Below, piece by piece: positions 1 to 64,000 of a stretch of 64,000 bases of DNA. Origin of the DNA: Planctomycetia bacterium (GTDB lineage: Bacteria; Planctomycetota; Planctomycetia; Pirellulales; PNKZ01); assembly GCA_021413845.1 (NCBI GenBank), contig JAIOPP010000026.1, positions 124,001 to 188,000 of the forward strand. The letters are read 5' to 3'. The position numbers and the translations under genes are program-made. Numbering within the stretch: position 1 is the first letter of the stretch; each line of letters begins with the position of its first letter. Below the pieces are notes generated by a model that was not told where the DNA came from, ran no database searches, and was given only the letters and a program-made list of their open reading frames with translations.

Positions 1-1971
1 TGCCGCGACGCCGTTCTCGCTTGGGACCGCAAAGAAGCGGTCCTCGACGAGAAGCAGCAGCCGGTCACGCGCTGGAACGGCCGGACGATGAAAATTCACC
101 CAGTGACGGGCGAGGAAGTGCCGGACGAATCGGCCTACGTGCTTGTTGAGCGTTACATCAACCCGAGAAAAGCGGAATGGCCGGCGGCTGAATTCGTGGT
201 GGGCAATCCACCATATATTGGCGTCCGAAAGCTGAATTCTACTACGGGCCCCGACTACGTTGATGCCGTGGTCTCAAGCTACCCCGACGTGAAAGAGACC
301 GCCGATTTTGTGATGTATTGGTGGCACCACTGCGCTGCACTAGTCGAGGACAATCTCCTTCGGCGATTCGGACTCATTACTACTAATAGCATCACGCAGC
401 AGTATTCTCGACCAGTGCTGGACTTCCATCTTTCCCGCGTGCCTGGCGTGAAAATCGTTTTGGCTGTCGATGACCATCCTTGGGTCGAGGATCAAGACGG
501 AGCATCGGTTCAAGTGGCGATGACGGTCGTCGCCAGTGCCGCTCACTATCAAGGCCCACTACGTTTGGGCACCGTTAAGCCGCAGTCGAGCCCTCTAGTC
601 GAAGTCGAATATTCAACCGTCGCTAGAATCACAAGCCTACTTCGAAGCGATCTCGACATAACGCAATTGAAGCCCCTAGAGTCCAACATTGACTTCTGCT
701 TTCAAGGTGTCATTCCGGGAAACAGCGGATTCAAATTAGATTCGAAGAGCATGGCAGAGATGAGTATCAGCACTGCGAAACTACCTCGCATCGTCCGGCG
801 TTATGTAATCGGAAAAGACCTAGTTCAGAGAATTACGCCGAAATGGGTAATGGATTGTTTCGGACTATCGGCCGAGGAAGTGAAATCCGAGTTCCCGCAG
901 ATTTTCCAAAGACTTTTCGATCGCGTGAAGCCTGAGAGAGACCAAAACCCAAGAGAAATACGACGGCGCAATTGGTGGCTTTTCGCAGAAAACGCGCCGA
1001 AACTACGATCCGCTATTCAAGGTCTCTCCCGATACATCGCAACGCCAAACACTGCAAAGCATCGTCCATTCATGTTTCTCGCGCCGGACGTCCTACCCGA
1101 TGCGATGGCTTATGCCATAGCGTCGGACGATGCACAGATACTCGGCATTCTAAGTAGCAAGCCTCATCAGATATGGTCGCGGCAAACTGGAGGAACTCTG
1201 GAAGACCGACCGCGGTACAACAGCAAAGTAACGTTTCTGCCTTTCCCATTCCCAAGTGGCAGCGATGAGCAACGTGAGACCATACGCGAACTCGGCGAGC
1301 AGCTCGACGCGCATCGCAAGCGTCAGCAATCGCTCCATCCGAAGCTCACGTTGACCGAAATGTACAACGTGTTGGATAAGTTGCGGAATGGCGAGACGTT
1401 GACGCCAAAAGAGAAGGCAACGCACGAGCAAGGGCTCGTCTCCGTCCTCAAGCAGATCCATGACGACTTAGACGCCGCCGTGTTCGACGCTTACGGCTGG
1501 CCCGCGACACTGACCGACGAAGGGATTCTCGAACGGCTCGTCGCTTTGAACGCCGAACGGGCCGCCGAGGAAGACGAAGGGAAAATCCGTTGGCTCCGCC
1601 CGGAGTTTCAGAACCCAACCGACGGCCGCGCGAAGCAGAAGGGGTTGGCGCTGGTCGACGACGACTCGGACGACGACGAAGCGGACGAGGCCGAGAAGCC
1701 GAAGAAGCGCGGCAAGGGAGCGAAGAAGAAGCCCGCCGAGGTGAAAGCGAAGCCAGCCGCCAAGACCGCGAAGCGCGACTGGCCCAAGACCCGAGAGGCG
1801 CAAGCGAAAGCCGTCGCGGCGATTCTTCGGGATTGCGAATCGTCGGTCACGCCGGACGAACTGGCCAGACGTTTCACCCGAGCGCAGCGTGATACGATCG
1901 AAGAGCTACTCCAAGCCATGGTGACGCTCGGCCTCGCCCGTAAGCTGCGCGGCGGGAAGTTTGCGAGCTAG
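1..1971 (+). CDS. Adenine-specific DNA methyltransferase, C-terminal part (5' end cut by window)
   Basis: The frame is open from base 1, so the gene starts upstream; the ATG at 88 is internal. A class I N6-adenine methyltransferase catalytic motif NPPYIG is present near base 220, followed by the block DFVMYWW and a phenylalanine/threonine-rich GLITTNS strand usual in this fold. The middle (about 700-1260) resembles a target-recognition domain of large type II/IIG-like or DISARM DrmMI-like methylases. A long acidic then lysine-rich linker (about 1650-1770) leads to a short winged-helix-like end. The SAM-binding motif and any nuclease domain would lie upstream and cannot be seen. The role is DNA modification, probably as part of a defence system carried by element A; whether a cognate nuclease or helicase exists cannot be judged here. 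Confidence 0.75.
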   Translation, partial: CRDAVLAWDRKEAVLDEKQQPVTRWNGRTMKIHPVTGEEVPDESAYVLVERYINPRKAEWPAAEFVVGNPPYIGVRKLNSTTGPDYVDAVVSSYPDVKETADFVMYWWHHCAALVEDNLLRRFGLITTNSITQQYSRPVLDFHLSRVPGVKIVLAVDDHPWVEDQDGASVQVAMTVVASAAHYQGPLRLGTVKPQSSPLVEVEYSTVARITSLLRSDLDITQLKPLESNIDFCFQGVIPGNSGFKLDSKSMAEMSISTAKLPRIVRRYVIGKDLVQRITPKWVMDCFGLSAEEVKSEFPQIFQRLFDRVKPERDQNPREIRRRNWWLFAENAPKLRSAIQGLSRYIATPNTAKHRPFMFLAPDVLPDAMAYAIASDDAQILGILSSKPHQIWSRQTGGTLEDRPRYNSKVTFLPFPFPSGSDEQRETIRELGEQLDAHRKRQQSLHPKLTLTEMYNVLDKLRNGETLTPKEKATHEQGLVSVLKQIHDDLDAAVFDAYGWPATLTDEGILERLVALNAERAAEEDEGKIRWLRPEFQNPTDGRAKQKGLALVDDDSDDDEADEAEKPKKRGKGAKKKPAEVKAKPAAKTAKRDWPKTREAQAKAVAAILRDCESSVTPDELARRFTRAQRDTIEELLQAMVTLGLARKLRGGKFAS

Positions 1972-2236
1972 GGCGCGCTCGTCGTCGGGTAGGGTGGGTC
2001 GAATCTCTGCAGGGTGACGACTCTAGACCAAAGCCCCACCGCGCAGATTTTTCTGCGAAATTGAGGGATTTCGGCGCGCCTGCCAAGTTCTGCCGGCTGG
2101 TGATAAAATAACGCCTTCGGGCGCGGGTTGTCGGCGACGGTCGACGATCTGCTTCATTCGGTGGCGGCGGCGCAATGGTGTCCTTTCGTGACAAATCGCC
2201 GCCGCGACCGGCCCGACTTCACGAAGGATTCCGATC

Positions 2237-2977
2237 ATGGCCGAGGTGTTGCCCGACGAACCACCCCCGGTACTCTCGCCGAAGATCATTGAGCAGGGAA
2301 CGGTTCACGACTCAATCCGACTGGCGCTGGTGACGATCTACGAGATGCGCCGTTGTACAAAGAACAGCGGCATTCCCTTCCTGGCGAGGTGTCGCCATCT
2401 CGTTACCGACGGAGCCGTGAGAAGAAACGAGTTTTTCAGCGATGACGAATTGGTGAGGCGGCTGGGGACGGTGAACGACAATCGTGTTGTCGACTTCTAC
2501 GGCTATAGCGGTAACAGTTGGGCAGAGGTAGGGCGGAAAATCGTTGACGATTGGACGCAGACGATGCTGAATGAAACCTTCGAGGTTGTGGACGGCAAGC
2601 CGAGGCGTTTTTGGGAGATAGACGAAGCGGCGTTTAAGTTGAAATGGTCGACTTTGTCCGTGGCCTTAGCGACCAAACGAGTATTCAGTTTTCAGAAGTT
2701 GGAAGCCGAGCTAGTGGCCGAAGAGCGACGATTAGCCGCGGCTGTCGAACCTGCTCTAAAGGGCCCTACTGGGGGGCGCAATCGCGATCCGTATGTAACC
2801 CGTCGAGCAGATTTTGCTAAACCATTCCGTGAGCAAGACCCGCCGCTCCCATACCCTCAAATTCTCGAAAAATATCAGAGGAAACATCGCGACGACACGC
2901 AAGTGAGCGCCGATACAATTCGCCTTGCCTATGAACGCCGATGCAAACCCACCGACCCGACAAATCCGACAGAATAA
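2237..2977 (+). CDS. Hypothetical protein of element A
   Basis: A 246-residue protein I do not recognise. It has no signal peptide and no membrane segment. The N-terminus is proline-rich, the middle is mixed alpha/beta with many tryptophan and arginine residues, and the C-terminal third is strongly charged with an RRADFAKPF stretch. It lies 265 bases after the methyltransferase and is followed by the AlpA-like gene. A link to the methyltransferase or to control of the element is possible but unproven. The ATG at 2237 is preceded by a GAAGGA-like ribosome site. Confidence 0.6.
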   Translation: MAEVLPDEPPPVLSPKIIEQGTVHDSIRLALVTIYEMRRCTKNSGIPFLARCRHLVTDGAVRRNEFFSDDELVRRLGTVNDNRVVDFYGYSGNSWAEVGRKIVDDWTQTMLNETFEVVDGKPRRFWEIDEAAFKLKWSTLSVALATKRVFSFQKLEAELVAEERRLAAAVEPALKGPTGGRNRDPYVTRRADFAKPFREQDPPLPYPQILEKYQRKHRDDTQVSADTIRLAYERRCKPTDPTNPTE

Positions 2978-3160
2978 TTTTGTCGGTTCGATGGAGTAGA
3001 AATTGTCACGGATTGCAATGCATGGCCTCGCATAGGCTTATGCGATCTTTGAATTACTGCTCGGCGACAAAATTGAGTCGGCAGATACTCCGAACTGTTG
3101 TGACGAAGCACGTCGCCATGTGGGCGAAGGGCAGAGTCGCTTATCAGTAAGGAGTCCCGA

Positions 3161-3439
3161 ATGTCCCTGTTTCATCGAAGCGGTCCATCGACCGCAAACG
3201 ACGGACAATTGTCCGTCGCCTCACACACCTCGCCCGCGTTGCTTGACGTGCGCGCCGTCGCCGAACTGCTCGGCGGCTGCTCGACTAGGCACGTCTACCG
3301 ACTGAGCGATGGCGGCAAGATGCCCCCGCCTGTACGACTCGGAGCGTTGGTTCGCTGGTCGAAGCCGACGCTCGACGCTTGGCTGGCTGGCGGCTGCAAA
3401 GCGGTCCGAACGGTTGCGTCGAAGGGGGGCTCGCAATGA
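3161..3439 (+). CDS. AlpA/excisionase-type helix-turn-helix protein
   Basis: A 92-residue protein whose residues about 27-75 form an AlpA/HTH_17-type DNA-binding domain: LLDVRAVAELLG, then HVYRLSDGGKMPPPVRLG and a tryptophan-containing strand RWSKPTLDAWL. Proteins of this family act as recombination directionality factors or regulators of integrative elements. A strong AAGGAG ribosome site stands just before the ATG. It sits between the unknown gene and the primase and probably controls excision or element gene expression together with the integrase at 5835. Confidence 0.85.
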   Translation: MSLFHRSGPSTANDGQLSVASHTSPALLDVRAVAELLGGCSTRHVYRLSDGGKMPPPVRLGALVRWSKPTLDAWLAGGCKAVRTVASKGGSQ

Positions 3440-3642
3440 ACCCCAACTATAAGGGCAACGGCTCGAAACCCGGCGAGCGGCGGCCGGGCGGTACGACTTC
3501 CCGGCGTTGGGAACTTGACGACCACGGTAAGGCCGAGAAGTTGCTCGGCTGCGGCCTGAATCGCTGCCGCTCGACTAGTGATTTCCCCAAAACGAAAATG
3601 GCCCCGCGGGTGCAACCGCGGGGCCGAGGGGGTGAAAGATGA
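3436..3642 (+). CDS. Possible small protein overlapping the AlpA-like gene
   Basis: A 68-codon frame whose ATG overlaps the TGA stop of the AlpA-like gene (ATGA), suggesting coupled translation. It is rich in glycine, arginine and lysine, has no recognised domain, and its end overlaps the start of the primase by four bases. Its last 14 codons run through a perfect GC-rich hairpin at 3600-3625, so it may instead be a spacer that happens to be open. Confidence 0.3.
   Translation: MNPNYKGNGSKPGERRPGGTTSRRWELDDHGKAEKLLGCGLNRCRSTSDFPKTKMAPRVQPRGRGGER
3600..3625. other. GC-rich perfect hairpin before the primase
   Basis: A 10-bp perfect stem (GGCCCCGCGG / CCGCGGGGCC) with a 6-base loop, ending 13 bases before the primase ATG. 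The flanking T-rich run is on the minus-strand side (ATTTTCGTTTT), so it could stop minus-strand transcription, or act as an RNA element modulating primase translation on the plus strand. Confidence 0.5.
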
Positions 3643-4880
3643 TTCGTCGCTCATCCCCGAAGTGCATTGTATCGCAGCCCGAAATGCCGTCGATGGTTGA
3701 GCTAGCGCTTAAACTGCGGCGGCGCAATCTGCCGATTACGCTCTGCGATGGAAAGAAGCCGCTCGGTCGAGGTTGGAGTGCCACCGGCAATGGCTCGGAG
3801 TGGCCGCAACACGCGTGGACCGACTCGGACATCAGGCGGGCATTCGCTTTGCGAGGTGATCTAAATTTAGGCATCGTGCTTGGCCCGCGGTCCGGTTTGA
3901 TCGATTTAGAAGCCGATAGTGCCGACGAGGAGCGGGCCTTTACGGAACTATTCGCTGGATGCGAACCTGACGTTACGCCGACGTTTAAGAGCCGTCGAGG
4001 GAAACACCGGCTTTTCCGCTGGCACGATGACCTTCAGCAAACTGGCAAGGGCATCGTCAACTTCCGTGGCCTCGGCATTCGGATCGGTGCCGGAAGCAAG
4101 GGTGCGCAATCGCTGCTGCCGCCAAGCGTCAATTCCGACGGTACTCGTCGAGAATGGCTTGTCTCGCTCGATGAATGCGACACTGCGCCTCTTCCGAACG
4201 TCGTCATAAAGCGAATCCTCGAAGCGAGCAAGTCGGTTCGGGCTGACACAGAGAACACAGAAGGCGCAAGTTATGACCTGAGTCTATCTGTGTCTTCTGA
4301 GTGTACTGCGTCCTCTGTGTCAACTTACCGTATCGACGAGGCGATAGCAGCGACTTTGCCGACGGGAGAGGGCAAGCGGAACGAAAGGCTTTTTGAATAT
4401 GCACGACGACTAAAGTCGATTCCTGAATTAGCTGGATTGCCGGTCAAAGCATTGAAACCATTGGTCCGTCGTTGGCATGCTGCGGCGCTTCCGGTTATCC
4501 GCACGAAGCCGTTCGAGACGACTTGGCTCGAATTTGCCCGCGGCTGGAAAGTCATTCGATTTGCCGCCGGGCACGGTCCGGTCGATGAGGCTTATGCTGC
4601 CGCCTTGAAAATGGCTGCCGCTTCGATGCCTCTCGTCGCCCTGGAATATGAGCAACCGAAACTACGTTTTCTCATTTGCTTGTGCAAGGAACTTCAGCGT
4701 CCGTTGGGCACGAAGCCGTTCTTTCTGGCAAGTCGGACTGCGGGCGAGCTGCTCGGTGTTACGCATACAACGGCATGGGAGTGGCTGAAAGTACTGGCCG
4801 TCGACGAGGTGCTGCGCGAAGTTGAAATAGGCGACCGGGCAAAACGGCGTGCGACTACCTACCTTTACTTGGGCGACTAG
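3639..4880 (+). CDS. Prim-pol type replication protein (bifunctional primase/polymerase N-terminal domain)
   Basis: 413 residues. The first ~190 residues match the archaeo-eukaryotic prim-pol fold found in mobile elements: a KPLGRGW entry, the metal-binding strand LIDLEAD, the SRRGKHRLF strand and GIRIGAGSKGAQSLLPPS. The C-terminal ~90 residues look like a winged-helix DNA-binding domain (SRTAGELLGVTHTTAWEWLK). It likely primes replication or maintenance of element A. A GAGGGGGTG ribosome site precedes the ATG. Residues about 202-228 are encoded by an inserted inverted-repeat sequence (4244-4323) that lies in the linker between the two domains and keeps the frame. No helicase domain is present, so it would depend on another helicase. 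Confidence 0.82.
   Translation: MIRRSSPKCIVSQPEMPSMVELALKLRRRNLPITLCDGKKPLGRGWSATGNGSEWPQHAWTDSDIRRAFALRGDLNLGIVLGPRSGLIDLEADSADEERAFTELFAGCEPDVTPTFKSRRGKHRLFRWHDDLQQTGKGIVNFRGLGIRIGAGSKGAQSLLPPSVNSDGTRREWLVSLDECDTAPLPNVVIKRILEASKSVRADTENTEGASYDLSLSVSSECTASSVSTYRIDEAIAATLPTGEGKRNERLFEYARRLKSIPELAGLPVKALKPLVRRWHAAALPVIRTKPFETTWLEFARGWKVIRFAAGHGPVDEAYAAALKMAAASMPLVALEYEQPKLRFLICLCKELQRPLGTKPFFLASRTAGELLGVTHTTAWEWLKVLAVDEVLREVEIGDRAKRRATTYLYLGD
4244..4323. repeat. In-frame inverted-repeat insertion of the 'CACAGAG' type inside the primase gene
   Basis: The ends are TGACACAGAGAACACAG on the left and the complement of TTGACACAGAGGACGCA on the right, forming an imperfect inverted repeat around an 80-base insert. 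The composition (CACAGAG/CTCTGTG words) differs sharply from the surrounding gene and resembles the dispersed 'tctgtgtcctctgtg' intergenic repeats found in planctomycete and other genomes. It is in frame and free of stops, encoding a Ser/Thr/Glu-rich linker. Confidence 0.6.
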
Positions 4881-4956
4881 AAACGGCCGAGCCACCGGTG
4901 AGAGTTCGGCGAATGTATTTGACGTGGCTTGCCGAATATGAGACAGTTGGCGCACT

Positions 4957-5157
4957 ATGGCAAAGCGAAAGAACAAAACGATGACCGAGGTGTTGCGGCA
5001 AGCGATCGTCGATAGCGGTCTGCCGCTGTTGACGCTCGGCAAGGCATCGGGCGTCGACCGTGCGAGCTTACGGCGTTTCGTCAACGGCGAGCGGTCGCTG
5101 CGGCTCGACATGGCGGACAAGCTGGCGACTTACTTCAATGTGAAGATAATACGATGA
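4957..5157 (+). CDS. Small XRE-like helix-turn-helix protein
   Basis: 66 residues forming one compact DNA-binding domain: VLRQAIVDSGLPLLTLGKASGVDRASLRRFVNGERSLRLDMADKLATYF is a classic lambda-repressor-like four-helix pattern. Such short proteins often sit just before integrases in planctomycete islands and probably repress or time element genes. Its stop overlaps the ATG of the lipoprotein gene (ATGA), so the two are likely co-translated. Confidence 0.85.
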   Translation: MAKRKNKTMTEVLRQAIVDSGLPLLTLGKASGVDRASLRRFVNGERSLRLDMADKLATYFNVKIIR

Positions 5158-5804
5158 ATTTCACTAACTTTTCGCTAGCCATATCGGCAGTCCTGTTTGC
5201 GTCTGGTTGCAATGGCTCGAAGGAGAATAGCAAGCAAGTCGAGAAACACGCCGCAGCGATCGAAGTAAAGACCGAAGAGCAACTGTTTGAGGAAAACATC
5301 AAGAGAGAGCAGGAACTAGCAATAAAAGCATTCGGTGCCGATGGAAGGCCAATCGAATCCATTGCTTCAGAAGCGCAAATCGCGATCGACAATTTCGAGT
5401 CGTATGAAAGAACGATTTTCACCGTCGACGTGCAGCGCTACTTTCGACATCCGAGAAAGGTTTGCATTCGCGCACGTTTACGCGACGTGGTCGAGAATGA
5501 CACAGGCTTCTCCGTTCGATTCGGAGCCGTACTCGTTGACGCCGCTCAATTGCATTTCGATTTTGAACTCAAAGCGAGCGAGGCTCAAGTTGCTGAATTA
5601 CTGAAAGATCGGCCTGGCATGGGTGACGAATATGTGGTCGTCCTCGAAAGCTCTAAAGTTCTTCGCCGTGAGATCGAAATCTCGACGCATATTACACCGG
5701 CTGTAGATGACACCGCAGCGAGCGCCGAAGTAATGGTAGTTGATATTCCGGTAGACAAGATTCTTAAAGGTTCACTGATCTACTTCAAGTTAGTGCGTTA
5801 TTGA
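5154..5804 (+). CDS. Putative lipoprotein of element A
   Basis: 216 residues starting with a lipoprotein signal: a short hydrophobic stretch (SLAISAVLFASGC) with the likely lipidated cysteine at residue 19. The remainder is hydrophilic, with a lysine/glutamate-rich first part and a beta-rich second part (YFRHPRKVCIRARLRDVVEN). I recognise no family. It overlaps the HTH gene by four bases and lies 30 bases before the integrase. Cell-envelope cargo such as exclusion or surface function is possible, but nothing in the sequence shows it. Confidence 0.7.
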   Translation: MNFTNFSLAISAVLFASGCNGSKENSKQVEKHAAAIEVKTEEQLFEENIKREQELAIKAFGADGRPIESIASEAQIAIDNFESYERTIFTVDVQRYFRHPRKVCIRARLRDVVENDTGFSVRFGAVLVDAAQLHFDFELKASEAQVAELLKDRPGMGDEYVVVLESSKVLRREIEISTHITPAVDDTAASAEVMVVDIPVDKILKGSLIYFKLVRY

Positions 5805-5834
5805 AGCTCAGGTTTAGTACGCTGGAGTAATTTT

Positions 5835-7646
5835 ATGGGCACCGTCTACCGCAAGTCGTTCACGAAGCCGCTACCAATTGGTGCGGAAATCTTCATCCGT
5901 GTCGGACAACGTTTCGCACGTTGGAAGGATGCGAAGGGAAAGACGCGAACCGCGCCGCTGACGACCGGCACTGGCGGGACCGATCGCATCGCGGTCGAGG
6001 CTCGCACGTTTACCGCGAAGTATCGCGACGGCGCGAACGTCGTGCGGGAAACGGCGACCGGCTGCCGCGATGAAACCGCGGCGCGTAGCGTGCTTGGGGA
6101 CCTCGAACGTCGGGCCGAGTTGGTTAAGGCGGGCGTGATGACCTCGGCCGAGAATGCCGTGGCCGACCATCAATCGGTGCCGCTGGCGCAGCACGTCGCC
6201 GCATACATCGCGCACCTGACCGCAAAGGGTGTGACGAAAACGCGAATCAAGACGACGGAGAGCCGCCTCAATCGAGTGGCTGCCGATCGCCGCTTCAACC
6301 AACTATCGGACCTGAACGCCTCGGCGCTGGTCGATTGGCTGAACGCCCGGGCCGCGGCGGGTATGTCGCCGGGCGCTCGCAACGGCTTCCGCGAAGCGTA
6401 CATAGGCTTTTGCAACTGGTGCCGTCAGTCGCACCGACTGGTCGACAATCCGTTCGCCAACGTGCCGAAGGCGGACGCCAAGGCCGATTGCCGCCGCAAG
6501 CGCCGATCGCTGACCGAGGCCGAGCTTGTGAAGTTGCTCGACGTGGCGCGACGGCGACCTCTGCTCGACGCGATGACCATTCGCCGAGGTGCCCGAACGG
6601 GCGAAGTCGCCGGCAAGCTGCGCGACGACGTTCGGGAACGGCTCGAACTGCTCGGCCGCGAACGGGCGTTGATCTACAAGACGTTGGTACTGACCGGGCT
6701 GCGGAAGGGAGAACTCGCATCGCTGACCGTCGGGCAGTTGGAACTCGACGGGCCGACGCCGCTGGTCGTGCTACATGCCGCGGACGAAAAGAACCGCCAA
6801 GGGTCCGACATACCGCTCCGGTCCGATCTGGCCGAGGATCTGCGGGCATGGGTGAGCGATAAAGCGAAGGCCTACGAAGCCGCTACGCAATCGCCGACGG
6901 TCCCGTTCGACACCGAGGCCGCTCGAACCGCGAAACGCGATACGCTCGACGCTGCTGCTTTTAAGCTACGGTTGTGCCAGCAAGGGACTAAGGTGACGCG
7001 ATTGCCTGCCGAGACGCCGCTGTTCAATGTGCCGACCGGATTGGTTCGCATCCTCGACCGCGACCTGAAGGCGGCCGGCATCGCCAAGAAAGACGAGCGC
7101 GGCCGCACGGTCGACGTTCATGCCATGCGACACACCTACGGCACGCTGTTGAGCAAGGCGGGTGTCGCACCTCGCACGGCGCAAGCTGCGATGCGTCATT
7201 CGTCGATCGATCTGACGATGAACGTTTACACCGATCCGAAGCTGCTCGACGTGGCCGGAGCGCTCGAATCACTCCCCTCGCTACCGCTTTCGGGCGGCCC
7301 CCAAACGGATCGAATCGCCCTAAAGTCAACCGGGACCGATGGCTATCGTTCATCGCCGCTTGCACCGCCGCTTGCACCAACTGCTGACGAATCGAGTAAA
7401 TCGTGGTCGTCCGCTGACAAATCGGCACCCATGAGCAACGGGCGGAACGTCACGCCGCGAATCGTCACAAGTGACGAAGTGGCAAAAGAAAAACGCTCGC
7501 TGACAACTGAGGTCAACGAGCGTCAAAAGTCGGGGCGACATGATTTGAACATGCGACCTCTACGTCCCGAAGATTGCCAGATAACTCGTCGGCAAGACTT
7601 CATCCTCCGCAATTCCCAGCATCTTACCGCATGCACGATGCACTAA
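5835..7646 (+). CDS. Tyrosine recombinase/integrase of element A
   Basis: 603 residues. A core-binding SAM-like domain spans about residues 110-215, followed by the catalytic domain. The catalytic set is visible: R290 (GLRKGEL), H429 and R432 (HAMRHTYG), H455 (MRHSS) and Y465 (NVYTD). Beyond about residue 490 comes a low-complexity tail whose last 80 residues are encoded by a terminator hairpin (7484-7523), the 3' half of a tRNA-Pro (7530-7571) and 75 further bases. This tail is therefore read-through of the attachment region rather than enzyme. The peptide GRHDLNMRPLRPE is the usual translation of tRNA-Pro read backwards. It catalyses site-specific integration and excision of element A, presumably at a tRNA-Pro gene. 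Confidence 0.92.
   Translation: MGTVYRKSFTKPLPIGAEIFIRVGQRFARWKDAKGKTRTAPLTTGTGGTDRIAVEARTFTAKYRDGANVVRETATGCRDETAARSVLGDLERRAELVKAGVMTSAENAVADHQSVPLAQHVAAYIAHLTAKGVTKTRIKTTESRLNRVAADRRFNQLSDLNASALVDWLNARAAAGMSPGARNGFREAYIGFCNWCRQSHRLVDNPFANVPKADAKADCRRKRRSLTEAELVKLLDVARRRPLLDAMTIRRGARTGEVAGKLRDDVRERLELLGRERALIYKTLVLTGLRKGELASLTVGQLELDGPTPLVVLHAADEKNRQGSDIPLRSDLAEDLRAWVSDKAKAYEAATQSPTVPFDTEAARTAKRDTLDAAAFKLRLCQQGTKVTRLPAETPLFNVPTGLVRILDRDLKAAGIAKKDERGRTVDVHAMRHTYGTLLSKAGVAPRTAQAAMRHSSIDLTMNVYTDPKLLDVAGALESLPSLPLSGGPQTDRIALKSTGTDGYRSSPLAPPLAPTADESSKSWSSADKSAPMSNGRNVTPRIVTSDEVAKEKRSLTTEVNERQKSGRHDLNMRPLRPEDCQITRRQDFILRNSQHLTACTMH
7484..7523 (-). terminator. Rho-independent terminator downstream of the tRNA-Pro half
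   Basis: Read on the minus strand, a stem ACGCTCG / CGAGCGT with an inner TGAC/GTCA extension is followed by TTTTTCTTTT. It lies 7 bases beyond the 3' end of the tRNA-Pro fragment and inside the integrase coding region. It fits an element that brings a terminator along with the tRNA 3' end it rebuilds on integration. Confidence 0.7.
7530..7571 (-). other. tRNA-Pro(CGG) 3' half: probable att core of element A
   Basis: On the minus strand the sequence gives an anticodon loop TTCGGGA (anticodon CGG), variable region, an intact T arm (GCATG, TTCAAAT, CATGT) and the acceptor 3' strand CGCCCCG with discriminator A. The bases on the 5' side (7572 onward) do not supply the D arm, the anticodon 5' strand (CTACG expected) or the acceptor 5' strand, so this is not a functional tRNA. 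Half tRNAs of this kind are typical tyrosine-recombinase attachment cores. Confidence 0.75.
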
Positions 7647-7712
7647 CAACTGTGTGAAAGTGTGTGATCTTATAACGTAAATAACGTGGATTGCTTCCGA
7701 GCGATATTCATC

Positions 7713-7732
7713 AAACGTGGACGTCCACGTTT
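7713..7732. repeat. Perfect 20-bp palindrome at left edge of element B
   Basis: AAACGTGGACGTCCACGTTT is a perfect palindrome. A copy differing at two positions lies at 21502-21521, across the start of integrase B. It is a candidate recombination or integrase-binding site marking the island ends. Confidence 0.6.
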
Positions 7733-7821
7733 ACTTCCGCGCTCACACCCAACGAACGCAAGTGCCCATAGCATAAGCAGATGATGAGTAGCAAACGGGC
7801 AGCGGGTAGAGGTCGGCATCG

Positions 7822-8238
7822 TCAAGGTGCTACGGTGTCATCACGATCACGATTCATCGTCTCCAATGCCTGCTGTCGAAGGATTACGGCAGCCTCTTTG
7901 CCGATCGTCCAATCGATCGAACGTAACCCTCGGGAGACGGCACGCGATCCCATGGTCCTGATGAGGTGCAAGTGGGCTTCGACCCAGTGAATCTTCAGCT
8001 TCTCTTTCGCGATCTCCAAGTCCTCCAAGAGCACGAGGTCGAGGTTTCGGCAATCGAAGATCATCCATGCCACGAGCGTCGCTAGGTGCGATATGGTGGC
8101 GGAACGGTCTAAGCCGATCTCCTTACATGCCGTGACGTCGTGCGGGCCGTAGCACGTGCCTAGCGTGGTGTACTGCCCTTCGGCAATCGCCAGCGATACT
8201 TCCTTGGTCAAATCATCGAACGCTTCGTCTACCTGCAT
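7822..8238 (-). CDS. Hypothetical protein, last gene of the structural block
   Basis: 138 residues if started at the ATG at 8238, which has an AAGGGG ribosome site 8 bases upstream; an upstream ATG at 8262 would overlap the tape-measure stop. The protein is helical and acidic at the start, with leucine-rich helices (LVLLEDLEIAKEKLKIHWVEAHLHLIRTM). I recognise no family. It directly follows the tape measure and is probably co-transcribed. Tail-assembly chaperone genes normally precede a tape measure, so a morphogenesis role is only a guess. Confidence 0.65.
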   Translation of the reverse strand: MQVDEAFDDLTKEVSLAIAEGQYTTLGTCYGPHDVTACKEIGLDRSATISHLATLVAWMIFDCRNLDLVLLEDLEIAKEKLKIHWVEAHLHLIRTMGSRAVSRGLRSIDWTIGKEAAVILRQQALETMNRDRDDTVAP

Positions 8239-8248
8239 TTCTAACCCC

Positions 8249-11200
8249 TTATTTATTGTCAAGCGAACGCTTCGCCCCGACGTTGATTCCGCGACGGATC
8301 ATTTCATGTTCGATACGGTCGGCCTGTTCGCGAACGTCTCCGGCACCATAGATATTGAACGTCACGGCCTGCTTCTTATCACCCACCGCAATGAGTGACG
8401 CCAAGTCGTAACCTGCCTCACGACGAGCTTGTTTGGCCCGTTCTTCCTTTTCCAACTCACGTGCTTTGTACGACTCGGTATGCACCTTCTCGGCTTGGAC
8501 CCTCTCCTCGGCTTCCTGGCGAAGGACTTCCATCTTGTGCTGCTGCAATCCGTTCATTTCCTTCTGCAGGTCATTCAAGGCTTGTATCCCGCCCCCGAAG
8601 CTGGCCGCGTTAATGCGGGCCTGCTCCATGCGAGCCGCGACGTTGTCGATCGCCAGTCCTAACTTGGCTACCGGGTCGGTCGTCTGTTGCATGACGGCCT
8701 CTAGAGTCGCCATGCCCGCTCCGATACCCGACATGGCGTTGCTAAAGTGGCTGCTGATCTGCTGAGCCATACCGAAGATCGAGTCCATCATTCCACCGCC
8801 GCCACCACCCATCAACGCATCGTCGGCCTGACGTGCCGCGATAATGTTCTGCCGCTTCTCTTTGGCACTTATCGCTCGCTGCCCGGCCGTCTGCTTTCCG
8901 ATGTCGCCTTCCTTTTTCGCATCGGCGATCAACTGTTCGACGGTCTTTTTACTGCCATCACGAATCGCCTGATACGTTTTCGCCCAAGCGTCGGTGATGA
9001 CCTTCAGTTGCTCGATGTTCGCGGCGCGAGCGTCGCCCGTCGAATTCTTAATCCGGACCATTGTGGCCTGGTACTCATCGGATAACGACTTGAGCCCGCG
9101 TTTCTGCTCCGGGGAAATGCCGGCGACACCGAGAGCGTTTTGAAACTGTTGGCCGGACGATGCAATCTTCTTTTGCAGCTCGTTCCTGGTCATCTTTTGC
9201 AGGCTAGCGAAGTCGTCGGTCGGCTTGGCCTCGCCGAACGCTTTCGGCTTCACCGCTTTCGCGAACACTTCGGCACCTTTGGACGCGGCGGCCGTCACTC
9301 GATCGAAGTAGAGCTTTTGCATCTCGGCCGAGGCCGTGAGGCTGGCCGTTGCGTTGGTCATGATCGAGTTTCGGATCTTCATGAACGCTTCGTCCGAGTA
9401 GTCGGGCATCTTCGACAGCACATGCCGATAGTTGACGAGCATTGTTTCGATGTTCGCGACGTCGACCGCTTCCCCTTCCTTCGGCGTCATCGCCTTGCGG
9501 ATGTCGTCGGCCATCTCCTTGAACATCCCGAGCGATTCGCCATGCGTGGCGCTGCCGAGTGCGGCCTTCGTCGTGCCGTCCATGCCCGTAAGGTTCAGCG
9601 GCGTTGCCCGCCCCTTCGCTCGCTCGGCTTCACGCTCGGCGAATTCCTTCGCCTTCTTTTCGGACTGCTCCATCCGCTCATCGTGTGCATCGAACATCTT
9701 GGCCGATGCCTTCACGGCCGAATCGGCTGACGCCAGATGGAATGCCCGTTGCTCACCTTCGCTCTTGGCGGCTTTGTGCAAACTCTCCCTTACGCGGGCT
9801 TCGGTCGCATCCCACATCTTCGCGTTGTAACCGGGCATCAATTCGAGCGATGCTTTGTATTTTCGCAGGATGTCGTCGATGGCCGTCTTGCTCTTGTCGT
9901 CTACCCTCATGTACGAGAAGTCGAACTTGAGGTCCGGGGCGAGCGTCTTCAACTCGTCCTGCATCCCGCTGATGAAGCTGCGGGCTTGATCGGATCCAAC
10001 GGAAGCGAGATCGCTTTTCCCCGCGGCCGTGCCGGCGAACGCTACGGCCGCATCGGCTGCCTTGGTCCGGTCGATCGGTACGACGGTCGGAGCGGCGGCC
10101 GTCGACGATCCATCCGAGGTAGCCGTTACCAATGCCGTGCCGGTCGACGTAACCACGGGTTGACCTGGCTTTGCAGCCGATGGCTTGGACTTCGTAGCCG
10201 GTGCCGGGCCGATCTCTTGTTCAAAGAGCATCGCTTCCGACTTGGCATGTAGTGCTTTCGCTTCGTCGCGAAGCTGCTTGGCTTTTTGCATGTCGCCGCT
10301 TCGAGCGGCCCATTGAGCATCGGCCTCCATAGCCTTCGCTTCCAACCGCATCTGAATACCGTTGGCCCGCTTCACATCCCCCTCGAACATTGCGAAGCCG
10401 AGAGCGAAGCCGTCGAACATCTTGCCGAAGATGCTGGCAGTAGCGTCGATCATGCCGCCGCTCGTGTCGGCAAGGTCGCGAAGGGAAGGGGCGAGTTCTT
10501 CGCCGATCCGCTCCTTCATGTCGCCCATTTTCTTGTTCACACGATCGAGCGAGCCACCGAGCGAATCGTTAAGTTCTTTTGCCGTTCCGGCGTACCGCGA
10601 TTTGAGTTCATCGAGGATAACCTGCTGCGCCTTCATCGTGTCGCCCGACGCCATCAACCGCTTCACGAGAGCCGTTTGCTCGTCGGTGAATGCGACACCT
10701 TGGCGACGGAGTAATGCCATGCCGCGTTCCGGGTCGGTCAACGCCTTGCCGAGCATCGTGACGGCCGGCTCCAACGACATGCCGAGTGCCGAAGCCATAT
10801 CGACCGCGGCTACCATCGTATCGCGGAAGACGTCCCCTTTGATCTCTTTCATGCTGGCGAGCAACGCCATCGTGCTCAATGCCGCATCGTCCTCGAATTT
10901 CGACGTCTCGTGAATCTGCGTAGCGAGTGCCTTCATCTGTTCAAGCGTGAAGTCGGCCGCGTTGCCCGTCGCGCGGATGGCGGCCGACGCTCGGATCTCC
11001 GACGCTTCGGCTTCCGCGAAAGCATGGATGCCGTCGATGGCGAAGTTCATCGCCTGGTCTGCGATGCGAGACTTGATCCGGTCCATCGCCGAGCCGAGAG
11101 CGGCAGTCATCTCGCCGAACTTGCCGGTGAGCCGGCCGAACGACGAACCGCTATCGGCGGCGAGCCCGTCGAAGTTTTCGCCCATGTCCTTGCGCAGCGC

Positions 11201-11287
11201 CGCGATAGCCGCTTCCGCTTCATGCGAGCCCTTTTTAAGCCCGTCTACGTTTAAGCCGAGTTCGCCGGCGAGTGCAAAAATATCCAT
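8249..11287 (-). CDS. Phage tail tape-measure protein
   Basis: 1012 residues, largely alpha-helical. The N-terminal third has the conserved tape-measure signature: a segment of paired alanine-rich helices, then AVTMLGKALTDPERGMALLRRQGVAFTDEQ and LNDSLGGSLDRVNKKMGD. The central part has repeated helical units with acidic/lysine heptads. A glycine run (GGGGGMM) precedes a hydrophobic segment around residues 825-865, and the C-terminus is a coiled coil rich in Glu/Arg. The family sets tail length in long-tailed phages and forms part of the ejection machinery. Its ATG shares a base with the TAA of the upstream gene (TAATG). No tail tube, chaperone or baseplate gene was found with it. Confidence 0.85.
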   Translation of the reverse strand: MDIFALAGELGLNVDGLKKGSHEAEAAIAALRKDMGENFDGLAADSGSSFGRLTGKFGEMTAALGSAMDRIKSRIADQAMNFAIDGIHAFAEAEASEIRASAAIRATGNAADFTLEQMKALATQIHETSKFEDDAALSTMALLASMKEIKGDVFRDTMVAAVDMASALGMSLEPAVTMLGKALTDPERGMALLRRQGVAFTDEQTALVKRLMASGDTMKAQQVILDELKSRYAGTAKELNDSLGGSLDRVNKKMGDMKERIGEELAPSLRDLADTSGGMIDATASIFGKMFDGFALGFAMFEGDVKRANGIQMRLEAKAMEADAQWAARSGDMQKAKQLRDEAKALHAKSEAMLFEQEIGPAPATKSKPSAAKPGQPVVTSTGTALVTATSDGSSTAAAPTVVPIDRTKAADAAVAFAGTAAGKSDLASVGSDQARSFISGMQDELKTLAPDLKFDFSYMRVDDKSKTAIDDILRKYKASLELMPGYNAKMWDATEARVRESLHKAAKSEGEQRAFHLASADSAVKASAKMFDAHDERMEQSEKKAKEFAEREAERAKGRATPLNLTGMDGTTKAALGSATHGESLGMFKEMADDIRKAMTPKEGEAVDVANIETMLVNYRHVLSKMPDYSDEAFMKIRNSIMTNATASLTASAEMQKLYFDRVTAAASKGAEVFAKAVKPKAFGEAKPTDDFASLQKMTRNELQKKIASSGQQFQNALGVAGISPEQKRGLKSLSDEYQATMVRIKNSTGDARAANIEQLKVITDAWAKTYQAIRDGSKKTVEQLIADAKKEGDIGKQTAGQRAISAKEKRQNIIAARQADDALMGGGGGGMMDSIFGMAQQISSHFSNAMSGIGAGMATLEAVMQQTTDPVAKLGLAIDNVAARMEQARINAASFGGGIQALNDLQKEMNGLQQHKMEVLRQEAEERVQAEKVHTESYKARELEKEERAKQARREAGYDLASLIAVGDKKQAVTFNIYGAGDVREQADRIEHEMIRRGINVGAKRSLDNK

Positions 11288-11865
11288 TATTCGTCAATCT
11301 TCCCTGTGCGGAGTAGGTTTACTAATCGCGTGCGAAGTCGGTTCAAGATTCGATCACTTACCAGCGGCCACGAGCCGCGAAACGGCGGAGCGAATTCTTC
11401 GGTGCTGGAATTGTTGGCCTTCGCGAGTTGCTTTTCGAGCGTGGCCCGACGCTTGCTGCCGCTGCGAGTGCGGCCGAATTTATCTTGGAGATCCTGGATG
11501 CCCATGTCCTTCGCGGCCCAATGGATGATGGGCGACATCCCTTCCTTCCAGATGCTCACGGCCTTAATCAGCCCGCGTGCGTTTTCCCCGCCTAGCTCAA
11601 GGTACTTGAGATAATCGAGGTTGCTGCCGACCGCTCCGGAGATACGGCCGCTCTCGTCTTGCGCGGCTGCCCGAATCTGGATCGACGCACGAGCAAGCCC
11701 GTTGTCGATCGGCATGTGCCTTTGGATCTCTCGACCCCATATCGCGAGCCCGGCATTTAGTTCCGCGATCACAACCTTCGGGCCGGCAAGTCGGATCGCT
11801 GCAAGGTAGCCGATCGCCTTCGCATACGACTCCTCATTGATCTTGAACGTCGTACCGTCGGCCAT
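11287..11865 (-). CDS. HK97 gp10-like head-tail connector/neck protein
   Basis: 192 residues. The segment AGPKVVIAELNAGLAIWGREIQRHMPIDNGLARASIQIRA and the following YLKYLELGG strand match the HK97 gp10-like family, which forms part of the neck between head and tail. The start is placed at the ATG at 11865, which shares a base with the stop of the protease gene (TAATG); an upstream in-frame ATG at 11952 would overlap that gene by 88 bases. The C-terminal half (KFGRTRSGSKRRATLEKQLAKANNSSTEE) is basic and longer than usual for the family. Confidence 0.72.
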   Translation of the reverse strand: MADGTTFKINEESYAKAIGYLAAIRLAGPKVVIAELNAGLAIWGREIQRHMPIDNGLARASIQIRAAAQDESGRISGAVGSNLDYLKYLELGGENARGLIKAVSIWKEGMSPIIHWAAKDMGIQDLQDKFGRTRSGSKRRATLEKQLAKANNSSTEEFAPPFRGSWPLVSDRILNRLRTRLVNLLRTGKIDE

Positions 11866-12449
11866 TACAAAACCAGTGCATCGGGATTCGATCCGACTGC
11901 TACCGCCGACAACTCGGCAAGATCCCAATCGGTGAACCGAAGAATCTCGCACGTGCCCGACACCGGGTTGCCGTCTTGATTGACGCCCTCGGTAGCGACT
12001 TCATCGATCGAGAATGCCCGGCCGATGAAGCCGATCGAAAACGCTTTCAAAATCCCGGCGTCGAACATCCGATGAATGTTCGCCGAGAACGGATCGCCCA
12101 AGTCGAAGCGAGCTACGACGTCGATGAAGTCAGATTGAAGCATCAACTCCGGAACGGTGCCGAGCGGCAGGTTGCCGCGGACGGCATCGAGCCCATGTTG
12201 CCAGAGCAAAACTGGATTGCGGACGAAGCTGGATGCATCGCAGCCGGCCGGATCGACGATCGTGTCGTGCCGATCGATGGCGAGAGTGTTGATTCGAGCG
12301 TGAACTTCCGCCGGCAGTGGCTCGTTCTTCTTTCGCACTGCCACCTCGCGACGAACCGCGACGATCGATGGCGAGGCATGCCGGAGCACGGTGCCTTCAC
12401 CGATGGCACGCTTCGCACGTTCAATGAGTTCTCTCGTCGATCGTTGCAT
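11865..12449 (-). CDS. HK97-family prohead protease
   Basis: 194 residues with the Peptidase_U35 pattern: a strand-rich core INTLAIDRHDTIVDPAGCDASSFVRNPVLLWQHGLD containing the conserved histidine of HG, then MFDAGILKAFSIGF with the likely catalytic serine, and the terminal LAELSAVAVGSNPDA motif that defines the family. It would cleave the N-terminal delta region of the capsid protein during maturation. Its ATG overlaps the terminase stop (TAATG). It lies after the terminase and far from the capsid gene, whereas in most HK97-type phages protease and capsid are adjacent. Confidence 0.88.
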   Translation of the reverse strand: MQRSTRELIERAKRAIGEGTVLRHASPSIVAVRREVAVRKKNEPLPAEVHARINTLAIDRHDTIVDPAGCDASSFVRNPVLLWQHGLDAVRGNLPLGTVPELMLQSDFIDVVARFDLGDPFSANIHRMFDAGILKAFSIGFIGRAFSIDEVATEGVNQDGNPVSGTCEILRFTDWDLAELSAVAVGSNPDALVL

Positions 12450-13999
12450 TAGAACCTTCCATTAAGTTGAATTGCGTTGGGGCTTGGTTCGCCGCTGAAC
12501 CAGGGGTGTAATCGTTTCGGCTGGTCAGGCCGCGGCTTCGCACGTTCTGCGGCAACCATCGCTTCGATGCGGCCGTAGACGTCGGGCAATGGGCCTTCGG
12601 CGAACATGATGCCGGGCCGGCCGAGAGCATCGGTCGATCGGGAACCGTGGAGCATGAGAGCGAGAGCGATGGCACGATCGGCGTGGCCGGCAGCCCCACG
12701 CTCGGCGTCAATGCGATAGCCGTAGGACTTCTCTACGACCTTCAGCGATCGGAGATCGTCGAGCAACGCGGCATCGTTGTACAACTCGATCTGCCCTTCG
12801 GAGAACGTCTCGACGGTAGCCGATGCCATCTTCTGCAAGTTGGGACCGGAGAACGGCACCTCATGCACGGAGATTCCCCGGCTGCGCAACCGTTGGGCAA
12901 GCAACTCGGCCTGCCACGGATCGTAGAAGAGATCGAAGCCGTACTCTTTATGGAGTCGAACGATCTCTTCTTCGAGCTTCATCAAGTCGAGAGTCTTACC
13001 CGGTTCCGCCTTCCATGAATCCGTATGTGCGAGCCTCACACGGCCGCCGTTCGCTTCACAACCGCCGATGGCGATCGCCGATGCGTCACGTTTGATTCCG
13101 AGATCGAGGCCGGCGATGAACGTCGCACCGACGAACGATTCGCGAGTTGGCTTTTCGTGCATCGTGATCGCACGGAGAATGTCGGCTTCGGTGATCGCAT
13201 CGCCTTGGCCGGTCGTCCACTTGTTCAACCAGAGGCGATCGAACGCAACGGGCGGCAGAATGCGACGTTGTTCGGCGAGATGTTTCGGACTAATCCACGA
13301 GGCTTGCGGGCCGTCGATCGTAGAGAAGTGCCAGTCGGCATCGCTACCTTCCGAGCCGAGTCGAGCGGCTTCGCGGAAATTCCATTGCCACGATTTACCC
13401 TGACCGACGCCGGCGTTGGAAATCGTGACGAGCATGCACGTTCCCTTTTTCGCGGCAGCCGAGAAAAGAGAAACGAACAACGCCTCGTTGATCCAGTGCG
13501 TAATTTCATCGAGCACGATGAAGTCCGGAGTCAATCCGTAAGAGGATGCGGCATCTGCCGATAGAATCTCAAGCGTCGAACCGCTTCGCTTGTTTACGAC
13601 CTTGTAGGCTTGCACCTCAAGAAATTGAGACAGCCACGGATTGAGTGAGATAAGTTTTTCGATCGCATCGCGAAGCAAGCGAGCTTGATCCTTGTCGGCC
13701 GCCGCGGCGACTCCCGAAATCATGCGTTGCGTAGCGAACAATACCCATGAGACTTGCACGGCGAGATCGGCAGTCTTGCTATGACCACGCGGACGCTCAA
13801 AATAGGCGCGGAGTTTTACCGGACCCGTGATCGTCTTGTTCCGTGCGACCGCTTTCCATCCATTGTCGACGGACGCGAAGTCGGCGGCCTGCCAAGGATC
13901 GAGTTTCGATCCGAGCAACTCCGGGCCTGTGTCGGTCTCAATGAAGAGAGCTTCACGAAAAGCCCGCGGCGAGGAAAACATTTCCGGTAACTTAACCAT
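12449..13999 (-). CDS. Phage terminase large subunit
   Basis: 516 residues with both motor and nuclease parts. The Walker A variant is RPRGHSKT (about residues 69-76), Walker B is FIVLDEITHW with D164/E165, and SNAG follows as the coupling motif. The RNase-H-like nuclease domain starts at GLDLGIKRD (about residue 296) and ends with GHADRAIALALML (about 450-465). It packages DNA into preformed heads. All residues are accounted for by TerL, so no portal domain is fused to it. The start overlaps the upstream gene's end by 8 bases. Confidence 0.92.
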   Translation of the reverse strand: MVKLPEMFSSPRAFREALFIETDTGPELLGSKLDPWQAADFASVDNGWKAVARNKTITGPVKLRAYFERPRGHSKTADLAVQVSWVLFATQRMISGVAAAADKDQARLLRDAIEKLISLNPWLSQFLEVQAYKVVNKRSGSTLEILSADAASSYGLTPDFIVLDEITHWINEALFVSLFSAAAKKGTCMLVTISNAGVGQGKSWQWNFREAARLGSEGSDADWHFSTIDGPQASWISPKHLAEQRRILPPVAFDRLWLNKWTTGQGDAITEADILRAITMHEKPTRESFVGATFIAGLDLGIKRDASAIAIGGCEANGGRVRLAHTDSWKAEPGKTLDLMKLEEEIVRLHKEYGFDLFYDPWQAELLAQRLRSRGISVHEVPFSGPNLQKMASATVETFSEGQIELYNDAALLDDLRSLKVVEKSYGYRIDAERGAAGHADRAIALALMLHGSRSTDALGRPGIMFAEGPLPDVYGRIEAMVAAERAKPRPDQPKRLHPWFSGEPSPNAIQLNGRF

Positions 14000-14375
14000 T
14001 CGCCTTCGCCTTCTCCTTGTCGTACACGAGGCCGTCTAACGTCTTGCCGTCATCCTCGATACGGAGATCGGCGATCGGCTTATCGCGGGCCGTAATGCTG
14101 GATCGCATGTCGCGCATGATCGTCAGCTTTTGGTCGGTGGTCAGGTCCGCTTGCGTCGTGAGGAAATGCAACAACAGGCGGTAGATCGTTTCGTGCCTGT
14201 GGGCCGATTGGATCAATGCTTGTTCTCGTGGGCCGATAGAATTGCGGAGATTGAGCACCGCCGTTTCGAGAAGGTTGCGGAGCTTGCGTCCTTCGCGTGC
14301 GATGTGCTCGCATCCCGCGGGCAGTAGTCCGCTCGTAAGGTCTCGTCTTGCTCCGTGCTTGACTCGTGCCGCCAT
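13992..14375 (-). CDS. Small protein before TerL, candidate small terminase subunit
   Basis: 127 residues, basic at the N-terminus and helical throughout (LLETAVLNLRNSIGPREQALIQSAHRHETIYRLLLHFLTTQADLT). There is no detectable family match by eye. Its position just before the large terminase, with an 8-base overlap, is where a small terminase or DNA-recognition subunit usually sits. A clear helix-turn-helix is not visible, so the role is an inference from position. Confidence 0.6.
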   Translation of the reverse strand: MAARVKHGARRDLTSGLLPAGCEHIAREGRKLRNLLETAVLNLRNSIGPREQALIQSAHRHETIYRLLLHFLTTQADLTTDQKLTIMRDMRSSITARDKPIADLRIEDDGKTLDGLVYDKEKAKANG

Positions 14376-14399
14376 GCTTGCCTCTGATAAACCGAGCCC

Positions 14400-14435
14400 G
14401 CCGGCCGTGCGGAAATCCCTTAGCGCACGACCGGC
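14400..14435. other. Intercistronic hairpin between capsid and terminase genes
   Basis: Twelve-base arms (14400-14411 and 14424-14435) pair with one mismatch around a 12-base loop in the short gap after the capsid stop. There is no T run on the minus strand. It may weaken read-through or protect the capsid mRNA end, raising capsid output relative to packaging genes. Confidence 0.5.
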
Positions 14436-14453
14436 GAACGTCGGATTCGGTTC

Positions 14454-15839
14454 TTAGCTGATGCCCGTGAGCAGCCTCGATCGCACAAACGCGACCGACG
14501 TAGGCGGTGCCTGGTATCGCGAGCCCTGTCGCTCGCTGATGCGAATCCAGGTCTGCCCTTTTTCCCAGCTGTCGCCGGCCTGATCGGTTGTCGAGAGCAA
14601 CAGAATTCCGCGGTCCCACACGCAGAAATTTTTCATTGCGCCAATTCCGACATAGTTATTCGGCAAGGAGTTATTGACGATGACTGGCCGACCGAGAATG
14701 TAAGGTCTCATCGCAGTCGTGGCGTCTTGGACGAAAATCGGGCGACCGCTCAAGTCGACGAGTCCGGAGCACGCGCCGAGCACGACCTGATTCATCTGCC
14801 ATACGCAACTTGGATCCGTAGACCAGCGAATGTCTACTCGGAACAGGAGCTTGTTCAAGTTTGCGTACGAGATCGACGTGACACCGGCGACATCCGTGAT
14901 GCCGCTCGAATGGTAGATGCCGGTCGGTTCGTTCGTGCCGGTGCCGATTGCAGTAGCACGCTCACGCTCGGTACGCATCGCTTCCGTAATGAGCTTCTGA
15001 ACGATTTCGATAACCGAAGGGTCGGAATCCTCGATGACGTTGTTCGTCATCTTCGTCATCGCCGAACGACGGTACATCGTGTACGTCCCCTCGCCGAACG
15101 TGGGCTGCGATTCATCGAACGCCGCGGTCTCCGCTCCGTACGTGACCACCGGCACGGCAGAAATCGTTGGGTGCGTCCCATCGTTATTCAGGGTCGGAAT
15201 CTTCGTCGCGAGGTCGTACAGCGAAGTAAGCGGCAACGGATCGGTGATCAACAATTTCAGATAGCCGGCCGGGATTGCGAATCCCCCCGCGTTTCCGGTG
15301 CCGGCCGAGAGCAGCCGTTTATTCCATTCGTGTTTCGCGTAGGCGTGCGGCTGTCGGCAGTCGGTAATGACGGCCCGGCAGAAGTCGGCGAGCAGAGTGC
15401 GCTCTTCGTTTTTCGACGGCTCGCCGAAGATGATCGAAGCGGCACGCTTGTTCCGTTCGTCGGGATTTTCCTGCGACGCTTCGTGGAACTGCCCGAGATA
15501 CCGACGGTCGATCCAATCGCCCGGAGGAAGGCCGCGAGATTCCCGCCGCGGTTCCGGCAGAACGTACCCGTCGATGACTTCTCGGACTTCTCGGGTCGTG
15601 TTGCGCTGGCGACTGAGATCGCCGTGCATGGCACGCTCCACGAAATCATCTCCCTCGTCTCCCTCTTCGTCGCGAGCCGGATTGTTCGGCACGTTGGGCG
15701 TTCGTCTTGCAGGCGACGTCGCTCGGGTTAAGGCTGGCTTGATCGGATCTCGTGCCGGCCCGCTGTCGGTAATGACGCGGCGTCCGGCTTGCATATCGCG
15801 AGTCGAGTAGCCCGGACCCCAGTTGTATTTGTTGGACAT
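14454..15839 (-). CDS. HK97-fold major capsid protein
   Basis: 461 residues from the ATG at 15839, chosen because AGGAAG lies 8 bases upstream; the longer frame to 15965 lacks a ribosome site. Residues 1 to about 170 are charged and proline/arginine-rich, like the cleaved delta (scaffold) region of HK97-type capsids. The rest follows the phage_capsid family: FAIPAGYLKLLI, a P-domain helix MTNNVIEDSDPSVIEIVQKLITEAM, GTGTNEPTGI (the usual RAxIxGxGxxQPxG equivalent), YILGRPVIVNNSLP, and AFVRSRL at the end. It forms the icosahedral shell. First gene of the minus-strand structural block, about 200 bases after the AlpA-like gene. Confidence 0.9.
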   Translation of the reverse strand: MSNKYNWGPGYSTRDMQAGRRVITDSGPARDPIKPALTRATSPARRTPNVPNNPARDEEGDEGDDFVERAMHGDLSRQRNTTREVREVIDGYVLPEPRRESRGLPPGDWIDRRYLGQFHEASQENPDERNKRAASIIFGEPSKNEERTLLADFCRAVITDCRQPHAYAKHEWNKRLLSAGTGNAGGFAIPAGYLKLLITDPLPLTSLYDLATKIPTLNNDGTHPTISAVPVVTYGAETAAFDESQPTFGEGTYTMYRRSAMTKMTNNVIEDSDPSVIEIVQKLITEAMRTERERATAIGTGTNEPTGIYHSSGITDVAGVTSISYANLNKLLFRVDIRWSTDPSCVWQMNQVVLGACSGLVDLSGRPIFVQDATTAMRPYILGRPVIVNNSLPNNYVGIGAMKNFCVWDRGILLLSTTDQAGDSWEKGQTWIRISERQGSRYQAPPTSVAFVRSRLLTGIS

Positions 15840-16035
15840 TCGTTCTTCCTGAACTTGTTTTTTTGTGGCTAACACTTCCCGGCGTCGCCACATTCCTCCC
15901 GGCAGGAACTTCTCCGAGGCGATTCGCATCCCGCGACAGCCGACGTCCCGAGGGACCGCATACATCGCGTTCGTCGCATCGCCCCGGAGACGTCGCCGGG
16001 TCTATCGCTTCGTGCCGAAGCACGTTGCATCCTTC

Positions 16036-16338
16036 TTAACAGCCGGCCGCCGCCAGCTTTCCATCAGCGAGCTTTGCGGCCCGCTCCAATTGCAGATCCG
16101 TTCGCACAATCGTCGCAGGTGCGGACGGCTCGTCTCGCAGGCCGCTTGTCAGGGCCATCCAGTTATTCAAGTCGTTTTCGAGAATTGCGTTGCGACCACC
16201 GATCATGAAGAAACGCAGCTTGTGACCCTTCACGCCGACTCGCCGCCAACTGTAGACCGTCTCGACGCGCACCCCGGCCAACTCGGCAACCTCTTGGACC
16301 GTGTATCGCTTTTGCGCCAATCGTTCCGTAGGACTCAT
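16036..16338 (-). CDS. AlpA/MerR-like DNA-binding protein of element B
   Basis: 100 residues from the ATG at 16338, which has an AGGTG ribosome site; the longer open frame runs into the quasi-palindrome and is not used. The domain KRYTVQEVAELAGVRVETVYSWRRVG is a winged-helix/HTH_17 motif of excisionase-type regulators, followed by a tail of alanine and leucine helices. It diverges from the SF3 helicase gene across a symmetrical 253-bp region and probably binds there, acting as a regulator of replication and/or of integrase activity, as AlpA does in phage satellites. Confidence 0.8.
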   Translation of the reverse strand: MSPTERLAQKRYTVQEVAELAGVRVETVYSWRRVGVKGHKLRFFMIGGRNAILENDLNNWMALTSGLRDEPSAPATIVRTDLQLERAAKLADGKLAAAGC

Positions 16339-16414
16339 CTCGTCACCTCTGAAAAAAGTTACAACGCTCGTCATCTCCCGGCTGACCGGTGAAATTGATT
16401 CACATTGGTCTGCT

Positions 16415-16667
16415 TGAAATCTATGCGTTACCTTGCGGTTGCGAGGTCCAAGGTCAAACTTTCTGGCCGCTGATGCTTCGCAAGATTCGGGGCATGGTGG
16501 GTGTGGCGGGTCGAGAACTGTTTTTAGGAAACTATTCATCATGCATGCGTAAGGGAACTTTTGGAAAAACGCCCCCTGACCCACCATACCCACCATGCAG
16601 TTCGTCGCTCGCTCGGAATTCAGTCGCAGGCAGGAACTCGCAAACGCAAAGTTCCGCATAGATTTCA
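16415..16667. repeat. 253-bp quasi-palindrome with iteron-like arms; candidate replication origin
   Basis: Outer 35-base arms at 16415-16449 and 16633-16667 are inverted copies with about six mismatches. Inner 20-base arms at 16493-16512 (CATGGTGGGTGTGGCGGGTC) and 16578-16597 (inverted, two mismatches) are nested inside. A third related word starts at 16666 (CATGGCGGGTGTGGTGG). The centre is CATGCATG at 16540-16547 in an A/T-richer stretch. All this lies in the non-coding gap between a divergently read regulator and a replication helicase, the usual place for a satellite or plasmid origin. Confidence 0.6.
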
Positions 16668-16705
16668 TGGCGGGTGTGGTGGAGGTTCACAAAAGGAAGG
16701 CAGCC

Positions 16706-18115
16706 ATGAGTCAGAAAGCAAGGAAGCAAGGTCGGGTGTCGAGTATCGATATCGATCGCAAATTGACCGACACTGCTAACGGTCAGCGGTTTATCCGGCA
16801 GCACGCGGGAAACGTCCTGTTCGTACGGAAATGGAACAAGTGGATTGCCTGGTCCGGCCGGCTTTGGGACGTCAGCGGCGACGTGCAAGAACTCGCCAAG
16901 AAAACCGGGGATGCAATCTGGCGAGAGGTAGCGAAGGTAAGTTCCGAGGGGTACGACGTCAGGGACTTACTTCGACATGCCAAGTACGCGCATTCGGTGC
17001 GTGGAATGCGGGCGATGGCGAGTTCGGCGGCGAGCGATCCGAGCGTGCAAGTGGAATGCACGTCGCTCGATGCCGAGCCGATGCTGCTCTGTCTCCCGGA
17101 TGGCACGCTCGATCTCGCCATCGGAGAACTAAGGGACCATCGGCGAGATGACTACATCACGCAAATGATTCGGACTGAATACGATTCAGCGGCCGAATGC
17201 CCGCGGTGGATTAAGTTCGTCAATGAGGTGATGGACGGCAAGGAAGACATGGTCGCCTATCTGCAAAAAGCAGTCGGCTATAGCCTTACCGGCGAGACGA
17301 AAGAGGAAGCGTTGTTCGTCCTCTACGGCGACGGCGCGAACGGTAAGTCAACCTTCGTCGAAACGATCTCGGCGCTGATGGGGTCTTACGCCGGCGTCGC
17401 CTCGCACGACTTGCTCTTGTCGAAGGGAGTCTCGCACCCGACCGAGATTGCGTCGATGTTCGGCAAGCGTATCGTCACCTGCTCCGAGACGGAGTACGGC
17501 CGCTCGTGGTCCGAGGCGATGGTGAAAAAACTTTCTAGTCGTGAACCGATCGCCGCTCGGCGGATGTACGAAGACGAATGGAGTTTCACGCCGACGCAAA
17601 AAATCTGGCTGTCCACGAACCATCGCCCGAAAGTTCGCGGGGTCGACAACGGAATTTGGCGGAGACTCAAGATGATTCCGTTCACGGTGACGTTCCCGCC
17701 CGAGCGCAGAAATAAAAATCTTTCCGCCGAGTTGCGAGCAGAGCTTCCCGGCATCTTGGCGTGGGCGGTCCGCGGTTGCATGAACTGGCAACGCGACGGG
17801 CTGCTCGACCCTCCCGACGTGGAGCGGGCAACAACCGACTACCGAATCGCCGAAGACGTAGTTCGTCGCTTCGTCGGCGAGGAGTGCATCCAAGGCGATG
17901 ACCAAATTCGTACGCCTGCGATCACGATGTATGAGAAGTTCTCGGCATGGTGCAAAGCCAGCGGCGAGGAGGCGATGACGAGCACGATGTTCGGCATCCG
18001 CATGAAAGAACTCTGTGAGACGGGCACGGCCGGCTTCCGAAGGAAGGCGATGACCACAGGTATGTTCTACCTTGGCATCGCACCGCGAGCGGCATCGCAT
18101 GGCATAGCTGCCTAA
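16706..18115 (+). CDS. Phage/plasmid SF3 helicase (P4/D5-type) replication protein
   Basis: 469 residues from the ATG at 16706, preceded by AAGGAAGG; a longer frame to 16595 lies in the quasi-palindrome. The N-terminus carries a D5_N-like region (FVRKWNKWIAWSGRLWDVSGD). The SF3 helicase core follows: Walker A GDGANGKST (about residue 210), then ETEYGRSWSEAMVKKLSSREPIAARRMYEDEWSFTPTQKIWLSTNHRP with the motif-C asparagine, and the arginine-finger region GIWRRLKMIPF. A C-terminal winged helix is suggested by YEKFSAWCKASGEE. It would unwind the element origin. It lacks a prim-pol or Toprim domain, so priming comes from elsewhere. Confidence 0.9.
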   Translation: MSQKARKQGRVSSIDIDRKLTDTANGQRFIRQHAGNVLFVRKWNKWIAWSGRLWDVSGDVQELAKKTGDAIWREVAKVSSEGYDVRDLLRHAKYAHSVRGMRAMASSAASDPSVQVECTSLDAEPMLLCLPDGTLDLAIGELRDHRRDDYITQMIRTEYDSAAECPRWIKFVNEVMDGKEDMVAYLQKAVGYSLTGETKEEALFVLYGDGANGKSTFVETISALMGSYAGVASHDLLLSKGVSHPTEIASMFGKRIVTCSETEYGRSWSEAMVKKLSSREPIAARRMYEDEWSFTPTQKIWLSTNHRPKVRGVDNGIWRRLKMIPFTVTFPPERRNKNLSAELRAELPGILAWAVRGCMNWQRDGLLDPPDVERATTDYRIAEDVVRRFVGEECIQGDDQIRTPAITMYEKFSAWCKASGEEAMTSTMFGIRMKELCETGTAGFRRKAMTTGMFYLGIAPRAASHGIAA

Positions 18116-18135
18116 ACCACGCAGTTATGGTTTTC

Positions 18136-18157
18136 AGCGTGTCCGCGCGAACACGCT
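18136..18157. repeat. Palindrome sharing a GTGTCCGCGCG core (copy 1)
   Basis: A 22-base palindrome with one mismatched pair, AGCGTGT...ACACGCT, in the gap between helicase and parB-like gene. Its core TGTCCGCGCG recurs at 18237-18256. It could be a ParB-like binding site or the loop-forming part of a transcription stop between the converging genes. Confidence 0.45.
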
Positions 18158-18188
18158 ATTCTGGGTGGGTCGCATACGAATCACGCTG

Positions 18189-18713
18189 CTAACTCTTGCC
18201 TAGCTTCTTACCCAGCTTGCCGGGCTTGCTGGCGTCCGGTGTCCGCGCGGACACCGTTGGTTTTTTGCGTCTGGGCGTTTTACTCTGCATGGTGCCTTTC
18301 GGCCTAAGCAGTTCCGGCTTTACAGAACGCAACCCGGTTTCGAGCGGCTTGTTTTCTTCTCGGGCTTTGCGGCACAGCAGGAGCATACCGTTGAGCAAAG
18401 TCATGGCTCGCTCCAACTCAGCGGCATCCGGTTGCCGCGACGCTACGTTTATCGTCGTAACGTGAGCGAGCATTTCCTCGACCGACCCAACGAACTCGGT
18501 GAATGGATAATCGATGTCGAGTTGAGCGGCGATCGCGGCCCTGTGCTGGCCGTCGACGATCACGAGTTTTCCTCTTTCTTCCGGATTTTTCCAGACGACA
18601 AGCGGGGTCTTCACGCCGTTCTTCCGGATGTCGTCTGTCAACTCGGCGACTCTCTCTACCGAGTGCATCCGCCATAAGCCGCAGACATCGTGTACGTCGT
18701 GGCGAATCATCAT
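18189..18713 (-). CDS. ParB/Srx-like nuclease-domain protein
   Basis: 174 residues from the ATG at 18713 (GGAG 5 bases upstream). It holds a ParB N-terminal-like domain: MHSVERVAELTDDIRKNGVKTPLVVWKNPEERGKLVIVDGQHRAAIAAQL, with the diagnostic DGQHR motif. The C-terminal 60 residues are lysine/proline-rich and probably disordered (PRRKKPTVSARTP). ParB-domain proteins in phages act as DNA-binding, nuclease or CTPase regulators. No ParA partner is present, so classic partition is unlikely. It converges with the SF3 helicase gene. Confidence 0.78.
   Translation of the reverse strand: MMIRHDVHDVCGLWRMHSVERVAELTDDIRKNGVKTPLVVWKNPEERGKLVIVDGQHRAAIAAQLDIDYPFTEFVGSVEEMLAHVTTINVASRQPDAAELERAMTLLNGMLLLCRKAREENKPLETGLRSVKPELLRPKGTMQSKTPRRKKPTVSARTPDASKPGKLGKKLGKS
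18237..18266 (+). terminator. Perfect palindrome (copy 2) followed by T run; possible helicase terminator
   Basis: CGGTGTCCGCGCGGACACCG is a perfect 20-base palindrome followed, on the plus strand, by TTGG and six T. It lies inside the end of the ParB-like coding region and could terminate the helicase transcript. Because it shares its core with the 18136 copy it may also be a protein-binding site. Confidence 0.5.
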
Positions 18714-18769
18714 TCGATCTCCGTGGAAGGGTCGCCTAGTTATATCGTGGCGAGTAAGCAAATAGAAAC

Positions 18770-18804
18770 GAAAATGCCCGGCGAATTGCTAGCTCGCCGG
18801 GCAT
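18770..18804 (-). terminator. Rho-independent terminator
   Basis: On the minus strand, an 11-bp perfect stem (18774-18784 with 18794-18804) is followed by TTTTCGTTTC. It ends the transcript of the small gene at 18813-19034, separating it from the ParB-like gene. Confidence 0.75.
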
Positions 18805-18812
18805 CGGGTTTA

Positions 18813-19034
18813 TCATCGCTGCAACTCTACACTCATCGCGTTTCTTGTTGCAAAGCAAGTCGCATTCACCTTCTCCACGAACTTCTCTTTGGCCCACTTA
18901 TTTTCGATAGTCTGTCTCGCCAAGTTTCGGATTTGGCCCTTCACGCCCGGGCGAATCTTATTCGTGCCCAGTTTGAAGCAGCCGTAAAAACTAGCGATTT
19001 CGACACCCTCATTCATGAGATCATTGATATTCAT
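18813..19034 (-). CDS. Small hypothetical protein of element B
   Basis: 73 residues from the ATG at 19034, which has AGGTGGTG close upstream. The sequence (MNINDLMNEGVEIASFYGCFKLG... then basic helices) has no recognised domain. It is followed by a strong terminator, supporting a real transcript. It may be an early regulatory protein of the island. Confidence 0.6.
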   Translation of the reverse strand: MNINDLMNEGVEIASFYGCFKLGTNKIRPGVKGQIRNLARQTIENKWAKEKFVEKVNATCFATRNAMSVELQR

Positions 19035-19120
19035 GCACCACCTCGATTTGATAGTCACAACACCCGACCTGCCAACCTACCAGACGATTCCACGTTGCGA
19101 GGTCTCGCCATCGGATTCGT

Positions 19121-19528
19121 CTATCCGCAGCTATCTAGCGACTTTCGGTATCGCGCTACCTCGGCATCCTCTAGATGGTCCCAATCGGGAGACGTTGCAC
19201 CGACAACCCGCTGCCGTCCAAGATCGACGAGCGGTATCTGCCGGAGGAGTTGCTTCGCAAACGGGATTTGTAGATCCAGTTGCACGACCACGGCACGTTT
19301 ACATTCCTTGCACACGCTCGGATGATTGAACGTCTCCGCGGTCTGGTACAACTCGGCGAGTTCCATCTCCGTGACGCCGGGGATGGCGACGTTGTCGACG
19401 AAAGTCTGACCGTCGATATGCTCGACGAGCAGCGCGAAGATCGTGACCTTCGCAGTTACCGTGCGTGGCGGGAGAGGCTTCGGCCGCTTCGTGGATATCT
19501 TCTTCGGCTTGGTGGTGGTGGTGCTCAT
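19121..19528 (-). CDS. Hypothetical protein of element B with possible CxxC metal site
   Basis: 135 residues from the ATG at 19528. The N-terminal 30 residues are Lys/Pro/Thr-rich (STTTTKPKKISTKRPKPLPP). The middle includes an HPSVCKECKRAVVVQLDL segment whose CxxC resembles half a zinc knuckle. It overlaps the gene at 19525-19779 by four bases (ATGA) and has an AAAGGCGG ribosome site inside that gene, so the pair is translationally coupled. Family unknown. Confidence 0.6.
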   Translation of the reverse strand: MSTTTTKPKKISTKRPKPLPPRTVTAKVTIFALLVEHIDGQTFVDNVAIPGVTEMELAELYQTAETFNHPSVCKECKRAVVVQLDLQIPFAKQLLRQIPLVDLGRQRVVGATSPDWDHLEDAEVARYRKSLDSCG

Positions 19529-19779
19529 ACGGTCACCGCCTTTCGGGACCGGGCACGTACGACCTGAACCGGCGGGGCCTTCGGGATTCGCAGTTCGACG
19601 ATCGCGTCTATGGCGATCCGGTTCGTCGCTGATGCGGCCCAGTCCATGCCGCATAGGCTCTCTTGATAGACATCGTAGATGCTGGCGTTTCCGTCGTCAT
19701 CGTACTCAATCGCGAAGCAGAGTTCTTGCCGCACGAAACTAGGTCGAATTGTCGTCTCTAAGTCTGGAACCGTATCCAT
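19525..19779 (-). CDS. Small hypothetical protein of element B
   Basis: 84 residues from the ATG at 19779, with GGAG 8 bases upstream; an upstream in-frame ATG at 19866 is less well supported. The sequence LCFAIEYDDDGNASIYDVYQESLCGMDWA is acidic and beta-like. First gene of the coupled pair behind integrase B. No family recognised. Confidence 0.6.
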   Translation of the reverse strand: MDTVPDLETTIRPSFVRQELCFAIEYDDDGNASIYDVYQESLCGMDWAASATNRIAIDAIVELRIPKAPPVQVVRARSRKAVTV

Positions 19780-20179
19780 TTTGCGTTCTCCGTAAACGAC
19801 CGCGAGCCCGGCAACTCTTTTTATCAGCGCCCATAGGAACGCCCCGAACGCCTTGATCCCCGCCAATGCGGATCAAATCTAGAACGCTCGGAAAAGCTGC
19901 CGGGCTCGCGGCCCGTAATGTTGGATTACGCATCGTCATGTCGCCTATGCTTGGTCGCTCGGTGGTGATAAAGCCACTGATGAACGACGCACGTATCATC
20001 ATCATCGATCAAATAAAAATCAAGACCGCTTCGCTTGGACCTCGCAACGGGTTCTCATCGATTAGTATCTTCCTAGTTGAATGCCGTGCGTTTTTTCCTC
20101 GATAGTTTGGCGCACGGCACCGCAACACCCGACCCATCGGCATGTTTCCCTCAAGTTTTCATGCCGATGGGTTTTTTCG
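19780..20179. other. 400-base non-coding stretch between small genes and integrase B
   Basis: No convincing gene on either strand; the frames present lack ribosome sites and family resemblance. The right third carries two consecutive hairpins (see 20083-20177). The promoter of the minus-strand pair beginning at 19779 is expected here. Confidence 0.5.
20083..20177 (+). terminator. Tandem hairpins with plus-strand T run beside integrase B stop
   Basis: Hairpin 1 pairs GCCGTGCG (20083-20090) with CGCACGGC (20111-20118). Hairpin 2 pairs CCCATCGGCATG (20133-20144) with CATGCCGATGGG (20160-20171) and is followed by six T on the plus strand. The T run is on the wrong strand to end the integrase mRNA, so it would stop plus-strand transcription entering the integrase gene from the left, or end a short plus-strand RNA. 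Confidence 0.55.
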
Positions 20180-21517
20180 TTAGCCGAGTTCACGCGCCAC
20201 ACGCTCGGCAGTCTTCCAGTCGCGAGCCGCGTACATCTGAGTGATGTCTGCTCTCGAATGACCGAGCACGTTCGACGCGGCTTCGAGCCCGAACTTCTCA
20301 CGGATCTCGGTAGCGGCCGAATGGCGAAGTCGATTCGGAGCCCATGTCCATCGCTCCCGCCAGAGGTTCGCTTCCTCGCGGCGAGTCTCTTCCGCCTTGA
20401 GCAACGCTTCAGGCATCGGTTGCTTCGCTCGCTTGTGGCGTTGATACGCGGCCGAGTATTCCTTCGACGCCGCACGTAGCTCGATGGGCATGCCGAACGC
20501 CTGCTCGCACGCTCGCGTGATCGCACGACGATAGGTGTCCTCGCTGTAGCAGAGACCCGGGGCACGCTTAGGCTTGCGTGTACGACGCCTCACAGCGGCA
20601 TCCGGATTCTTCATCTTGTCGGCATTCTGCTGAGCGACGACTTCCGCCGGCGAGAAGCAGTAGTCGGTAGCGGGGCGATCGAGATACGGAAGCAAGATCG
20701 CTTGTGCCTTCGGGCCGAACATGATGCGACGATCGTGGCCGTGATGCTCGGTCTTGTGATGCGAGGGGCGATAGGACCACACGTCGCCCTTACGATCGAC
20801 GTCGCACGGACGCATGATGCAGAGTTCCGTAGGCCGACAGCCGACGAGCCGTTGCAGCCGGACCATATCGGCCACGACCGGGGGCAGGTGCGGCAGCGTG
20901 GACTCGACCACGGCATCGTCGACCGGTACGACGGGCTTCGTTTCGCGAGCCTCGCCCTTGCCCTTCCTGGGACCGGAGACGCATTGGAGAGCTTGGAGCG
21001 TGGTCACGGCCACAAGCTGATTGGCTGCCGCCCACTTGAAGATGCGACGCACGTTGCGAATGAGGCTCTGAATGTACGAGCGGGATAGGTCGTCGGCCAC
21101 CATCCGTTGGATGATCGCTTGGAGAGCGAGCGGCCCGAAGTCCTCAGCCTGAGTGCTGCCGTAAGTCGTGCGGAGATAGCGTAGGGCGATCTTGATCCCG
21201 TCGATCCTGCCGCCGTAATAGGGTTCCGCGAAGGCGAGGTACTTGACGAGTAGTTCGCTGAGCAGCAGGGGCGGGAAGCCGCTGTTGGTGCGTGGCATCG
21301 ACCGGCCGTTCGCCATCCATTCGCCGACGATCCGATCGTACGCGAGGCGGCTGGCCGACTTGGGGCTATTGCTCCACGGGCCGAGGGGTACCTGCCGTCC
21401 CTCTAGGCGGACGAACGCTTGGCCCGAGCGTCGATGACGCGAGTATTTCGGGGGCCTACTGACGAGCTTTGGCACTGGCTGAATCTCCGAGATAAGTTCC
21501 CAAGCGTGGATGTCCAC
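20180..21517 (-). CDS. Tyrosine recombinase/integrase of element B
   Basis: Up to 445 residues. A core-binding domain covers about residues 80-175 and the catalytic domain 200-440. Catalytic positions visible: R228 (GCRPTEL), R398 within PNRLRH, H420 (LGHS) and Y429 (QMYAARD). The usual histidine three before the second arginine is asparagine (N395), as in other planctomycete relatives of this type. The first codons overlap the 20-bp palindrome at 21502-21521, so the true start may be further in, near SRPPKYSRHR at residue 20, where relatives begin. It lies 61 bases from the 3' end of tRNA-Val, the usual layout for integration at a tRNA 3' end. Confidence 0.9.
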   Translation of the reverse strand: MDIHAWELISEIQPVPKLVSRPPKYSRHRRSGQAFVRLEGRQVPLGPWSNSPKSASRLAYDRIVGEWMANGRSMPRTNSGFPPLLLSELLVKYLAFAEPYYGGRIDGIKIALRYLRTTYGSTQAEDFGPLALQAIIQRMVADDLSRSYIQSLIRNVRRIFKWAAANQLVAVTTLQALQCVSGPRKGKGEARETKPVVPVDDAVVESTLPHLPPVVADMVRLQRLVGCRPTELCIMRPCDVDRKGDVWSYRPSHHKTEHHGHDRRIMFGPKAQAILLPYLDRPATDYCFSPAEVVAQQNADKMKNPDAAVRRRTRKPKRAPGLCYSEDTYRRAITRACEQAFGMPIELRAASKEYSAAYQRHKRAKQPMPEALLKAEETRREEANLWRERWTWAPNRLRHSAATEIREKFGLEAASNVLGHSRADITQMYAARDWKTAERVARELG

Positions 21518-21521
21518 GTTT
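21502..21521. repeat. 20-bp imperfect palindrome at right edge of element B
   Basis: AAGCGTGGATGTCCACGTTT matches the perfect palindrome at 7713-7732 in 18 of 20 positions. It spans the first codons or leader of integrase B and lies 57 bases from tRNA-Val. Confidence 0.6.
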
Positions 21522-21577
21522 GGAGATTACCAGGGAAACTCGCCGTGCGAGGTCCTAAGTCGTTACTAGATAAGAAG

Positions 21578-21651
21578 TGGGCGATACAGGACTCGAACCT
21601 GTGACCCCTAGCTTGTCGAGCTAGTGCTCTAACCAACTGAGCTAATCGCCC
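21578..21651 (-). tRNA. tRNA-Val(GAC)
   Basis: A complete cloverleaf on the minus strand: acceptor GGGCGAT/ATCGCCC with discriminator A, D arm GCTC...GAGC, anticodon stem CTAGC/GCTAG with loop TCGACAA (anticodon GAC), T arm ACAGG-TTCGAGT-CCTGT. No CCA is encoded. Position 33 reads C rather than the near-universal T. Its 3' end faces integrase B, so it is the likely bacterial attachment locus of the island. Confidence 0.9.
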
Positions 21652-22020
21652 TCGCGCGGCCGCCGGGCGGAATTCGAAGCGTGTTGGTTACGCGCTTCTC
21701 CGACGGCGACAGACTTCCAAGTGTGCCTTCCGTTTCGGTGATCGTCAAGGGTCGGCAAGCGAATCCGGGCAGCTCGTTGCCTGCTCCGAGTCGCACTGGC
21801 GTTAAAGTTTGCCTGAGCGGTACGAGCGACGACCGGGGGCGATGCGGATTTCGGGCGTACTTCCCGTTGCTCACGCTTAAAGAACCGCGTAGCTAAGCAC
21901 GTCGGCGGCTCGCTTCCGAAGTCCCGTTCGCCCCTAGTTTCGGAATGAAGTTCCGGGCAAGATACGGCGTGCCTCGCTGGAGCGAGGGCGGGGGATTACG
22001 GCAATGGAGCGCAAGGGACT
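21652..22020. other. Intergenic region between tRNA-Val and glmU
   Basis: 369 bases without a supported gene. It holds the promoter region for the minus-strand tRNA and the leader of glmU. A small hairpin AAGCGTG/CGCGCTT lies near 21680. Open frames here (for example 21681-21896) lack ribosome sites and family resemblance. Confidence 0.5.
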
Positions 22021-22761
22021 ATGAGCGAAGTACGAGCCATCGTGTTGGCGGCCGGGCAGGGGACGCGCATGAAGTCGGACTTGCCGAAAGTGCTGGTTCC
22101 GGTCGACGGGCGGCCGATGATCGATTACGTCGTCGACATGCTCGCCGCCTGCGGCATCGCGCAAACGATCGTCGTCGTCGGCTATCGATCGGAATTGGTT
22201 CGCGAACATTTGGCCGGTCGGCCGGGTCTTGTCTTCGTCGAACAAACCGAGCGCAAGGGGACCGGGCATGCCGTGATGATGTGTCGGGATGCGCTCGCAG
22301 GTTTCTCGGGGCAAGTCGTCATCGTTGCCGGCGATTCTCCTTTGATCCGTCCCGAATCCATCTCGGCGTTGCTGGCAGAGCACCAACGAAACGGAACCGC
22401 TTGCTTGCTCGGAACCGCTCATAAGGAAGACCCCACCGGCCTGGGGCGCATCGTCCGCGATGCCTCGGGGAAGTTCGTCGGGATCGTCGAAGAAAAGGAT
22501 GCCACGCCGGAGCAGCGTCGGATCACGGAAGTGAATATGAGTTGCTACGTCTTCACGAGCCAGGCTTTGCTGCGCTCGCTCGAGCGGTTGCGTGCCGACA
22601 ATGCTCAGAAAGAGTATTATCTCACGGACTGTCCCGGCATTCTGCGCGCGGCGGGAGACGAAGTCGACGCGCTGGCCGTGCTCACCCCTCGCGAAACTCT
22701 CAGCATCAATACCACCGACGAACTCGCCATCGTAGAAGCGGCGATGAAGGGGCGAAGCTAA
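22021..22761 (+). CDS. glmU: UDP-N-acetylglucosamine pyrophosphorylase-type nucleotidyltransferase (GlmU N-terminal domain only)
   Basis: 246 residues forming one Rossmann-like nucleotidyltransferase domain. The signature LAAGQGTRMKSDLPKVLVPVDGRPM is at the N-terminus, with GTGHAVMM and GDSPLI (metal-binding Asp) in the middle. It would make UDP-GlcNAc from GlcNAc-1-phosphate and UTP in peptidoglycan and LPS precursor synthesis. The left-handed beta-helix acetyltransferase domain of full GlmU (about 456 residues in E. coli) is absent, so the acetylation step must come from another protein, or the substrate differs. The next gene, prs, begins 4 bases later, so the two form an operon. Confidence 0.85.
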   Translation: MSEVRAIVLAAGQGTRMKSDLPKVLVPVDGRPMIDYVVDMLAACGIAQTIVVVGYRSELVREHLAGRPGLVFVEQTERKGTGHAVMMCRDALAGFSGQVVIVAGDSPLIRPESISALLAEHQRNGTACLLGTAHKEDPTGLGRIVRDASGKFVGIVEEKDATPEQRRITEVNMSCYVFTSQALLRSLERLRADNAQKEYYLTDCPGILRAAGDEVDALAVLTPRETLSINTTDELAIVEAAMKGRS

Positions 22762-22765
22762 CTCC

Positions 22766-23722
22766 ATGGGTTATGTGATGAACGACCTCAAAATCTTCAG
22801 CGGGCGTTCCAATCCGTCGCTCACGGCGCGGATTTGCGAATATGTCGGCATTCCTCAGGGGCATCTCGCCCTGACGAGTTTTCCCGACAGTGAGATCTCG
22901 TGCAAGCTCGAAGAAAACGTGCGCGGGCGCGATGTCTATCTCGTGCAAAGCACCTGTTCGCCGGTGAACGAGACCTTGATGGAATTGCTCGTCATGATCG
23001 ACACGTGCAAGCGTGCAAGCGCCGAGCGCGTAACGGCCGTAATTCCGTACTTCGGTTACGCGCGGCAAGATCGCAAGGATGAAGGCCGAGTGCCGATCAC
23101 GGCGAAGCTCGTCGCGAATCTGATCGAGCGTTCCGGAGCCGATCGCGTGTTGACGATGGATCTGCATGCCGCGCAGATTCAAGGCTTCTTCGATTTGCCG
23201 GTCGACCACTTATACGCCGCGCCGGTCTTAAACGATCACTTCAAGGAGATGAACTTCGCGCTCGACGACGTCGTCGTGGTGAGTCCCGACGAGGGGAGCA
23301 TCAAGCGTGCGCTGGGGCATGCGAAACGGATGGGAGTTCGCTTGGCGATCGTCGATAAGCGCCGCTCGAGCGCGGAGAAGACGAAGCAAGAGAACATCCT
23401 CGGCGCGCCGATCGAGGGAAAGATTTGTCTCATGTTCGACGACATGATCAGCACGGCCGGGTCGATTTGCGGCGCCGCGGAGAAGGTGGCGGAAGCAGGT
23501 GCGCGAGAAATCTACGTCGCCACGACGCACGGCATTCTCTGCGGCAACGCCATCGCGAACTTGCAGCAAGCTCCGATCAAAAAAGTGATTCTAACCGACA
23601 CGATTCCGCTGCTTCCGGAACGAAAGCTGCCGAAGATGACGATCCTCAGCGTTGCCCCGCTCTTGGGCGAGGCGATCAAGCGGATTCATCGCAACGAATC
23701 GGTGAGCCGGTTGTTTACCTAA
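22766..23722 (+). CDS. prs: Ribose-phosphate pyrophosphokinase
   Basis: 318 residues (314 if the ATG at 22778 is used). PRPP synthetase features are complete: LTSFPDSEISCKLEENVRGRDVYLVQST, YFGYARQDRK (ATP-binding flexible loop), the DLHAAQIQGFF metal-binding loop, and LMFDDMISTAGSI, the PRPP-binding motif. It makes PRPP from ribose-5-phosphate and ATP for purine, pyrimidine, His and Trp synthesis in the cytoplasm. Directly behind glmU, the usual pairing in many bacteria. Confidence 0.95.
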   Translation: MGYVMNDLKIFSGRSNPSLTARICEYVGIPQGHLALTSFPDSEISCKLEENVRGRDVYLVQSTCSPVNETLMELLVMIDTCKRASAERVTAVIPYFGYARQDRKDEGRVPITAKLVANLIERSGADRVLTMDLHAAQIQGFFDLPVDHLYAAPVLNDHFKEMNFALDDVVVVSPDEGSIKRALGHAKRMGVRLAIVDKRRSSAEKTKQENILGAPIEGKICLMFDDMISTAGSICGAAEKVAEAGAREIYVATTHGILCGNAIANLQQAPIKKVILTDTIPLLPERKLPKMTILSVAPLLGEAIKRIHRNESVSRLFT

Positions 23723-23852
23723 CGCGCATGCTTCATAATAAGCCGCTCGGGAGCGAGCCATCCGCAGGGCCGGTAGCCAAGCTCATGTGAACCGCCGTCG
23801 TCCGTCGAGCGCGGTTCGAAACAACTCTTGGTTTTATCGAAACGGTGATTTT

Positions 23853-24575
23853 ATGTGGAAGCGAATGACGTCTCGTTCGTTGTTGGGATTGGCTGCGTTG
23901 TTGGTCGGCGTATCGTCGGCCGGTGCGCATTTCGTCTGGATCGAAACGACTGCCAAAGAAGGCCAATTGCTGGTGCGCAGCGGCTTCGGCGAGTCGGGCG
24001 GTTGGGATATCGACCTCGTCGACAAGATCAAGGCCACGAAGTATTGGGCCCGAACCGGGGGCGTTCTCGAACCGCTGGCATTGCCGCTCGACACTACGGA
24101 AAAAGAATATCGGGCCAAGATCACGGGCAAGGCTCCGTCGGCCATCATCGGGCAATGCGATTACGGCGTCATTCAATTCGGAAATAGTCCGGCGTCGCTG
24201 TTGCGCTACACTGCGAAGAGCCTCGTCGGTGCGCCGGCAGCTTGGCAAGATTCGACTCCTAATAAAGACCTGCGTATCGAACTCATCGCATCGGTCGAAG
24301 GGGAAGCCGTGAAGTTGCAGGCGTTGTTTCTCGGTAAGCCGCTCGCCGATGCAAAGATTAAGGCCGATATTCCGGACGGCAAAAGCGTGGAATTCAAGAC
24401 CGACTCGACCGGAACGGCTCATTGGCCGCTCGTCGGTGGGGGAACGTATCGTTGCTACGTCGGCACGACGACGAAAAAGCCCGGCGAACTCGACGGCAAG
24501 AAATACGATGTGCTGAAAGATTACACCTCGCTGACGTTCGAGATCGGCGGAGACAAGGTAGCGACGAAGAAATAA
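23853..24575 (+). CDS. Secreted DUF4198-like protein
   Basis: 240 residues starting with a signal peptide (residues 1-25, SLLGLAALLVGVSSAGAHFVW, cleavage after AGA). The mature start HFVWIE and the later GxAxYxC-type strand (THWPLVGGGTYRCYVGTT equivalent region) match the DUF4198/NikM-like periplasmic family, linked with metal uptake or carbohydrate-binding-like folds. A duplicated beta domain is likely: residues 30-140 and 145-235. It lies alone after prs and before a GC-rich terminator. The precise role is unknown. Confidence 0.7.
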   Translation: MWKRMTSRSLLGLAALLVGVSSAGAHFVWIETTAKEGQLLVRSGFGESGGWDIDLVDKIKATKYWARTGGVLEPLALPLDTTEKEYRAKITGKAPSAIIGQCDYGVIQFGNSPASLLRYTAKSLVGAPAAWQDSTPNKDLRIELIASVEGEAVKLQALFLGKPLADAKIKADIPDGKSVEFKTDSTGTAHWPLVGGGTYRCYVGTTTKKPGELDGKKYDVLKDYTSLTFEIGGDKVATKK

Positions 24576-24619
24576 GCCGCCGCTCGCGGTTAGGTTTGCC
24601 ATTAACCAGCGACATTACG

Positions 24620-24665
24620 AACAACGGCCGCCGTGGCGATCATCGCGCGGCGGCCGTGTTGTTGA
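24620..24665 (+). terminator. Probable terminator after the DUF4198-like gene
   Basis: A 9-bp perfect GC stem CGGCCGCCG/CGGCGGCCG (24625-24633 and 24648-24656), extended by partly matching AACAA/TTGTT, lies 50 bases after the stop. The tail GTGTTGTTG is only moderately T-rich. Confidence 0.6.
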
Positions 24666-24690
24666 ATGAACGGCGTTCATCGAGCGATGC

Positions 24691-24945
24691 TTATCGTGTC
24701 GGCGCCGGGCGTTGCGTGCCACGCCGCAGCGGGTCGTAGGTGCGTAGCGGCGGCCGCTCGTCGGTCAACGTCTTTTCGAGCGTGCGGACTTCCATCAGCC
24801 AGCGCTCGCTCCGGCGATGCCGAACCTTAAAGACGCGATCGGCCGCCTCGATGAAGAGTCGGCGTGCGATCGGTGCGATCACGAAGCCCAGGCTCATCGC
24901 CATGGCGACGCCGAAATGGACGGCGGTAAGACGCAAGAGTTCCAT
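24691..24945 (-). CDS. Small membrane-anchored protein downstream of the TPR gene
   Basis: 84 residues with one hydrophobic helix (residues about 8-30, AVHFGVAMAMSLGFVIAPIARRL) and a basic cytosolic tail. Its ATG lies just after the TPR gene stop, with GAGG in reach as ribosome site, so it is likely the last gene of the hemP-TPR operon. No family recognised. Confidence 0.5.
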   Translation of the reverse strand: MELLRLTAVHFGVAMAMSLGFVIAPIARRLFIEAADRVFKVRHRRSERWLMEVRTLEKTLTDERPPLRTYDPLRRGTQRPAPTR

Positions 24946-24948
24946 GGG

Positions 24949-25782
24949 TCATATTCCTCGGGTTCGAGGCATTTCGACGGCATTTCGACCGGCGTGAGCG
25001 GTATCGAGCTGCTTCGCTCCGGCGCCGCTGCGCGCGCGATCGAGCGAGTGTTGGGCGAGCCGTGCGAGCGCGGAGTCGCGCCTGGCGATGTCGCCGTGGC
25101 GCTCGAACACGCGCGCCATGAACCGCACGCACGTTTGGCAGTTCATGTCCGCAATCCGCAGCGGCGCGAAGAGCATGTACGACTCTTCCCAATTACCGGA
25201 GCGAGCACAGAGCACCGCCAGGCTGATGCGATACAGACGCGAGTCGGGAGCGAGCGAGATGGCGCGCCGCAACAGCGGCACCACGCACTCCAGCGGGTAA
25301 TCGAGCTTATTCATATAGTACGCCATCGCGTACAACGCTTCGTCTTGCTCGGGCTCGCGCTGCGAAGCATCGCGGCAAACTTCGAGCGCTTGCTGGTATT
25401 CGCCGATGAGCCCCAACGCGGCGGTCAGGCCGGGAAGCATGATCGCCGGAAGATCGGAACGCGTGACGAGAAAGTTTAAGATCGTTCTCGCATCGTCTTT
25501 CTTGCCGCAGCGTCGATACACGTCGGCCATCGCCAGCTGCGCGGCGGGCGAAAGGGGGACCAGCGTCGAGGCGACTTCGAATGCGCGGCAGGCCGACGAA
25601 TAGCGGCGTTGCGCGTGCCAGAGCAAGCCCTGCAACTGGATGAAGCGGCCGTCGTCCGGGAAGCGAAGCAAGGCTACGCGCAAAAGCTCTTCGCATTGCG
25701 GCAGTTCGCCGTGCTCGTAGTGACGATACATCGCTTCGTGCAGCAGTTGCGAATCGTCTTGTTCCGTCGTCGAAAAATCCAT
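24949..25782 (-). CDS. Tetratricopeptide-repeat protein
   Basis: 277 residues from the ATG at 25782 (TGGAG upstream); a longer frame reaches 25848. At least five TPR-like helix pairs are visible (for example YEHGELPQCEELLRVALLRFPDD, ACRAFEVASTLVPLSPAAQLAMADVYRRCGK, EYQQALEVCRDASQREPEQDEALYAMAYYMNK). No signal peptide or catalytic domain. TPR arrays act as protein-binding scaffolds. It follows the HemP-like gene by about 80 bases on the same strand, so it may share Fur control and take part in heme or iron handling, by context only. Confidence 0.8.
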   Translation of the reverse strand: MDFSTTEQDDSQLLHEAMYRHYEHGELPQCEELLRVALLRFPDDGRFIQLQGLLWHAQRRYSSACRAFEVASTLVPLSPAAQLAMADVYRRCGKKDDARTILNFLVTRSDLPAIMLPGLTAALGLIGEYQQALEVCRDASQREPEQDEALYAMAYYMNKLDYPLECVVPLLRRAISLAPDSRLYRISLAVLCARSGNWEESYMLFAPLRIADMNCQTCVRFMARVFERHGDIARRDSALARLAQHSLDRARSGAGAKQLDTAHAGRNAVEMPRTRGI

Positions 25783-25864
25783 CTTCGTTAACTCCAGAAA
25801 ACGATGCCGTCTAAGGGTGGGGAGAGAGGCGAGAGGTGACTTCTGCATGCCGAATGCAGGAGGA

Positions 25865-26077
25865 TCATTTCTGCAAGATGAGGCGGTTTTGATTGGTGAT
25901 CGACATGCGGTAGATCATGCCGCGGTGCTCGATGTGGATGATTCGGGACTCGCCGAACAGGCTCTTGGAGTTGATGATTCGCGCCGCCATGGGAAGCTCG
26001 GCGCCGGCATCGGTCGATTCGGAAAATTGCGGCTCGGAAGTGCGGAACTCCGGCTGGTCGGAGTCGGTCATATACAT
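25865..26077 (-). CDS. hemP: Hemin uptake protein HemP-family
   Basis: 70 residues from the ATG at 26077 (AGGG 8 bases upstream). The C-terminal 38 residues match the short HemP family: RIINSKSLFGESRIIHIEHRGMIYRM followed by NRLILQK, with the conserved G-x-x-x-x-I-H-H-x-G-x-x-Y-R pattern and basic end. HemP proteins are Fur-regulated and help heme uptake in other bacteria. A promoter and a Fur-box-like palindrome lie about 120-170 bases upstream (26196-26247), which supports the call. Confidence 0.8.
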   Translation of the reverse strand: MYMTDSDQPEFRTSEPQFSESTDAGAELPMAARIINSKSLFGESRIIHIEHRGMIYRMSITNQNRLILQK

Positions 26078-26195
26078 GGTTGTGCCCTGTGCATGCATGA
26101 GTGTTGGGGAACGAAATCCTGCCTCTCTGGGCAGAAAACTCAGGCAAGACGTTGGCGAAACCATGAGCAATCCTTGCTCGATGCCCGTTTCTTGA

Positions 26196-26213
26196 TGATA
26201 ATGAGTCTCAGTA
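26196..26213. promoter_or_regulatory. Candidate Fur box upstream of hemP
   Basis: TGATAATGAGTCTCAGTA matches the 18-base core of the classical Fur operator (TGATAATGATTATCATTA) at 15 of 18 positions. It sits just downstream of the -10 of the hemP promoter, where binding would block transcription when iron is plentiful. Confidence 0.65.
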
Positions 26214-26218
26214 GCGAT

Positions 26219-26247
26219 AAAATACAAAGTTGACCGGCGGTTGTCAA
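26219..26247 (-). promoter_or_regulatory. Sigma-70-type promoter of the hemP operon
   Basis: On the minus strand TTGACA (26242-26247) and TATTTT (26219-26224) are separated by exactly 17 bases. The first is a perfect -35 box. The start point would fall at or next to the Fur-like box. Confidence 0.65.
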
Positions 26248-26761
26248 ATGTTTTCTAGCTGACCGTCGCATTAAGTGATCGCGGAAAGGCTGCGATCCCG
26301 GCGTCGACTTGGTCGGCCTGCTTCATCTTTATAGACCAGATGGAAATGGTCCGAATAAGTAGAGTTTGCCGAGCAGCTTCCACTCAGATCGAGGTCTTTC
26401 TTTAGCGAGAATCTGAAGGGCGAATCTCGGTTTTTTCTGTCTCGAAAAGGCTCCAGCAGTCGCCCCTAATTTTCTCGTTCCCCTGGGGTTGCTAATAAGT
26501 CGAATTCTTGGAGAATAGACCGACTCGGCGGTCCGCTAGCGGCACCGTCATACCCATCGCAAGACGCGCGACGCGCCGTTTTTACGCTGGAGTAGCGAGT
26601 GTTGGAGTCGTGCTGTCGAAACGTAAAGCTTGCGTTTCCCCGGCCGGTATCCGGCGTTTCTAAGATGGGTTTGGGTTTACGTCGGTCATCACGCCACGCG
26701 AGTTTCGCTTGGCGATCGCATAATTTCTCGCATTTGAGATCGTTTTTTTCGGGTGTCATCC
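26248..26761. other. 514-base intergenic region between hemP promoter and rplY
   Basis: No supported gene. A minus-strand frame at 26466-26759 has no ribosome site or family resemblance. A weak hairpin before TTTTTT lies near 26415-26440 (CGAGA/TCTCG). The promoter of the rplY cluster is expected in the right half; the leader ends in a T-rich stretch (TCGTTTTTTTCGGG). Confidence 0.5.
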
Positions 26762-27382
26762 ATGTCGGAAGTGTTCCACGTCAGTCTGCGTGAAGAAACC
26801 GGTTCTCGTAACATGCATCGGCTTCGCCGCGCGGGCAAAGTCCCGGCGGTGCTATACGGTCACGGCCAGCCGAGCATGAATCTCGCGCTTGGGTCGGATG
26901 AGGTGAAGGCCCTGGTTCGCCACGGTGCCCGCGTCGTCGATCTCGAAGGAGCGGTCGCCGAGAAGGCGTTCGTTCGCGAACTGCAATGGGACACGTTCGG
27001 TCGCGAGGTCTTGCACCTCGACCTGACGCGCGTCTCGGCCGATGAGCGCGTGACGGTGGAAGTGCAGATCGAGCTCAAGGGGGATGCCCAGGGGGTGAAA
27101 GACGGCGGCGTGCTCGACTTCCAAACGCACAGCGTCGAAATCGAGTGCTTGGTCGTCGCGATTCCGGAGAAGCTCATTCTCCGCGTCGGCGGCCTGAAGC
27201 TCGACGCGCACCTCAATGCCGATCAAATCGAATTGCCGACCGGTGCGACGCTCGTGACCGATGCCCATACTTGCATCGTTTCCTGTGCGAAGCCGATCGA
27301 CATCAGTGAAACGGCTGCCGGCGACGGCGCCGAACCGGAAGTGATCGGTCGTAAGGCCGGTGAAGAAGCTGCCGACGAATAA
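26762..27382 (+). CDS. rplY: 50S ribosomal protein bL25 (CTC form)
   Basis: 206 residues from the ATG at 26762; a GTG at 26753 is also in frame but less likely. The N-terminal domain (residues 1-90) has the L25 pattern: GSRNMHRLRRAGKVPAVLYGHGQ and VRELQWDTFGREVLHLDLTRV, which binds 5S rRNA. The C-terminal CTC/TL5 beta domain (about 95-190) includes KDGGVLDFQTHSVEIECLVVAIPEKL. First gene of the translation cluster; pth follows after 53 bases, a common pairing. Confidence 0.95.
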   Translation: MSEVFHVSLREETGSRNMHRLRRAGKVPAVLYGHGQPSMNLALGSDEVKALVRHGARVVDLEGAVAEKAFVRELQWDTFGREVLHLDLTRVSADERVTVEVQIELKGDAQGVKDGGVLDFQTHSVEIECLVVAIPEKLILRVGGLKLDAHLNADQIELPTGATLVTDAHTCIVSCAKPIDISETAAGDGAEPEVIGRKAGEEAADE

Positions 27383-27435
27383 GAATCGATGAGTAAGAGT
27401 CGTGATTCGGGGCGGCGGGATGGCCCGCGAAAGGC

Positions 27436-28005
27436 ATGAAGCTGATCGTCGGCTTGGGAAACCCCGGCAAGAAGTACGAAGGAACGCGTCACAACGTCGG
27501 GTTCGACGTTCTGGCGGCTCTGGCCCGGCGCAACGGCGCCGCCGGAGTCAAGTCGGCGTTCCAGGGAGAGACGACGGACATATTGGTGGGTGGAAGTGAG
27601 CGGACCATGTTGCTCTGGCCTCACACGTTCATGAACCGGAGTGGTTCGAGCGTCGTAGGGGCTCGCGACTTTTACAAGCTCACGAACGCCGACTTGCTCG
27701 TGGTGTGCGACGATCTGAATCTTCCCCTGGGAAAGCTTCGGGTTCGAGCCAAGGGCTCATCAGGTGGTCAGAAGGGGTTGGAAGACACGATTCGGTGCGT
27801 CGGGGGAGACGGCTTTGCGAGGTTGCGAGTCGGCATCGGATCGCCCGCCGACCTGCATGCGGAGATGGACGCGGCCGATTTCGTGCTCGGTAAGTTCGCT
27901 AAGGCGGAACGAACCGAGATGGAGATCGCCGTGACGCTGGCTGCCGAGGCCGCCGAGGTTTGGGTTCGCGAAGGGATCGCTGCGTGCATGAATCGCTACA
28001 ACTGA
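27436..28005 (+). CDS. pth: Peptidyl-tRNA hydrolase
   Basis: 189 residues of the usual length. Signature motifs: KLIVGLGNPGKKYEGTRHNVGFDVL with the catalytic histidine in RHNVG, TFMNRSG with the key asparagine, and VCDDLNLPLGKLRVRAKGSSGGQKGLEDTI. It frees tRNA from peptidyl-tRNA that drops off ribosomes, acting in the cytoplasm. Confidence 0.97.
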   Translation: MKLIVGLGNPGKKYEGTRHNVGFDVLAALARRNGAAGVKSAFQGETTDILVGGSERTMLLWPHTFMNRSGSSVVGARDFYKLTNADLLVVCDDLNLPLGKLRVRAKGSSGGQKGLEDTIRCVGGDGFARLRVGIGSPADLHAEMDAADFVLGKFAKAERTEMEIAVTLAAEAAEVWVREGIAACMNRYN

Positions 28006-28131
28006 AATTAAAAATCAATCGAAGTGCTGGTAAGAGGTTGTGGAGTGGTGGATGGTTCGGCGTTTAGGCTCGCCGTTTCGTTCTGATTCCGGTCATCTTC
28101 TTCCTAAAAAACGTTTTTGAGGAGTTGCGTC

Positions 28132-28563
28132 TTGGCTAAGCAAGTTTACGAAGCGATGTTTATTTTCGACTCGAATCGCTTCGCCCGCGATCCGAATGGA
28201 ACTTCCGGTGCCATCGCGGCATTGGTGCAAAAATTCGGTGGCGAGGTTCTCGCCAGCCGTCTGTGGGAAGAACGCCGACTGGCCTATCCGATCAACGGCC
28301 AACGGAAGGGAACCTATTGGTTGACCTACTTCCGTCTCGATAGCCGAGAACTCACCAACTTCAATCGCGAAGGCCAGCTCAACGAGTCGATTCTTCGTTC
28401 GCTGGTCTTGAAGGTCGATGCGCGCATCGTCGACGCGCTCGTCAGCCATGCGTTGCAGTCGCCGCAAGAAGCCGCCGCGAAGGCCCGTCGCCCGGAACCG
28501 GTCGCTGCGGCCTCCGGTATCGATGTTTCCATTCCGGAAGAAGCGATCGGTTTGAACGACTAG
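28132..28563 (+). CDS. rpsF: 30S ribosomal protein bS6
   Basis: 143 residues starting with TTG at 28132 (MAKQVYEAMFIFDSNRFARD), chosen because GAGGAG lies 8 bases upstream. The ferredoxin-like S6 fold is visible: KFGGEVLASRLWEERRLAYPINGQRKGTYWLTYFRL and a C-terminal alanine-rich extension of about 35 residues. Component of the central domain of the small subunit. Followed by ssb, the widely kept order. Confidence 0.93.
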   Translation: MAKQVYEAMFIFDSNRFARDPNGTSGAIAALVQKFGGEVLASRLWEERRLAYPINGQRKGTYWLTYFRLDSRELTNFNREGQLNESILRSLVLKVDARIVDALVSHALQSPQEAAAKARRPEPVAAASGIDVSIPEEAIGLND

Positions 28564-28651
28564 GTGCCTTAAGCGATTAGGCGCAGTGTGCTTGTCTCCC
28601 GTTCCTGTGTTTGCGTTTCGTCGGAGCCGGTTCTCTAGAACTTAGAACAGC

Positions 28652-29173
28652 ATGGCGAGTTTCAACAAAGTCATCTTGATGGGCAATCTGACCCGCGATC
28701 CCGAGGTGCGTTATACGCCCGGGGGTACGGCGGTGTCGGAGATCGGCCTCGCGGTGAACGATCGTCGCAAAGATGCCAAGGGAGATTGGGTCGACGAAGT
28801 CACGTTCGTCGACATCACTCTCTGGGGACGCCAAGCCGAAATCGCCGGTGAATACCTCAACAAGGGCTCGCAGATTTTGGTCGAAGGTCGGCTCAAGCTC
28901 GACTCTTGGGAAAAAGATGGTCAGAAGCGGTCGAAGCTGCGCGTGGTCGGAGAGAACATGCGCATGCTCGGCGGCAAGGGCGGGGGCGGAAAAGGGGGCA
29001 GCGGACCAGGGCCTGACGAAAGCGAATTCGGCGGCGACGAAGGTCCCCCGCCGAGCGCGAGTTCCGGCTCGAGTTCCTCGCGGCCTCCTGCCGGTCGCGG
29101 CAATGCCGGCGGCGGCAATGCCGGTGGCGGACAGCGTCGCCCACCGGTAGACGATGGCGACATTCCATTCTAA
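28652..29173 (+). CDS. ssb: Single-stranded DNA-binding protein
   Basis: 173 residues. OB fold in residues 1-110: [34 protein letters not shown] and [36 protein letters not shown] glycine/serine/proline linker (about 108-165) leads to the acidic tip DDGDIPF, which binds partner proteins of replication and repair. It coats single-stranded DNA as a tetramer. Confidence 0.97.
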
Positions 29174-29325
29174 GTAGGGCCTGTTCTAAGTCATGCTCGG
29201 TTGAATGAATTTCGATCGGCCTGAATTGAGCTAGAACCGATAATCAGTTTGCAGATCTCACGAACTTATTTTTGTAATCGCCGCGAGCTTCCGTCTTGCG
29301 GCCCGTTGAAGACGAGGATTTCGTT

Positions 29326-29865
29326 ATGCCAGGTTTGAATAACAAGCGTTTGCCCCGTGCCGCCAACGGCGGCGTCGAACTCATGCTCATCCAAGATGTC
29401 GATCATCTCGGCAAGCAAGGGGACGTCGTCAGCGTCAAGCGCGGCTATGCGGCCAACTATCTCTTGCCGCAAGCCTTGGCGACCATCGCCACCGAGCATC
29501 ACAAGCGGATGGTTGAGAAGCATCGCGCTCGCCTGCAAGAGATTCAAAAGGCCCGCATGGCCGGCCTGCGAAACATGGCCGAAGAATTGGCCAAGCAGAG
29601 CGTCACGATCGAAGCCAACGCCAACGACGAAGGCCATCTCTACGGCTCGGTCGGCCCGACGGAAATCGTCAACGCACTCAAGAAGGCCGACTACACGATC
29701 ACGGCCGATCAGGTTCGCCTCAAGGGCCCGCTCAAGGAACTCGGCCTCTACACGGTCAAGATCCATCTCGGCCACGAGATCGAAAGCGATCTCAAAGTGT
29801 GGGTCGTTCCGGCCGTGGCCGACGAACACGCCCATGCCGACAAGCCGGCTGCGGAAAAGAAGTAG
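29326..29865 (+). CDS. rplI: 50S ribosomal protein bL9
   Basis: 179 residues from the ATG at 29326. The N-terminal domain has ELMLIQDVDHLGKQGDVVSVKRGYAANYLLPQALA, the L9 signature, then a long helix rich in Lys/Arg/Glu and the C-terminal domain VTIEANANDEGHLYGSVGPTEIVNALKK. Compared with the family it has about 18 extra residues before the signature and a His/Ala/Lys-rich tail. rpsR, often placed between ssb and rplI, is missing here. Confidence 0.95.
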   Translation: MPGLNNKRLPRAANGGVELMLIQDVDHLGKQGDVVSVKRGYAANYLLPQALATIATEHHKRMVEKHRARLQEIQKARMAGLRNMAEELAKQSVTIEANANDEGHLYGSVGPTEIVNALKKADYTITADQVRLKGPLKELGLYTVKIHLGHEIESDLKVWVVPAVADEHAHADKPAAEKK

Positions 29866-29935
29866 TTGGGCTCCCTTCGGGATTCGCAGTTCGACCTAAC
29901 AGTCGCGTGCAGCTTCCGCTCCGTTATAATCAGGC

Positions 29936-29972
29936 GGCGTCTACCGAGAACGAATCGGTAGACGCCGTTTTT
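29936..29972 (+). terminator. Rho-independent terminator between rplI and dnaB
   Basis: Twelve-base perfect stem GGCGTCTACCGA / TCGGTAGACGCC with a 7-base loop, followed by GTTTTT. It ends the ribosomal-protein cluster transcript, so dnaB must have its own promoter or depend on read-through. Confidence 0.85.
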
Positions 29973-30027
29973 CATGCGCTCTCCTGCGCTGCGCCGAAGC
30001 GTCACACGGAAGGTTTCAGGTTCATTC

Positions 30028-31446
30028 ATGGCGACGCAAGATCGAGATCGTTTTCCGGCCCGTCGCGATAGCGCACCGCAGCGCCCTGCCGCCGAGTTGC
30101 TGGAGCGCGCTCCGCCGCATAGCTTGGAAGCGGAAAAAGGGGTACTCGGCAGCCTGTTGCTCGATCCGCGCATGTGCGACGAGGTCGCGATGGTCTTGCG
30201 AACCGAGGAGTTTTATTCTCCCGGGCATCGCAAGCTCTACGAAATCATGATGGAGATGCACAATGCGGGGAAGCAGATCGACATCACGCTCTTGCTCGAT
30301 CGGCTGAAGTCGCAAGGCGATCTCGAAGTTCTCGGCGGCATGTCGTTTCTGATGGACATCGCCGAAAGCGTGCCGACGGCGGCCAATGCCGTTTGGTACG
30401 GTGAAATCGTCCGCGATAAGGCGATCGTCCGCGAGTTGATTCACGCCTCGACCGAGATCCTGCGCGACGCCTACGATCAATCGATGGATCCCCGCGAGTT
30501 GCTCGCGCAGGCCGAAGCCAAGGTGTTCGGCATCTTGGAAGAGAAGGCGACCGGCGACGTGAAGGGGATGGCCGACATTCTGCATGAAACGATGCTCCGG
30601 ATCGACGACCGGATCAGTCGCGGCGGCGGCATCGGCGGCATCTCGACCGGCCTGACCGATCTCGATAATCAAACCGGCGGCCTACACGACTCGGAGCTCA
30701 TCATTCTCGCGGCTCGTCCCAGTATGGGCAAAACGGCGCTCGCGGCGAACATCGCCGAAAACATCGCGATGGGCGAGAGCAAGCAGCCGGTGTTGTTCGT
30801 CAGCTTGGAAATGTCGCGGCTCGAGTTGGCCGAGCGTATGCTCTGCTCGCGCGGCCGCATCAACGGTCACAATCTCCGCAATGGCATGCTTTCGTCCGGC
30901 GATCGGAAGAAGCTGATCGAAGCTTCGAGCGATCTCAGCCAAGCGCCGATCTTCATCGACGACTCCCCGAGCCGGACGATGACCGAAATCGCCGCGACGG
31001 CCCGTCGCTTGAAGCGTCGCGATGGGTTGCGATTGATCGTGATCGATTATTTGCAGCTGATCGAGCCGGATAGCTCGAAAGATCCGCGACAAGAACAAGT
31101 CTCGAAGATCGCCCGCCGCCTCAAGGGAATGGCGCGCGAGTTGAAAGTCCCGGTCCTCTGCCTCAGTCAGTTAAACCGGCAGGCGGAAGCCTCGAAAGAC
31201 AACCGCCCCAAGCTCAGCCACTTACGGGAGTCGGGTGCCATCGAGCAAGACGCCGACGTCGTGATGTTCGTGCATCGCGAAGAGTACTACGTGTCGAACG
31301 AAGACGAGAAAGCCAAAGTCGCAGGCAAGGCCGATCTAATCGTCGCCAAACAACGCAACGGCCCGATCGGCGACGTGAAGGTGAAATGGGAAGGGCAGTA
31401 CACGAAGTTCGTCAACTTGGCGAAAGAAGAATACTCGTTCGACTAA
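30028..31446 (+). CDS. dnaB: Replicative DNA helicase DnaB
   Basis: 472 residues from the ATG at 30028. The N-terminal helical domain (about 30-140) begins PPHSLEAEKGVLGSLLLD. The RecA-like C-terminal domain has GISTGLTDLDNQTGGL, Walker A ARPSMGKTALA (about residues 226-236), Walker B LIVIDYLQLI and the LSQLNRQAE/LRESGAIEQDADVVMF motifs. It unwinds DNA at the replication fork as a hexameric ring. No intein is present. Confidence 0.97.
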   Translation: MATQDRDRFPARRDSAPQRPAAELLERAPPHSLEAEKGVLGSLLLDPRMCDEVAMVLRTEEFYSPGHRKLYEIMMEMHNAGKQIDITLLLDRLKSQGDLEVLGGMSFLMDIAESVPTAANAVWYGEIVRDKAIVRELIHASTEILRDAYDQSMDPRELLAQAEAKVFGILEEKATGDVKGMADILHETMLRIDDRISRGGGIGGISTGLTDLDNQTGGLHDSELIILAARPSMGKTALAANIAENIAMGESKQPVLFVSLEMSRLELAERMLCSRGRINGHNLRNGMLSSGDRKKLIEASSDLSQAPIFIDDSPSRTMTEIAATARRLKRRDGLRLIVIDYLQLIEPDSSKDPRQEQVSKIARRLKGMARELKVPVLCLSQLNRQAEASKDNRPKLSHLRESGAIEQDADVVMFVHREEYYVSNEDEKAKVAGKADLIVAKQRNGPIGDVKVKWEGQYTKFVNLAKEEYSFD

Positions 31447-31490
31447 GGCAGTGGTCGGTGGTCAGTGGCCGGTGGTCAGTCGACCGAACC
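31447..31490. repeat. GTGGTCAGTGG-type intergenic repeat after dnaB
   Basis: Imperfect tandem words of the form CAGTGGTCGGTGGTCAGTGG lie directly after the dnaB stop. The same family appears as two inverted blocks between ctp and tsaD (52932-53062). Confidence 0.7.
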
Positions 31491-31551
31491 GCTGCGAAGC
31501 GTCGCCGCAGATCGTGGATCGCTTGCGATTTCGCGGACGCCTCGTCGCAAC

Positions 31552-32634
31552 TTACACCAGCGACGCGCCGCCTCGCAACTCCGCCTCGTCCGGCAAGTAT
31601 CCATACGCCGTAGCTTCGTTTTTGTTGGCGTTCAAACGGCGCAAGCAGTATTCATAGCCGGACGCTTCGAGCACTTGCTTGACGTCTTCGAGTTCCGCGT
31701 CGTCATCGCGCCCGCGGAACTTCACCGTGACGCAAAAGAAGCGACAACGGCGTTTGCCCAGCCAGTCGGCGAGCAACTCGCGGATCCGATCGGGAAACGC
31801 GATGATATCGCTCAGCAGCCAATCGACGGGCACCGGCGGTGCATAGCGAAACGCATCGGCCTGGAGAAATTCCAACCGCGCGTGGCGCATCAAGTCGTCG
31901 CGGAGCGGACTTCGATCGATCGCCGTCACGCGGGCCCCTCGCTGGAGCGCCGTATAAGCCCAACTCCCCGGCGCGCTCCCCAGGTCGACGCAGGTCTCGC
32001 CCGTCGCGATCGGCCGCCCGAGGCGAATCTCCGCTTCGACCAACTTGGCGAAAGCCCGCGATGGGGCCTCCTTATCGACCGCCGGCTCGATCTCCCCCCC
32101 GATGAAGCGCGAGATGCAACGTCGCAGAGTTTGCCGAGTCGGGGCATCGACGATGGAGACGAATCCTTCCGTCGGCGACGTCAAAAGGATTTGCACGAGT
32201 GCTTCATTGTCGAGCCACGTCGCTTCCGCCTCGGCATTCATGCGCTTCGCCAAACGTCGGCGAACTTGCTTGAGTTTTTCCAACAACCGTTCGTGAATCA
32301 ATTGCCCACGCCGGAATCCCGTCGAGCCGTCGGCAAACGGCGTGGCGAAGATGTGTAAGCGCCATGGAACATCGAGTGTGTCGAGCTTCGCGGAGATGCG
32401 CTCGCACGCAATGTCGGCCCATTTCCCGATCGATTCGGCTGAGACGGGTTCCGCATCGGGTAGGCATTGGCGCGCGAAGGCGATCGTCGGTGCGAACGAA
32501 AGCTCGTTGTTGAGCACCAACTCGACGCGTCCGCCGCCCCTATCGATTTGCGCAGCGTCTCCGAACGTCCGTCTTAGTTCGTCGGCGAGTGCCGATTCCC
32601 AATCCGGTTCGCAGGTAAAAACGTGCCGCGTCAA
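31552..32634 (-). CDS. RlmM-like FtsJ-fold RNA 2'-O-methyltransferase
   Basis: 360 residues from a TTG at 32634 (GGAAAG about 10 bases upstream); the frame is open further up but overlaps the neighbouring gene. The N-terminal part (1-180) is THUMP-like. The methyltransferase domain contains the SAM motif VDLGSAPGSWAY, GARVTAIDRSPL, and a catalytic lysine in FCVTVKFRG. Length and order match RlmM, which methylates C2498 of 23S rRNA in E. coli (366 residues). I infer an rRNA target. Confidence 0.8.
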   Translation of the reverse strand: MTRHVFTCEPDWESALADELRRTFGDAAQIDRGGGRVELVLNNELSFAPTIAFARQCLPDAEPVSAESIGKWADIACERISAKLDTLDVPWRLHIFATPFADGSTGFRRGQLIHERLLEKLKQVRRRLAKRMNAEAEATWLDNEALVQILLTSPTEGFVSIVDAPTRQTLRRCISRFIGGEIEPAVDKEAPSRAFAKLVEAEIRLGRPIATGETCVDLGSAPGSWAYTALQRGARVTAIDRSPLRDDLMRHARLEFLQADAFRYAPPVPVDWLLSDIIAFPDRIRELLADWLGKRRCRFFCVTVKFRGRDDDAELEDVKQVLEASGYEYCLRRLNANKNEATAYGYLPDEAELRGGASLV

Positions 32635-32687
32635 CGCAGATCGACTTTCCGAAGCGCTCGTAGAGGCCGCGACCGCGTCGCGCCTGA

Positions 32688-33410
32688 TTAGGTTTCGTCG
32701 TCCTGGCGAATGTCGACCTTCAACGCACCGAGCAATTGCATAATTTGCTTTTCCTTGTGTTTGATGAAGGGAACGTTGTCGAGAATGATGGCCCGTTCGT
32801 TGGCCGGTTGCAAGATGAGACGACCGGAGTGCAGCAACATATACTCGAAGAGATCGTTGATCTCTTTGTCGATCCGCAGGTTCGGCGCGGCGCGGCGTTC
32901 GAGATTGCTCAAGAAGCCGTGGTGGTGCAAGATCTCGTTCGGCCGAACTTCCCAATAGTCGAAGCTGAACGTGAGAAACGCCATCGCAAAGATGCTGCCG
33001 ACGATCGCCGTGAACGACCAGTAGAATGTTGCATTCGCGAGCGGCCGGAATCGGGCCAGCAACTGCGTAATGGCCGGCAGCAACTCCGGCTTCAGCGTGA
33101 ACAGCAATACGAGCCCGAGTATCACGGCGGCGATGCAAAAGAACATCGTGAGCGAAGTCGTTCGGGGAAAGTCGAACGCCAGCACGACCAGATTCACCGC
33201 CAGCACGGCGAGAAAAACCGTGTTCAACAACACGACGATCTGATGATCTTTGTTCAGGGCGTGGTCTGAAAAGCTGAGATACAGCGCCGTGATGAACCCG
33301 AAGATCAGGCTGGGGTACAAGAAGATGATCTTCGGATAGGAAACCAAGATCACGCTCTCGACTTCGTCGTTCGGTTTCTTAAGGGGAGGAGTCGGCGAAG
33401 GCTGCGACAT
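32688..33410 (-). CDS. Membrane protein with PH-like C-terminal domain
   Basis: 240 residues with four predicted membrane helices (about 25-48, 58-80, 86-107, 128-152) and a C-terminal soluble domain: FDYWEVRPNEILHHHGFLSNLERRAAPNLRIDKEINDLFEYMLLHSGRLILQP, which looks like a bacterial PH (bPH2) domain. The N-terminus is proline-rich and cytosolic. It lies 53 bases before the RlmM-like gene on the same strand, so they may be co-transcribed. Function unknown. Confidence 0.7.
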   Translation of the reverse strand: MSQPSPTPPLKKPNDEVESVILVSYPKIIFLYPSLIFGFITALYLSFSDHALNKDHQIVVLLNTVFLAVLAVNLVVLAFDFPRTTSLTMFFCIAAVILGLVLLFTLKPELLPAITQLLARFRPLANATFYWSFTAIVGSIFAMAFLTFSFDYWEVRPNEILHHHGFLSNLERRAAPNLRIDKEINDLFEYMLLHSGRLILQPANERAIILDNVPFIKHKEKQIMQLLGALKVDIRQDDET

Positions 33411-33684
33411 AGGGTTCTCTCGGCCGGCGGAAGTTTCTCGGGTCGAACGAATCGCTCGCGCGATGGAGTGCGAGCGCGTTACTCAAACTACTCAAACTCA
33501 AAGCGTCATTCGTCGGCGGTGCCGAATTATTTCCGACATTATCACGGTTGGCGCTCGGAATGTCACGGGTTTGTCCGTCATTCAGGGGATCGGGCGGCGA
33601 ATAGACTCGGTGCGCGGCGTGTGTTAGGCTATTTTTCCTGTTTGACCGCTACGCATTCTCATGCCCCTCTGGAGCCTACCGATT

Positions 33685-34212
33685 ATGAAGAAGATCCTCT
33701 CGCTTGCGTTGGGTTTGATGTTGGCGAATCTCGCCATCGGAGCCGAAGCCGCTGACTTGAAGGCCGGCGATCCGGCTCCCGACTTCTCGCTCGTCGGCAG
33801 CGACGGCAAGACCTACAACCTCGCCGATTTCAAAGATAAGTCGGCCGTCGTCGTAGCTTGGTATCCGAAAGCATTCACCGGTGGTTGCACCGCCGAGTGC
33901 AAGAACATGAAGGCCGAAGGAGCTAAGATCCGCAACTTCAACGTCGCCTACTTCACCGCGAGCGTCGACGACGTGAAGAAGAATACCGATTTTGCGAATT
34001 CGCTCGATCTCGACTACCCGATCTTGAGCGATCCCTCGAAGAAGACCGCCACCGACTACGGAATTCTCAACGACAAGGGTTTCTCGAACCGCGTGACGTT
34101 CTACATCGGTGCCGACGGCAAGCTCCTCTACATCGACAAGGGTGTGAAGACGGGTTCCCACGGTGCCGACATCGCCGCCAAGCTTGCCGAACTCGGCGTG
34201 CCGAAGAAGTAA
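33685..34212 (+). CDS. Secreted peroxiredoxin (AhpC/TSA, BCP-like)
   Basis: 175 residues from the ATG at 33685 with a signal peptide (1-23, [18 protein letters not shown]). The thioredoxin-like fold has [22 protein letters not shown] and the active-site loop [13 protein letters not shown] with peroxidatic C68 and C72, the usual BCP spacing for an intramolecular disulfide. It reduces peroxides, here outside the cytoplasm. A strong bidirectional terminator follows. Confidence 0.88.
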
Positions 34213-34257
34213 GCCCGACGTCGAATTGCGCGACATCGGTTGTTTAATAAATCGTTT

Positions 34258-34289
34258 AACGGGCGTCGACTTTAAGTAGTCGACGCCCG

Positions 34290-34291
<2 letters not shown>
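34258..34291. terminator. Bidirectional terminator between peroxiredoxin and ligA
   Basis: A 14-bp perfect stem AACGGGCGTCGACT / AGTCGACGCCCGTT with a 6-base loop stands between the converging genes. Its right arm touches the ligA stop codon. T-rich flanks are short (GTTATTC on the plus side, GTTAAACG on the minus side). Confidence 0.75.
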
Positions 34292-36699
<2,408 letters not shown>

Positions 36700-36703
<4 letters not shown>

Positions 36704-37032
36704 GATTGCTTCTCCGTGGTCGTGGCTTTGAGGCGAGCGTCGGCGGCCACGGCGCGGCGTGTCCAATAACCGTCGGTCGCCATCGCCGCAAAGGAAAATA
36801 GAGCGAGAAACGCCAACTCACCGAGCAGGAGTTTCTCGCCGTCTCGTTCGAGAAACGACATCAGCGGGTGCGGTGGCTCGACAACGGTTCTCGCCGAGGT
36901 TACCTGTCGATCCGGCCTGAGCGAGCGCATCGCGAGCACGCCGTAGGCGCACGCCGAAATGCAAAACGCCGTGCCGGCGATCACAAGCAAAAGGTAAAAC
37001 GGATTGAACGGTTTTTTCGCAGCCATACTCAT
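36700..37032 (-). CDS. Small two-helix membrane protein
   Basis: 110 residues from the ATG at 37032 (or 37026). Two membrane helices are visible (FYLLLVIAGTAFCISACAYGVLAMR and KLLLGELAFLALFSFAAMATDGYW), with a proline-containing loop between. It overlaps the cupin start by four bases (ATGA). No family recognised. Confidence 0.7.
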
Positions 37033-37200
37033 CGAATTATACAAAGCTCGTTCGGAGCCGACGAGTGTCTCGCCGCGGCACGATTCCTTCGCCGGGCCTG
37101 ACGAACTTGTGCGATCCCGCGGCCCTGGTTTCACTCCCTAGTCGGGCTTATACTGAGGGATTACGATCGCGCGGATTTCGTCGATAGGGAGTTCTCTCGC

Positions 37201-40101
37201 TTGAGCCGGATGATTCAACTCCGCAAAGTCGAAGTGCACAACCTTAAGGGGATCGATCTCGATCTCCCGCGCGGAAAGCTCATCGTATTTTGCGGCTTGA
37301 GCGGCAGCGGCAAGAGCAGTCTCGCCTTCGACACGCTCTACGCCGAAGGACAGCGACGCTACATCGAAAGCTTTTCGGCCTACACGCGGCAATTTCTCGA
37401 ACGCTTGGAAAAACCGCAAGCGGAACGGATCGAAGGTCTCCCCCCTTCGATCGCCGTGGCGGCGAAGAACTCGAGCCGATCGACTCGCTCGACCGTCGGC
37501 ACGGTGACGGAAGCGAACGATTATTTGCGACTCTTGTTCGCGCGGATCGGCCGGCTCTTTTGTCACGGTTGCGGGCGGGAAGTCTTACGCGATAGTCCGC
37601 AAAGCGTGGCCGATGCCTTAGCGAAGCTTCCGGTCGGTCGGCGGTTCATGATCGCCGTGCCGCACGCACTCGAGGCCGACGAACAATTGCCGGAGCGGCT
37701 GGCGGCGATGCGCGAAGACGGTTTCGCGCGGCTTCTCTTGCGCGGGCGCATGGTCAACCTGAGCCAAGACTTTCAGCCGACCGCCGAGGATCTCTCGGAA
37801 AACTCGTTCGACGTCGTGATCGATCGTTTACGCACCGGCGAAGCGACCACGCAGCGCGTTCGCGACTCGCTCGAAACGGCCTTCGCCGCCGGCGATGGAA
37901 GATGCGTGCTCTACGTGGAGGAATCGCTCGCTACCGGCGCCGTGGACGACGCTGCTCCGCACATCGATGCTGCTACCGCTTTGGGTGGGCACTCTACTTT
38001 GGTCGACGGTGCCGCTTGGCGGCGAATCGGTTATGTGAATCGCTTAGCTTGCGAAGAATGCGGCATCACGTATCCCGAGCCTGAGCCGCGGCTGTTTAGT
38101 TTTAATAGCCCGCTTGGTGCTTGTCCGGAGTGCGAAGGGTTCGGCAACGTCATCGATATCGACATGGATCTCGTCGTTCCGGACGGGCAGAAGAGTTTGC
38201 GCGAAGGAGCCGTCGCGCCGTGGAATTCGCCGGCCTATGAGCATGAATTGAAAGAGCTTCTCGCGCTCGCGAAAGATTATCATCTGCCGGTCGACGTGCC
38301 GTTCAAGAAGCTCACGCCGGAGCAAATGCGGATCATCGTCGAAGGGGTGCCCGAGCGCAAGTTCGGCGGCTTGAAGGGGTTCTTCGCCTGGCTGGAGAAA
38401 AAGAAGTATAAGATGCACATTCGCGTCTTTCTCAGCCGCTGGCGAAGTTACCGCGAGTGCCCGAGTTGCCGCGGAGCAAGGCTTCGGCCCGACGCGCTGG
38501 CCTGGCGCATCGGCGGCGCGAACATCGCCGAGATTCTCGCGCGCAAGACCTCGGTCGCGGCGGCGTTTCTGCGCGAGTTGAAGCTGAGCGACTACGATGC
38601 GGCCGTCGGGCGAACCATGCTCGAGCAAGTGCAAACCCGTCTCGGTTATTTAGAGCAGGTCGGTCTCGGCTATCTCACGCTCGATCGCACGATTCGCACC
38701 TTGAGCGGCGGCGAAATGCAACGGGTCACGCTCACGTCGACGCTCGGCTCGGGCCTCGTCAACATGCTCTACGTGCTCGACGAACCTTCGGCCGGCCTCC
38801 ACCCGCAAGACACCGATCGCTTAGTCGAAGCGGTGAAGCGCTTGCGCGATCGGGGCAACTCGGTCGTCGTCGTCGAACACGAAGAGGGGATGATTCGAGC
38901 GGCCGATCAGGTTGTCGAGATCGGCCCCGGCGCCGGTCGCAACGGCGGCAAAGTCGTGTTTCAAGGGACGCCCGATGTGATGCAGGCGACGGTCGGCAAT
39001 ATGACCGGCGACTTCTTGGCCGGTCGGCGCGGCGCTTCCGTTCCTGCGCTGCGGCGTAAGCCCGAGCATGGCTGGGTTCGGCTCACGAACGCACACGGCA
39101 ACAATCTGAAGAACCTCACGGTCGAGTTTCCGCTCGGCGTGTTGTGTGTCGTGACCGGCGTGAGCGGTTCGGGCAAAAGCACGCTCGTGCAAGACACGCT
39201 CTACCCTGCTCTTTGCCGACGCATGCATATCGAAGCGGATCGGCCCGCTCCGTTCGACGACGTCTTAGGCGATGGTCAACTCGATGACGTCGTGTTGGTC
39301 GATCAAAGCCCGATCGGTCGTTCGCCTCGCTCGAATCCCGTCACTTATGTGAAGGCATTCGACGAGATTAGGGCCGTCTTCGCCGACACGCCCGAAGCGA
39401 AGACGCGCAACTACACGGCCGGCTATTTCAGCTTCAACGTGAGCGGCGGGCGTTGCGAAAGGTGTGAGGGAGACGGCTATCTCGAAGTCGACATGCAGTT
39501 CCTTGCCGACGTATTCATGAAGTGCCCGGAGTGCCGAGGAAAGCGTTACCGCAAAGAGATTCTCGACGTCACGTTTCGAAATGCGTCGATCGCCGATGTG
39601 CTGGAGATGACGATTCGCGAGGCGTTCACGTTCTTCCGCGGCAGCGCGAAGGTGCAAGCTCGGCTCAAGAAATTGATGGATGTCGGTCTCGACTATTTGC
39701 AGCTCGGCCAGCCTGCCAACACGCTCAGCGGCGGTGAGTCGCAGCGGTTGAAGCTCGCCGGCTACATGGCCGCGGCGCGCAAAGGGCGAGCGCTGTTTAT
39801 TCTCGACGAGCCGACCTCGGGTCTGCACTTCGCCGACGTCGTGCAGTTGATGGATTGCTTCGACGCGCTCTTGGCTGTCGGCCACTCGTTGATCGTCGTC
39901 GAGCACAACATGACGATCATCAAAGGGGCCGATTACATTATCGACCTCGGGCCCGGCGCGTCCGATGAAGGGGGCCGAATCGTGGCGAAGGGCTCGCCCG
40001 AGCATGTGGCGCGGGTGCCGGAATCGGCGACGGGGCGAGTGCTCGCGAAGATTTTGGCGAAGGAAGCGAAGGCGGCGGCCGAGCGAGAAAAATCGGCGTA
40101 G
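37201..40101 (+). CDS. uvrA: Excinuclease ABC subunit A
   Basis: 966 residues, starting with TTG at 37201 (GGGAG 9 bases before; an ATG at 37210 is the alternative). Two ABC ATPase halves: Walker A GLSGSGKSSLAFDTLYAEGQRRYIESFSAYTRQFL near residue 31, and GVSGSGKSTLVQDTLYPALCR near 656. Signature motifs LSGGEMQRV and LSGGESQRLKLA are present. Zinc-binding clusters CEECG...CPECEG and CERCEGDGYLEVDMQFLADVFMKCPECRGKRY are complete. It recognises bulky DNA damage and loads UvrB. Confidence 0.97.
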   Translation: MSRMIQLRKVEVHNLKGIDLDLPRGKLIVFCGLSGSGKSSLAFDTLYAEGQRRYIESFSAYTRQFLERLEKPQAERIEGLPPSIAVAAKNSSRSTRSTVGTVTEANDYLRLLFARIGRLFCHGCGREVLRDSPQSVADALAKLPVGRRFMIAVPHALEADEQLPERLAAMREDGFARLLLRGRMVNLSQDFQPTAEDLSENSFDVVIDRLRTGEATTQRVRDSLETAFAAGDGRCVLYVEESLATGAVDDAAPHIDAATALGGHSTLVDGAAWRRIGYVNRLACEECGITYPEPEPRLFSFNSPLGACPECEGFGNVIDIDMDLVVPDGQKSLREGAVAPWNSPAYEHELKELLALAKDYHLPVDVPFKKLTPEQMRIIVEGVPERKFGGLKGFFAWLEKKKYKMHIRVFLSRWRSYRECPSCRGARLRPDALAWRIGGANIAEILARKTSVAAAFLRELKLSDYDAAVGRTMLEQVQTRLGYLEQVGLGYLTLDRTIRTLSGGEMQRVTLTSTLGSGLVNMLYVLDEPSAGLHPQDTDRLVEAVKRLRDRGNSVVVVEHEEGMIRAADQVVEIGPGAGRNGGKVVFQGTPDVMQATVGNMTGDFLAGRRGASVPALRRKPEHGWVRLTNAHGNNLKNLTVEFPLGVLCVVTGVSGSGKSTLVQDTLYPALCRRMHIEADRPAPFDDVLGDGQLDDVVLVDQSPIGRSPRSNPVTYVKAFDEIRAVFADTPEAKTRNYTAGYFSFNVSGGRCERCEGDGYLEVDMQFLADVFMKCPECRGKRYRKEILDVTFRNASIADVLEMTIREAFTFFRGSAKVQARLKKLMDVGLDYLQLGQPANTLSGGESQRLKLAGYMAAARKGRALFILDEPTSGLHFADVVQLMDCFDALLAVGHSLIVVEHNMTIIKGADYIIDLGPGASDEGGRIVAKGSPEHVARVPESATGRVLAKILAKEAKAAAEREKSA

Positions 40102-40164
40102 CAACGAGTGAGATCGCCGTTTCCGGTCGGCAAATGGACCGTCGGCAAGAAAGTAGTGACAACG

Positions 40165-41106
40165 ATGCAGTTCGAGTGGACGGTCTTCTTCGGCGATGCG
40201 GGGGATGCGGAAGCGCGCGTGTATGTGCTTGCCGCGCCGATCGTTGCCGGCGATCCTTCGACCGTGGATCAAGCCGAGTTGCTTGCGGGTTTGAAGATCA
40301 CCGGCCGAGTCGAAGGCCCGAAATGCCGCTACTCGCACACGCTTCCGGCGCGAATTCCGGTGCAATTCCGCGGCATGAAAACAACCGACGGCAAGTCGCT
40401 GCTCGTCGGCGAGGCGATCGTGCCCGACCCGAATATGTGGACGCCGGAGTTGCCGTTTCTTTATCGCGCGACGGTTGAAGTGCGTCGCGGCGCGGAAGTG
40501 ATCGCCTCGTATGAGCAAGACTTCGGCATCCGCCCGCTCGGCGTCATCGGCAGACGGCTCGTCTATTGCGGAAAGACTTGGGTGCCGCGGGTGGTCAATC
40601 GCGATATCGTGAAGCCGGTGGTGCCGCTTGAAGAGTGGCGCGACGCGGCGACGGCAATGAGCGTCGTCGAGCCCGACGACGCTTTGTGTCGCGAGGCGAG
40701 CGAAATCGGTGTCGTGCTTATCGCCGGAGTGCGGCAAGGCCCCGGTCGCGATGCTTTAGCGACGGTTCGCCGATTGAGCCGGTATCCGGCAGTCGTTATC
40801 GCGCTGATCGAATCGGTGCTGCCGCTACCGCCCGAGTTTCGCTTGGCGGCGCGCAATACGCTGTTGGCAAGTTGGCAACCGAGCCCCCCTCCGGCCGAAG
40901 AGGCCGATGCGACCGATGTGTTTCTCGCAACGAAGTATTCGTTCGTGCGCATCGGCGATCTCGATACCGTCTGGGATTCCCTACGGCCGGTCTTCGCGTT
41001 CTCGCCGCTGCAGAATGCGCACTCGCTCGAAGAAGCCCGGGCTCGCTGCGACGAGTTGCAAGCCGATCTCGCCGGCAAGTGCCATCCGGCCGGGTACTTG
41101 GTATGA
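40165..41106 (+). CDS. Protein with glycoside-hydrolase-family-2-like sandwich, no visible active site
   Basis: 313 residues from the ATG at 40165 (start uncertain; 40108 is also possible). Residues 85-140 resemble the GH2 beta-sandwich to barrel junction: MWTPELPFLYRATVEV, then DFGIRPLGVIGRRLVYCGKTWVPRVVNRD, comparable to the LWSPExPxLY and FGFRxI...LNGKxVxLRGVNRH blocks of beta-galactosidases. The following barrel appears short and lacks the glutamate pair. It overlaps the ThiF-family gene by four bases, suggesting a joint function. Confidence 0.5.
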   Translation: MQFEWTVFFGDAGDAEARVYVLAAPIVAGDPSTVDQAELLAGLKITGRVEGPKCRYSHTLPARIPVQFRGMKTTDGKSLLVGEAIVPDPNMWTPELPFLYRATVEVRRGAEVIASYEQDFGIRPLGVIGRRLVYCGKTWVPRVVNRDIVKPVVPLEEWRDAATAMSVVEPDDALCREASEIGVVLIAGVRQGPGRDALATVRRLSRYPAVVIALIESVLPLPPEFRLAARNTLLASWQPSPPPAEEADATDVFLATKYSFVRIGDLDTVWDSLRPVFAFSPLQNAHSLEEARARCDELQADLAGKCHPAGYLV

Positions 41107-42149
41107 GCGAAGAACTTGATCCCGCATTCGCGCGCTACGCCCGCCAGATTCGCTACGCCCCGCTCGGCGAAGAGGCTCAGCAGCGGTTGCGCTCGAGTCG
41201 CGCGCTGGTCTGCGGCGTCGGAGCGCTCGGTTCGGTCATCGCCGATACGCTGGCCCGAGCCGGCGTCGGCAAGCTGCGGATCGTCGATCGAGACTTCGTT
41301 GAACTCAATAACTTGCAGCGGCAAATGTTGTTCGACGAGCGCGACGTCGCGGCGCATATACCGAAGGCGATCGCTGCGGCCGAAAAACTACGCGCTATCA
41401 ATTCCGAGGTCGATATCGAGCCGATCGTTGCCGATATCGATCCGTCGAATATCTTGCAACTCTGCGAAGGGGTCGATGTCATTCTCGACGGCACCGACAA
41501 CTTCGAGACCCGATTCTTGATGAACGATGCCGCGCTCAAGCTCGGCATCCCGTGGATCTACGGGGGCGCGATCGGTGCCGAAGGACGCACGATGACGATC
41601 TTGCCCGGCGAGACGCCGTGCCTTCGTTGCGTGATGGCCGAGCCGCCCCCTCCCGGCACATCGCCGACGTGTGATACGGCCGGCATCGTCGGGCCGATCA
41701 TTCACGTCGTCGGGGCGATTCAAGCGATGGAAGCGCTCAAGATTCTCTCCGGCCGACGGGAAGCAGTGCAACGTGGGCTGCTGGTGATCGATCTCTGGAA
41801 CAACACCACGCGCTCGATCGGGCTCGCGGCGTTCGCCGCAGCGGTCGATTGCGGCGGCTGCAAACGGCGCGACTTCCCTTGGCTCGACGCCGAGCAAGGA
41901 ACGCGCTCGGCCGTGCTGTGCGGTCGCAATGCCGTGCAGATCGGCAGCGCGCGGCAACAACCGGTCGCGCTCGAAGCGCTCGGCGAAAAACTGGCGACGG
42001 TCGGCAAGGTCGTGCGGAATCCGTTTCTGCTCCGGGCCGTGATCGACGGCTATGTGCTGACGGTGTTTCCCGACGGTCGGGCCATCATCGGCGGCACCGA
42101 CGACATCACCGAAGCGCGGTCCGTTTACGCAAGATACATCGGTGCTTAA
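41103..42149 (+). CDS. ThiF/MoeB-family adenylyltransferase (E1-like)
   Basis: 348 residues from the ATG at 41103, overlapping the previous stop (ATGA). The nucleotide-binding motif CGVGALGSVIADTLARAGVGKLRIVDRDFVELNNLQRQMLF is complete, with DGTDNFETRFLMND following. The zinc/catalytic region includes CLRCVMAEPPPPGTSPTCDTAGIVGP and the later CGGCKRRDF pair. The last ~90 residues form an extra domain that I do not recognise. The enzyme would adenylate the C-terminus of a ThiS- or MoaD-like sulfur carrier; that partner is not adjacent. Confidence 0.88.
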   Translation: MSEELDPAFARYARQIRYAPLGEEAQQRLRSSRALVCGVGALGSVIADTLARAGVGKLRIVDRDFVELNNLQRQMLFDERDVAAHIPKAIAAAEKLRAINSEVDIEPIVADIDPSNILQLCEGVDVILDGTDNFETRFLMNDAALKLGIPWIYGGAIGAEGRTMTILPGETPCLRCVMAEPPPPGTSPTCDTAGIVGPIIHVVGAIQAMEALKILSGRREAVQRGLLVIDLWNNTTRSIGLAAFAAAVDCGGCKRRDFPWLDAEQGTRSAVLCGRNAVQIGSARQQPVALEALGEKLATVGKVVRNPFLLRAVIDGYVLTVFPDGRAIIGGTDDITEARSVYARYIGA

Positions 42150-42352
42150 CGCCCACGACGAAAGCCACGGGGCCGAGTATGCGAGGCCGCCTGAAGCAGT
42201 CAACCGAATCTTCGGAAAAGCTCTAGCTAGCAATGTTCGGCGGCAATAACATAAGAAACTTAAGAAATTCATCCCGCTGACGAAACCGGCCGCGGAAACA
42301 TCGCATTTCCCGGCTGGCAACTCTTCCTCTCGCCCTCGTTACGAGTGTTTTC

Positions 42353-43360
42353 ATGACGCACGCTTCGACGTTCCGTCGCCTTCTGCTTGCCGCATGCGCG
42401 GCCATGACTATCGGTTGCAATAGGTCGAGCGACGACAAAGTGCGCGTCGCTTTCGTGACGAACAACCCACATGAGTTTTGGACGTATGCGGAACGAGGCT
42501 GCGAAAAAGGTGCGAAGGATTTCGGCGTCGAGGTTTTGTTTCGTCGTCCGCCGCAAGGGAGCCCGGCCGAGCAGCAAGAGATCGTCGAGAAGTTGGTGCT
42601 GATGGGAGTGAAGGGGATTGCGGTGAGTCCTTGCGATGCGAAAAATCAGACCGTGTTCTATGACAAGATCGCCGAGCAAATTCCGCTCGTAACGCAAGAC
42701 AGCGATCTTCCGGTCGGTAGCAAGCGCGTCTGCTATCTCGGCACCGATAATTACGGCGCAGGCAAAGCCGCCGGAAAAATGATCAAGGAAACGATGCCCG
42801 ATGGCGGCAAGGTCGTGGTCTTGGTCGGCAGCCTCGACGCGCAGAATGCGCAAGAGCGCCGGCAGGGAGTGCTCGATGAATTGGCGGACGCGAAAGATGC
42901 GCAAGGCCCGACGCTCGGCAAATACGAATTGGTGAATACCTACACCGACGACGGCAAGCAAGACGTCTGCAAAACGAAGGTCGACAACGTCCTCGTCAGC
43001 TACCTGAGCGATTCGAAAAACGATCCGGCACGGCTCTGCTTCGTCGGCCTGTGGGCCTACAATCCGCCGGCGGCGCTCGAAGCGGCCAAGTCGGCCGGGG
43101 TTGCCGGTAAGGTGAAGATCGTCGGCTTCGACGAGCATGAGCAGACACTTGCGGGCATTCAGTCCGGCGCAGTCCACGGCACCGTGGTGCAATCGCCGTT
43201 TGAGTTCGGCTACGAAGCAGCGCGTATTCTCGCCGGGCTCGCGAAGGGGGATAAGTCCGTGCTCCCGTCGGGCGGCGTTAAGTTCATTCCGCATCAAGTC
43301 GTGAAACAGCCGGACGTCGCGGCGTTTCAAGCCAAGCTGAAGCAACTGCTCGGGAAGTAG
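42353..43360 (+). CDS. Sugar ABC transporter substrate-binding lipoprotein (RbsB-like)
   Basis: 335 residues with a lipoprotein-type signal ending at C22 (AAMTIGC). The periplasmic-binding-protein type 1 fold is shown by VRVAFVTNNPHEFWTYAERGCEKGAKDFGVEV, the GIAVSPCDAKN strand, LGTDNYGAGKAAGKMI, and FVGLWAYNPPAALEAAKSAG. It captures a sugar and delivers it to the permease. First of a three-gene transporter operon. Confidence 0.9.
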   Translation: MTHASTFRRLLLAACAAMTIGCNRSSDDKVRVAFVTNNPHEFWTYAERGCEKGAKDFGVEVLFRRPPQGSPAEQQEIVEKLVLMGVKGIAVSPCDAKNQTVFYDKIAEQIPLVTQDSDLPVGSKRVCYLGTDNYGAGKAAGKMIKETMPDGGKVVVLVGSLDAQNAQERRQGVLDELADAKDAQGPTLGKYELVNTYTDDGKQDVCKTKVDNVLVSYLSDSKNDPARLCFVGLWAYNPPAALEAAKSAGVAGKVKIVGFDEHEQTLAGIQSGAVHGTVVQSPFEFGYEAARILAGLAKGDKSVLPSGGVKFIPHQVVKQPDVAAFQAKLKQLLGK

Positions 43361-43382
43361 AGCGAGCGCGGCGCAGCGCGGA

Positions 43383-44894
43383 GTGTCGAACTTGCTGGAA
43401 GCCAAGGCCATCGGTAAGCGTTTTCCCGGCGTGCATGCCCTCGACGGCGTGAGCCTCGCGGTTGCGCCGGGAGAGATCGTTTGCGTCGTCGGGGAAAACG
43501 GCGCCGGCAAATCGACGTTGATGAAAATCTTCGCCGGCGTGCAGATGCCCGACGAAGGAACACTCGCGCTGGATGGCCGCGAGGTCGAGTTGCGCTCGGT
43601 CGATGAAGCGCAGCGAGCCGGGATTGCGCTGATTCATCAAGAGCTGAATCTCGCGGAGACGCTCGACATCGCGAGCAATATCTTCCTCGGCCGCGAGCCT
43701 CGTTTCGGCGGCCCGTTGGGGTTGATCGGCTCGCGCATTTATCGCGACGCCGAAACGTATATGCGCCGGCTCGGGCTCGAATGCTCTTTGCGAACTCGCA
43801 CCTCGGATCTTTCGCTCGGGCAGCGGCAACTCGTCGAAATCGCACGGGCCCTGAGTCTGAAATCGCGCTACATCATCTTCGACGAACCGACCTCGAGCTT
43901 GACGGAGCGCGAATCGGCGCGGCTCTTCGAGATTGTCCGATCGCTCAAGAGTGAAGGGGTCGGAGTGCTCTACATCTCGCATCGGTTGAAGGAAGTGCAA
44001 GAGCTGGCCGACCGGGTTGTCGTGCTGCGCGATGGCCGCAACGCCGGAGAACTGCGCCGAGGCGAAGTCACGCATCAAGCGCTGGTCGAACGGATGGTCG
44101 GCCGCGAATTGAAGCAATTCTTTCATCGCTCGCAACATGCCGGCGGTAAGGGGAGCGAGCCGCTGGTCGAAGTGCGAAACATGCGTTGGCGAGCGGAACA
44201 GGAGCAAGGAATCTCGTTCGACATTCGGCCGGGTGAGATCCTCGGCCTAGCCGGCCTGATGGGGGCGGGACGAACGGAACTGGCTGAAACTCTGTTCGGT
44301 TTGCGTCGGCGCGTCGGCGGCGAGCTTAAAATCGGCGGCAAACCGATCGAAGCGCAGTCGCCGCAGGAGGCGATCGCCGCGGGAGTGTTTTTGGTGCCGG
44401 AAGATCGACGCCTGCAAGGGCTCGTGATCGATTTTCCGATTCGTGAGAACATCGGTTTACCTTCCCTCGCTCGATTGAGCCGGGTGGGGTTCGTCGATCG
44501 CAAGGCGGAGCGAACCCTGGCGGAGTCGATGCGCGAGAAGCTGGCGATCAGGACTTCGAGCGTCGATAAAGCGGTCGGGCTATTAAGCGGCGGCAATCAA
44601 CAGAAAGTCGTGCTTGCGAAATGGCTGGCGCGAGGGCCGAAGCTCTTGATCCTCGATGAGCCGACGCGCGGGGTCGATGTCGGCGCGAAGGCCGAGATCT
44701 ATGCGCTGATGGATCAACTCGCTGCGCAGGGCGTGGCGGTGTTGATGATTTCGAGTGATCTGGAAGAAATACTCGGCGTCAGCGATCGAGTCTTGGTGAT
44801 GCACGAAGAGCGGCTGGCGGGCGAGCTCGAACGCTCGAAGCTTTCGGAGCAAGCCGTCATGCACTTGGCTACCGGTAGAGAGGCTACGGGATGA
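43383..44894 (+). CDS. Sugar ABC transporter ATP-binding protein (RbsA-like, double ATPase)
   Basis: 503 residues starting with GTG at 43383. Two ABC domains: first with Walker A GENGAGKSTLMKI, signature LSLGQRQLVEIARAL and Walker B YIIFDEPTSSL; second with a degenerate Walker A (GLMGAGRTELAET, typical of RbsA), signature LSGGNQQKVVLAKWL and LLILDEPTRGVDVG. It powers uptake through the permease encoded next, overlapping it by four bases. Confidence 0.95.
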   Translation: MSNLLEAKAIGKRFPGVHALDGVSLAVAPGEIVCVVGENGAGKSTLMKIFAGVQMPDEGTLALDGREVELRSVDEAQRAGIALIHQELNLAETLDIASNIFLGREPRFGGPLGLIGSRIYRDAETYMRRLGLECSLRTRTSDLSLGQRQLVEIARALSLKSRYIIFDEPTSSLTERESARLFEIVRSLKSEGVGVLYISHRLKEVQELADRVVVLRDGRNAGELRRGEVTHQALVERMVGRELKQFFHRSQHAGGKGSEPLVEVRNMRWRAEQEQGISFDIRPGEILGLAGLMGAGRTELAETLFGLRRRVGGELKIGGKPIEAQSPQEAIAAGVFLVPEDRRLQGLVIDFPIRENIGLPSLARLSRVGFVDRKAERTLAESMREKLAIRTSSVDKAVGLLSGGNQQKVVLAKWLARGPKLLILDEPTRGVDVGAKAEIYALMDQLAAQGVAVLMISSDLEEILGVSDRVLVMHEERLAGELERSKLSEQAVMHLATGREATG

Positions 44895-45835
44895 AGAAGC
44901 TCATCGGCTCGTTGACGTTTATGCTGCTGCTCTACGCGGCGTTGTACTTCACGGGCGAAGGCGCGTTCGACCTGAGAAATCACGCCAACATGGCGCGACA
45001 GATCGGGCAACTCGGCATCCTCTGCTTAGGTGCCGGAACGCTGATCATCGCCGGCGGAATCGATCTTTCGATGGGGTCGTTTATCGGCCTGTGCGGGGCA
45101 GTGCTCGCCGTCGGGTTGTCGAAGGGGTGGCATCCCGCGGTAGGAATCGGCGTGGTTTGCACAATGGGAGTCGTCGCCGGCACGATCCACGGACTCTTGG
45201 TTACGAAACTTAAAGTGCAGGCGTTCATCGTGACGTTGTGCGGGCTCTTTATCTATCGCGGGCTCGCGCGCTGGTGGACCGGCGAGACCAATGCCGGGCT
45301 GGGGGGCGGATCGCTGGAATTTCGCTATCTTTTTAACGGCGCGCGGTTGCTCGGAATTCCGATCGAGTTCGTGTATCTACTTGGTGCGGCGGCGCTGGCG
45401 GGCCTGTTGTTGCATCGCAGCATTTACGGACGTTATCTGTTTGCGATCGGCAGCAACGAGCTGGCCGCGAAATACTCGGGCATCTCGGTCGATGCTTATA
45501 AGATCTTGGCTTATGTCGCGTGCTCGCTTTCCGCGGTGTTGTTTTCGATCTTGAAGCTCGCGGAGACCGGCAGCGTCCCTCCCTCGAACCACGGCGCCTC
45601 GATGGAACTCTACGCGATCGCCGGCGCGGTTCTGGGCGGTTGCAGCTTGCGGGGAGGAGAAGGCAACGTGATCGGCATCGTCATCGGTGCGGTCATCTTG
45701 GTGTTGCTCAATTCGGTAGTGAATTTCGCGATGATCCCGCAATCGCTCGAATACACGGCGATCGGCAGTGCGCTCTTGCTGGGAGCGATTCTCGATGAGG
45801 CTCTGCGCCGACGCAGCGCGGTGCGTAAGGGTTAA
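44891..45835 (+). CDS. Sugar ABC transporter permease (RbsC-like)
   Basis: 314 residues with about eight to ten membrane helices. The family motif IIAGGIDLSMGSFIGLCGAVLAV and the later AAKYSGISVDAYKILAYVACSLSAVL and GGCSLRGGEGNVIGIVIGAVIL blocks are characteristic of the ribose/xylose group. Its ATG overlaps the ATPase stop (ATGA). Substrate not determinable; a monosaccharide is most likely. Confidence 0.93.
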   Translation: MKKLIGSLTFMLLLYAALYFTGEGAFDLRNHANMARQIGQLGILCLGAGTLIIAGGIDLSMGSFIGLCGAVLAVGLSKGWHPAVGIGVVCTMGVVAGTIHGLLVTKLKVQAFIVTLCGLFIYRGLARWWTGETNAGLGGGSLEFRYLFNGARLLGIPIEFVYLLGAAALAGLLLHRSIYGRYLFAIGSNELAAKYSGISVDAYKILAYVACSLSAVLFSILKLAETGSVPPSNHGASMELYAIAGAVLGGCSLRGGEGNVIGIVIGAVILVLLNSVVNFAMIPQSLEYTAIGSALLLGAILDEALRRRSAVRKG

Positions 45836-45965
45836 TCGCACGAAAGATCCCCACGCTGCGATCTGTTTGAAAGTCATGCCGAACGGGTCGCGCGGACGAT
45901 AAAAGAGCGGGGAAGTGCGCTCGCTGCTGCGCGCCGGCAAAGTTTCCGAGAACGTCGAAAATCGC

Positions 45966-46883
45966 ATGGCTCGCGTCGTTTATAAGCCGTTTTCCTTCGA
46001 TCGCCAGGCGCGCATGCAAGCCGCGGCACAGCCAGGCGACGGGGGCGCTTCGCAGCGCGCGGGCGAATGGCAGCTCGGCGCGAAGCTGTGCGAGCATGCC
46101 GGCGTCGAGGTCGTCGAGGCCCGGCCGGTAAAGTCGCGTGAGACGCGCTATCGGTATGTCGTGAAGCGTTGGACTTCGGCCCTCGTTTCGACGGAACAGC
46201 AAGCATTGCTGCGGCGCGAGGCGCTCGCCGGCAATGCCGTTAACAGCCCGCATGTGGTGCCGATTCTTTCGGCGCATGTCCATGAGGCTCCGTTTTACTA
46301 TGTGATGCCTCGGCTGGAAGGGACCACGCTCGATGAGATCGTCTTGCGCTGCGGCCGGCTCTCGGTTGCCACGGCCCTGTGGTACGGACGCCAAGCGGCG
46401 GAAGGCTTGGCTGCGCTGCATGATGCCGGATGGCTCCATGCCGATGTGAAGCCGAGCAATCTGTTCGTCGGGCCCGACGGTCATGTGACGTTGATCGACC
46501 TCGGCTATGCGCGCCGTCGCGACGACGAGTCGAATTCGGAATCGCAATGCGTGCTGGGAACGGTCGACTACCTCGCGCCGGAAGCGATCTGCTCGCGGCT
46601 TCGAGTCGACGAGCGGAGCGATCTCTACTCGCTCGGCATCGTGCTCTATCGGCTACTCGGAGGACGATTGCCGTTCGTCGGCGCCACGCCTGCGGAGATC
46701 GTGGCGGCGCATGTGTCGGCCGAGCCGCAACCGCTGCGCGAACTGGTGTCGAGCTTGCCGAACGACGTCTGCGGGCTCGTACGCCGACTGTTGCACAAGC
46801 AACCGGCCAGGCGACACGACTCGGCTCATGAGCTCGTCGCGGAACTCACGGCGCTCGAGATCGCTTATCTCGACGAGCGCTGA
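45966..46883 (+). CDS. Serine/threonine protein kinase
   Basis: 305 residues from the ATG at 45966; a GTG at 45915 is an alternative. Kinase features: lysine in YVVKRW, YVMPRLEGTTLDEI hinge, catalytic loop LHADVKPSN (HRD reads HAD), metal-binding DLGYA in place of DFG, and APE-like LAPEAI followed by DERSDLYSLGIVLYRLL. The glycine-rich loop is not obvious. It lacks a membrane helix and sensor domain, so it is cytosolic. It follows the transporter but with its own leader. Confidence 0.85.
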   Translation: MARVVYKPFSFDRQARMQAAAQPGDGGASQRAGEWQLGAKLCEHAGVEVVEARPVKSRETRYRYVVKRWTSALVSTEQQALLRREALAGNAVNSPHVVPILSAHVHEAPFYYVMPRLEGTTLDEIVLRCGRLSVATALWYGRQAAEGLAALHDAGWLHADVKPSNLFVGPDGHVTLIDLGYARRRDDESNSESQCVLGTVDYLAPEAICSRLRVDERSDLYSLGIVLYRLLGGRLPFVGATPAEIVAAHVSAEPQPLRELVSSLPNDVCGLVRRLLHKQPARRHDSAHELVAELTALEIAYLDER

Positions 46884-46905
46884 TTCGCCGGAACAAGGCG
46901 TAGCG

Positions 46906-48333
46906 TCAAATCGGCGGCTTCACTTTTCGATAGCTCATGTCGAGCAAGTCGATCGGGTGCGCGATCCAAAGCGGTTTACCTTGCACGCGCGCTTCGCGGG
47001 CGATTTGCAGTAAACAACCGGCGTTGGCCGTGAGCACGGCGCGGGCACCGGTCGAGAGGATATTCTCCAACTTGCGTCGGCTCAGTTGGCCCGACATCTC
47101 CGGTTGCGTGAGGTTGTAAGTGCCGGCAGCTCCGCAACAGAGCTCGGTTTCCGGAAGGTCGACGACTTTTAGGCCCGGGATTTTCGCCAAGAGCTTTCGT
47201 GGCGCGTCTTTGATTTTTTGCGCATGGCCCAAGTGGCAGGCATCGTGATAGGTCGCGGTGAAGTTCATCTCACCTTCCGGCGGGATGATGCCGAGTTCGT
47301 CGAGAAATTCGTTGATGTCGCGAGTCTTGGCGGCCAGGGCTTCGCGCTCGGGCGAGCCGGCGTCGTGCCAATGGTGGCCGTAATCCTTCATCATCGCCCC
47401 GCAGCCGGCGACGTTGACGATGACGCGATCGACGTCGGCAAACGATTTCACGTTCACGTCGGCGAAGGCTCTCGCCGGTTCGCTGGCGGCGGCATGCAGA
47501 TGGATCGCACCGCAGCAACTTTGATCGCGCGGGATCACGACGTCGCAGCCGTTTTGCTGGAGCACGCGCGCCGTGGCCCAATTGGTTTGGCGGAACATCA
47601 CGTCGTTGACGCAGCCCGTGAAGAGGGCCACTCGGGCTCGGCGGCGACCGATCGCCGGCAGAAACTCCGGCAACTGCGGCTCGTTCGAGAACTGCTCGGG
47701 CAACGTGTAGACGAGTTGCCGTAAGCGCGTCGGTAGTAATCGTAGGAGCCCAAGCTTTTCCGCGAGCTTGAGCAAGCCGAGTTTTTGCGCGAGCTTGGCC
47801 GGAGCCAATGCCCAGCGCAAACGGCTCGGATACGGAAATAAACCGAACAGGATATAGCGGTGGAACCAATCTTGGTTCTTCTTCGGTCCCTCGCCAAGTT
47901 CTTCCATCGCCACGCGAAACGGCTCGATCAGCTTGCCGTATTGCACGCCCGATGGGCAGGCTGTTTCGCAGGCGCGGCAATCGAGGCAGAGTTCGAGATG
48001 CCCGCGCACTTGCTCGTTCAACGGCAGACGACCATCGGTGACGGAGCGCATGAGATAGATGCGGCCGCGCGGGCTGTCGTTCTCGTTGCCGTTGATGACG
48101 TAAGTGGGGCACGAGGCCGTACACAAGCCGCAGTGGACGCAATCGAGAAAGAGACCGTAATCGATCCCGCTGCCGGGATTCGTAGACGTCGCGAGGCCTC
48201 CGACGTGGGCATGAGCCGCATGTCCGGCGGTCGGCGTCGGCTCGGCGGCGAATTCGCCGCGGGCTTCGCTATGGCTCAGCGCAGCCGGGGGAGGCGCGGT
48301 GTCGATGTTCGAATTGTCGGGAGAGTGCGTCAT
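46906..48333 (-). CDS. glcF: Glycolate oxidase iron-sulfur subunit
   Basis: 475 residues. Two 4Fe-4S ferredoxin-like clusters: DCVHCGLCTASCPTYVINGNENDSPRGRIYLM and LDCRACETACPSGVQYG. Two CCG domains follow (TGCVNDVMFRQTNWATARVLQQNGCDVVIPRDQSCCGAIHLHA and TYHDACHLGHAQKI...LCCGAAGTYN). An N-terminal extension of about 55 residues (rich in Ala/His/Pro) is unusual. It passes electrons from the flavin subunits. Third gene of the operon, 16 bases after glcE. Confidence 0.93.
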   Translation of the reverse strand: MTHSPDNSNIDTAPPPAALSHSEARGEFAAEPTPTAGHAAHAHVGGLATSTNPGSGIDYGLFLDCVHCGLCTASCPTYVINGNENDSPRGRIYLMRSVTDGRLPLNEQVRGHLELCLDCRACETACPSGVQYGKLIEPFRVAMEELGEGPKKNQDWFHRYILFGLFPYPSRLRWALAPAKLAQKLGLLKLAEKLGLLRLLPTRLRQLVYTLPEQFSNEPQLPEFLPAIGRRRARVALFTGCVNDVMFRQTNWATARVLQQNGCDVVIPRDQSCCGAIHLHAAASEPARAFADVNVKSFADVDRVIVNVAGCGAMMKDYGHHWHDAGSPEREALAAKTRDINEFLDELGIIPPEGEMNFTATYHDACHLGHAQKIKDAPRKLLAKIPGLKVVDLPETELCCGAAGTYNLTQPEMSGQLSRRKLENILSTGARAVLTANAGCLLQIAREARVQGKPLWIAHPIDLLDMSYRKVKPPI

Positions 48334-48349
48334 GATTTACGAAACGTGT

Positions 48350-49618
48350 TCACCACGGGAAGCGGCCGGGATTCAGAAGACCGTGCGGATCGAATTGTCG
48401 TTGTAGTTTGCGCATGACTGCAATGTCGCCGCGGAGCGGACCCCAAGCGAGTTGGCGAGTGAACTCTTCCGCGACGACCGATTGCCAAAGGACGCATTGT
48501 CCGCCGACCGCCGCGACTGCCGGATGCAACGCTTGGATGAGCGGCTTCACAAGTTCATGGCTCGCCGTCTCGACGATGCTGACGAGGATGATGCCGGAGC
48601 CCGCACGTGCGAGAAACGAGGCTTGCGGGAACGTGGCTCGGACTAGTTCGCAAAGCGACACGACTCGGCTCGGCGGCACGTTGAGCTTGAAAACCAGATT
48701 CGCTTTGTCGCTCGCGCCGGCCGACGCGGCGGGGGTGCAACCGAAGTCGATCAAGCGTTGCCAGAGTTCGTTGGCGGCGGCATCTCGGATGAATCGCGGC
48801 TCGGCGACACCGAGCGTTTTCCATTCTTGGCGCAAACGTTCGGTCATCCATTCGACTTCGGCATCAGTCCCTTCGAGGCCGACGACGAGACGATAGGAAG
48901 TGGAATCGCCGGTCGAGTTAAGAGCCGCGAGGTCGTTCCAAGCGTGGCCGGCGAGAAGCTCGATCGCCGTCGGCGTGGTCTTCGAGTCGATGATCGCCGA
49001 CAGAAGCGATTCGGCCTGCGATGCCGAATCGAGATCGACGATGGCCAGCACCGAGGCTGCAGGGATCGGCTTTACCTTGAGCGTCACTTGCGTCATGACG
49101 GCGAGCGTGCCGAGCGAACCGATCAGGAGCCGGCAGAAGTCGTAGCCGGCGACGTTCTTCACGACCCGACCGCCGGCTTTGAAGAGGGTGCCGGTGCCGT
49201 CGACCGCGGAGATGCCGATCACGTAGTCGCGAAGCGTGCCGTTGCCAAAACGGCGCGGGCCGCTGAAGTTCACGGCGATCAGGCCCCCGAGCGTCGCTTC
49301 CGTGGCTTGGGAAGCATCGACGGGTAAGTATTGTCGTTCGGCGGCGAGCGTTTGACGTAGCTCAGCCAACGTGATGCCGGCCTCGACCGTGATGGTCATA
49401 TCGCGAGCCGGGTAGTCGACGACGCGCGTGAGCTTTTCGGTCGATAAGCCCCAGCCGGAGGCCTTCGTGGCACTACCGAAGCCGAGCGCGGTACGTCCGC
49501 CGAGCGGATAGATGGGGGCTCGCGCAGCGACGGCGCTACGCACCGTCTCCACGACTTCGGCAGGGGAGGCCGGAGTGTAAGTCGTCGAAAGCGGAAGTGG
49601 GGAGGCGATGGTTGCCAT
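48350..49618 (-). CDS. glcE: Glycolate oxidase FAD-binding subunit GlcE
   Basis: 422 residues from the ATG at 49618, sharing a base with the glcD stop (TGATG). FAD-binding type 4 domain in the first half: IYPLGGRTALGFGSATKASGWGLSTEKLTRVVDYPARDMTITVEAGITLAEL, ATLGGLIAVNFSGPRRFGNGTLRDYVIGI and KNVAGYDFCRLLIGSLGTLAV. Forms the glycolate dehydrogenase complex with GlcD and GlcF. Confidence 0.92.
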   Translation of the reverse strand: MATIASPLPLSTTYTPASPAEVVETVRSAVAARAPIYPLGGRTALGFGSATKASGWGLSTEKLTRVVDYPARDMTITVEAGITLAELRQTLAAERQYLPVDASQATEATLGGLIAVNFSGPRRFGNGTLRDYVIGISAVDGTGTLFKAGGRVVKNVAGYDFCRLLIGSLGTLAVMTQVTLKVKPIPAASVLAIVDLDSASQAESLLSAIIDSKTTPTAIELLAGHAWNDLAALNSTGDSTSYRLVVGLEGTDAEVEWMTERLRQEWKTLGVAEPRFIRDAAANELWQRLIDFGCTPAASAGASDKANLVFKLNVPPSRVVSLCELVRATFPQASFLARAGSGIILVSIVETASHELVKPLIQALHPAVAAVGGQCVLWQSVVAEEFTRQLAWGPLRGDIAVMRKLQRQFDPHGLLNPGRFPW

Positions 49619-51072
49619 CAAAGGGCCGCTCGTCGTCCGGGCTTAGATTGCACCGTCGGTTTGTGTTCCATGCCGCAACCGCCGGCGGTCGGAAGGAGCT
49701 TGCCGGGGCTCAGACGCGACTCCGGATTGAAGCAATCACGGACGCGCCGCATCACCGCGAGATCGTCCGGCGTAAATAGTTTGCTCATGAACTCGATCTT
49801 CTCGACGCCGATGCCATGCTCCCCGGTTACGCTTCCGCCGCAGGCGATGCACTCTTCTAGGATCGCGTGGCCGGCGTCGAGCGCTTTGCGCACCTGGGCG
49901 GCGTCCCGTTCGTCGAACAGGATGATCGGATGGATGTTGCCGTCGCCGGCGTGAAACACGTTGACGATCCGCACTCCAAACTTTTCCCCGATCGCGATGA
50001 TCGCGCGAAAGATGTGCGGTAGTTTCGTGCGCGGCACCACGCCGTCTTGCGTGCAATAGCTCGGGCTCAAGCGGCCGATCGCGCCGAAGGCCTGCTTGCG
50101 GCACTTCCAAAGCTTGAGCCGTTCCTTCGGGTCGTCGGCACGGCGAACCTCGCGGGCTCCGCTTCGTTTACAGATCTCGAGCACGCGGTCGCGCTGCTCG
50201 TCGAGCCCTGCTTCGAGGCCGTCGAGCTCGATCAGGAGCACGGCTTGCGCATCGAGCGGAAAGCCGAAGTGAAACGCTTGCTCTAAAGCCGTAATGATTC
50301 CTTGGTCCATCATTTCAAGCGCGGCCGGCACGATGCCTTGTCCGATGATCTCGCTGATCGCCGCAGTCGCATCGTCGACAGAGTCGAAGATGCCGAGCAT
50401 CGTGCGATAGCCTTGAGGATCGCGCGTGAGACGAACCCAAATCTTCGTGACGATCGCCAGCGTTCCCTCGCTGCCGACGAGCAAGCCGACGAGATCGGGA
50501 CCGAGAAAGTCTTCCACGGGACCACCGAAGCGGACGAGCGAGCCATCGCTCAGCACCGCTTCCAGGCCGAGCACATGGTTGACGGTTACGCCGTATTTCA
50601 GCGTGTGCGGACCGCCGGAATTGGTCGCGACATTGCCACCGATCGTACATGCCCCTTGGCTCGACGGATCGGGAGCGTAATGGAATCCGGTCCCTTTGAG
50701 AGCGTTGGTGAGCCAAACATTGACGACGCCGGGTTGCACGACGGCGAAGCGATCGCGGAGATTGATTTCTTCGATTTCGCGCATGCGCGTGAAAACGATC
50801 ATCACTCCGCCGCCGACCGGCAGGCAGCCGCCGGCAAGGCTGGTGCCCGCCCCGCGCGGCAAAAAGGGGACGTCGTACTCGTTGCAAAGCGTGACGATCT
50901 TCTGCACATCGGCCGTCGACCGGGGAAAGCAGACGACGTCGGGAGAGTTCTTCTCGACGACGAAGCCATCGCATTCATAGACGACCAATTCCGCATGGTC
51001 GGCGAGGATGTTCGCATCGCCGAGGAGGCGGCGAAGTTCCGTGAGCAGAGCGGGAAAACGAAGGGCGATCAA
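49618..51072 (-). CDS. glcD: Glycolate oxidase FAD-linked subunit GlcD
   Basis: 484 residues from a TTG at 51072; a longer frame to 51117 is open. FAD-binding PCMH domain: VCFPRSTADVQKIVTLCNEYDVPFLPRGAGTSLAGGCLPVGGGVMI and GACTIGGNVATNSGGPHTLKYGVT. C-terminal FAD-linked oxidase domain: HAGDGNIHPIILFD and GGSVTGEHGIGVEKIEFM with the conserved histidines. It oxidises glycolate (or lactate) to glyoxylate. First gene of glcD-glcE-glcF. Confidence 0.95.
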   Translation of the reverse strand: MIALRFPALLTELRRLLGDANILADHAELVVYECDGFVVEKNSPDVVCFPRSTADVQKIVTLCNEYDVPFLPRGAGTSLAGGCLPVGGGVMIVFTRMREIEEINLRDRFAVVQPGVVNVWLTNALKGTGFHYAPDPSSQGACTIGGNVATNSGGPHTLKYGVTVNHVLGLEAVLSDGSLVRFGGPVEDFLGPDLVGLLVGSEGTLAIVTKIWVRLTRDPQGYRTMLGIFDSVDDATAAISEIIGQGIVPAALEMMDQGIITALEQAFHFGFPLDAQAVLLIELDGLEAGLDEQRDRVLEICKRSGAREVRRADDPKERLKLWKCRKQAFGAIGRLSPSYCTQDGVVPRTKLPHIFRAIIAIGEKFGVRIVNVFHAGDGNIHPIILFDERDAAQVRKALDAGHAILEECIACGGSVTGEHGIGVEKIEFMSKLFTPDDLAVMRRVRDCFNPESRLSPGKLLPTAGGCGMEHKPTVQSKPGRRAAL

Positions 51073-51337
51073 CGACGAAGTTCCGGAAGACCGTAAAGGA
51101 AGAAGCAGTGAAAACAACGGCCGAAGCCGTGGCCGAAGGAAGCCGCTTATTGTAGTCGGCCGGCGGCGTCGACGCCGGCGAATTGGCCCCCGGCGGTCGG
51201 CCGCAGCTTTTGCCGAACCCGCAGAATTTGCGAGGTTCTGTTGTCCGGCGGCTCCCGTCGGGTCTATAATCGCTAAGTTCGGATTCTTCAGCGGTCGATC
51301 AACGGTCGATTTTTTTACCTCGCGAGGAGGTTTACAG

Positions 51338-52921
51338 ATGCTGCGTCAACGGATGGTCGTGCGTTTTGCTGCTTTGGTTTCGACAGCTTTGGTTTCGACA
51401 GTGACGATGCTCGGTGTGTTATTCGCCGACGAACCGAAGCCCCCCGTGAAGCAGCCGGCGACCGAATCGAAGCCCGCTGAATCGAAGCCTGCCGAAAAGA
51501 AATCGGCCGAGAAGGCGAAGAGCGACGACGGTGATGCAGCTAAAGACGAAGAATACTACGAACTCTACAAAGTCTTTTCGGAGACGATGTTTCAGGTCGA
51601 ACAAAACTATGTGAAGAAGGTCGATCGCCGAAAATTGATGGAAGCTGCCATTCGCGGCCTGCTCGACGAATTGGATCCCTATTCCAATTTCATCGGCCCG
51701 AAGGAAATCGATCGCTTTAAATCGAGCGTCGAAAGCCAGTTCGGCGGAATCGGCATTCAAATCTCGCACGACGACGGCGACTTGCGGGTCTTGAGTCCGC
51801 TGGTCGGCAGCCCTGCCTATCTTGCAGGTCTCGAAGCCGGCGACCACATCATCGAGGTCGATGGTAAGCCGACGGAAGGCCTGAGCCTGGACGAAGCGGT
51901 AAGGAAGCTCAAGGGGGAGCCTGGCACGAAGGTCAAGTTGACCGTTATGCACGTTCGTTCGCGGAAGCGTGAGACGCTGACGATCGAACGGAAGATCATC
52001 GAAGTCGAGACGGTGCTGGGCGATGCGCGCGGAGCCGACGATCGTTGGAACTTCATGCTCGATCCGGAAAAGAAGATCGGCTACGTCCGGCTGACCTCGT
52101 TCAGCCGCGACACGGCTGAAGACCTCGAAGCCGCGATGAAAACCCTTAAATCCCAGGGTTTAAAGGGGCTCGTGATCGACTTGCGCTTCAATCCCGGGGG
52201 CTTGTTGAAGTCCGCGATCGAAATTTCCGACATGTTCGTTTCCGAAGGAAAGATCGTCAGCACGAAGGGGCGCAATACGGTCGAGCGACCGGTCGTGGCT
52301 CGCAAAGCCGGAACTTACGAAGGCTTTCCGATCGCCGTGCTGGTGAACCGATATAGCGCCAGCGCCAGCGAAATCGTGTCGGCTTGCTTGCAAGATCATA
52401 AGCGGGCCATCGTCGTCGGCGAACGGACTTGGGGTAAGGGAAGCGTGCAGAACGTCATTGATTTGGAAGACGGCCACAGTGCGCTCAAGCTCACAACCGC
52501 CGCCTACATGCGACCGAGCGGCCAAAACATCCATCGTTTTCCTGACTCCAAAGAAACCGACGAATGGGGCGTGATGCCGGACAAGGGCTATGAGCTCAAA
52601 CTCGGCGATTCGGAACTGAGCGATTTGGTGCGTGTTCGCCGCGATCGCGACCTGCTGCTCGTGAGCCACTCGCCGGCGATCAGTCGCGAAGAGTCGAAGC
52701 CACGGACGGTCGACGCCGACGACGACTCCAAGGATGCTCCGAAGAAAGAAGCCAAGGAAGACAAGAGCGATCCTAAGACCGAATCTAAAAAGCCGGTCAA
52801 AGCAGCCCCGGGCGCACTTTCGCCGGCCGACCCGAAGAAGAAAGAGTTCATTGATCGCCAGTTGCAAAAGGCGCTTGAATATCTCTCGAACCAATCGAAC
52901 GCCCAGGCGAAGGCGGAGTGA
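51338..52921 (+). CDS. ctp: C-terminal processing protease (S41 family, PDZ)
   Basis: 527 residues from the ATG at 51338, with a strong GAGGAGG ribosome site 7 bases upstream. A signal peptide (1-30) is followed by a Lys/Pro/Ala-rich linker (32-68). Helical cap (EYYELYKVFSETMFQVEQNYVKKVDRRKLMEAAIRGLLDELDPYS), PDZ domain (about 125-205) with GIGIQISHDDGDLRVLSPLVGSPAYLAGLEAGD, then the S41 core with RYSASASEIVSACLQDH (catalytic serine about 342-344) and GERTWGKGSVQ (lysine 367). The C-terminus is charged and low-complexity. It trims periplasmic substrates. Confidence 0.95.
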   Translation: MLRQRMVVRFAALVSTALVSTVTMLGVLFADEPKPPVKQPATESKPAESKPAEKKSAEKAKSDDGDAAKDEEYYELYKVFSETMFQVEQNYVKKVDRRKLMEAAIRGLLDELDPYSNFIGPKEIDRFKSSVESQFGGIGIQISHDDGDLRVLSPLVGSPAYLAGLEAGDHIIEVDGKPTEGLSLDEAVRKLKGEPGTKVKLTVMHVRSRKRETLTIERKIIEVETVLGDARGADDRWNFMLDPEKKIGYVRLTSFSRDTAEDLEAAMKTLKSQGLKGLVIDLRFNPGGLLKSAIEISDMFVSEGKIVSTKGRNTVERPVVARKAGTYEGFPIAVLVNRYSASASEIVSACLQDHKRAIVVGERTWGKGSVQNVIDLEDGHSALKLTTAAYMRPSGQNIHRFPDSKETDEWGVMPDKGYELKLGDSELSDLVRVRRDRDLLLVSHSPAISREESKPRTVDADDDSKDAPKKEAKEDKSDPKTESKKPVKAAPGALSPADPKKKEFIDRQLQKALEYLSNQSNAQAKAE

Positions 52922-52931
52922 GAATAGAATA

Positions 52932-53062
52932 ATAGTGGTCAGTGATCAGTGGACAGTGGTCAGTTGAGGAGATGCTTGGCGGTGGTCGGAAATGTGCTGT
53001 AGCCGAAGCGTCTCTCAAACCGGCCACTGACAACTGACCACCGACCACTGTCCACCGACCCA
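52932..53062. repeat. Inverted GTGGTCAGTGG/CCACTGACCAC repeat blocks between ctp and tsaD
   Basis: A left block (about 52932-52968) of AGTGGTCAGTGATCAGTGG-type words and a right block (about 53022-53062) of the complementary CACTGACAACTGACCACC type flank a 53-base spacer. They can pair into a long imperfect hairpin. A third block of the same family follows dnaB at 31447. Confidence 0.7.
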
Positions 53063-54087
53063 TGCTTCTGATTCTGGAAACCACTTGCGATGAGACGGCG
53101 GCGGCGGTCGTCGACGAACGTTTGCAGGTGCGCGGTTCGAGCGTGGCGACGCAAGACGCATTGCATCGGCGCTTCGGCGGCGTGGTGCCCGAGATCGCTT
53201 CGCGAGCGCATGTCGAACGGATCTTGCCAGTGGTCGACGAAGCATTGCGAAAGGCCGACGCCAAGCTCGCCGACATCACGGCCGTCGCCGTGGCGAATAC
53301 GCCGGGGTTGGCGGGGTCGCTGTTGGTCGGCGTTGCCGCGGCGAAGACTTTCGCCTTGGCGCTCGGGGTGCCGCTCGTCGCCGTGAACCATGTGCATGCC
53401 CATATTTACGCTTGCCGCATCGCGGCCGGGGAAGAGGTGTTTCCCTGCGTCGGCTTCGTCGTCAGCGGCGGACACACGACGCTATTCGACTGCGTTTCGC
53501 CCCTCGAATTCCAGGTACTCGGCGGCACCCTCGACGATGCGGCCGGGGAAGCGTTCGACAAGACCGCCAGTTTGCTCGGTCTTCCTTATCCCGGCGGCCC
53601 TTGGATCGAGAAGGCGGCGCGCGACGGCGATTGCGAGGCGTTTCGCTTCCCTCGCACTTTCCTCAAAGAAGACCGTTTGGAGTTCAGCTTCAGCGGTATT
53701 AAGACGGCGGTGCGCTACGCCATCGCGCCGCAAGGCTCGGTTCCTCAGGGAGGAGCGGTCGAGCCGCCGCCGGTCGGTTCGAAACTACTCGCCGATTTAG
53801 CGGCCAGCTTCGAGCAAGCGATCGCCGATGTGCTGGTCGGTAAAGCGGAGCAGGCATTGAAGCGGACGGGCCGAAAAACGCTTTGCGTCGGCGGCGGGGT
53901 GGCGGCGAACACGCGGTTTCGCGAGCTGCTCACAACGCGAATGAAACGCCGCGGCACGAAGTTGCACATCGCCCCGCGCGAGCTTTGCACCGACAACGCC
54001 GTAATGGGAGCCATCGCTTGGGAGCGGCTTCGGGCCGGACTCGTCGAAACTCTCGAACTTGATGTCATGCCCGGGTTGCAACGCTGA
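53062..54087 (+). CDS. tsaD: tRNA threonylcarbamoyladenosine transferase TsaD
   Basis: 341 residues of the usual length. Metal-binding HxxxH is at H110 and H114 (VNHVHAH), with ILETTCDETAAAVVD at the N-terminus, VSGGHTTL, the glycine-rich LDDAAGEAFDK, and VGGGVAANTRFRELL and LCTDNAVMGA at the end. It transfers the threonylcarbamoyl group to A37 of tRNAs. The start lies inside the right edge of the inverted repeat. Confidence 0.96.
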   Translation: MLLILETTCDETAAAVVDERLQVRGSSVATQDALHRRFGGVVPEIASRAHVERILPVVDEALRKADAKLADITAVAVANTPGLAGSLLVGVAAAKTFALALGVPLVAVNHVHAHIYACRIAAGEEVFPCVGFVVSGGHTTLFDCVSPLEFQVLGGTLDDAAGEAFDKTASLLGLPYPGGPWIEKAARDGDCEAFRFPRTFLKEDRLEFSFSGIKTAVRYAIAPQGSVPQGGAVEPPPVGSKLLADLAASFEQAIADVLVGKAEQALKRTGRKTLCVGGGVAANTRFRELLTTRMKRRGTKLHIAPRELCTDNAVMGAIAWERLRAGLVETLELDVMPGLQR

Positions 54088-54115
54088 GCGTTTTGCAGGC
54101 AGCGGAATCGCGGCG

Positions 54116-54155
54116 CGCAAAAAGGTCGCATGTCGAAGAGTTCGACATGCGACCT
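54116..54155 (-). terminator. Rho-independent terminator of the vWA/STN gene
   Basis: On the minus strand a perfect 15-bp stem AGGTCGCATGTCGAA / TTCGACATGCGACCT with a 3-base loop is followed by TTTTTGCG. The stem is also in place to stop tsaD transcription from the other side. Confidence 0.8.
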
Positions 54156-54205
54156 GAAATGCGAATTCGATGTTCTTCCAAGCCGGTAAGGCCTGGGGAA
54201 GGTGA

Positions 54206-57200
54206 TTACGTCCCGGCACCGGGACCGCCGCCGGCGCCACCGCTCGTGCCGCTGGAACCGCTGGTGTAGCTGAACGTGTTGACGATCGGGATCGTCGAAA
54301 AGACCGGCTGAGCCGTCACGCGGACATAGCGGCGATCATGCGACACGACCGAGATCGCGGACATATTCGTACCAGTCGGCAACGTGATGATCACCGGTTG
54401 ATAACCGACGGCACCACGCAGAAACAAGCCGGGGTTCAAGCGGGGATTGAACGCCCCGCCCCGCACCGAAGGATCGGAGGCGGCACCGATTTGCTGAGCG
54501 AGAATCTGATTGCCGAGCGCCATTTGGCCTTGAACGGCATTCGCGACTTGGACGTCTTGCAGCGATTCGGTTCGCCGAGCGTTTTGCAGGTCGAACGACA
54601 TGACCGCTTTATCGCCGTCGAGGGCGATCTGCTTACGCAGTTTGCGTTGGTTCGGAGCGCCGAGATGGGCCGTGATGTCGACGGTAAGCGTGTCGGCCGT
54701 GACCTTGCCCCAGACCCGTTTGGCGAGCATCCGGTAGTCGCCGTTGAAGCCTTGCGGGCAGATGTAGGTTTCGGTGTGAAGGTTGGTCGTTTTGTCGTAC
54801 GTGTCGCCGACCAGAACGCCGCCGCCGGTCGAGCGAGGATTGCGGAACGAGCACATCGTGCCGGTCGGTTCCTCGACCAAGAGATCGACGTCGGCATCAC
54901 CCGACCAAGAGACCGTGATAACGCAATCGCGAACAAGGGCCTTCTTCAACGCCGTTTGAAACTTCTCGGCTTCATCAAGCTTCTTGTCGGCCTTAAGGCG
55001 TTCGTAAAGAGCTTGCGCGGTACGGAGAGCTTCGTCGTAGATGTCGCGTTGATCGGCGGCCCAGACTTGGCCCACGATCCCGAGCGACGACCACTTCAAG
55101 CCTTCGACGTCGTCGAGGTGTTGCGCGATCTTCATGCCGAAATAGTAGGGTTCGGGTCGGGTCGGCTGCATCTTCGAGACTTGGTGGTAAAGCTGCATCG
55201 CACGACGTTGCAAAGCGCCGGCGCCGAAGTTCGACTTCACCATATATTCGGCGACCTTGAGTAGGTCTTCCGGGCGATTGCTGAAATCGACGGCCGACAT
55301 CAACGCCCGTTCGATCTCCGATACCCGCGCACCTTGCGATTCCATCGACAGGCCGAGCGCTTCGTACATCCAAGGCTGAGCCTGATGGTGCCGCAAAGCA
55401 GCCATGATGACTGCCGAAACATGGTCGGGCTTTTGTGCTTTGAAGAGGGTACGAACCGTAGCTCGAATCACCGCGGGGGATTCTTCATGGGCTGCGAAAT
55501 AAGCATCCCAGGCTTGGTTGATATCGGCACCGGCTTCAAGTGTGAGCTGAATCGGCTTGGCTTCTTGTTCCGGTGCGATGTCTTTCTTAACGGCTGCGGG
55601 TTGTTGGGGTGCGACTGCGGCCGGTTGTGCCGCGGCAGCCGCCGGTTGCGCGTCTTTAGCGGAGAGGCGAAGATCGTCTTCGATGGCAAAACCGCCGCCC
55701 ATACCACCGCCACCGCCACCCATGCCGAGCCCACCACCGGCTCCACCCCCAAGACCGCCGCCGAGACCGGTCATACCACCTTGCGGGATCGGAATGACGA
55801 GATCGGCAACGGGATAAACGCGCGTCGGTGTCTTGGTTTCGGCAGCCGTTTTGGTCGTGATCATCAACACTTCGTTTTCGATGACGTAGGTCAGCCCTTG
55901 TTCTTCGAGAATCAAACGCAACGCCGACTTGAGCGTCAGGTCTTTCAACGTCTTGTTGATGATCGTTTCCGTTCCCTTACCGTCGGCCGTGAGGGCCGTT
56001 ACGTCGAGTTCGATGTTGATCTTATGGCGCAGCTCGATATCGTTCACGACGTCGCCGAGTTGGGTATCGAGATACTGAACCTCGGTTCGCTTATCGAGTT
56101 CGTCAAGAATTCTCGTTTCCGCTTCGTTCGACTGAGCCAAGCTGACGCGATCGAATTTGGCGCGCTTGTCCGTCAGCAATTCCCAGGTCTCTTTCGGCGG
56201 ATAAAGAATCGATTGTTCATCGCCGAAGGGGGCCTGAGCCCGATCGATTTGCAACAAAGCTCCGACCAGCCCTTCCCACTTTCGATAGCGGGCGGCATTC
56301 GACTGAGCGACGTAGTCGATTTGCTGAGAATAAGTGATCCCGCTCAAGACGGCCGGCGCGTTCGGCGTCGACTCGCGAGCGAGCACGGCGACATTGTACG
56401 CATCGCGATAACGACGCTCATCCATCAGGTTCTCGAAGCGAGCCATCAATTGCTCGGTCTTCTGTTGACCGACCATCAGGTCGCGATAGAGGCGATCTTG
56501 TTCTTGTTGCTTGGCGATGACCGCTTCGCGATCGATGCGGCGTTCTTCTTCGACCTTCGCTTGGCGATCGGCCGTGCGGAGGCCGGTTTCGATTTGCTCG
56601 AGCAATTGCGTCTTGATCGCGCCGTCGAGTTCCGGAACTCCTTGTACCCGATCGCGAAGCGACTTGAGCGTTGCGCGGGCGGCGTCCGGGTCGCGACCCA
56701 TGACGCTGCGTGCTTGGTTCAAGCCGTTTTGCACTTCCGTCGTGACGATTTGTTGCACGACCCGCGCCTGACGACCGGCCTCGGCGATGAGGCTTCCTTC
56801 GGCGGGCTCGCCCGGGGCCGCAGCGGGCGCGCCAGCGGCGGGAGCGAGGGGAGCCGGAGCGGCTCCTGGAACCGCTTCCCCGGCCGGAGCGCCGACGGCT
56901 TCTCCAGCAGGCGGTTGGAATTTGATCATTTTCAAGTCGTGCGTGCCGCCGGCTTTCCCTTCCTTGCGAGCGGTGAGAACCGCAAAGCGAACCGCTTTGG
57001 CTTCACCGCTGTTGGGGTCGAGCCGTAAGGCTTCGTCGACTAATTTCTCGGCTTGGTCATAGCTGCCCACCGCCACGGCTTGCTTGCCGAGTTGCAAGAG
57101 GGAGTAAGCCTCGACGTTCACCAGCCGGCGCAATTCAACGAGACCGGCCGAGCCCACGGTCGGCAGCGTGATCCCGCCGTCTTTGCGAACCGTGTCGATC

Positions 57201-58195
57201 AGCTTCGGGAGGTAGGAGTGGTCGTCGGCAGCCGCAACCGCCAGGACATTCCAAACCAATTCGATCGGCTTGCCTTGCAGAGTTGCATCGACGCGCACGG
57301 CGACTTCGCCGGCCGGCTTGCCGACGCCGACCAATACGGTATCGCGGTCGAAGCGTAACGGCGGGAACTTCTTAGGATAAACCTCGGTGATGGAAGCGGG
57401 CAAAGTGGCTTTCGACGGCCAAACCACGAACCCGGCAACACACTCCGACATCAACGCACCGGCTTGTTTGCCGTTGATGTTCTCATTGTCGACGAGCATC
57501 ATGCCGCCGGTGTGATTTGCCAAGACACCGAGAAGCTGAGCATCGCAACGAGGGCCGACGGCGAAGCTGTGGACGGAGATGTGGCCCGAGCAAAGCGTAT
57601 CGACATACTGCTGCATCTCGCCGCTTTGGATCAGATTGCCGACGCTCATGCCGTCGCCGATGTAGAAGGCCGAGCGAGCACGATCCGAGGTTTCGCCGAG
57701 ATCGGTGAAAGCGGCGGCCGTGACCGCGAGGGTCTTGCCCATGTCGGTCGTACCGAGCGGGGTGCGGCTTCGCAGCTCCGCGAGTGCGGCTTGCATTTCC
57801 GGACCATTCGGAGCGACGAACGATTTCGTAAGCGGCACGGCGTCGATATCGACAGCCATCAGGCTGACCCGATCCGCGGGGTCGAGCGAGGCGAGGAAAA
57901 AGTCGAGGGCCAACAGTCCCTTGTCGCGGAAGTCGTTGACTTGACTGGCCGAGGTGTCGAACAGCACCACGATATCGTGGGGGACGGTGGCGCTCGGGCG
58001 GAAGGAGGCGGCCGGCGAGACGCTCATCGCCACGAAGCCTTGACCATCCGGCTTGGTGAACGTCTCCATGCGGGCCGGAGCGGCGTTCGCCTGCACGAGA
58101 GCAAGGTCGGCGGCGTGCGCGGTCGACGCCAAAATCGCGCCGAATCCAACGCTCAACAGCTTGACGCGCAATTGCTTGAACAGTGGGCAAATCGA
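54206..58195 (-). CDS. Large secreted protein: vWA domain, STN-like domain and C-terminal beta domain
   Basis: 1329 residues from the ATG at 58195. Signal peptide 1-29 (VGFGAILASTAHA). A vWA domain (about 75-260) has the MIDAS start DIVVLFDTSAS. A tetratricopeptide-like helix pair (SYDQAEKLVDEALRLDPNSGEA) and a long coiled coil (about 470-640) follow. A secretin/TonB short N-terminal (STN-like) domain covers about 700-775 (VQYLDTQLGDVVNDIELRHKINIEL...TLKSALRLILEEQGLTYVIENEVLMI). A Gly/Met-rich stretch (about 800-835) and a DUF2135-like strand (ITVSWSGDADVDLLVEEPTGTMCSF) lead to a glycine-rich end. Probably a cell-envelope assembly protein. Confidence 0.85.
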   Translation of the reverse strand, partial: SICPLFKQLRVKLLSVGFGAILASTAHAADLALVQANAAPARMETFTKPDGQGFVAMSVSPAASFRPSATVPHDIVVLFDTSASQVNDFRDKGLLALDFFLASLDPADRVSLMAVDIDAVPLTKSFVAPNGPEMQAALAELRSRTPLGTTDMGKTLAVTAAAFTDLGETSDRARSAFYIGDGMSVGNLIQSGEMQQYVDTLCSGHISVHSFAVGPRCDAQLLGVLANHTGGMMLVDNENINGKQAGALMSECVAGFVVWPSKATLPASITEVYPKKFPPLRFDRDTVLVGVGKPAGEVAVRVDATLQGKPIELVWNVLAVAAADDHSYLPKLIDTVRKDGGITLPTVGSAGLVELRRLVNVEAYSLLQLGKQAVAVGSYDQAEKLVDEALRLDPNSGEAKAVRFAVLTARKEGKAGGTHDLKMIKFQPPAGEAVGAPAGEAVPGAAPAPLAPAAGAPAAAPGEPAEGSLIAEAGRQARVVQQIVTTEVQNGLNQARSVMGRDPDAARATLKSLRDRVQGVPELDGAIKTQLLEQIETGLRTADRQAKVEEERRIDREAVIAKQQEQDRLYRDLMVGQQKTEQLMARFENLMDERRYRDAYNVAVLARESTPNAPAVLSGITYSQQIDYVAQSNAARYRKWEGLVGALLQIDRAQAPFGDEQSILYPPKETWELLTDKRAKFDRVSLAQSNEAETRILDELDKRTEVQYLDTQLGDVVNDIELRHKINIELDVTALTADGKGTETIINKTLKDLTLKSALRLILEEQGLTYVIENEVLMITTKTAAETKTPTRVYPVADLVIPIPQGGMTGLGGGLGGGAGGGLGMGGGGGGMGGGFAIEDDLRLSAKDAQPAAAAAQPAAVAPQQPAAVKKDIAPEQEAKPIQLTLEAGADINQAWDAYFAAHEESPAVIRATVRTLFKAQKPDHVSAVIMAALRHHQAQPWMYEALGLSMESQGARVSEIERALMSAVDFSNRPEDLLKVAEYMVKSNFGAGALQRRAMQLYHQVSKMQPTRPEPYYFGMKIAQHLDDVEGLKWSSLGIVGQVWAADQRDIYDEALRTAQALYERLKADKKLDEAEKFQTALKKALVRDCVITVSWSGDADVDLLVEEPTGTMCSFRNPRSTGGGVLVGDTYDKTTNLHTETYICPQGFNGDYRMLAKRVWGKVTADTLTVDITAHLGAPNQRKLRKQIALDGDKAVMSFDLQNARRTESLQDVQVANAVQGQMALGNQILAQQIGAASDPSVRGGAFNPRLNPGLFLRGAVGYQPVIITLPTGTNMSAISVVSHDRRYVRVTAQPVFSTIPIVNTFSYTSGSSGTSGGAGGGPGAGT

Positions 58196-58228
58196 CATAA
58201 CACAAGACTCCCGGCCAGTTGGATCCAA

Positions 58229-58678
58229 TAAGGAAAGCGAATCCAGATGAATTCAGCGCTAAAAATTCCGACTCGAACGCGAAACCGACGTTTTGAAACC
58301 TACCACCGGGACTTTACCGCAGAAACAGCATTCTTGCGCCCGCAGTAGCCGGAAAACTTGGTCAGCAAGGTCTTCTCGTATAAAAAAGACGATCTGGTGT
58401 AGTTTACGCAGCTTATCAGGGCCGTGCCAACGAAATTCATTGTTTTCCGATGGTTAGTCCCGACGTTATCCGGAGTTAGGTCTCTACAGACGGATGGGCA
58501 CGGAACCGGCAAACCGAAACAGGAAGACCTACAACGGATCTATCGGTTGTGAGGTGGTTCGGTCTCTGGGATTGAAGAGGGCAAAACGAAAAAGAGGAGA
58601 GGACGGGCCGACTCCCGTCCTCTCCCCTGAATCGAGCTGTCGTTACGATGCCGGCAGGATCTGCGTTCGGCCGGCCGC
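58229..58678. other. 450-base intergenic region between two secreted-protein genes
   Basis: Holds the promoter and leader of the minus-strand vWA gene (right of 58195) and the terminator of the upstream minus-strand gene (58590-58624). No frame in it has a ribosome site or recognisable product. Confidence 0.5.
58590..58624 (-). terminator. Rho-independent terminator after the basic secreted-protein gene
   Basis: On the minus strand GAGAGGACGGG / CCCGTCCTCTC (11 bp, 6-base loop) is followed by CTCTTTTTCGTTTTG. Ends the transcript of the gene at 58679-59758. Confidence 0.8.
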
Positions 58679-59758
58679 CTACTTCTTCACGGCCGACCGT
58701 TCGCCGTTCTTCAGCTGAGCACTCTTGATGGCCGGTGCATTGCCGTCGGCATGATGGAATGGGACCCATTTCGGAAGATAAATCGTGCGGTATTGGGCAA
58801 TTAGGCGGTTCAATTGTCGGCCGAGTTCGGCGACGTCGCTACTGGTCCGGATGACCGCCGGGTGCAAAGTCCCGAGATTTTTCGTCGTCGACTGCAATGT
58901 CGTGTTACGAGCAACCAGCTTCGTCGTGCTGACGAATTTCGGCAAGATCCCGGCACCGTTCTCGGTGATGTAAGGCGAAGGGGTCCAGCTACTTCCGGCG
59001 ACGGAGATCAAGTTCAGCGAGCCGTAAGCCATCTGGAGCTTGCCACCGCTGAGCGTGATCTTGTTGTTCGTCGTAGCCATAGGAGCCGTGGCCGCAGCAA
59101 GCTTCTCGATCGGCAGGACGATGATCGAGCCGGTCGTGGTGGCGACAGCCCGGTTGGAAAGGTGCAGGTCGGCGAGCGAAATCTTGTTCGACGGCAACAC
59201 CGATCCCAATGTCGATTTAGGAGCGTAAGTCGTTTTGACCAAGGATGTTACCCGAGGCTGAACGGGGGCGGCCTTAAGGGCGATCGCCGGCAGCGTGAAT
59301 TGCTTCTTCAGGTTTTCGACGTTCACGGCGGCGGCTTGAGCGAGCGAAGCGGTTGCAGTCTTCGTCGGTTGTTTTGCTGCGGCCGTGATCGTGGCTGGTT
59401 TTTCGATCTTCACTTGGGCCGCTGGTTTGGTGACCGGCTTCGCCACGACGGCCTGCGGCTGCTCGATCGTGATGATGATCGCGGCGACCGGCTTAACCTT
59501 TTCCGGGATTCGGACGGGAAGCTTTTTCGTCGGCAGCGCGATATTGCGATGAATATCGATCGCTTTCCGACTGGTTTCGGTCAGCCATTTTTCTTGGGGC
59601 GAGCTGGCGAACGAAGCGGGCTTCACCCCGGAGCGTTCCGCAAATCGATGTGCCGATTTGCTCGGACCGGCCGGTCGATCGCTCGCCACACCGGCGGCGA
59701 CCATCGAAGAAGCTAATGTGCAGAGCAACGCAAATAGGGCTACAGGCGCGCGATTCAT
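58679..59758 (-). CDS. Hypothetical secreted protein, Lys/Pro/Ala/Thr-rich
   Basis: 359 residues with GGAG 8 bases before the ATG. Signal peptide 1-25 (VALFALLCTLASSMVAAGVA). Residues about 80-150 are Lys/Pro/Ala/Thr-rich and probably disordered (VVAKPVTKPAAQVKIEKPATITAAAKQPTK), giving a strongly basic protein. The second half is richer in Ser/Thr/Leu with a possible coiled-coil end (VAELGRQLNRLIAQYRTIY). No family recognised. Transcribed away from the HtrA gene. Confidence 0.7.
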   Translation of the reverse strand: MNRAPVALFALLCTLASSMVAAGVASDRPAGPSKSAHRFAERSGVKPASFASSPQEKWLTETSRKAIDIHRNIALPTKKLPVRIPEKVKPVAAIIITIEQPQAVVAKPVTKPAAQVKIEKPATITAAAKQPTKTATASLAQAAAVNVENLKKQFTLPAIALKAAPVQPRVTSLVKTTYAPKSTLGSVLPSNKISLADLHLSNRAVATTTGSIIVLPIEKLAAATAPMATTNNKITLSGGKLQMAYGSLNLISVAGSSWTPSPYITENGAGILPKFVSTTKLVARNTTLQSTTKNLGTLHPAVIRTSSDVAELGRQLNRLIAQYRTIYLPKWVPFHHADGNAPAIKSAQLKNGERSAVKK

Positions 59759-60070
59759 CCCGCCGTCTCCTTAAGGGCAAAAATCCTCCGTGCATCTCGC
59801 ACGACTGCCCTCCTAGATAGCGAATTCGCTAAGGCAGCTAGCAAGAGTATCGGAAGCAATCAACTTCCTCTGTTAGGCAAACCGTGAAGGTCGCGTTGTG
59901 CGTTTTGAATGCGTTGATCGGGTGGTTTACGTTGCTCTGAAGGCGCCGCAAGAAGGCTGGGAGCGTGGAAAATAGCGCGTCACCGTCACTGTCGGAAGTC
60001 GTGGCACCGACGACATCCCGAAGTGTTCCGCTTAGCCAACTGCAGGGTTCTTATTCGAGGTGTGCAGGAT
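59759..60070. other. 312-base divergent promoter region
   Basis: Between a minus-strand secreted protein and plus-strand HtrA. It holds a 14-base perfect palindrome TAGCGAATTCGCTA at 59818-59831, a candidate operator shared by both genes. Confidence 0.45.
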
Positions 60071-61333
60071 ATGAAATCAGTCGTACTTGGTTCGATGTTG
60101 GCCGGGGCTTTAGGTGCTGCGCTCGTACTCGTGTTGCACGATGGCGAGCAGTTGCCGCGCGCGGGAGCGCAGGATCTTTTTCTTCCGCCCGCCACGTCGG
60201 CCCCACCGCCGGTTCGCACCTTGCCGCAGGTTCCCAAGGTCGTGGCTCTGCCGCTCCCCTCTGCCGAACTCCCGAGGATCGAACCTTTAACCGGGCCGGC
60301 CGACGAATCGGCTGCCGGCCCGCAACTTCCCGGAGCGGCGAATGAATCGGAATTTACGCTCGAAGAGCAAGTGAATATCGCGGTCTACGAGAACTGCAAT
60401 CGAAGCGTCGTGAACATTAACACGAAAGTCGTCACGGAAACCTTGTTCTTCGACATTCCTTCCGAAGGTGCCGGTTCCGGTTCCGTGCTCGATCGCAACG
60501 GCCACATTCTCACGAATTTCCACGTGGTCGATGAAGCCCAATCGATTCAAGTGACGCTCTTCGATGGAAGCACCTACTCCGCGTCGCTCGTCGGCAAAGA
60601 TCCGACGAATGATGTCGCCGTGCTGCGGATCGATGCTCCGCCCGAATCGCTCTTCCCGGTCACGATCGGCGAATCGACCCGACTAAAGGTCGGGCAGTCG
60701 GTTTACGCGATCGGCAACCCATTCGGCCTCGAACGGACCCTCACGACGGGGATCATCTCAAGCCTCAATCGTTCGCTGCCGGGCCGGAGCGGGCGCACCA
60801 TGAAGTCGATCATCCAGATCGACGCCGCGATCAATCCCGGTAACTCCGGTGGGCCGCTGTTGGATAGCCGTGGCCGGTTGATCGGCATGAATACGGCGAT
60901 CGCCAGCCGAACCGGTCAAAACACGGGCGTCGGCTTTGCCATCGCTTCGAACACGATTGCCCGCGTTGTGCCGATGTTGATCGAAAAGGGGCAAGTCGTC
61001 CGGCCGGAAGTGGGAATCACGAAGGTGTTCCAAACCGATGGGGGCTTGCGCGTGGCTGGTTTGATGAGAGACGGCCCCGCCGAACAAGCGGGCCTCCGTG
61101 GTCCGCAAATCATCCGACAAAAGAAGCGACAAGGGCCGTTCATGGTCGAGGCGCAGAAGCTTGATCTCGCCTCGGCAGACCTGATTACGGGCGTCAACGG
61201 ACAGCCTATCAAGACCGGCGACGATTTCTTGTCGCTCGTCGAAGCGCACCCGCCCGGCACGACCATTATCTTAAACGTCGTGCGGGATGACCAGTCGATC
61301 GAGGTTCCGGTGCGGCTAGGTTTTAGTCGTTGA
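60071..61333 (+). CDS. DegP/HtrA-type serine protease (S1C) with PDZ domain
   Basis: 420 residues from the ATG at 60071. An N-terminal membrane-anchor/signal segment (5-25) is followed by a proline-rich linker. Trypsin-like domain with the triad H151 (NFHVVDE), D181 (DPTNDVAVL) and S259 (GNSGGPLLD). One C-terminal PDZ domain (about 325-415, DLASADLITGVNGQPIKTGDDFLSLVEAHPPGTTIILNVVRD). It degrades misfolded envelope proteins. Its end overlaps the converging nitroreductase gene by 18 bases. Confidence 0.95.
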   Translation: MKSVVLGSMLAGALGAALVLVLHDGEQLPRAGAQDLFLPPATSAPPPVRTLPQVPKVVALPLPSAELPRIEPLTGPADESAAGPQLPGAANESEFTLEEQVNIAVYENCNRSVVNINTKVVTETLFFDIPSEGAGSGSVLDRNGHILTNFHVVDEAQSIQVTLFDGSTYSASLVGKDPTNDVAVLRIDAPPESLFPVTIGESTRLKVGQSVYAIGNPFGLERTLTTGIISSLNRSLPGRSGRTMKSIIQIDAAINPGNSGGPLLDSRGRLIGMNTAIASRTGQNTGVGFAIASNTIARVVPMLIEKGQVVRPEVGITKVFQTDGGLRVAGLMRDGPAEQAGLRGPQIIRQKKRQGPFMVEAQKLDLASADLITGVNGQPIKTGDDFLSLVEAHPPGTTIILNVVRDDQSIEVPVRLGFSR

Positions 61334-61942
61334 CGTATCGGGAAACCGATCCGTCAGCACGACCTCCTCGTAAGCGAGTTGGCCGCCGCGCACTTGCGGC
61401 TCCTTCAACTTCTTGCCGATGACCAACAGCATGCCGATCACATGGTCGGCCGGCAAGTTGATGATCTTCGCGACGGCGTCGGGATCGAAGCCGACGAGCG
61501 CACCGCTATCGTAGCCGAGCGCTTTGGCCGCGAGCATCAGCGTTTGGGAAGCGATGCCGATCGAGCGCATCGCTTCGTCGCGCTGAAGTTGTTCTTTGCC
61601 TTGGTAGCACTGGCGAATCATCGGCACCAAGTAACCGCGGGCCTTTTCATGCGCGTTGCACCAATAGCGCTCCGGCTCTTTGTCCCAAGCGTTGAGATCT
61701 GCGCACAGCGCGATCGTGAGCTGTGCTTCTTCGATTTGAGCTTGATTCCAAGCCGCGGCCCGCACCTGCTTTTTTAGGGCGGGATCGCGCACGATGACGA
61801 ATCGCCAATTCTGAATGTTGAACGAAGTCGGCGAGAGGAGAGCCAGTTCCATGAGTCGGCGTTCGTCTTCCGCCGGCATCTGAAAACTAGGGTCGAAGTG
61901 TTTAATGCTCCGTCGCTGTTCGATCGCAGAGAAAATATGCAT
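61316..61942 (-). CDS. Nitroreductase-family flavoprotein
   Basis: 208 residues. The FMN-binding pattern of the family is present: EQRRSIKHFDPSF at the N-terminus, LALLSPTSFNIQNWRFVIVRD, and AAKALGYDSGALVGFDPDAVAKIINLPADHVIGMLLVIGK. It reduces nitroaromatics or quinones with NAD(P)H; the physiological substrate is unknown. Confidence 0.92.
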   Translation of the reverse strand: MHIFSAIEQRRSIKHFDPSFQMPAEDERRLMELALLSPTSFNIQNWRFVIVRDPALKKQVRAAAWNQAQIEEAQLTIALCADLNAWDKEPERYWCNAHEKARGYLVPMIRQCYQGKEQLQRDEAMRSIGIASQTLMLAAKALGYDSGALVGFDPDAVAKIINLPADHVIGMLLVIGKKLKEPQVRGGQLAYEEVVLTDRFPDTSTTKT

Positions 61943-62031
61943 CCGTTCATCCGTTCCGAAAAGATCTTGTCGTCAGTCGCCTATCAATCAGCCGACGGTT
62001 GGAAGCCGAGCCGAGGTTTGTATGGTTCTTG

Positions 62032-62517
62032 CTACGAGTTCTGCAAATGCGATTCGACCATCCAGAGCCACTTGTCGATGCCGCGCGAGACGCCGGTGAA
62101 GAGATCGGCCGTATCGGCATCGTTGAAGCCGGCGGAGTCGTCGATGGCCTGGCGAGCCAACTTCCCGAACACGCTGAGAGCCGTCGAGAGCGCCGCGACG
62201 TGGTCTTTGCCGCAAGTAATGTCGAGCGGATACTCAGGGAGCTTCGAGCTACCGGCCGCGACGCGCACCGTGCCCAACACCCGACCGCCGAGTTGTGCGG
62301 CTCGTTCCGCGATGTCGTCGACATACGTCCCGACATCTTCGTGAATGTCGTCGAAGAGTTCGTGGAGCGCGATGAAGTTCGGTCCCTTCACGTTCCAATG
62401 CGCTTGCTTGGTTTGCGACTCTAAATCGAGCGCGTCGGCCAGTCGACTATTCAATAGCGCGACGGCCTTGGTGCGAATATCTTCGGGAAGGTCGTTCTTC
62501 GTGGGATGAAGCGGCAT
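62032..62517 (-). CDS. Dps-family ferritin-like DNA protection protein
   Basis: 161 residues. Four-helix bundle with the Dps ferroxidase ligands in SQTKQAHWNVKGPNFIALHELFDDIHEDVGTYVDDIAERAAQLGG (H, D, E and D at the dimer interface). It stores iron and protects DNA from oxidative damage. A GAGG ribosome site precedes the ATG. It lies next to the nitroreductase, forming a small stress-related group. Confidence 0.93.
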   Translation of the reverse strand: MPLHPTKNDLPEDIRTKAVALLNSRLADALDLESQTKQAHWNVKGPNFIALHELFDDIHEDVGTYVDDIAERAAQLGGRVLGTVRVAAGSSKLPEYPLDITCGKDHVAALSTALSVFGKLARQAIDDSAGFNDADTADLFTGVSRGIDKWLWMVESHLQNS

Positions 62518-62661
62518 GTTCGTGGATCCTCAAGTTGAATTCGACGGAGAGACTGACCCGGCGGTCGAGCTACGGCGCGCGGCGTATGAGCAACCTCGTG
62601 AAAGCCGGTTCGATCGCGCCCCTTATTCTAGCGGCGCACGGCCGAGCGAATAGTACGCACG

Positions 62662-62688
62662 GCCCATGCGCACTATCAGCGCATGGGC
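62662..62688. terminator. Hairpin downstream of the BI-1 gene
   Basis: Ten-base perfect stem GCCCATGCGC / GCGCATGGGC with a 7-base loop, 48 bases after the stop of the minus-strand BI-1 gene. There is no clear T run, so it may be a weak terminator or mRNA end stabiliser. Confidence 0.45.
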
Positions 62689-62735
62689 CGCTTCACGAGC
62701 TTAAGGATGTTTCAGGCGGGCTATGATTTGCCGTT

Positions 62736-63476
62736 TTAATCGCGCCGGCTGTTTAGCTTGACGAGCAAACGAAGGAACTCGATGTACAGCCACACGAGCG
62801 TGACCATCAGGCCGAATGCACCATACCATTCCATGAACTTCGGTGCGCCGCGGGCGACGCCGGTTTCGATGAAGTCGAAATCGAGCACGAGGTTCATCGC
62901 GGCGACGACGACGATGAACACGGAGATGCCGATGCCGACGAGGCCCGACGAGTGCAGGTAAGGAATCTGAATGCCGAACATGCCGAGGGCGAATGAGGCG
63001 AGGTATACGAGCGCGATGCCGCCGGTAGCCGCTGCGACGCCGAGCTTGAAGTTCTCGGTCGCGCGAATCAGACGCGTGGTGTAGGCCAAGAGCAGGGCGC
63101 CGAGGGTTCCGAAAGTCAGCAGCGAGGCTTGCAGAACGATGCCGTTATACATGTGCTCGTAAGTCGCCGAGATCGCTCCGAGAAAGAGCCCTTCGCAGGC
63201 GGCATAAATCGGAGCCGACCACGGCGCGGTGTGCGGCTTGAAGATTGCGATCAACGACGCGATGAGCCCTCCGATCGCGCCGCCGATCAGTAGCAGGCTC
63301 GCAGTATTGCTCCCCTGGACCGTTTCGTTCCAGGAATAAGCACCCGTGGCAACCGCGATTGCGAGCAGCGCGGCAGTCTTGCCGACGGTTCCTTCGAGGG
63401 TCATCGTCGTCGGAGAATCGATCGAGAAGTCGCGAGCGAAAACTTGGTTGTTGAGCGCCGGATTCGAAGTTCGCAT
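62736..63476 (-). CDS. Bax inhibitor-1/YccA-family membrane protein
   Basis: 246 residues with seven predicted membrane helices. The family features are the LLIGGAIGGLIASLIAIFKP helix pair, AAWSAPIYAACEGLFLGAIS-like block (TAPWSAPIYAACEGLFLGAISATYEH), and the acidic DFDFIETGVARGAPKFMEWYGAFGLMVTLVWLYIEFLRLL near the C-terminus. Members form pH-sensitive calcium leak channels in other bacteria and interact with FtsH; the role here is not shown. Confidence 0.93.
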   Translation of the reverse strand: MRTSNPALNNQVFARDFSIDSPTTMTLEGTVGKTAALLAIAVATGAYSWNETVQGSNTASLLLIGGAIGGLIASLIAIFKPHTAPWSAPIYAACEGLFLGAISATYEHMYNGIVLQASLLTFGTLGALLLAYTTRLIRATENFKLGVAAATGGIALVYLASFALGMFGIQIPYLHSSGLVGIGISVFIVVVAAMNLVLDFDFIETGVARGAPKFMEWYGAFGLMVTLVWLYIEFLRLLVKLNSRRD

Positions 63477-64000
63477 GGGACGTGGCTGTTCCTAGATGAG
63501 TGAGGCCGAATCGACCTGATGTCGGACTGTTTCGAGTGAGTGATGCAACGAGTGATGCTATGTGTCTTGCGCGGCGTGCTAGCATGCGCAGGGGTTTCAT
63601 CGTTGCTTAACGCTGCTTGTCGTTATGCCGCGAACGTTCTTGCGCTTCGCGACAGGCGGCTTCGTAATCGTACAACGTGGGCCGGAAAACGTACAAGAAA
63701 ATGCCGGCTGCGGTGTTGTTCGGCGCTGAGACAGCTAGGAGTTGGTGGGAAAACGACTTCTCGATAAGTCATCGATGACAAGTCGGTGTGCTGCGTCAGG
63801 TGCCGTGAAAGCGAACTCGAGGTCGTATGCGATCAGCTGAGGAAGTGTGAGCGTTCGAGGAGCGTAGCATGGGGGCTCTATGCAAGGCGTCCCTGACGAA
63901 AAAAGCGTGTTCGTCGTCCACAATACGACTCCGGGAACAATTCCGGAGATTAAAAAACGTGCTGAATCAGGGCGTTTTGCACTCTTTTCGAGGTGAGTGA
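63477..64000. other. Right-end region without a supported gene
   Basis: 524 bases. The leader of the minus-strand BI-1 gene lies at its left. Short frames (for example 63735-63923 on the minus strand) lack ribosome sites and family resemblance. A small hairpin CTCCGG/CCGGAG before ATTAAAAAA is near 63931-63957. Confidence 0.5.

Follow-up and report, generated by a model that had tools for sequence, protein, structure and literature searches.

A compact planctomycete island with its own capsid, protease and terminase genes and no recognisable portal, probably a satellite that assembles its head around a helper's portal

Among the described satellites, capsid-forming PICIs (cf-PICIs) carry, by the definition given in the source, all capsid and packaging components, including the portal, the head-tail connectors and an HNH endonuclease (PMC10690885). 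The MulchRoom and MiniFlayer satellites encode their own capsid and packaging genes and obtain their tails from the helper (PMC10690885), and the capsid and packaging genes used by P4 come from its helper (PMC10690885, PMC4936722). The procapsids of SaPIbov5 contain the satellite protein Ccm together with the portal and also the capsid protein of the helper, and the authors assumed that cleavage is performed by the helper protease (PMC8569155). No paper treating phage satellites and planctomycetes together was found, in a search outside which most subscription papers lay.

The element described here is a mobile island of 14 kb in a planctomycete contig, of which a stretch of 64,000 nucleotides, referred to as the window, was analysed. 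The content of the host assembly is planctomycete, including a PSCyt1/PSCyt2 gene. The island lies between an intact tRNA-Val(gac) gene and a tRNA-Pro(cgg) fragment (Table 1). Read from the right, and on the minus strand unless stated otherwise, it encodes an integrase, two proteins of 177 and 81 amino acids, a ParB-like protein and a helicase (plus strand), followed, again on the minus strand, by an AlpA-type regulator, the capsid protein, TerS, TerL, an S78 protease, an HK97-gp10-like protein, a tape measure protein and a protein of 138 amino acids. The integrase, AlpA-like regulator, helicase, ParB-like protein and structural run named in the original prediction are all present, with family matches and with every reading frame intact. 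Two of the three proteins that it had singled out for comparison with portal folds, those of 127 and 192 residues, correspond to TerS and the HK97-gp10-like protein, respectively, whereas the 138-residue protein still matches no family. The helicase likely starts near position 16709, and the likely capsid start at 15839 was placed by alignment with the capsid of a sibling element. Apart from the tRNA, no RNA family was detected in the island using Rfam. The ends had been proposed to lie at 7713 and 21521; a near-palindrome (CGTGGAYGTCCACG) is indeed found there, at 7716 and 21505, and a close variant adjoins the integrase gene of the sibling, but the outer limits of the island are the tRNA-Val gene and the tRNA-Pro fragment.

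Table 1. Features of the island (window coordinates) and location of three further islands that encode structural proteins and lack a recognised portal (contig coordinates)
Feature	Location	Strand	Evidence or remarks
tRNA-Pro(cgg) 3' half, distal attachment repeat	7527..7571	-	45-bp exact copy; intact tRNA-Pro at L014:6149-6224
Palindrome CGTGGACGTCCACG, distal end	7716..7729	.	
138-aa protein	7822..8238	-	no family match; no similarity to portal profile
Tape measure protein, 1012 aa	8249..11287	-	PF06791 5e-10, phrog_27166 1e-23
HK97-gp10-like neck/tail-completion protein, 192 aa	11287..11865	-	PF04883 4e-5
S78 prohead protease, 194 aa	11865..12449	-	phrog_80 3e-11, phrog_617
Large terminase TerL, 516 aa	12449..13999	-	PF03354 1e-7, phrog_9 8e-27
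Small terminase subunit TerS, 127 aa	13992..14375	-	related proteins immediately precede TerL in many islands
Hairpin, capsid-TerS spacer	14397..14439	-	fold z -3.25; spacer near-identical in both siblings
HK97-fold major capsid protein, N-terminal extension, 461 aa	14454..15839	-	PF05065 2e-30, phrog_10 7e-37
AlpA/excisionase-like regulator (HTH_17)	16036..16338	-	HTH_17 2e-08, phrog_66; sibling copy 53% identical
D5-type SF3 helicase/primase	16595..18115	+	PF08706 1e-26, phrog_6088 2e-121
ParB-like protein	18189..18761	-	PF02195 3e-4, phrog_1033 3e-9
177-aa protein	19121..19654	-	no Pfam match; no similarity to portal profile
Tyrosine integrase, 445 aa	20180..21517	-	PF00589 2.7e-07
Near-palindrome CGTGGATGTCCACG, candidate Int/Xis arm site	21505..21518	.	
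tRNA-Val(gac), intact, integrase-side attachment gene	21577..21651	-	ARAGORN, Rfam
G018 tRNA-Met island	C10 157790-168679		integrase, AlpA-like, helicase, TerS, capsid, ClpP-type protease; no TerL
G548 tRNA-Ala island	C1 225118-238951		primase, HNH, tape measure, S78 protease, capsid; no TerL
G021 tRNA-Cys island	C105 20422-34236		helicase, S78 protease, tape measure; capsid/TerL unrecognised

The structural and packaging genes lie in one operon and are closely coupled. The TerS and TerL genes overlap by 8 bases, and TAATG overlaps occur at three successive junctions (TerL-protease, protease-gp10 and gp10-tape measure), the first of them, one base in length, at the position where related phages place the portal gene. 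Both Walker motifs (A and B) and the three acidic nuclease positions of TerL are retained, as are the His and Ser motifs of the protease. The capsid gene is located upstream of the TerS gene, and the hairpin in the spacer between them is a candidate cos/pac site or terminator. The HK97-gp10-like protein is the single head-tail connector candidate in the island, where no adaptor was recognised. Likewise, no portal, major tail protein, baseplate or lysis genes, which a complete siphophage prophage would have, were recognised in the island, and no HNH endonuclease match was obtained among its proteins. Inspection of frames, TAATG junctions and catalytic motifs revealed neither broken frames nor deletion scars in the island.

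The absence of a recognisable portal, on which the original prediction hinged, was upheld by several searches. The profile PF04860 (Phage_portal) had zero matches in the 7.08-Mb host assembly, island and window included, and a profile built on the portals of seven related elements likewise found no portal in this assembly. A local portal model yielded only noise against all six-frame ORFs of the window. When the tape measure protein and the proteins of 138 and 177 aa were compared with the seven related portals profile against profile, no similarity emerged. A portal beyond the proposed limits of the island was sought as well and not found, with the reservation that the island ends are discordant and the far end of one sibling is unseen. 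It had further been suggested that the portal might be hidden in an uncharacterised gene. The 138-aa and 177-aa proteins have no assigned role, and the AlphaFold model of the former reaches a pLDDT of 48 (37 for the 192-aa protein; each was modelled alone, and both models are too poor to use), which would leave room for a very divergent or very small portal. However, the related portals comprise 385-516 aa (413-516 aa in the related islands), the unassigned island proteins 177 aa at most, and all island proteins above 250 aa (integrase, helicase, capsid, TerL and tape measure) are assigned. Since no unassigned protein is large enough and neither candidate resembles the portal profile, we regard a concealed portal as highly improbable.

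A complete phage resident in the same genome was considered as helper and rejected, since the assembly contains no PF04860 portal. The phages HK106 and HK446 mobilise a cf-PICI, and neither is native to its strain (PMC11389934); a resident helper is therefore not required, and the portal-free host assembly is no argument against borrowing.

The closest capsid and protease were found in three phage-like loci (L061-L063) with the gene order TerL-portal-protease-capsid and a capsid identity of 28-34%. These full phages lie elsewhere and not at the site of the island. The kinship of the capsid with portal-bearing phage-like loci, together with a tape measure gene lacking tail genes, as in a remnant, could indicate a decayed prophage that has lost its portal and tail genes. 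We consider this quite improbable, given the intact frames and their TAATG coupling, the satellite-type early genes, the diverged second copy described below and the occurrence of other portal-less islands. Moreover, because the TerL-protease, protease-gp10 and gp10-tape measure junctions are all TAATG, there is no deletion scar at the portal site of the related phages, and because the capsid gene precedes that of TerS, a single deletion from a phage would not give the rearranged order. The kept motifs likewise speak against simple decay.

The second copy is a sibling element on contig C90 (L014), which comprises an intact tRNA-Pro gene and genes for an integrase, an AAA_25 protein in place of the helicase, AlpA and the capsid protein. 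The integrase is 64% identical to that of the island (which in turn is 43% identical to its counterpart in the G018 tRNA-Met island), AlpA 53% and the capsid 54%. The contig stops inside the TerS gene, 117 bp past the capsid gene, and its last 19 bp are identical to the window. Between the siblings, dS and dN amount to 1.11 and 0.34 for the integrase gene and to 0.98 and 0.45 for the capsid gene, respectively, corresponding to dN/dS values of about 0.3-0.5 with substitutions biased to synonymous sites; a close homologue for this test exists only for the capsid, integrase and AlpA. Within the capsid, the N-terminus is 87% identical (dS 0.34) and the core 43% (dS 1.36). When the two capsid genes are aligned (14454-15839 and L014:11971-13338), there is little difference in the first 80 residues or in the 3' spacer, and more than half of the core differs, so that the core resembles a cassette swapped between fixed borders. 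As part of this pattern looks like exchange between the siblings, the N-terminal similarity alone is no proof of selection.

The two ends of the island carry different tRNAs, tRNA-Val on the right and tRNA-Pro on the left. The tRNA-Pro fragment also borders a third element (C), which has its own integrase at window positions 5835-7646. Element C spans about 10 kb (window 1-7571 and G000:C26 from 121482) and contains genes of HTH and lipoprotein-like type as well as an apparent restriction-modification gene at the far end; tRNA-Pro fragments border both sides, the outer one at C26 121482. The most parsimonious arrangement runs tRNA-Pro, sibling B, fragment, element C, fragment, chromosome; therefore, by attachment logic, the left end of the island belongs to sibling B and the right end to an element A at tRNA-Val. 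On contig C1 (57861-57907), 47 bp beside unrelated genes match the tRNA-Val 3' half exactly. This fragment (L132, G000:C1:57861 onwards) adjoins an IS3-like transposase and is perhaps the end of another island in a tRNA-Val array. Gene order around the tRNAs is not kept in three genomes of the same genus, and synteny did not decide the pairing of the flanks.

Because the end tRNAs are discordant, the contig must join parts of two siblings, one far end of which is not visible. Since, in addition, the sibling sits in tRNA-Pro on another contig, the window represents either a recombinant of the siblings or an assembly join of near-alike downstream modules. A portal could then have been missed in one sibling if, in a chimeric contig, A and B share downstream sequence and the far end of A is absent. 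Besides the discordant tRNAs, the end of C90 in a TerS sequence identical to the window over 19 bp is consistent with this view, as is the fact that the TerS, protease, gp10 and 138-aa genes were assembled once only, no second copy of any of them being found in the assembly; furthermore, the portal gene of island L046 comes after that for the tape measure. Nevertheless, we judge a missed portal to be unlikely. If the junction is a true recombinant, the island in the window is complete and has no portal. If it is an assembly join, B (C90 plus the left part of the window) is fully visible and portal-less, provided that A and B do not differ over the merged stretch, and the far end of A alone is unseen. 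On both readings there appears to be at least one complete element without portal, and other portal-less islands have matching repeats on single contigs.

Of 397 genomes belonging to the host's class, 62 contain the TerL family. Both capsid and portal are present in seven of the compact islands or contigs that were read (L041, L046, L099, L101, L154, L157 and L158), and many of the loci read encode TerL, mostly with TerS, without a recognised capsid or portal (e.g., L037, L040, L047, L048, L105 and L107). An IMG/VR record of 12.5 kb (L153) encodes a helicase, TerS, TerL, an S78 protease and an integrase, with capsid and portal unrecognised. Family f21 comprises single chromosomal TerL relatives with intact motifs and no recognised phage genes around them (L113-L118, from G383, G636, G247, G375, G120 and G565). 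A gene of roughly 240-450 aa lies beside the TerL relative in all six loci, that of L114 matching ABC/AAA ATPase models; the pair is possibly a domesticated two-gene unit.

Three further islands, each on a single contig and bounded by tRNA-derived direct repeats, encode structural proteins without a portal (G018, G548 and G021; Table 1). PF04860 had zero matches in the genomes G548 and G021, and its sole match in G018 belongs to another, phage-like locus (contig C5). No relative was recovered when IMG/VR and GTDB were scanned with the capsid. A capsid tree unites the portal-bearing islands with full support, and the window pair groups with phage-like loci, while the capsids of G018 and G548, which are unlike that of the window, are placed elsewhere on long, unsure branches; the portal-less islands do not form one group. 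Portal absence thus appears to have arisen more than once, although the long branches give no exact number and the supported branches alone are compatible with a single origin. The gap common to several islands suggests that such parasites take the portal from another virus.

Tape measure genes without a recognised tail tube recur in compact loci with and without capsid (L046, L157, L125, L126, L127 and the window). This could be explained if the satellite determined how long a borrowed tail becomes, although tail-tube proteins may go unrecognised. The same recurrence fits the view that the structural genes serve mainly to sabotage or remodel the helper and not to form a shell for the satellite: its capsid protein, protease and tape measure would enter helper assembly and shift the size of the head or the length of the tail. 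Ccm acts in this manner on heads in SaPIbov5, and the G021 island has only the protease and the tape measure, capsid and terminase being unrecognised. For the island in the window this seems rather unlikely, since a capsid with a long N-terminal extension, a protease, TerS and TerL together exceed what remodelling needs.

Taken together, these results suggest that the island is probably an integrated satellite whose self-encoded head is assembled on the portal of a helper. Of the options originally proposed, a portal borrowed from a helper most simply explains a compact, intact and portal-less island. SaPIbov5 offers a precedent, as its satellite capsid protein is found in particles together with the portal of the helper. 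Int and AlpA would mediate integration and excision at tRNA genes, and the helicase would replicate the island; TerS and TerL would select and pump its DNA into a shell made by the capsid protein and protease that the island itself encodes. At the packaging vertex, a helper phage would supply the portal ring, as would the tail tube, the baseplate and the lysis functions. The gp10-like protein and the tape measure may be the satellite's own share at the head-tail junction and tail, and perhaps set the length of the borrowed tail. Several points count against this model: simple portal borrowing does not call for a tape measure in the absence of a recognised tail tube, the helper is a postulated one and the host assembly has no portal, and the tRNA-Val/tRNA-Pro join hides part of one sibling. 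More tentatively, the island might represent a planctomycete type of satellite that borrows the portal and reprograms the virion on either side of it, with its own shell, protease and motor on one side and a tape measure for tail length on the other.

Neck and tail are docked to the head at the portal. Leaving it to the helper would therefore keep the satellite head compatible with the tail of any helper. The partial kits of planctomycete islands, i.e., terminase only, protease and tape measure, capsid and protease, or capsid and portal, form a natural series in which to distinguish the virion components that a parasite has to encode itself from those that it can obtain elsewhere, and to ask if a foreign portal can serve for the assembly of a satellite capsid.

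How, then, does the island compare with known systems? Of the original interpretation, the compact, satellite-like organisation, the intact frames and the missing portal are supported. Like cf-PICIs, the island is compact and has an integrase, an AlpA-type regulator, a replication gene, its own capsid, protease, TerS and TerL, and no tail tube. In contrast to them, the island lacks portal and HNH genes, carries a tape measure gene and has its genes in a rearranged order. A portal is among the defining features of the type, and since none was detected in the searches, the cf-PICI label is not supported and the element falls outside the definition given in PMC10690885. The MulchRoom and MiniFlayer satellites share satellite-encoded capsid and packaging genes with the island, but they encode a portal. 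The portal-bearing planctomycete islands are likewise compact and use the same TerS-TerL family, several having a helicase, HTH or integrase gene and two of them (L046 and L157) a tape measure; they differ in a capsid of another lineage and in the order TerS-TerL-capsid-x-portal. With P4-like elements the island shares integrase, AlpA and primase/helicase, but it has structural and terminase genes of its own. Finally, SaPIbov5 resembles the island in having an HK97-type capsid homologue and no portal of its own; beyond SaPIbov5, the island itself encodes a protease, TerL, a gp10-like protein and a tape measure.
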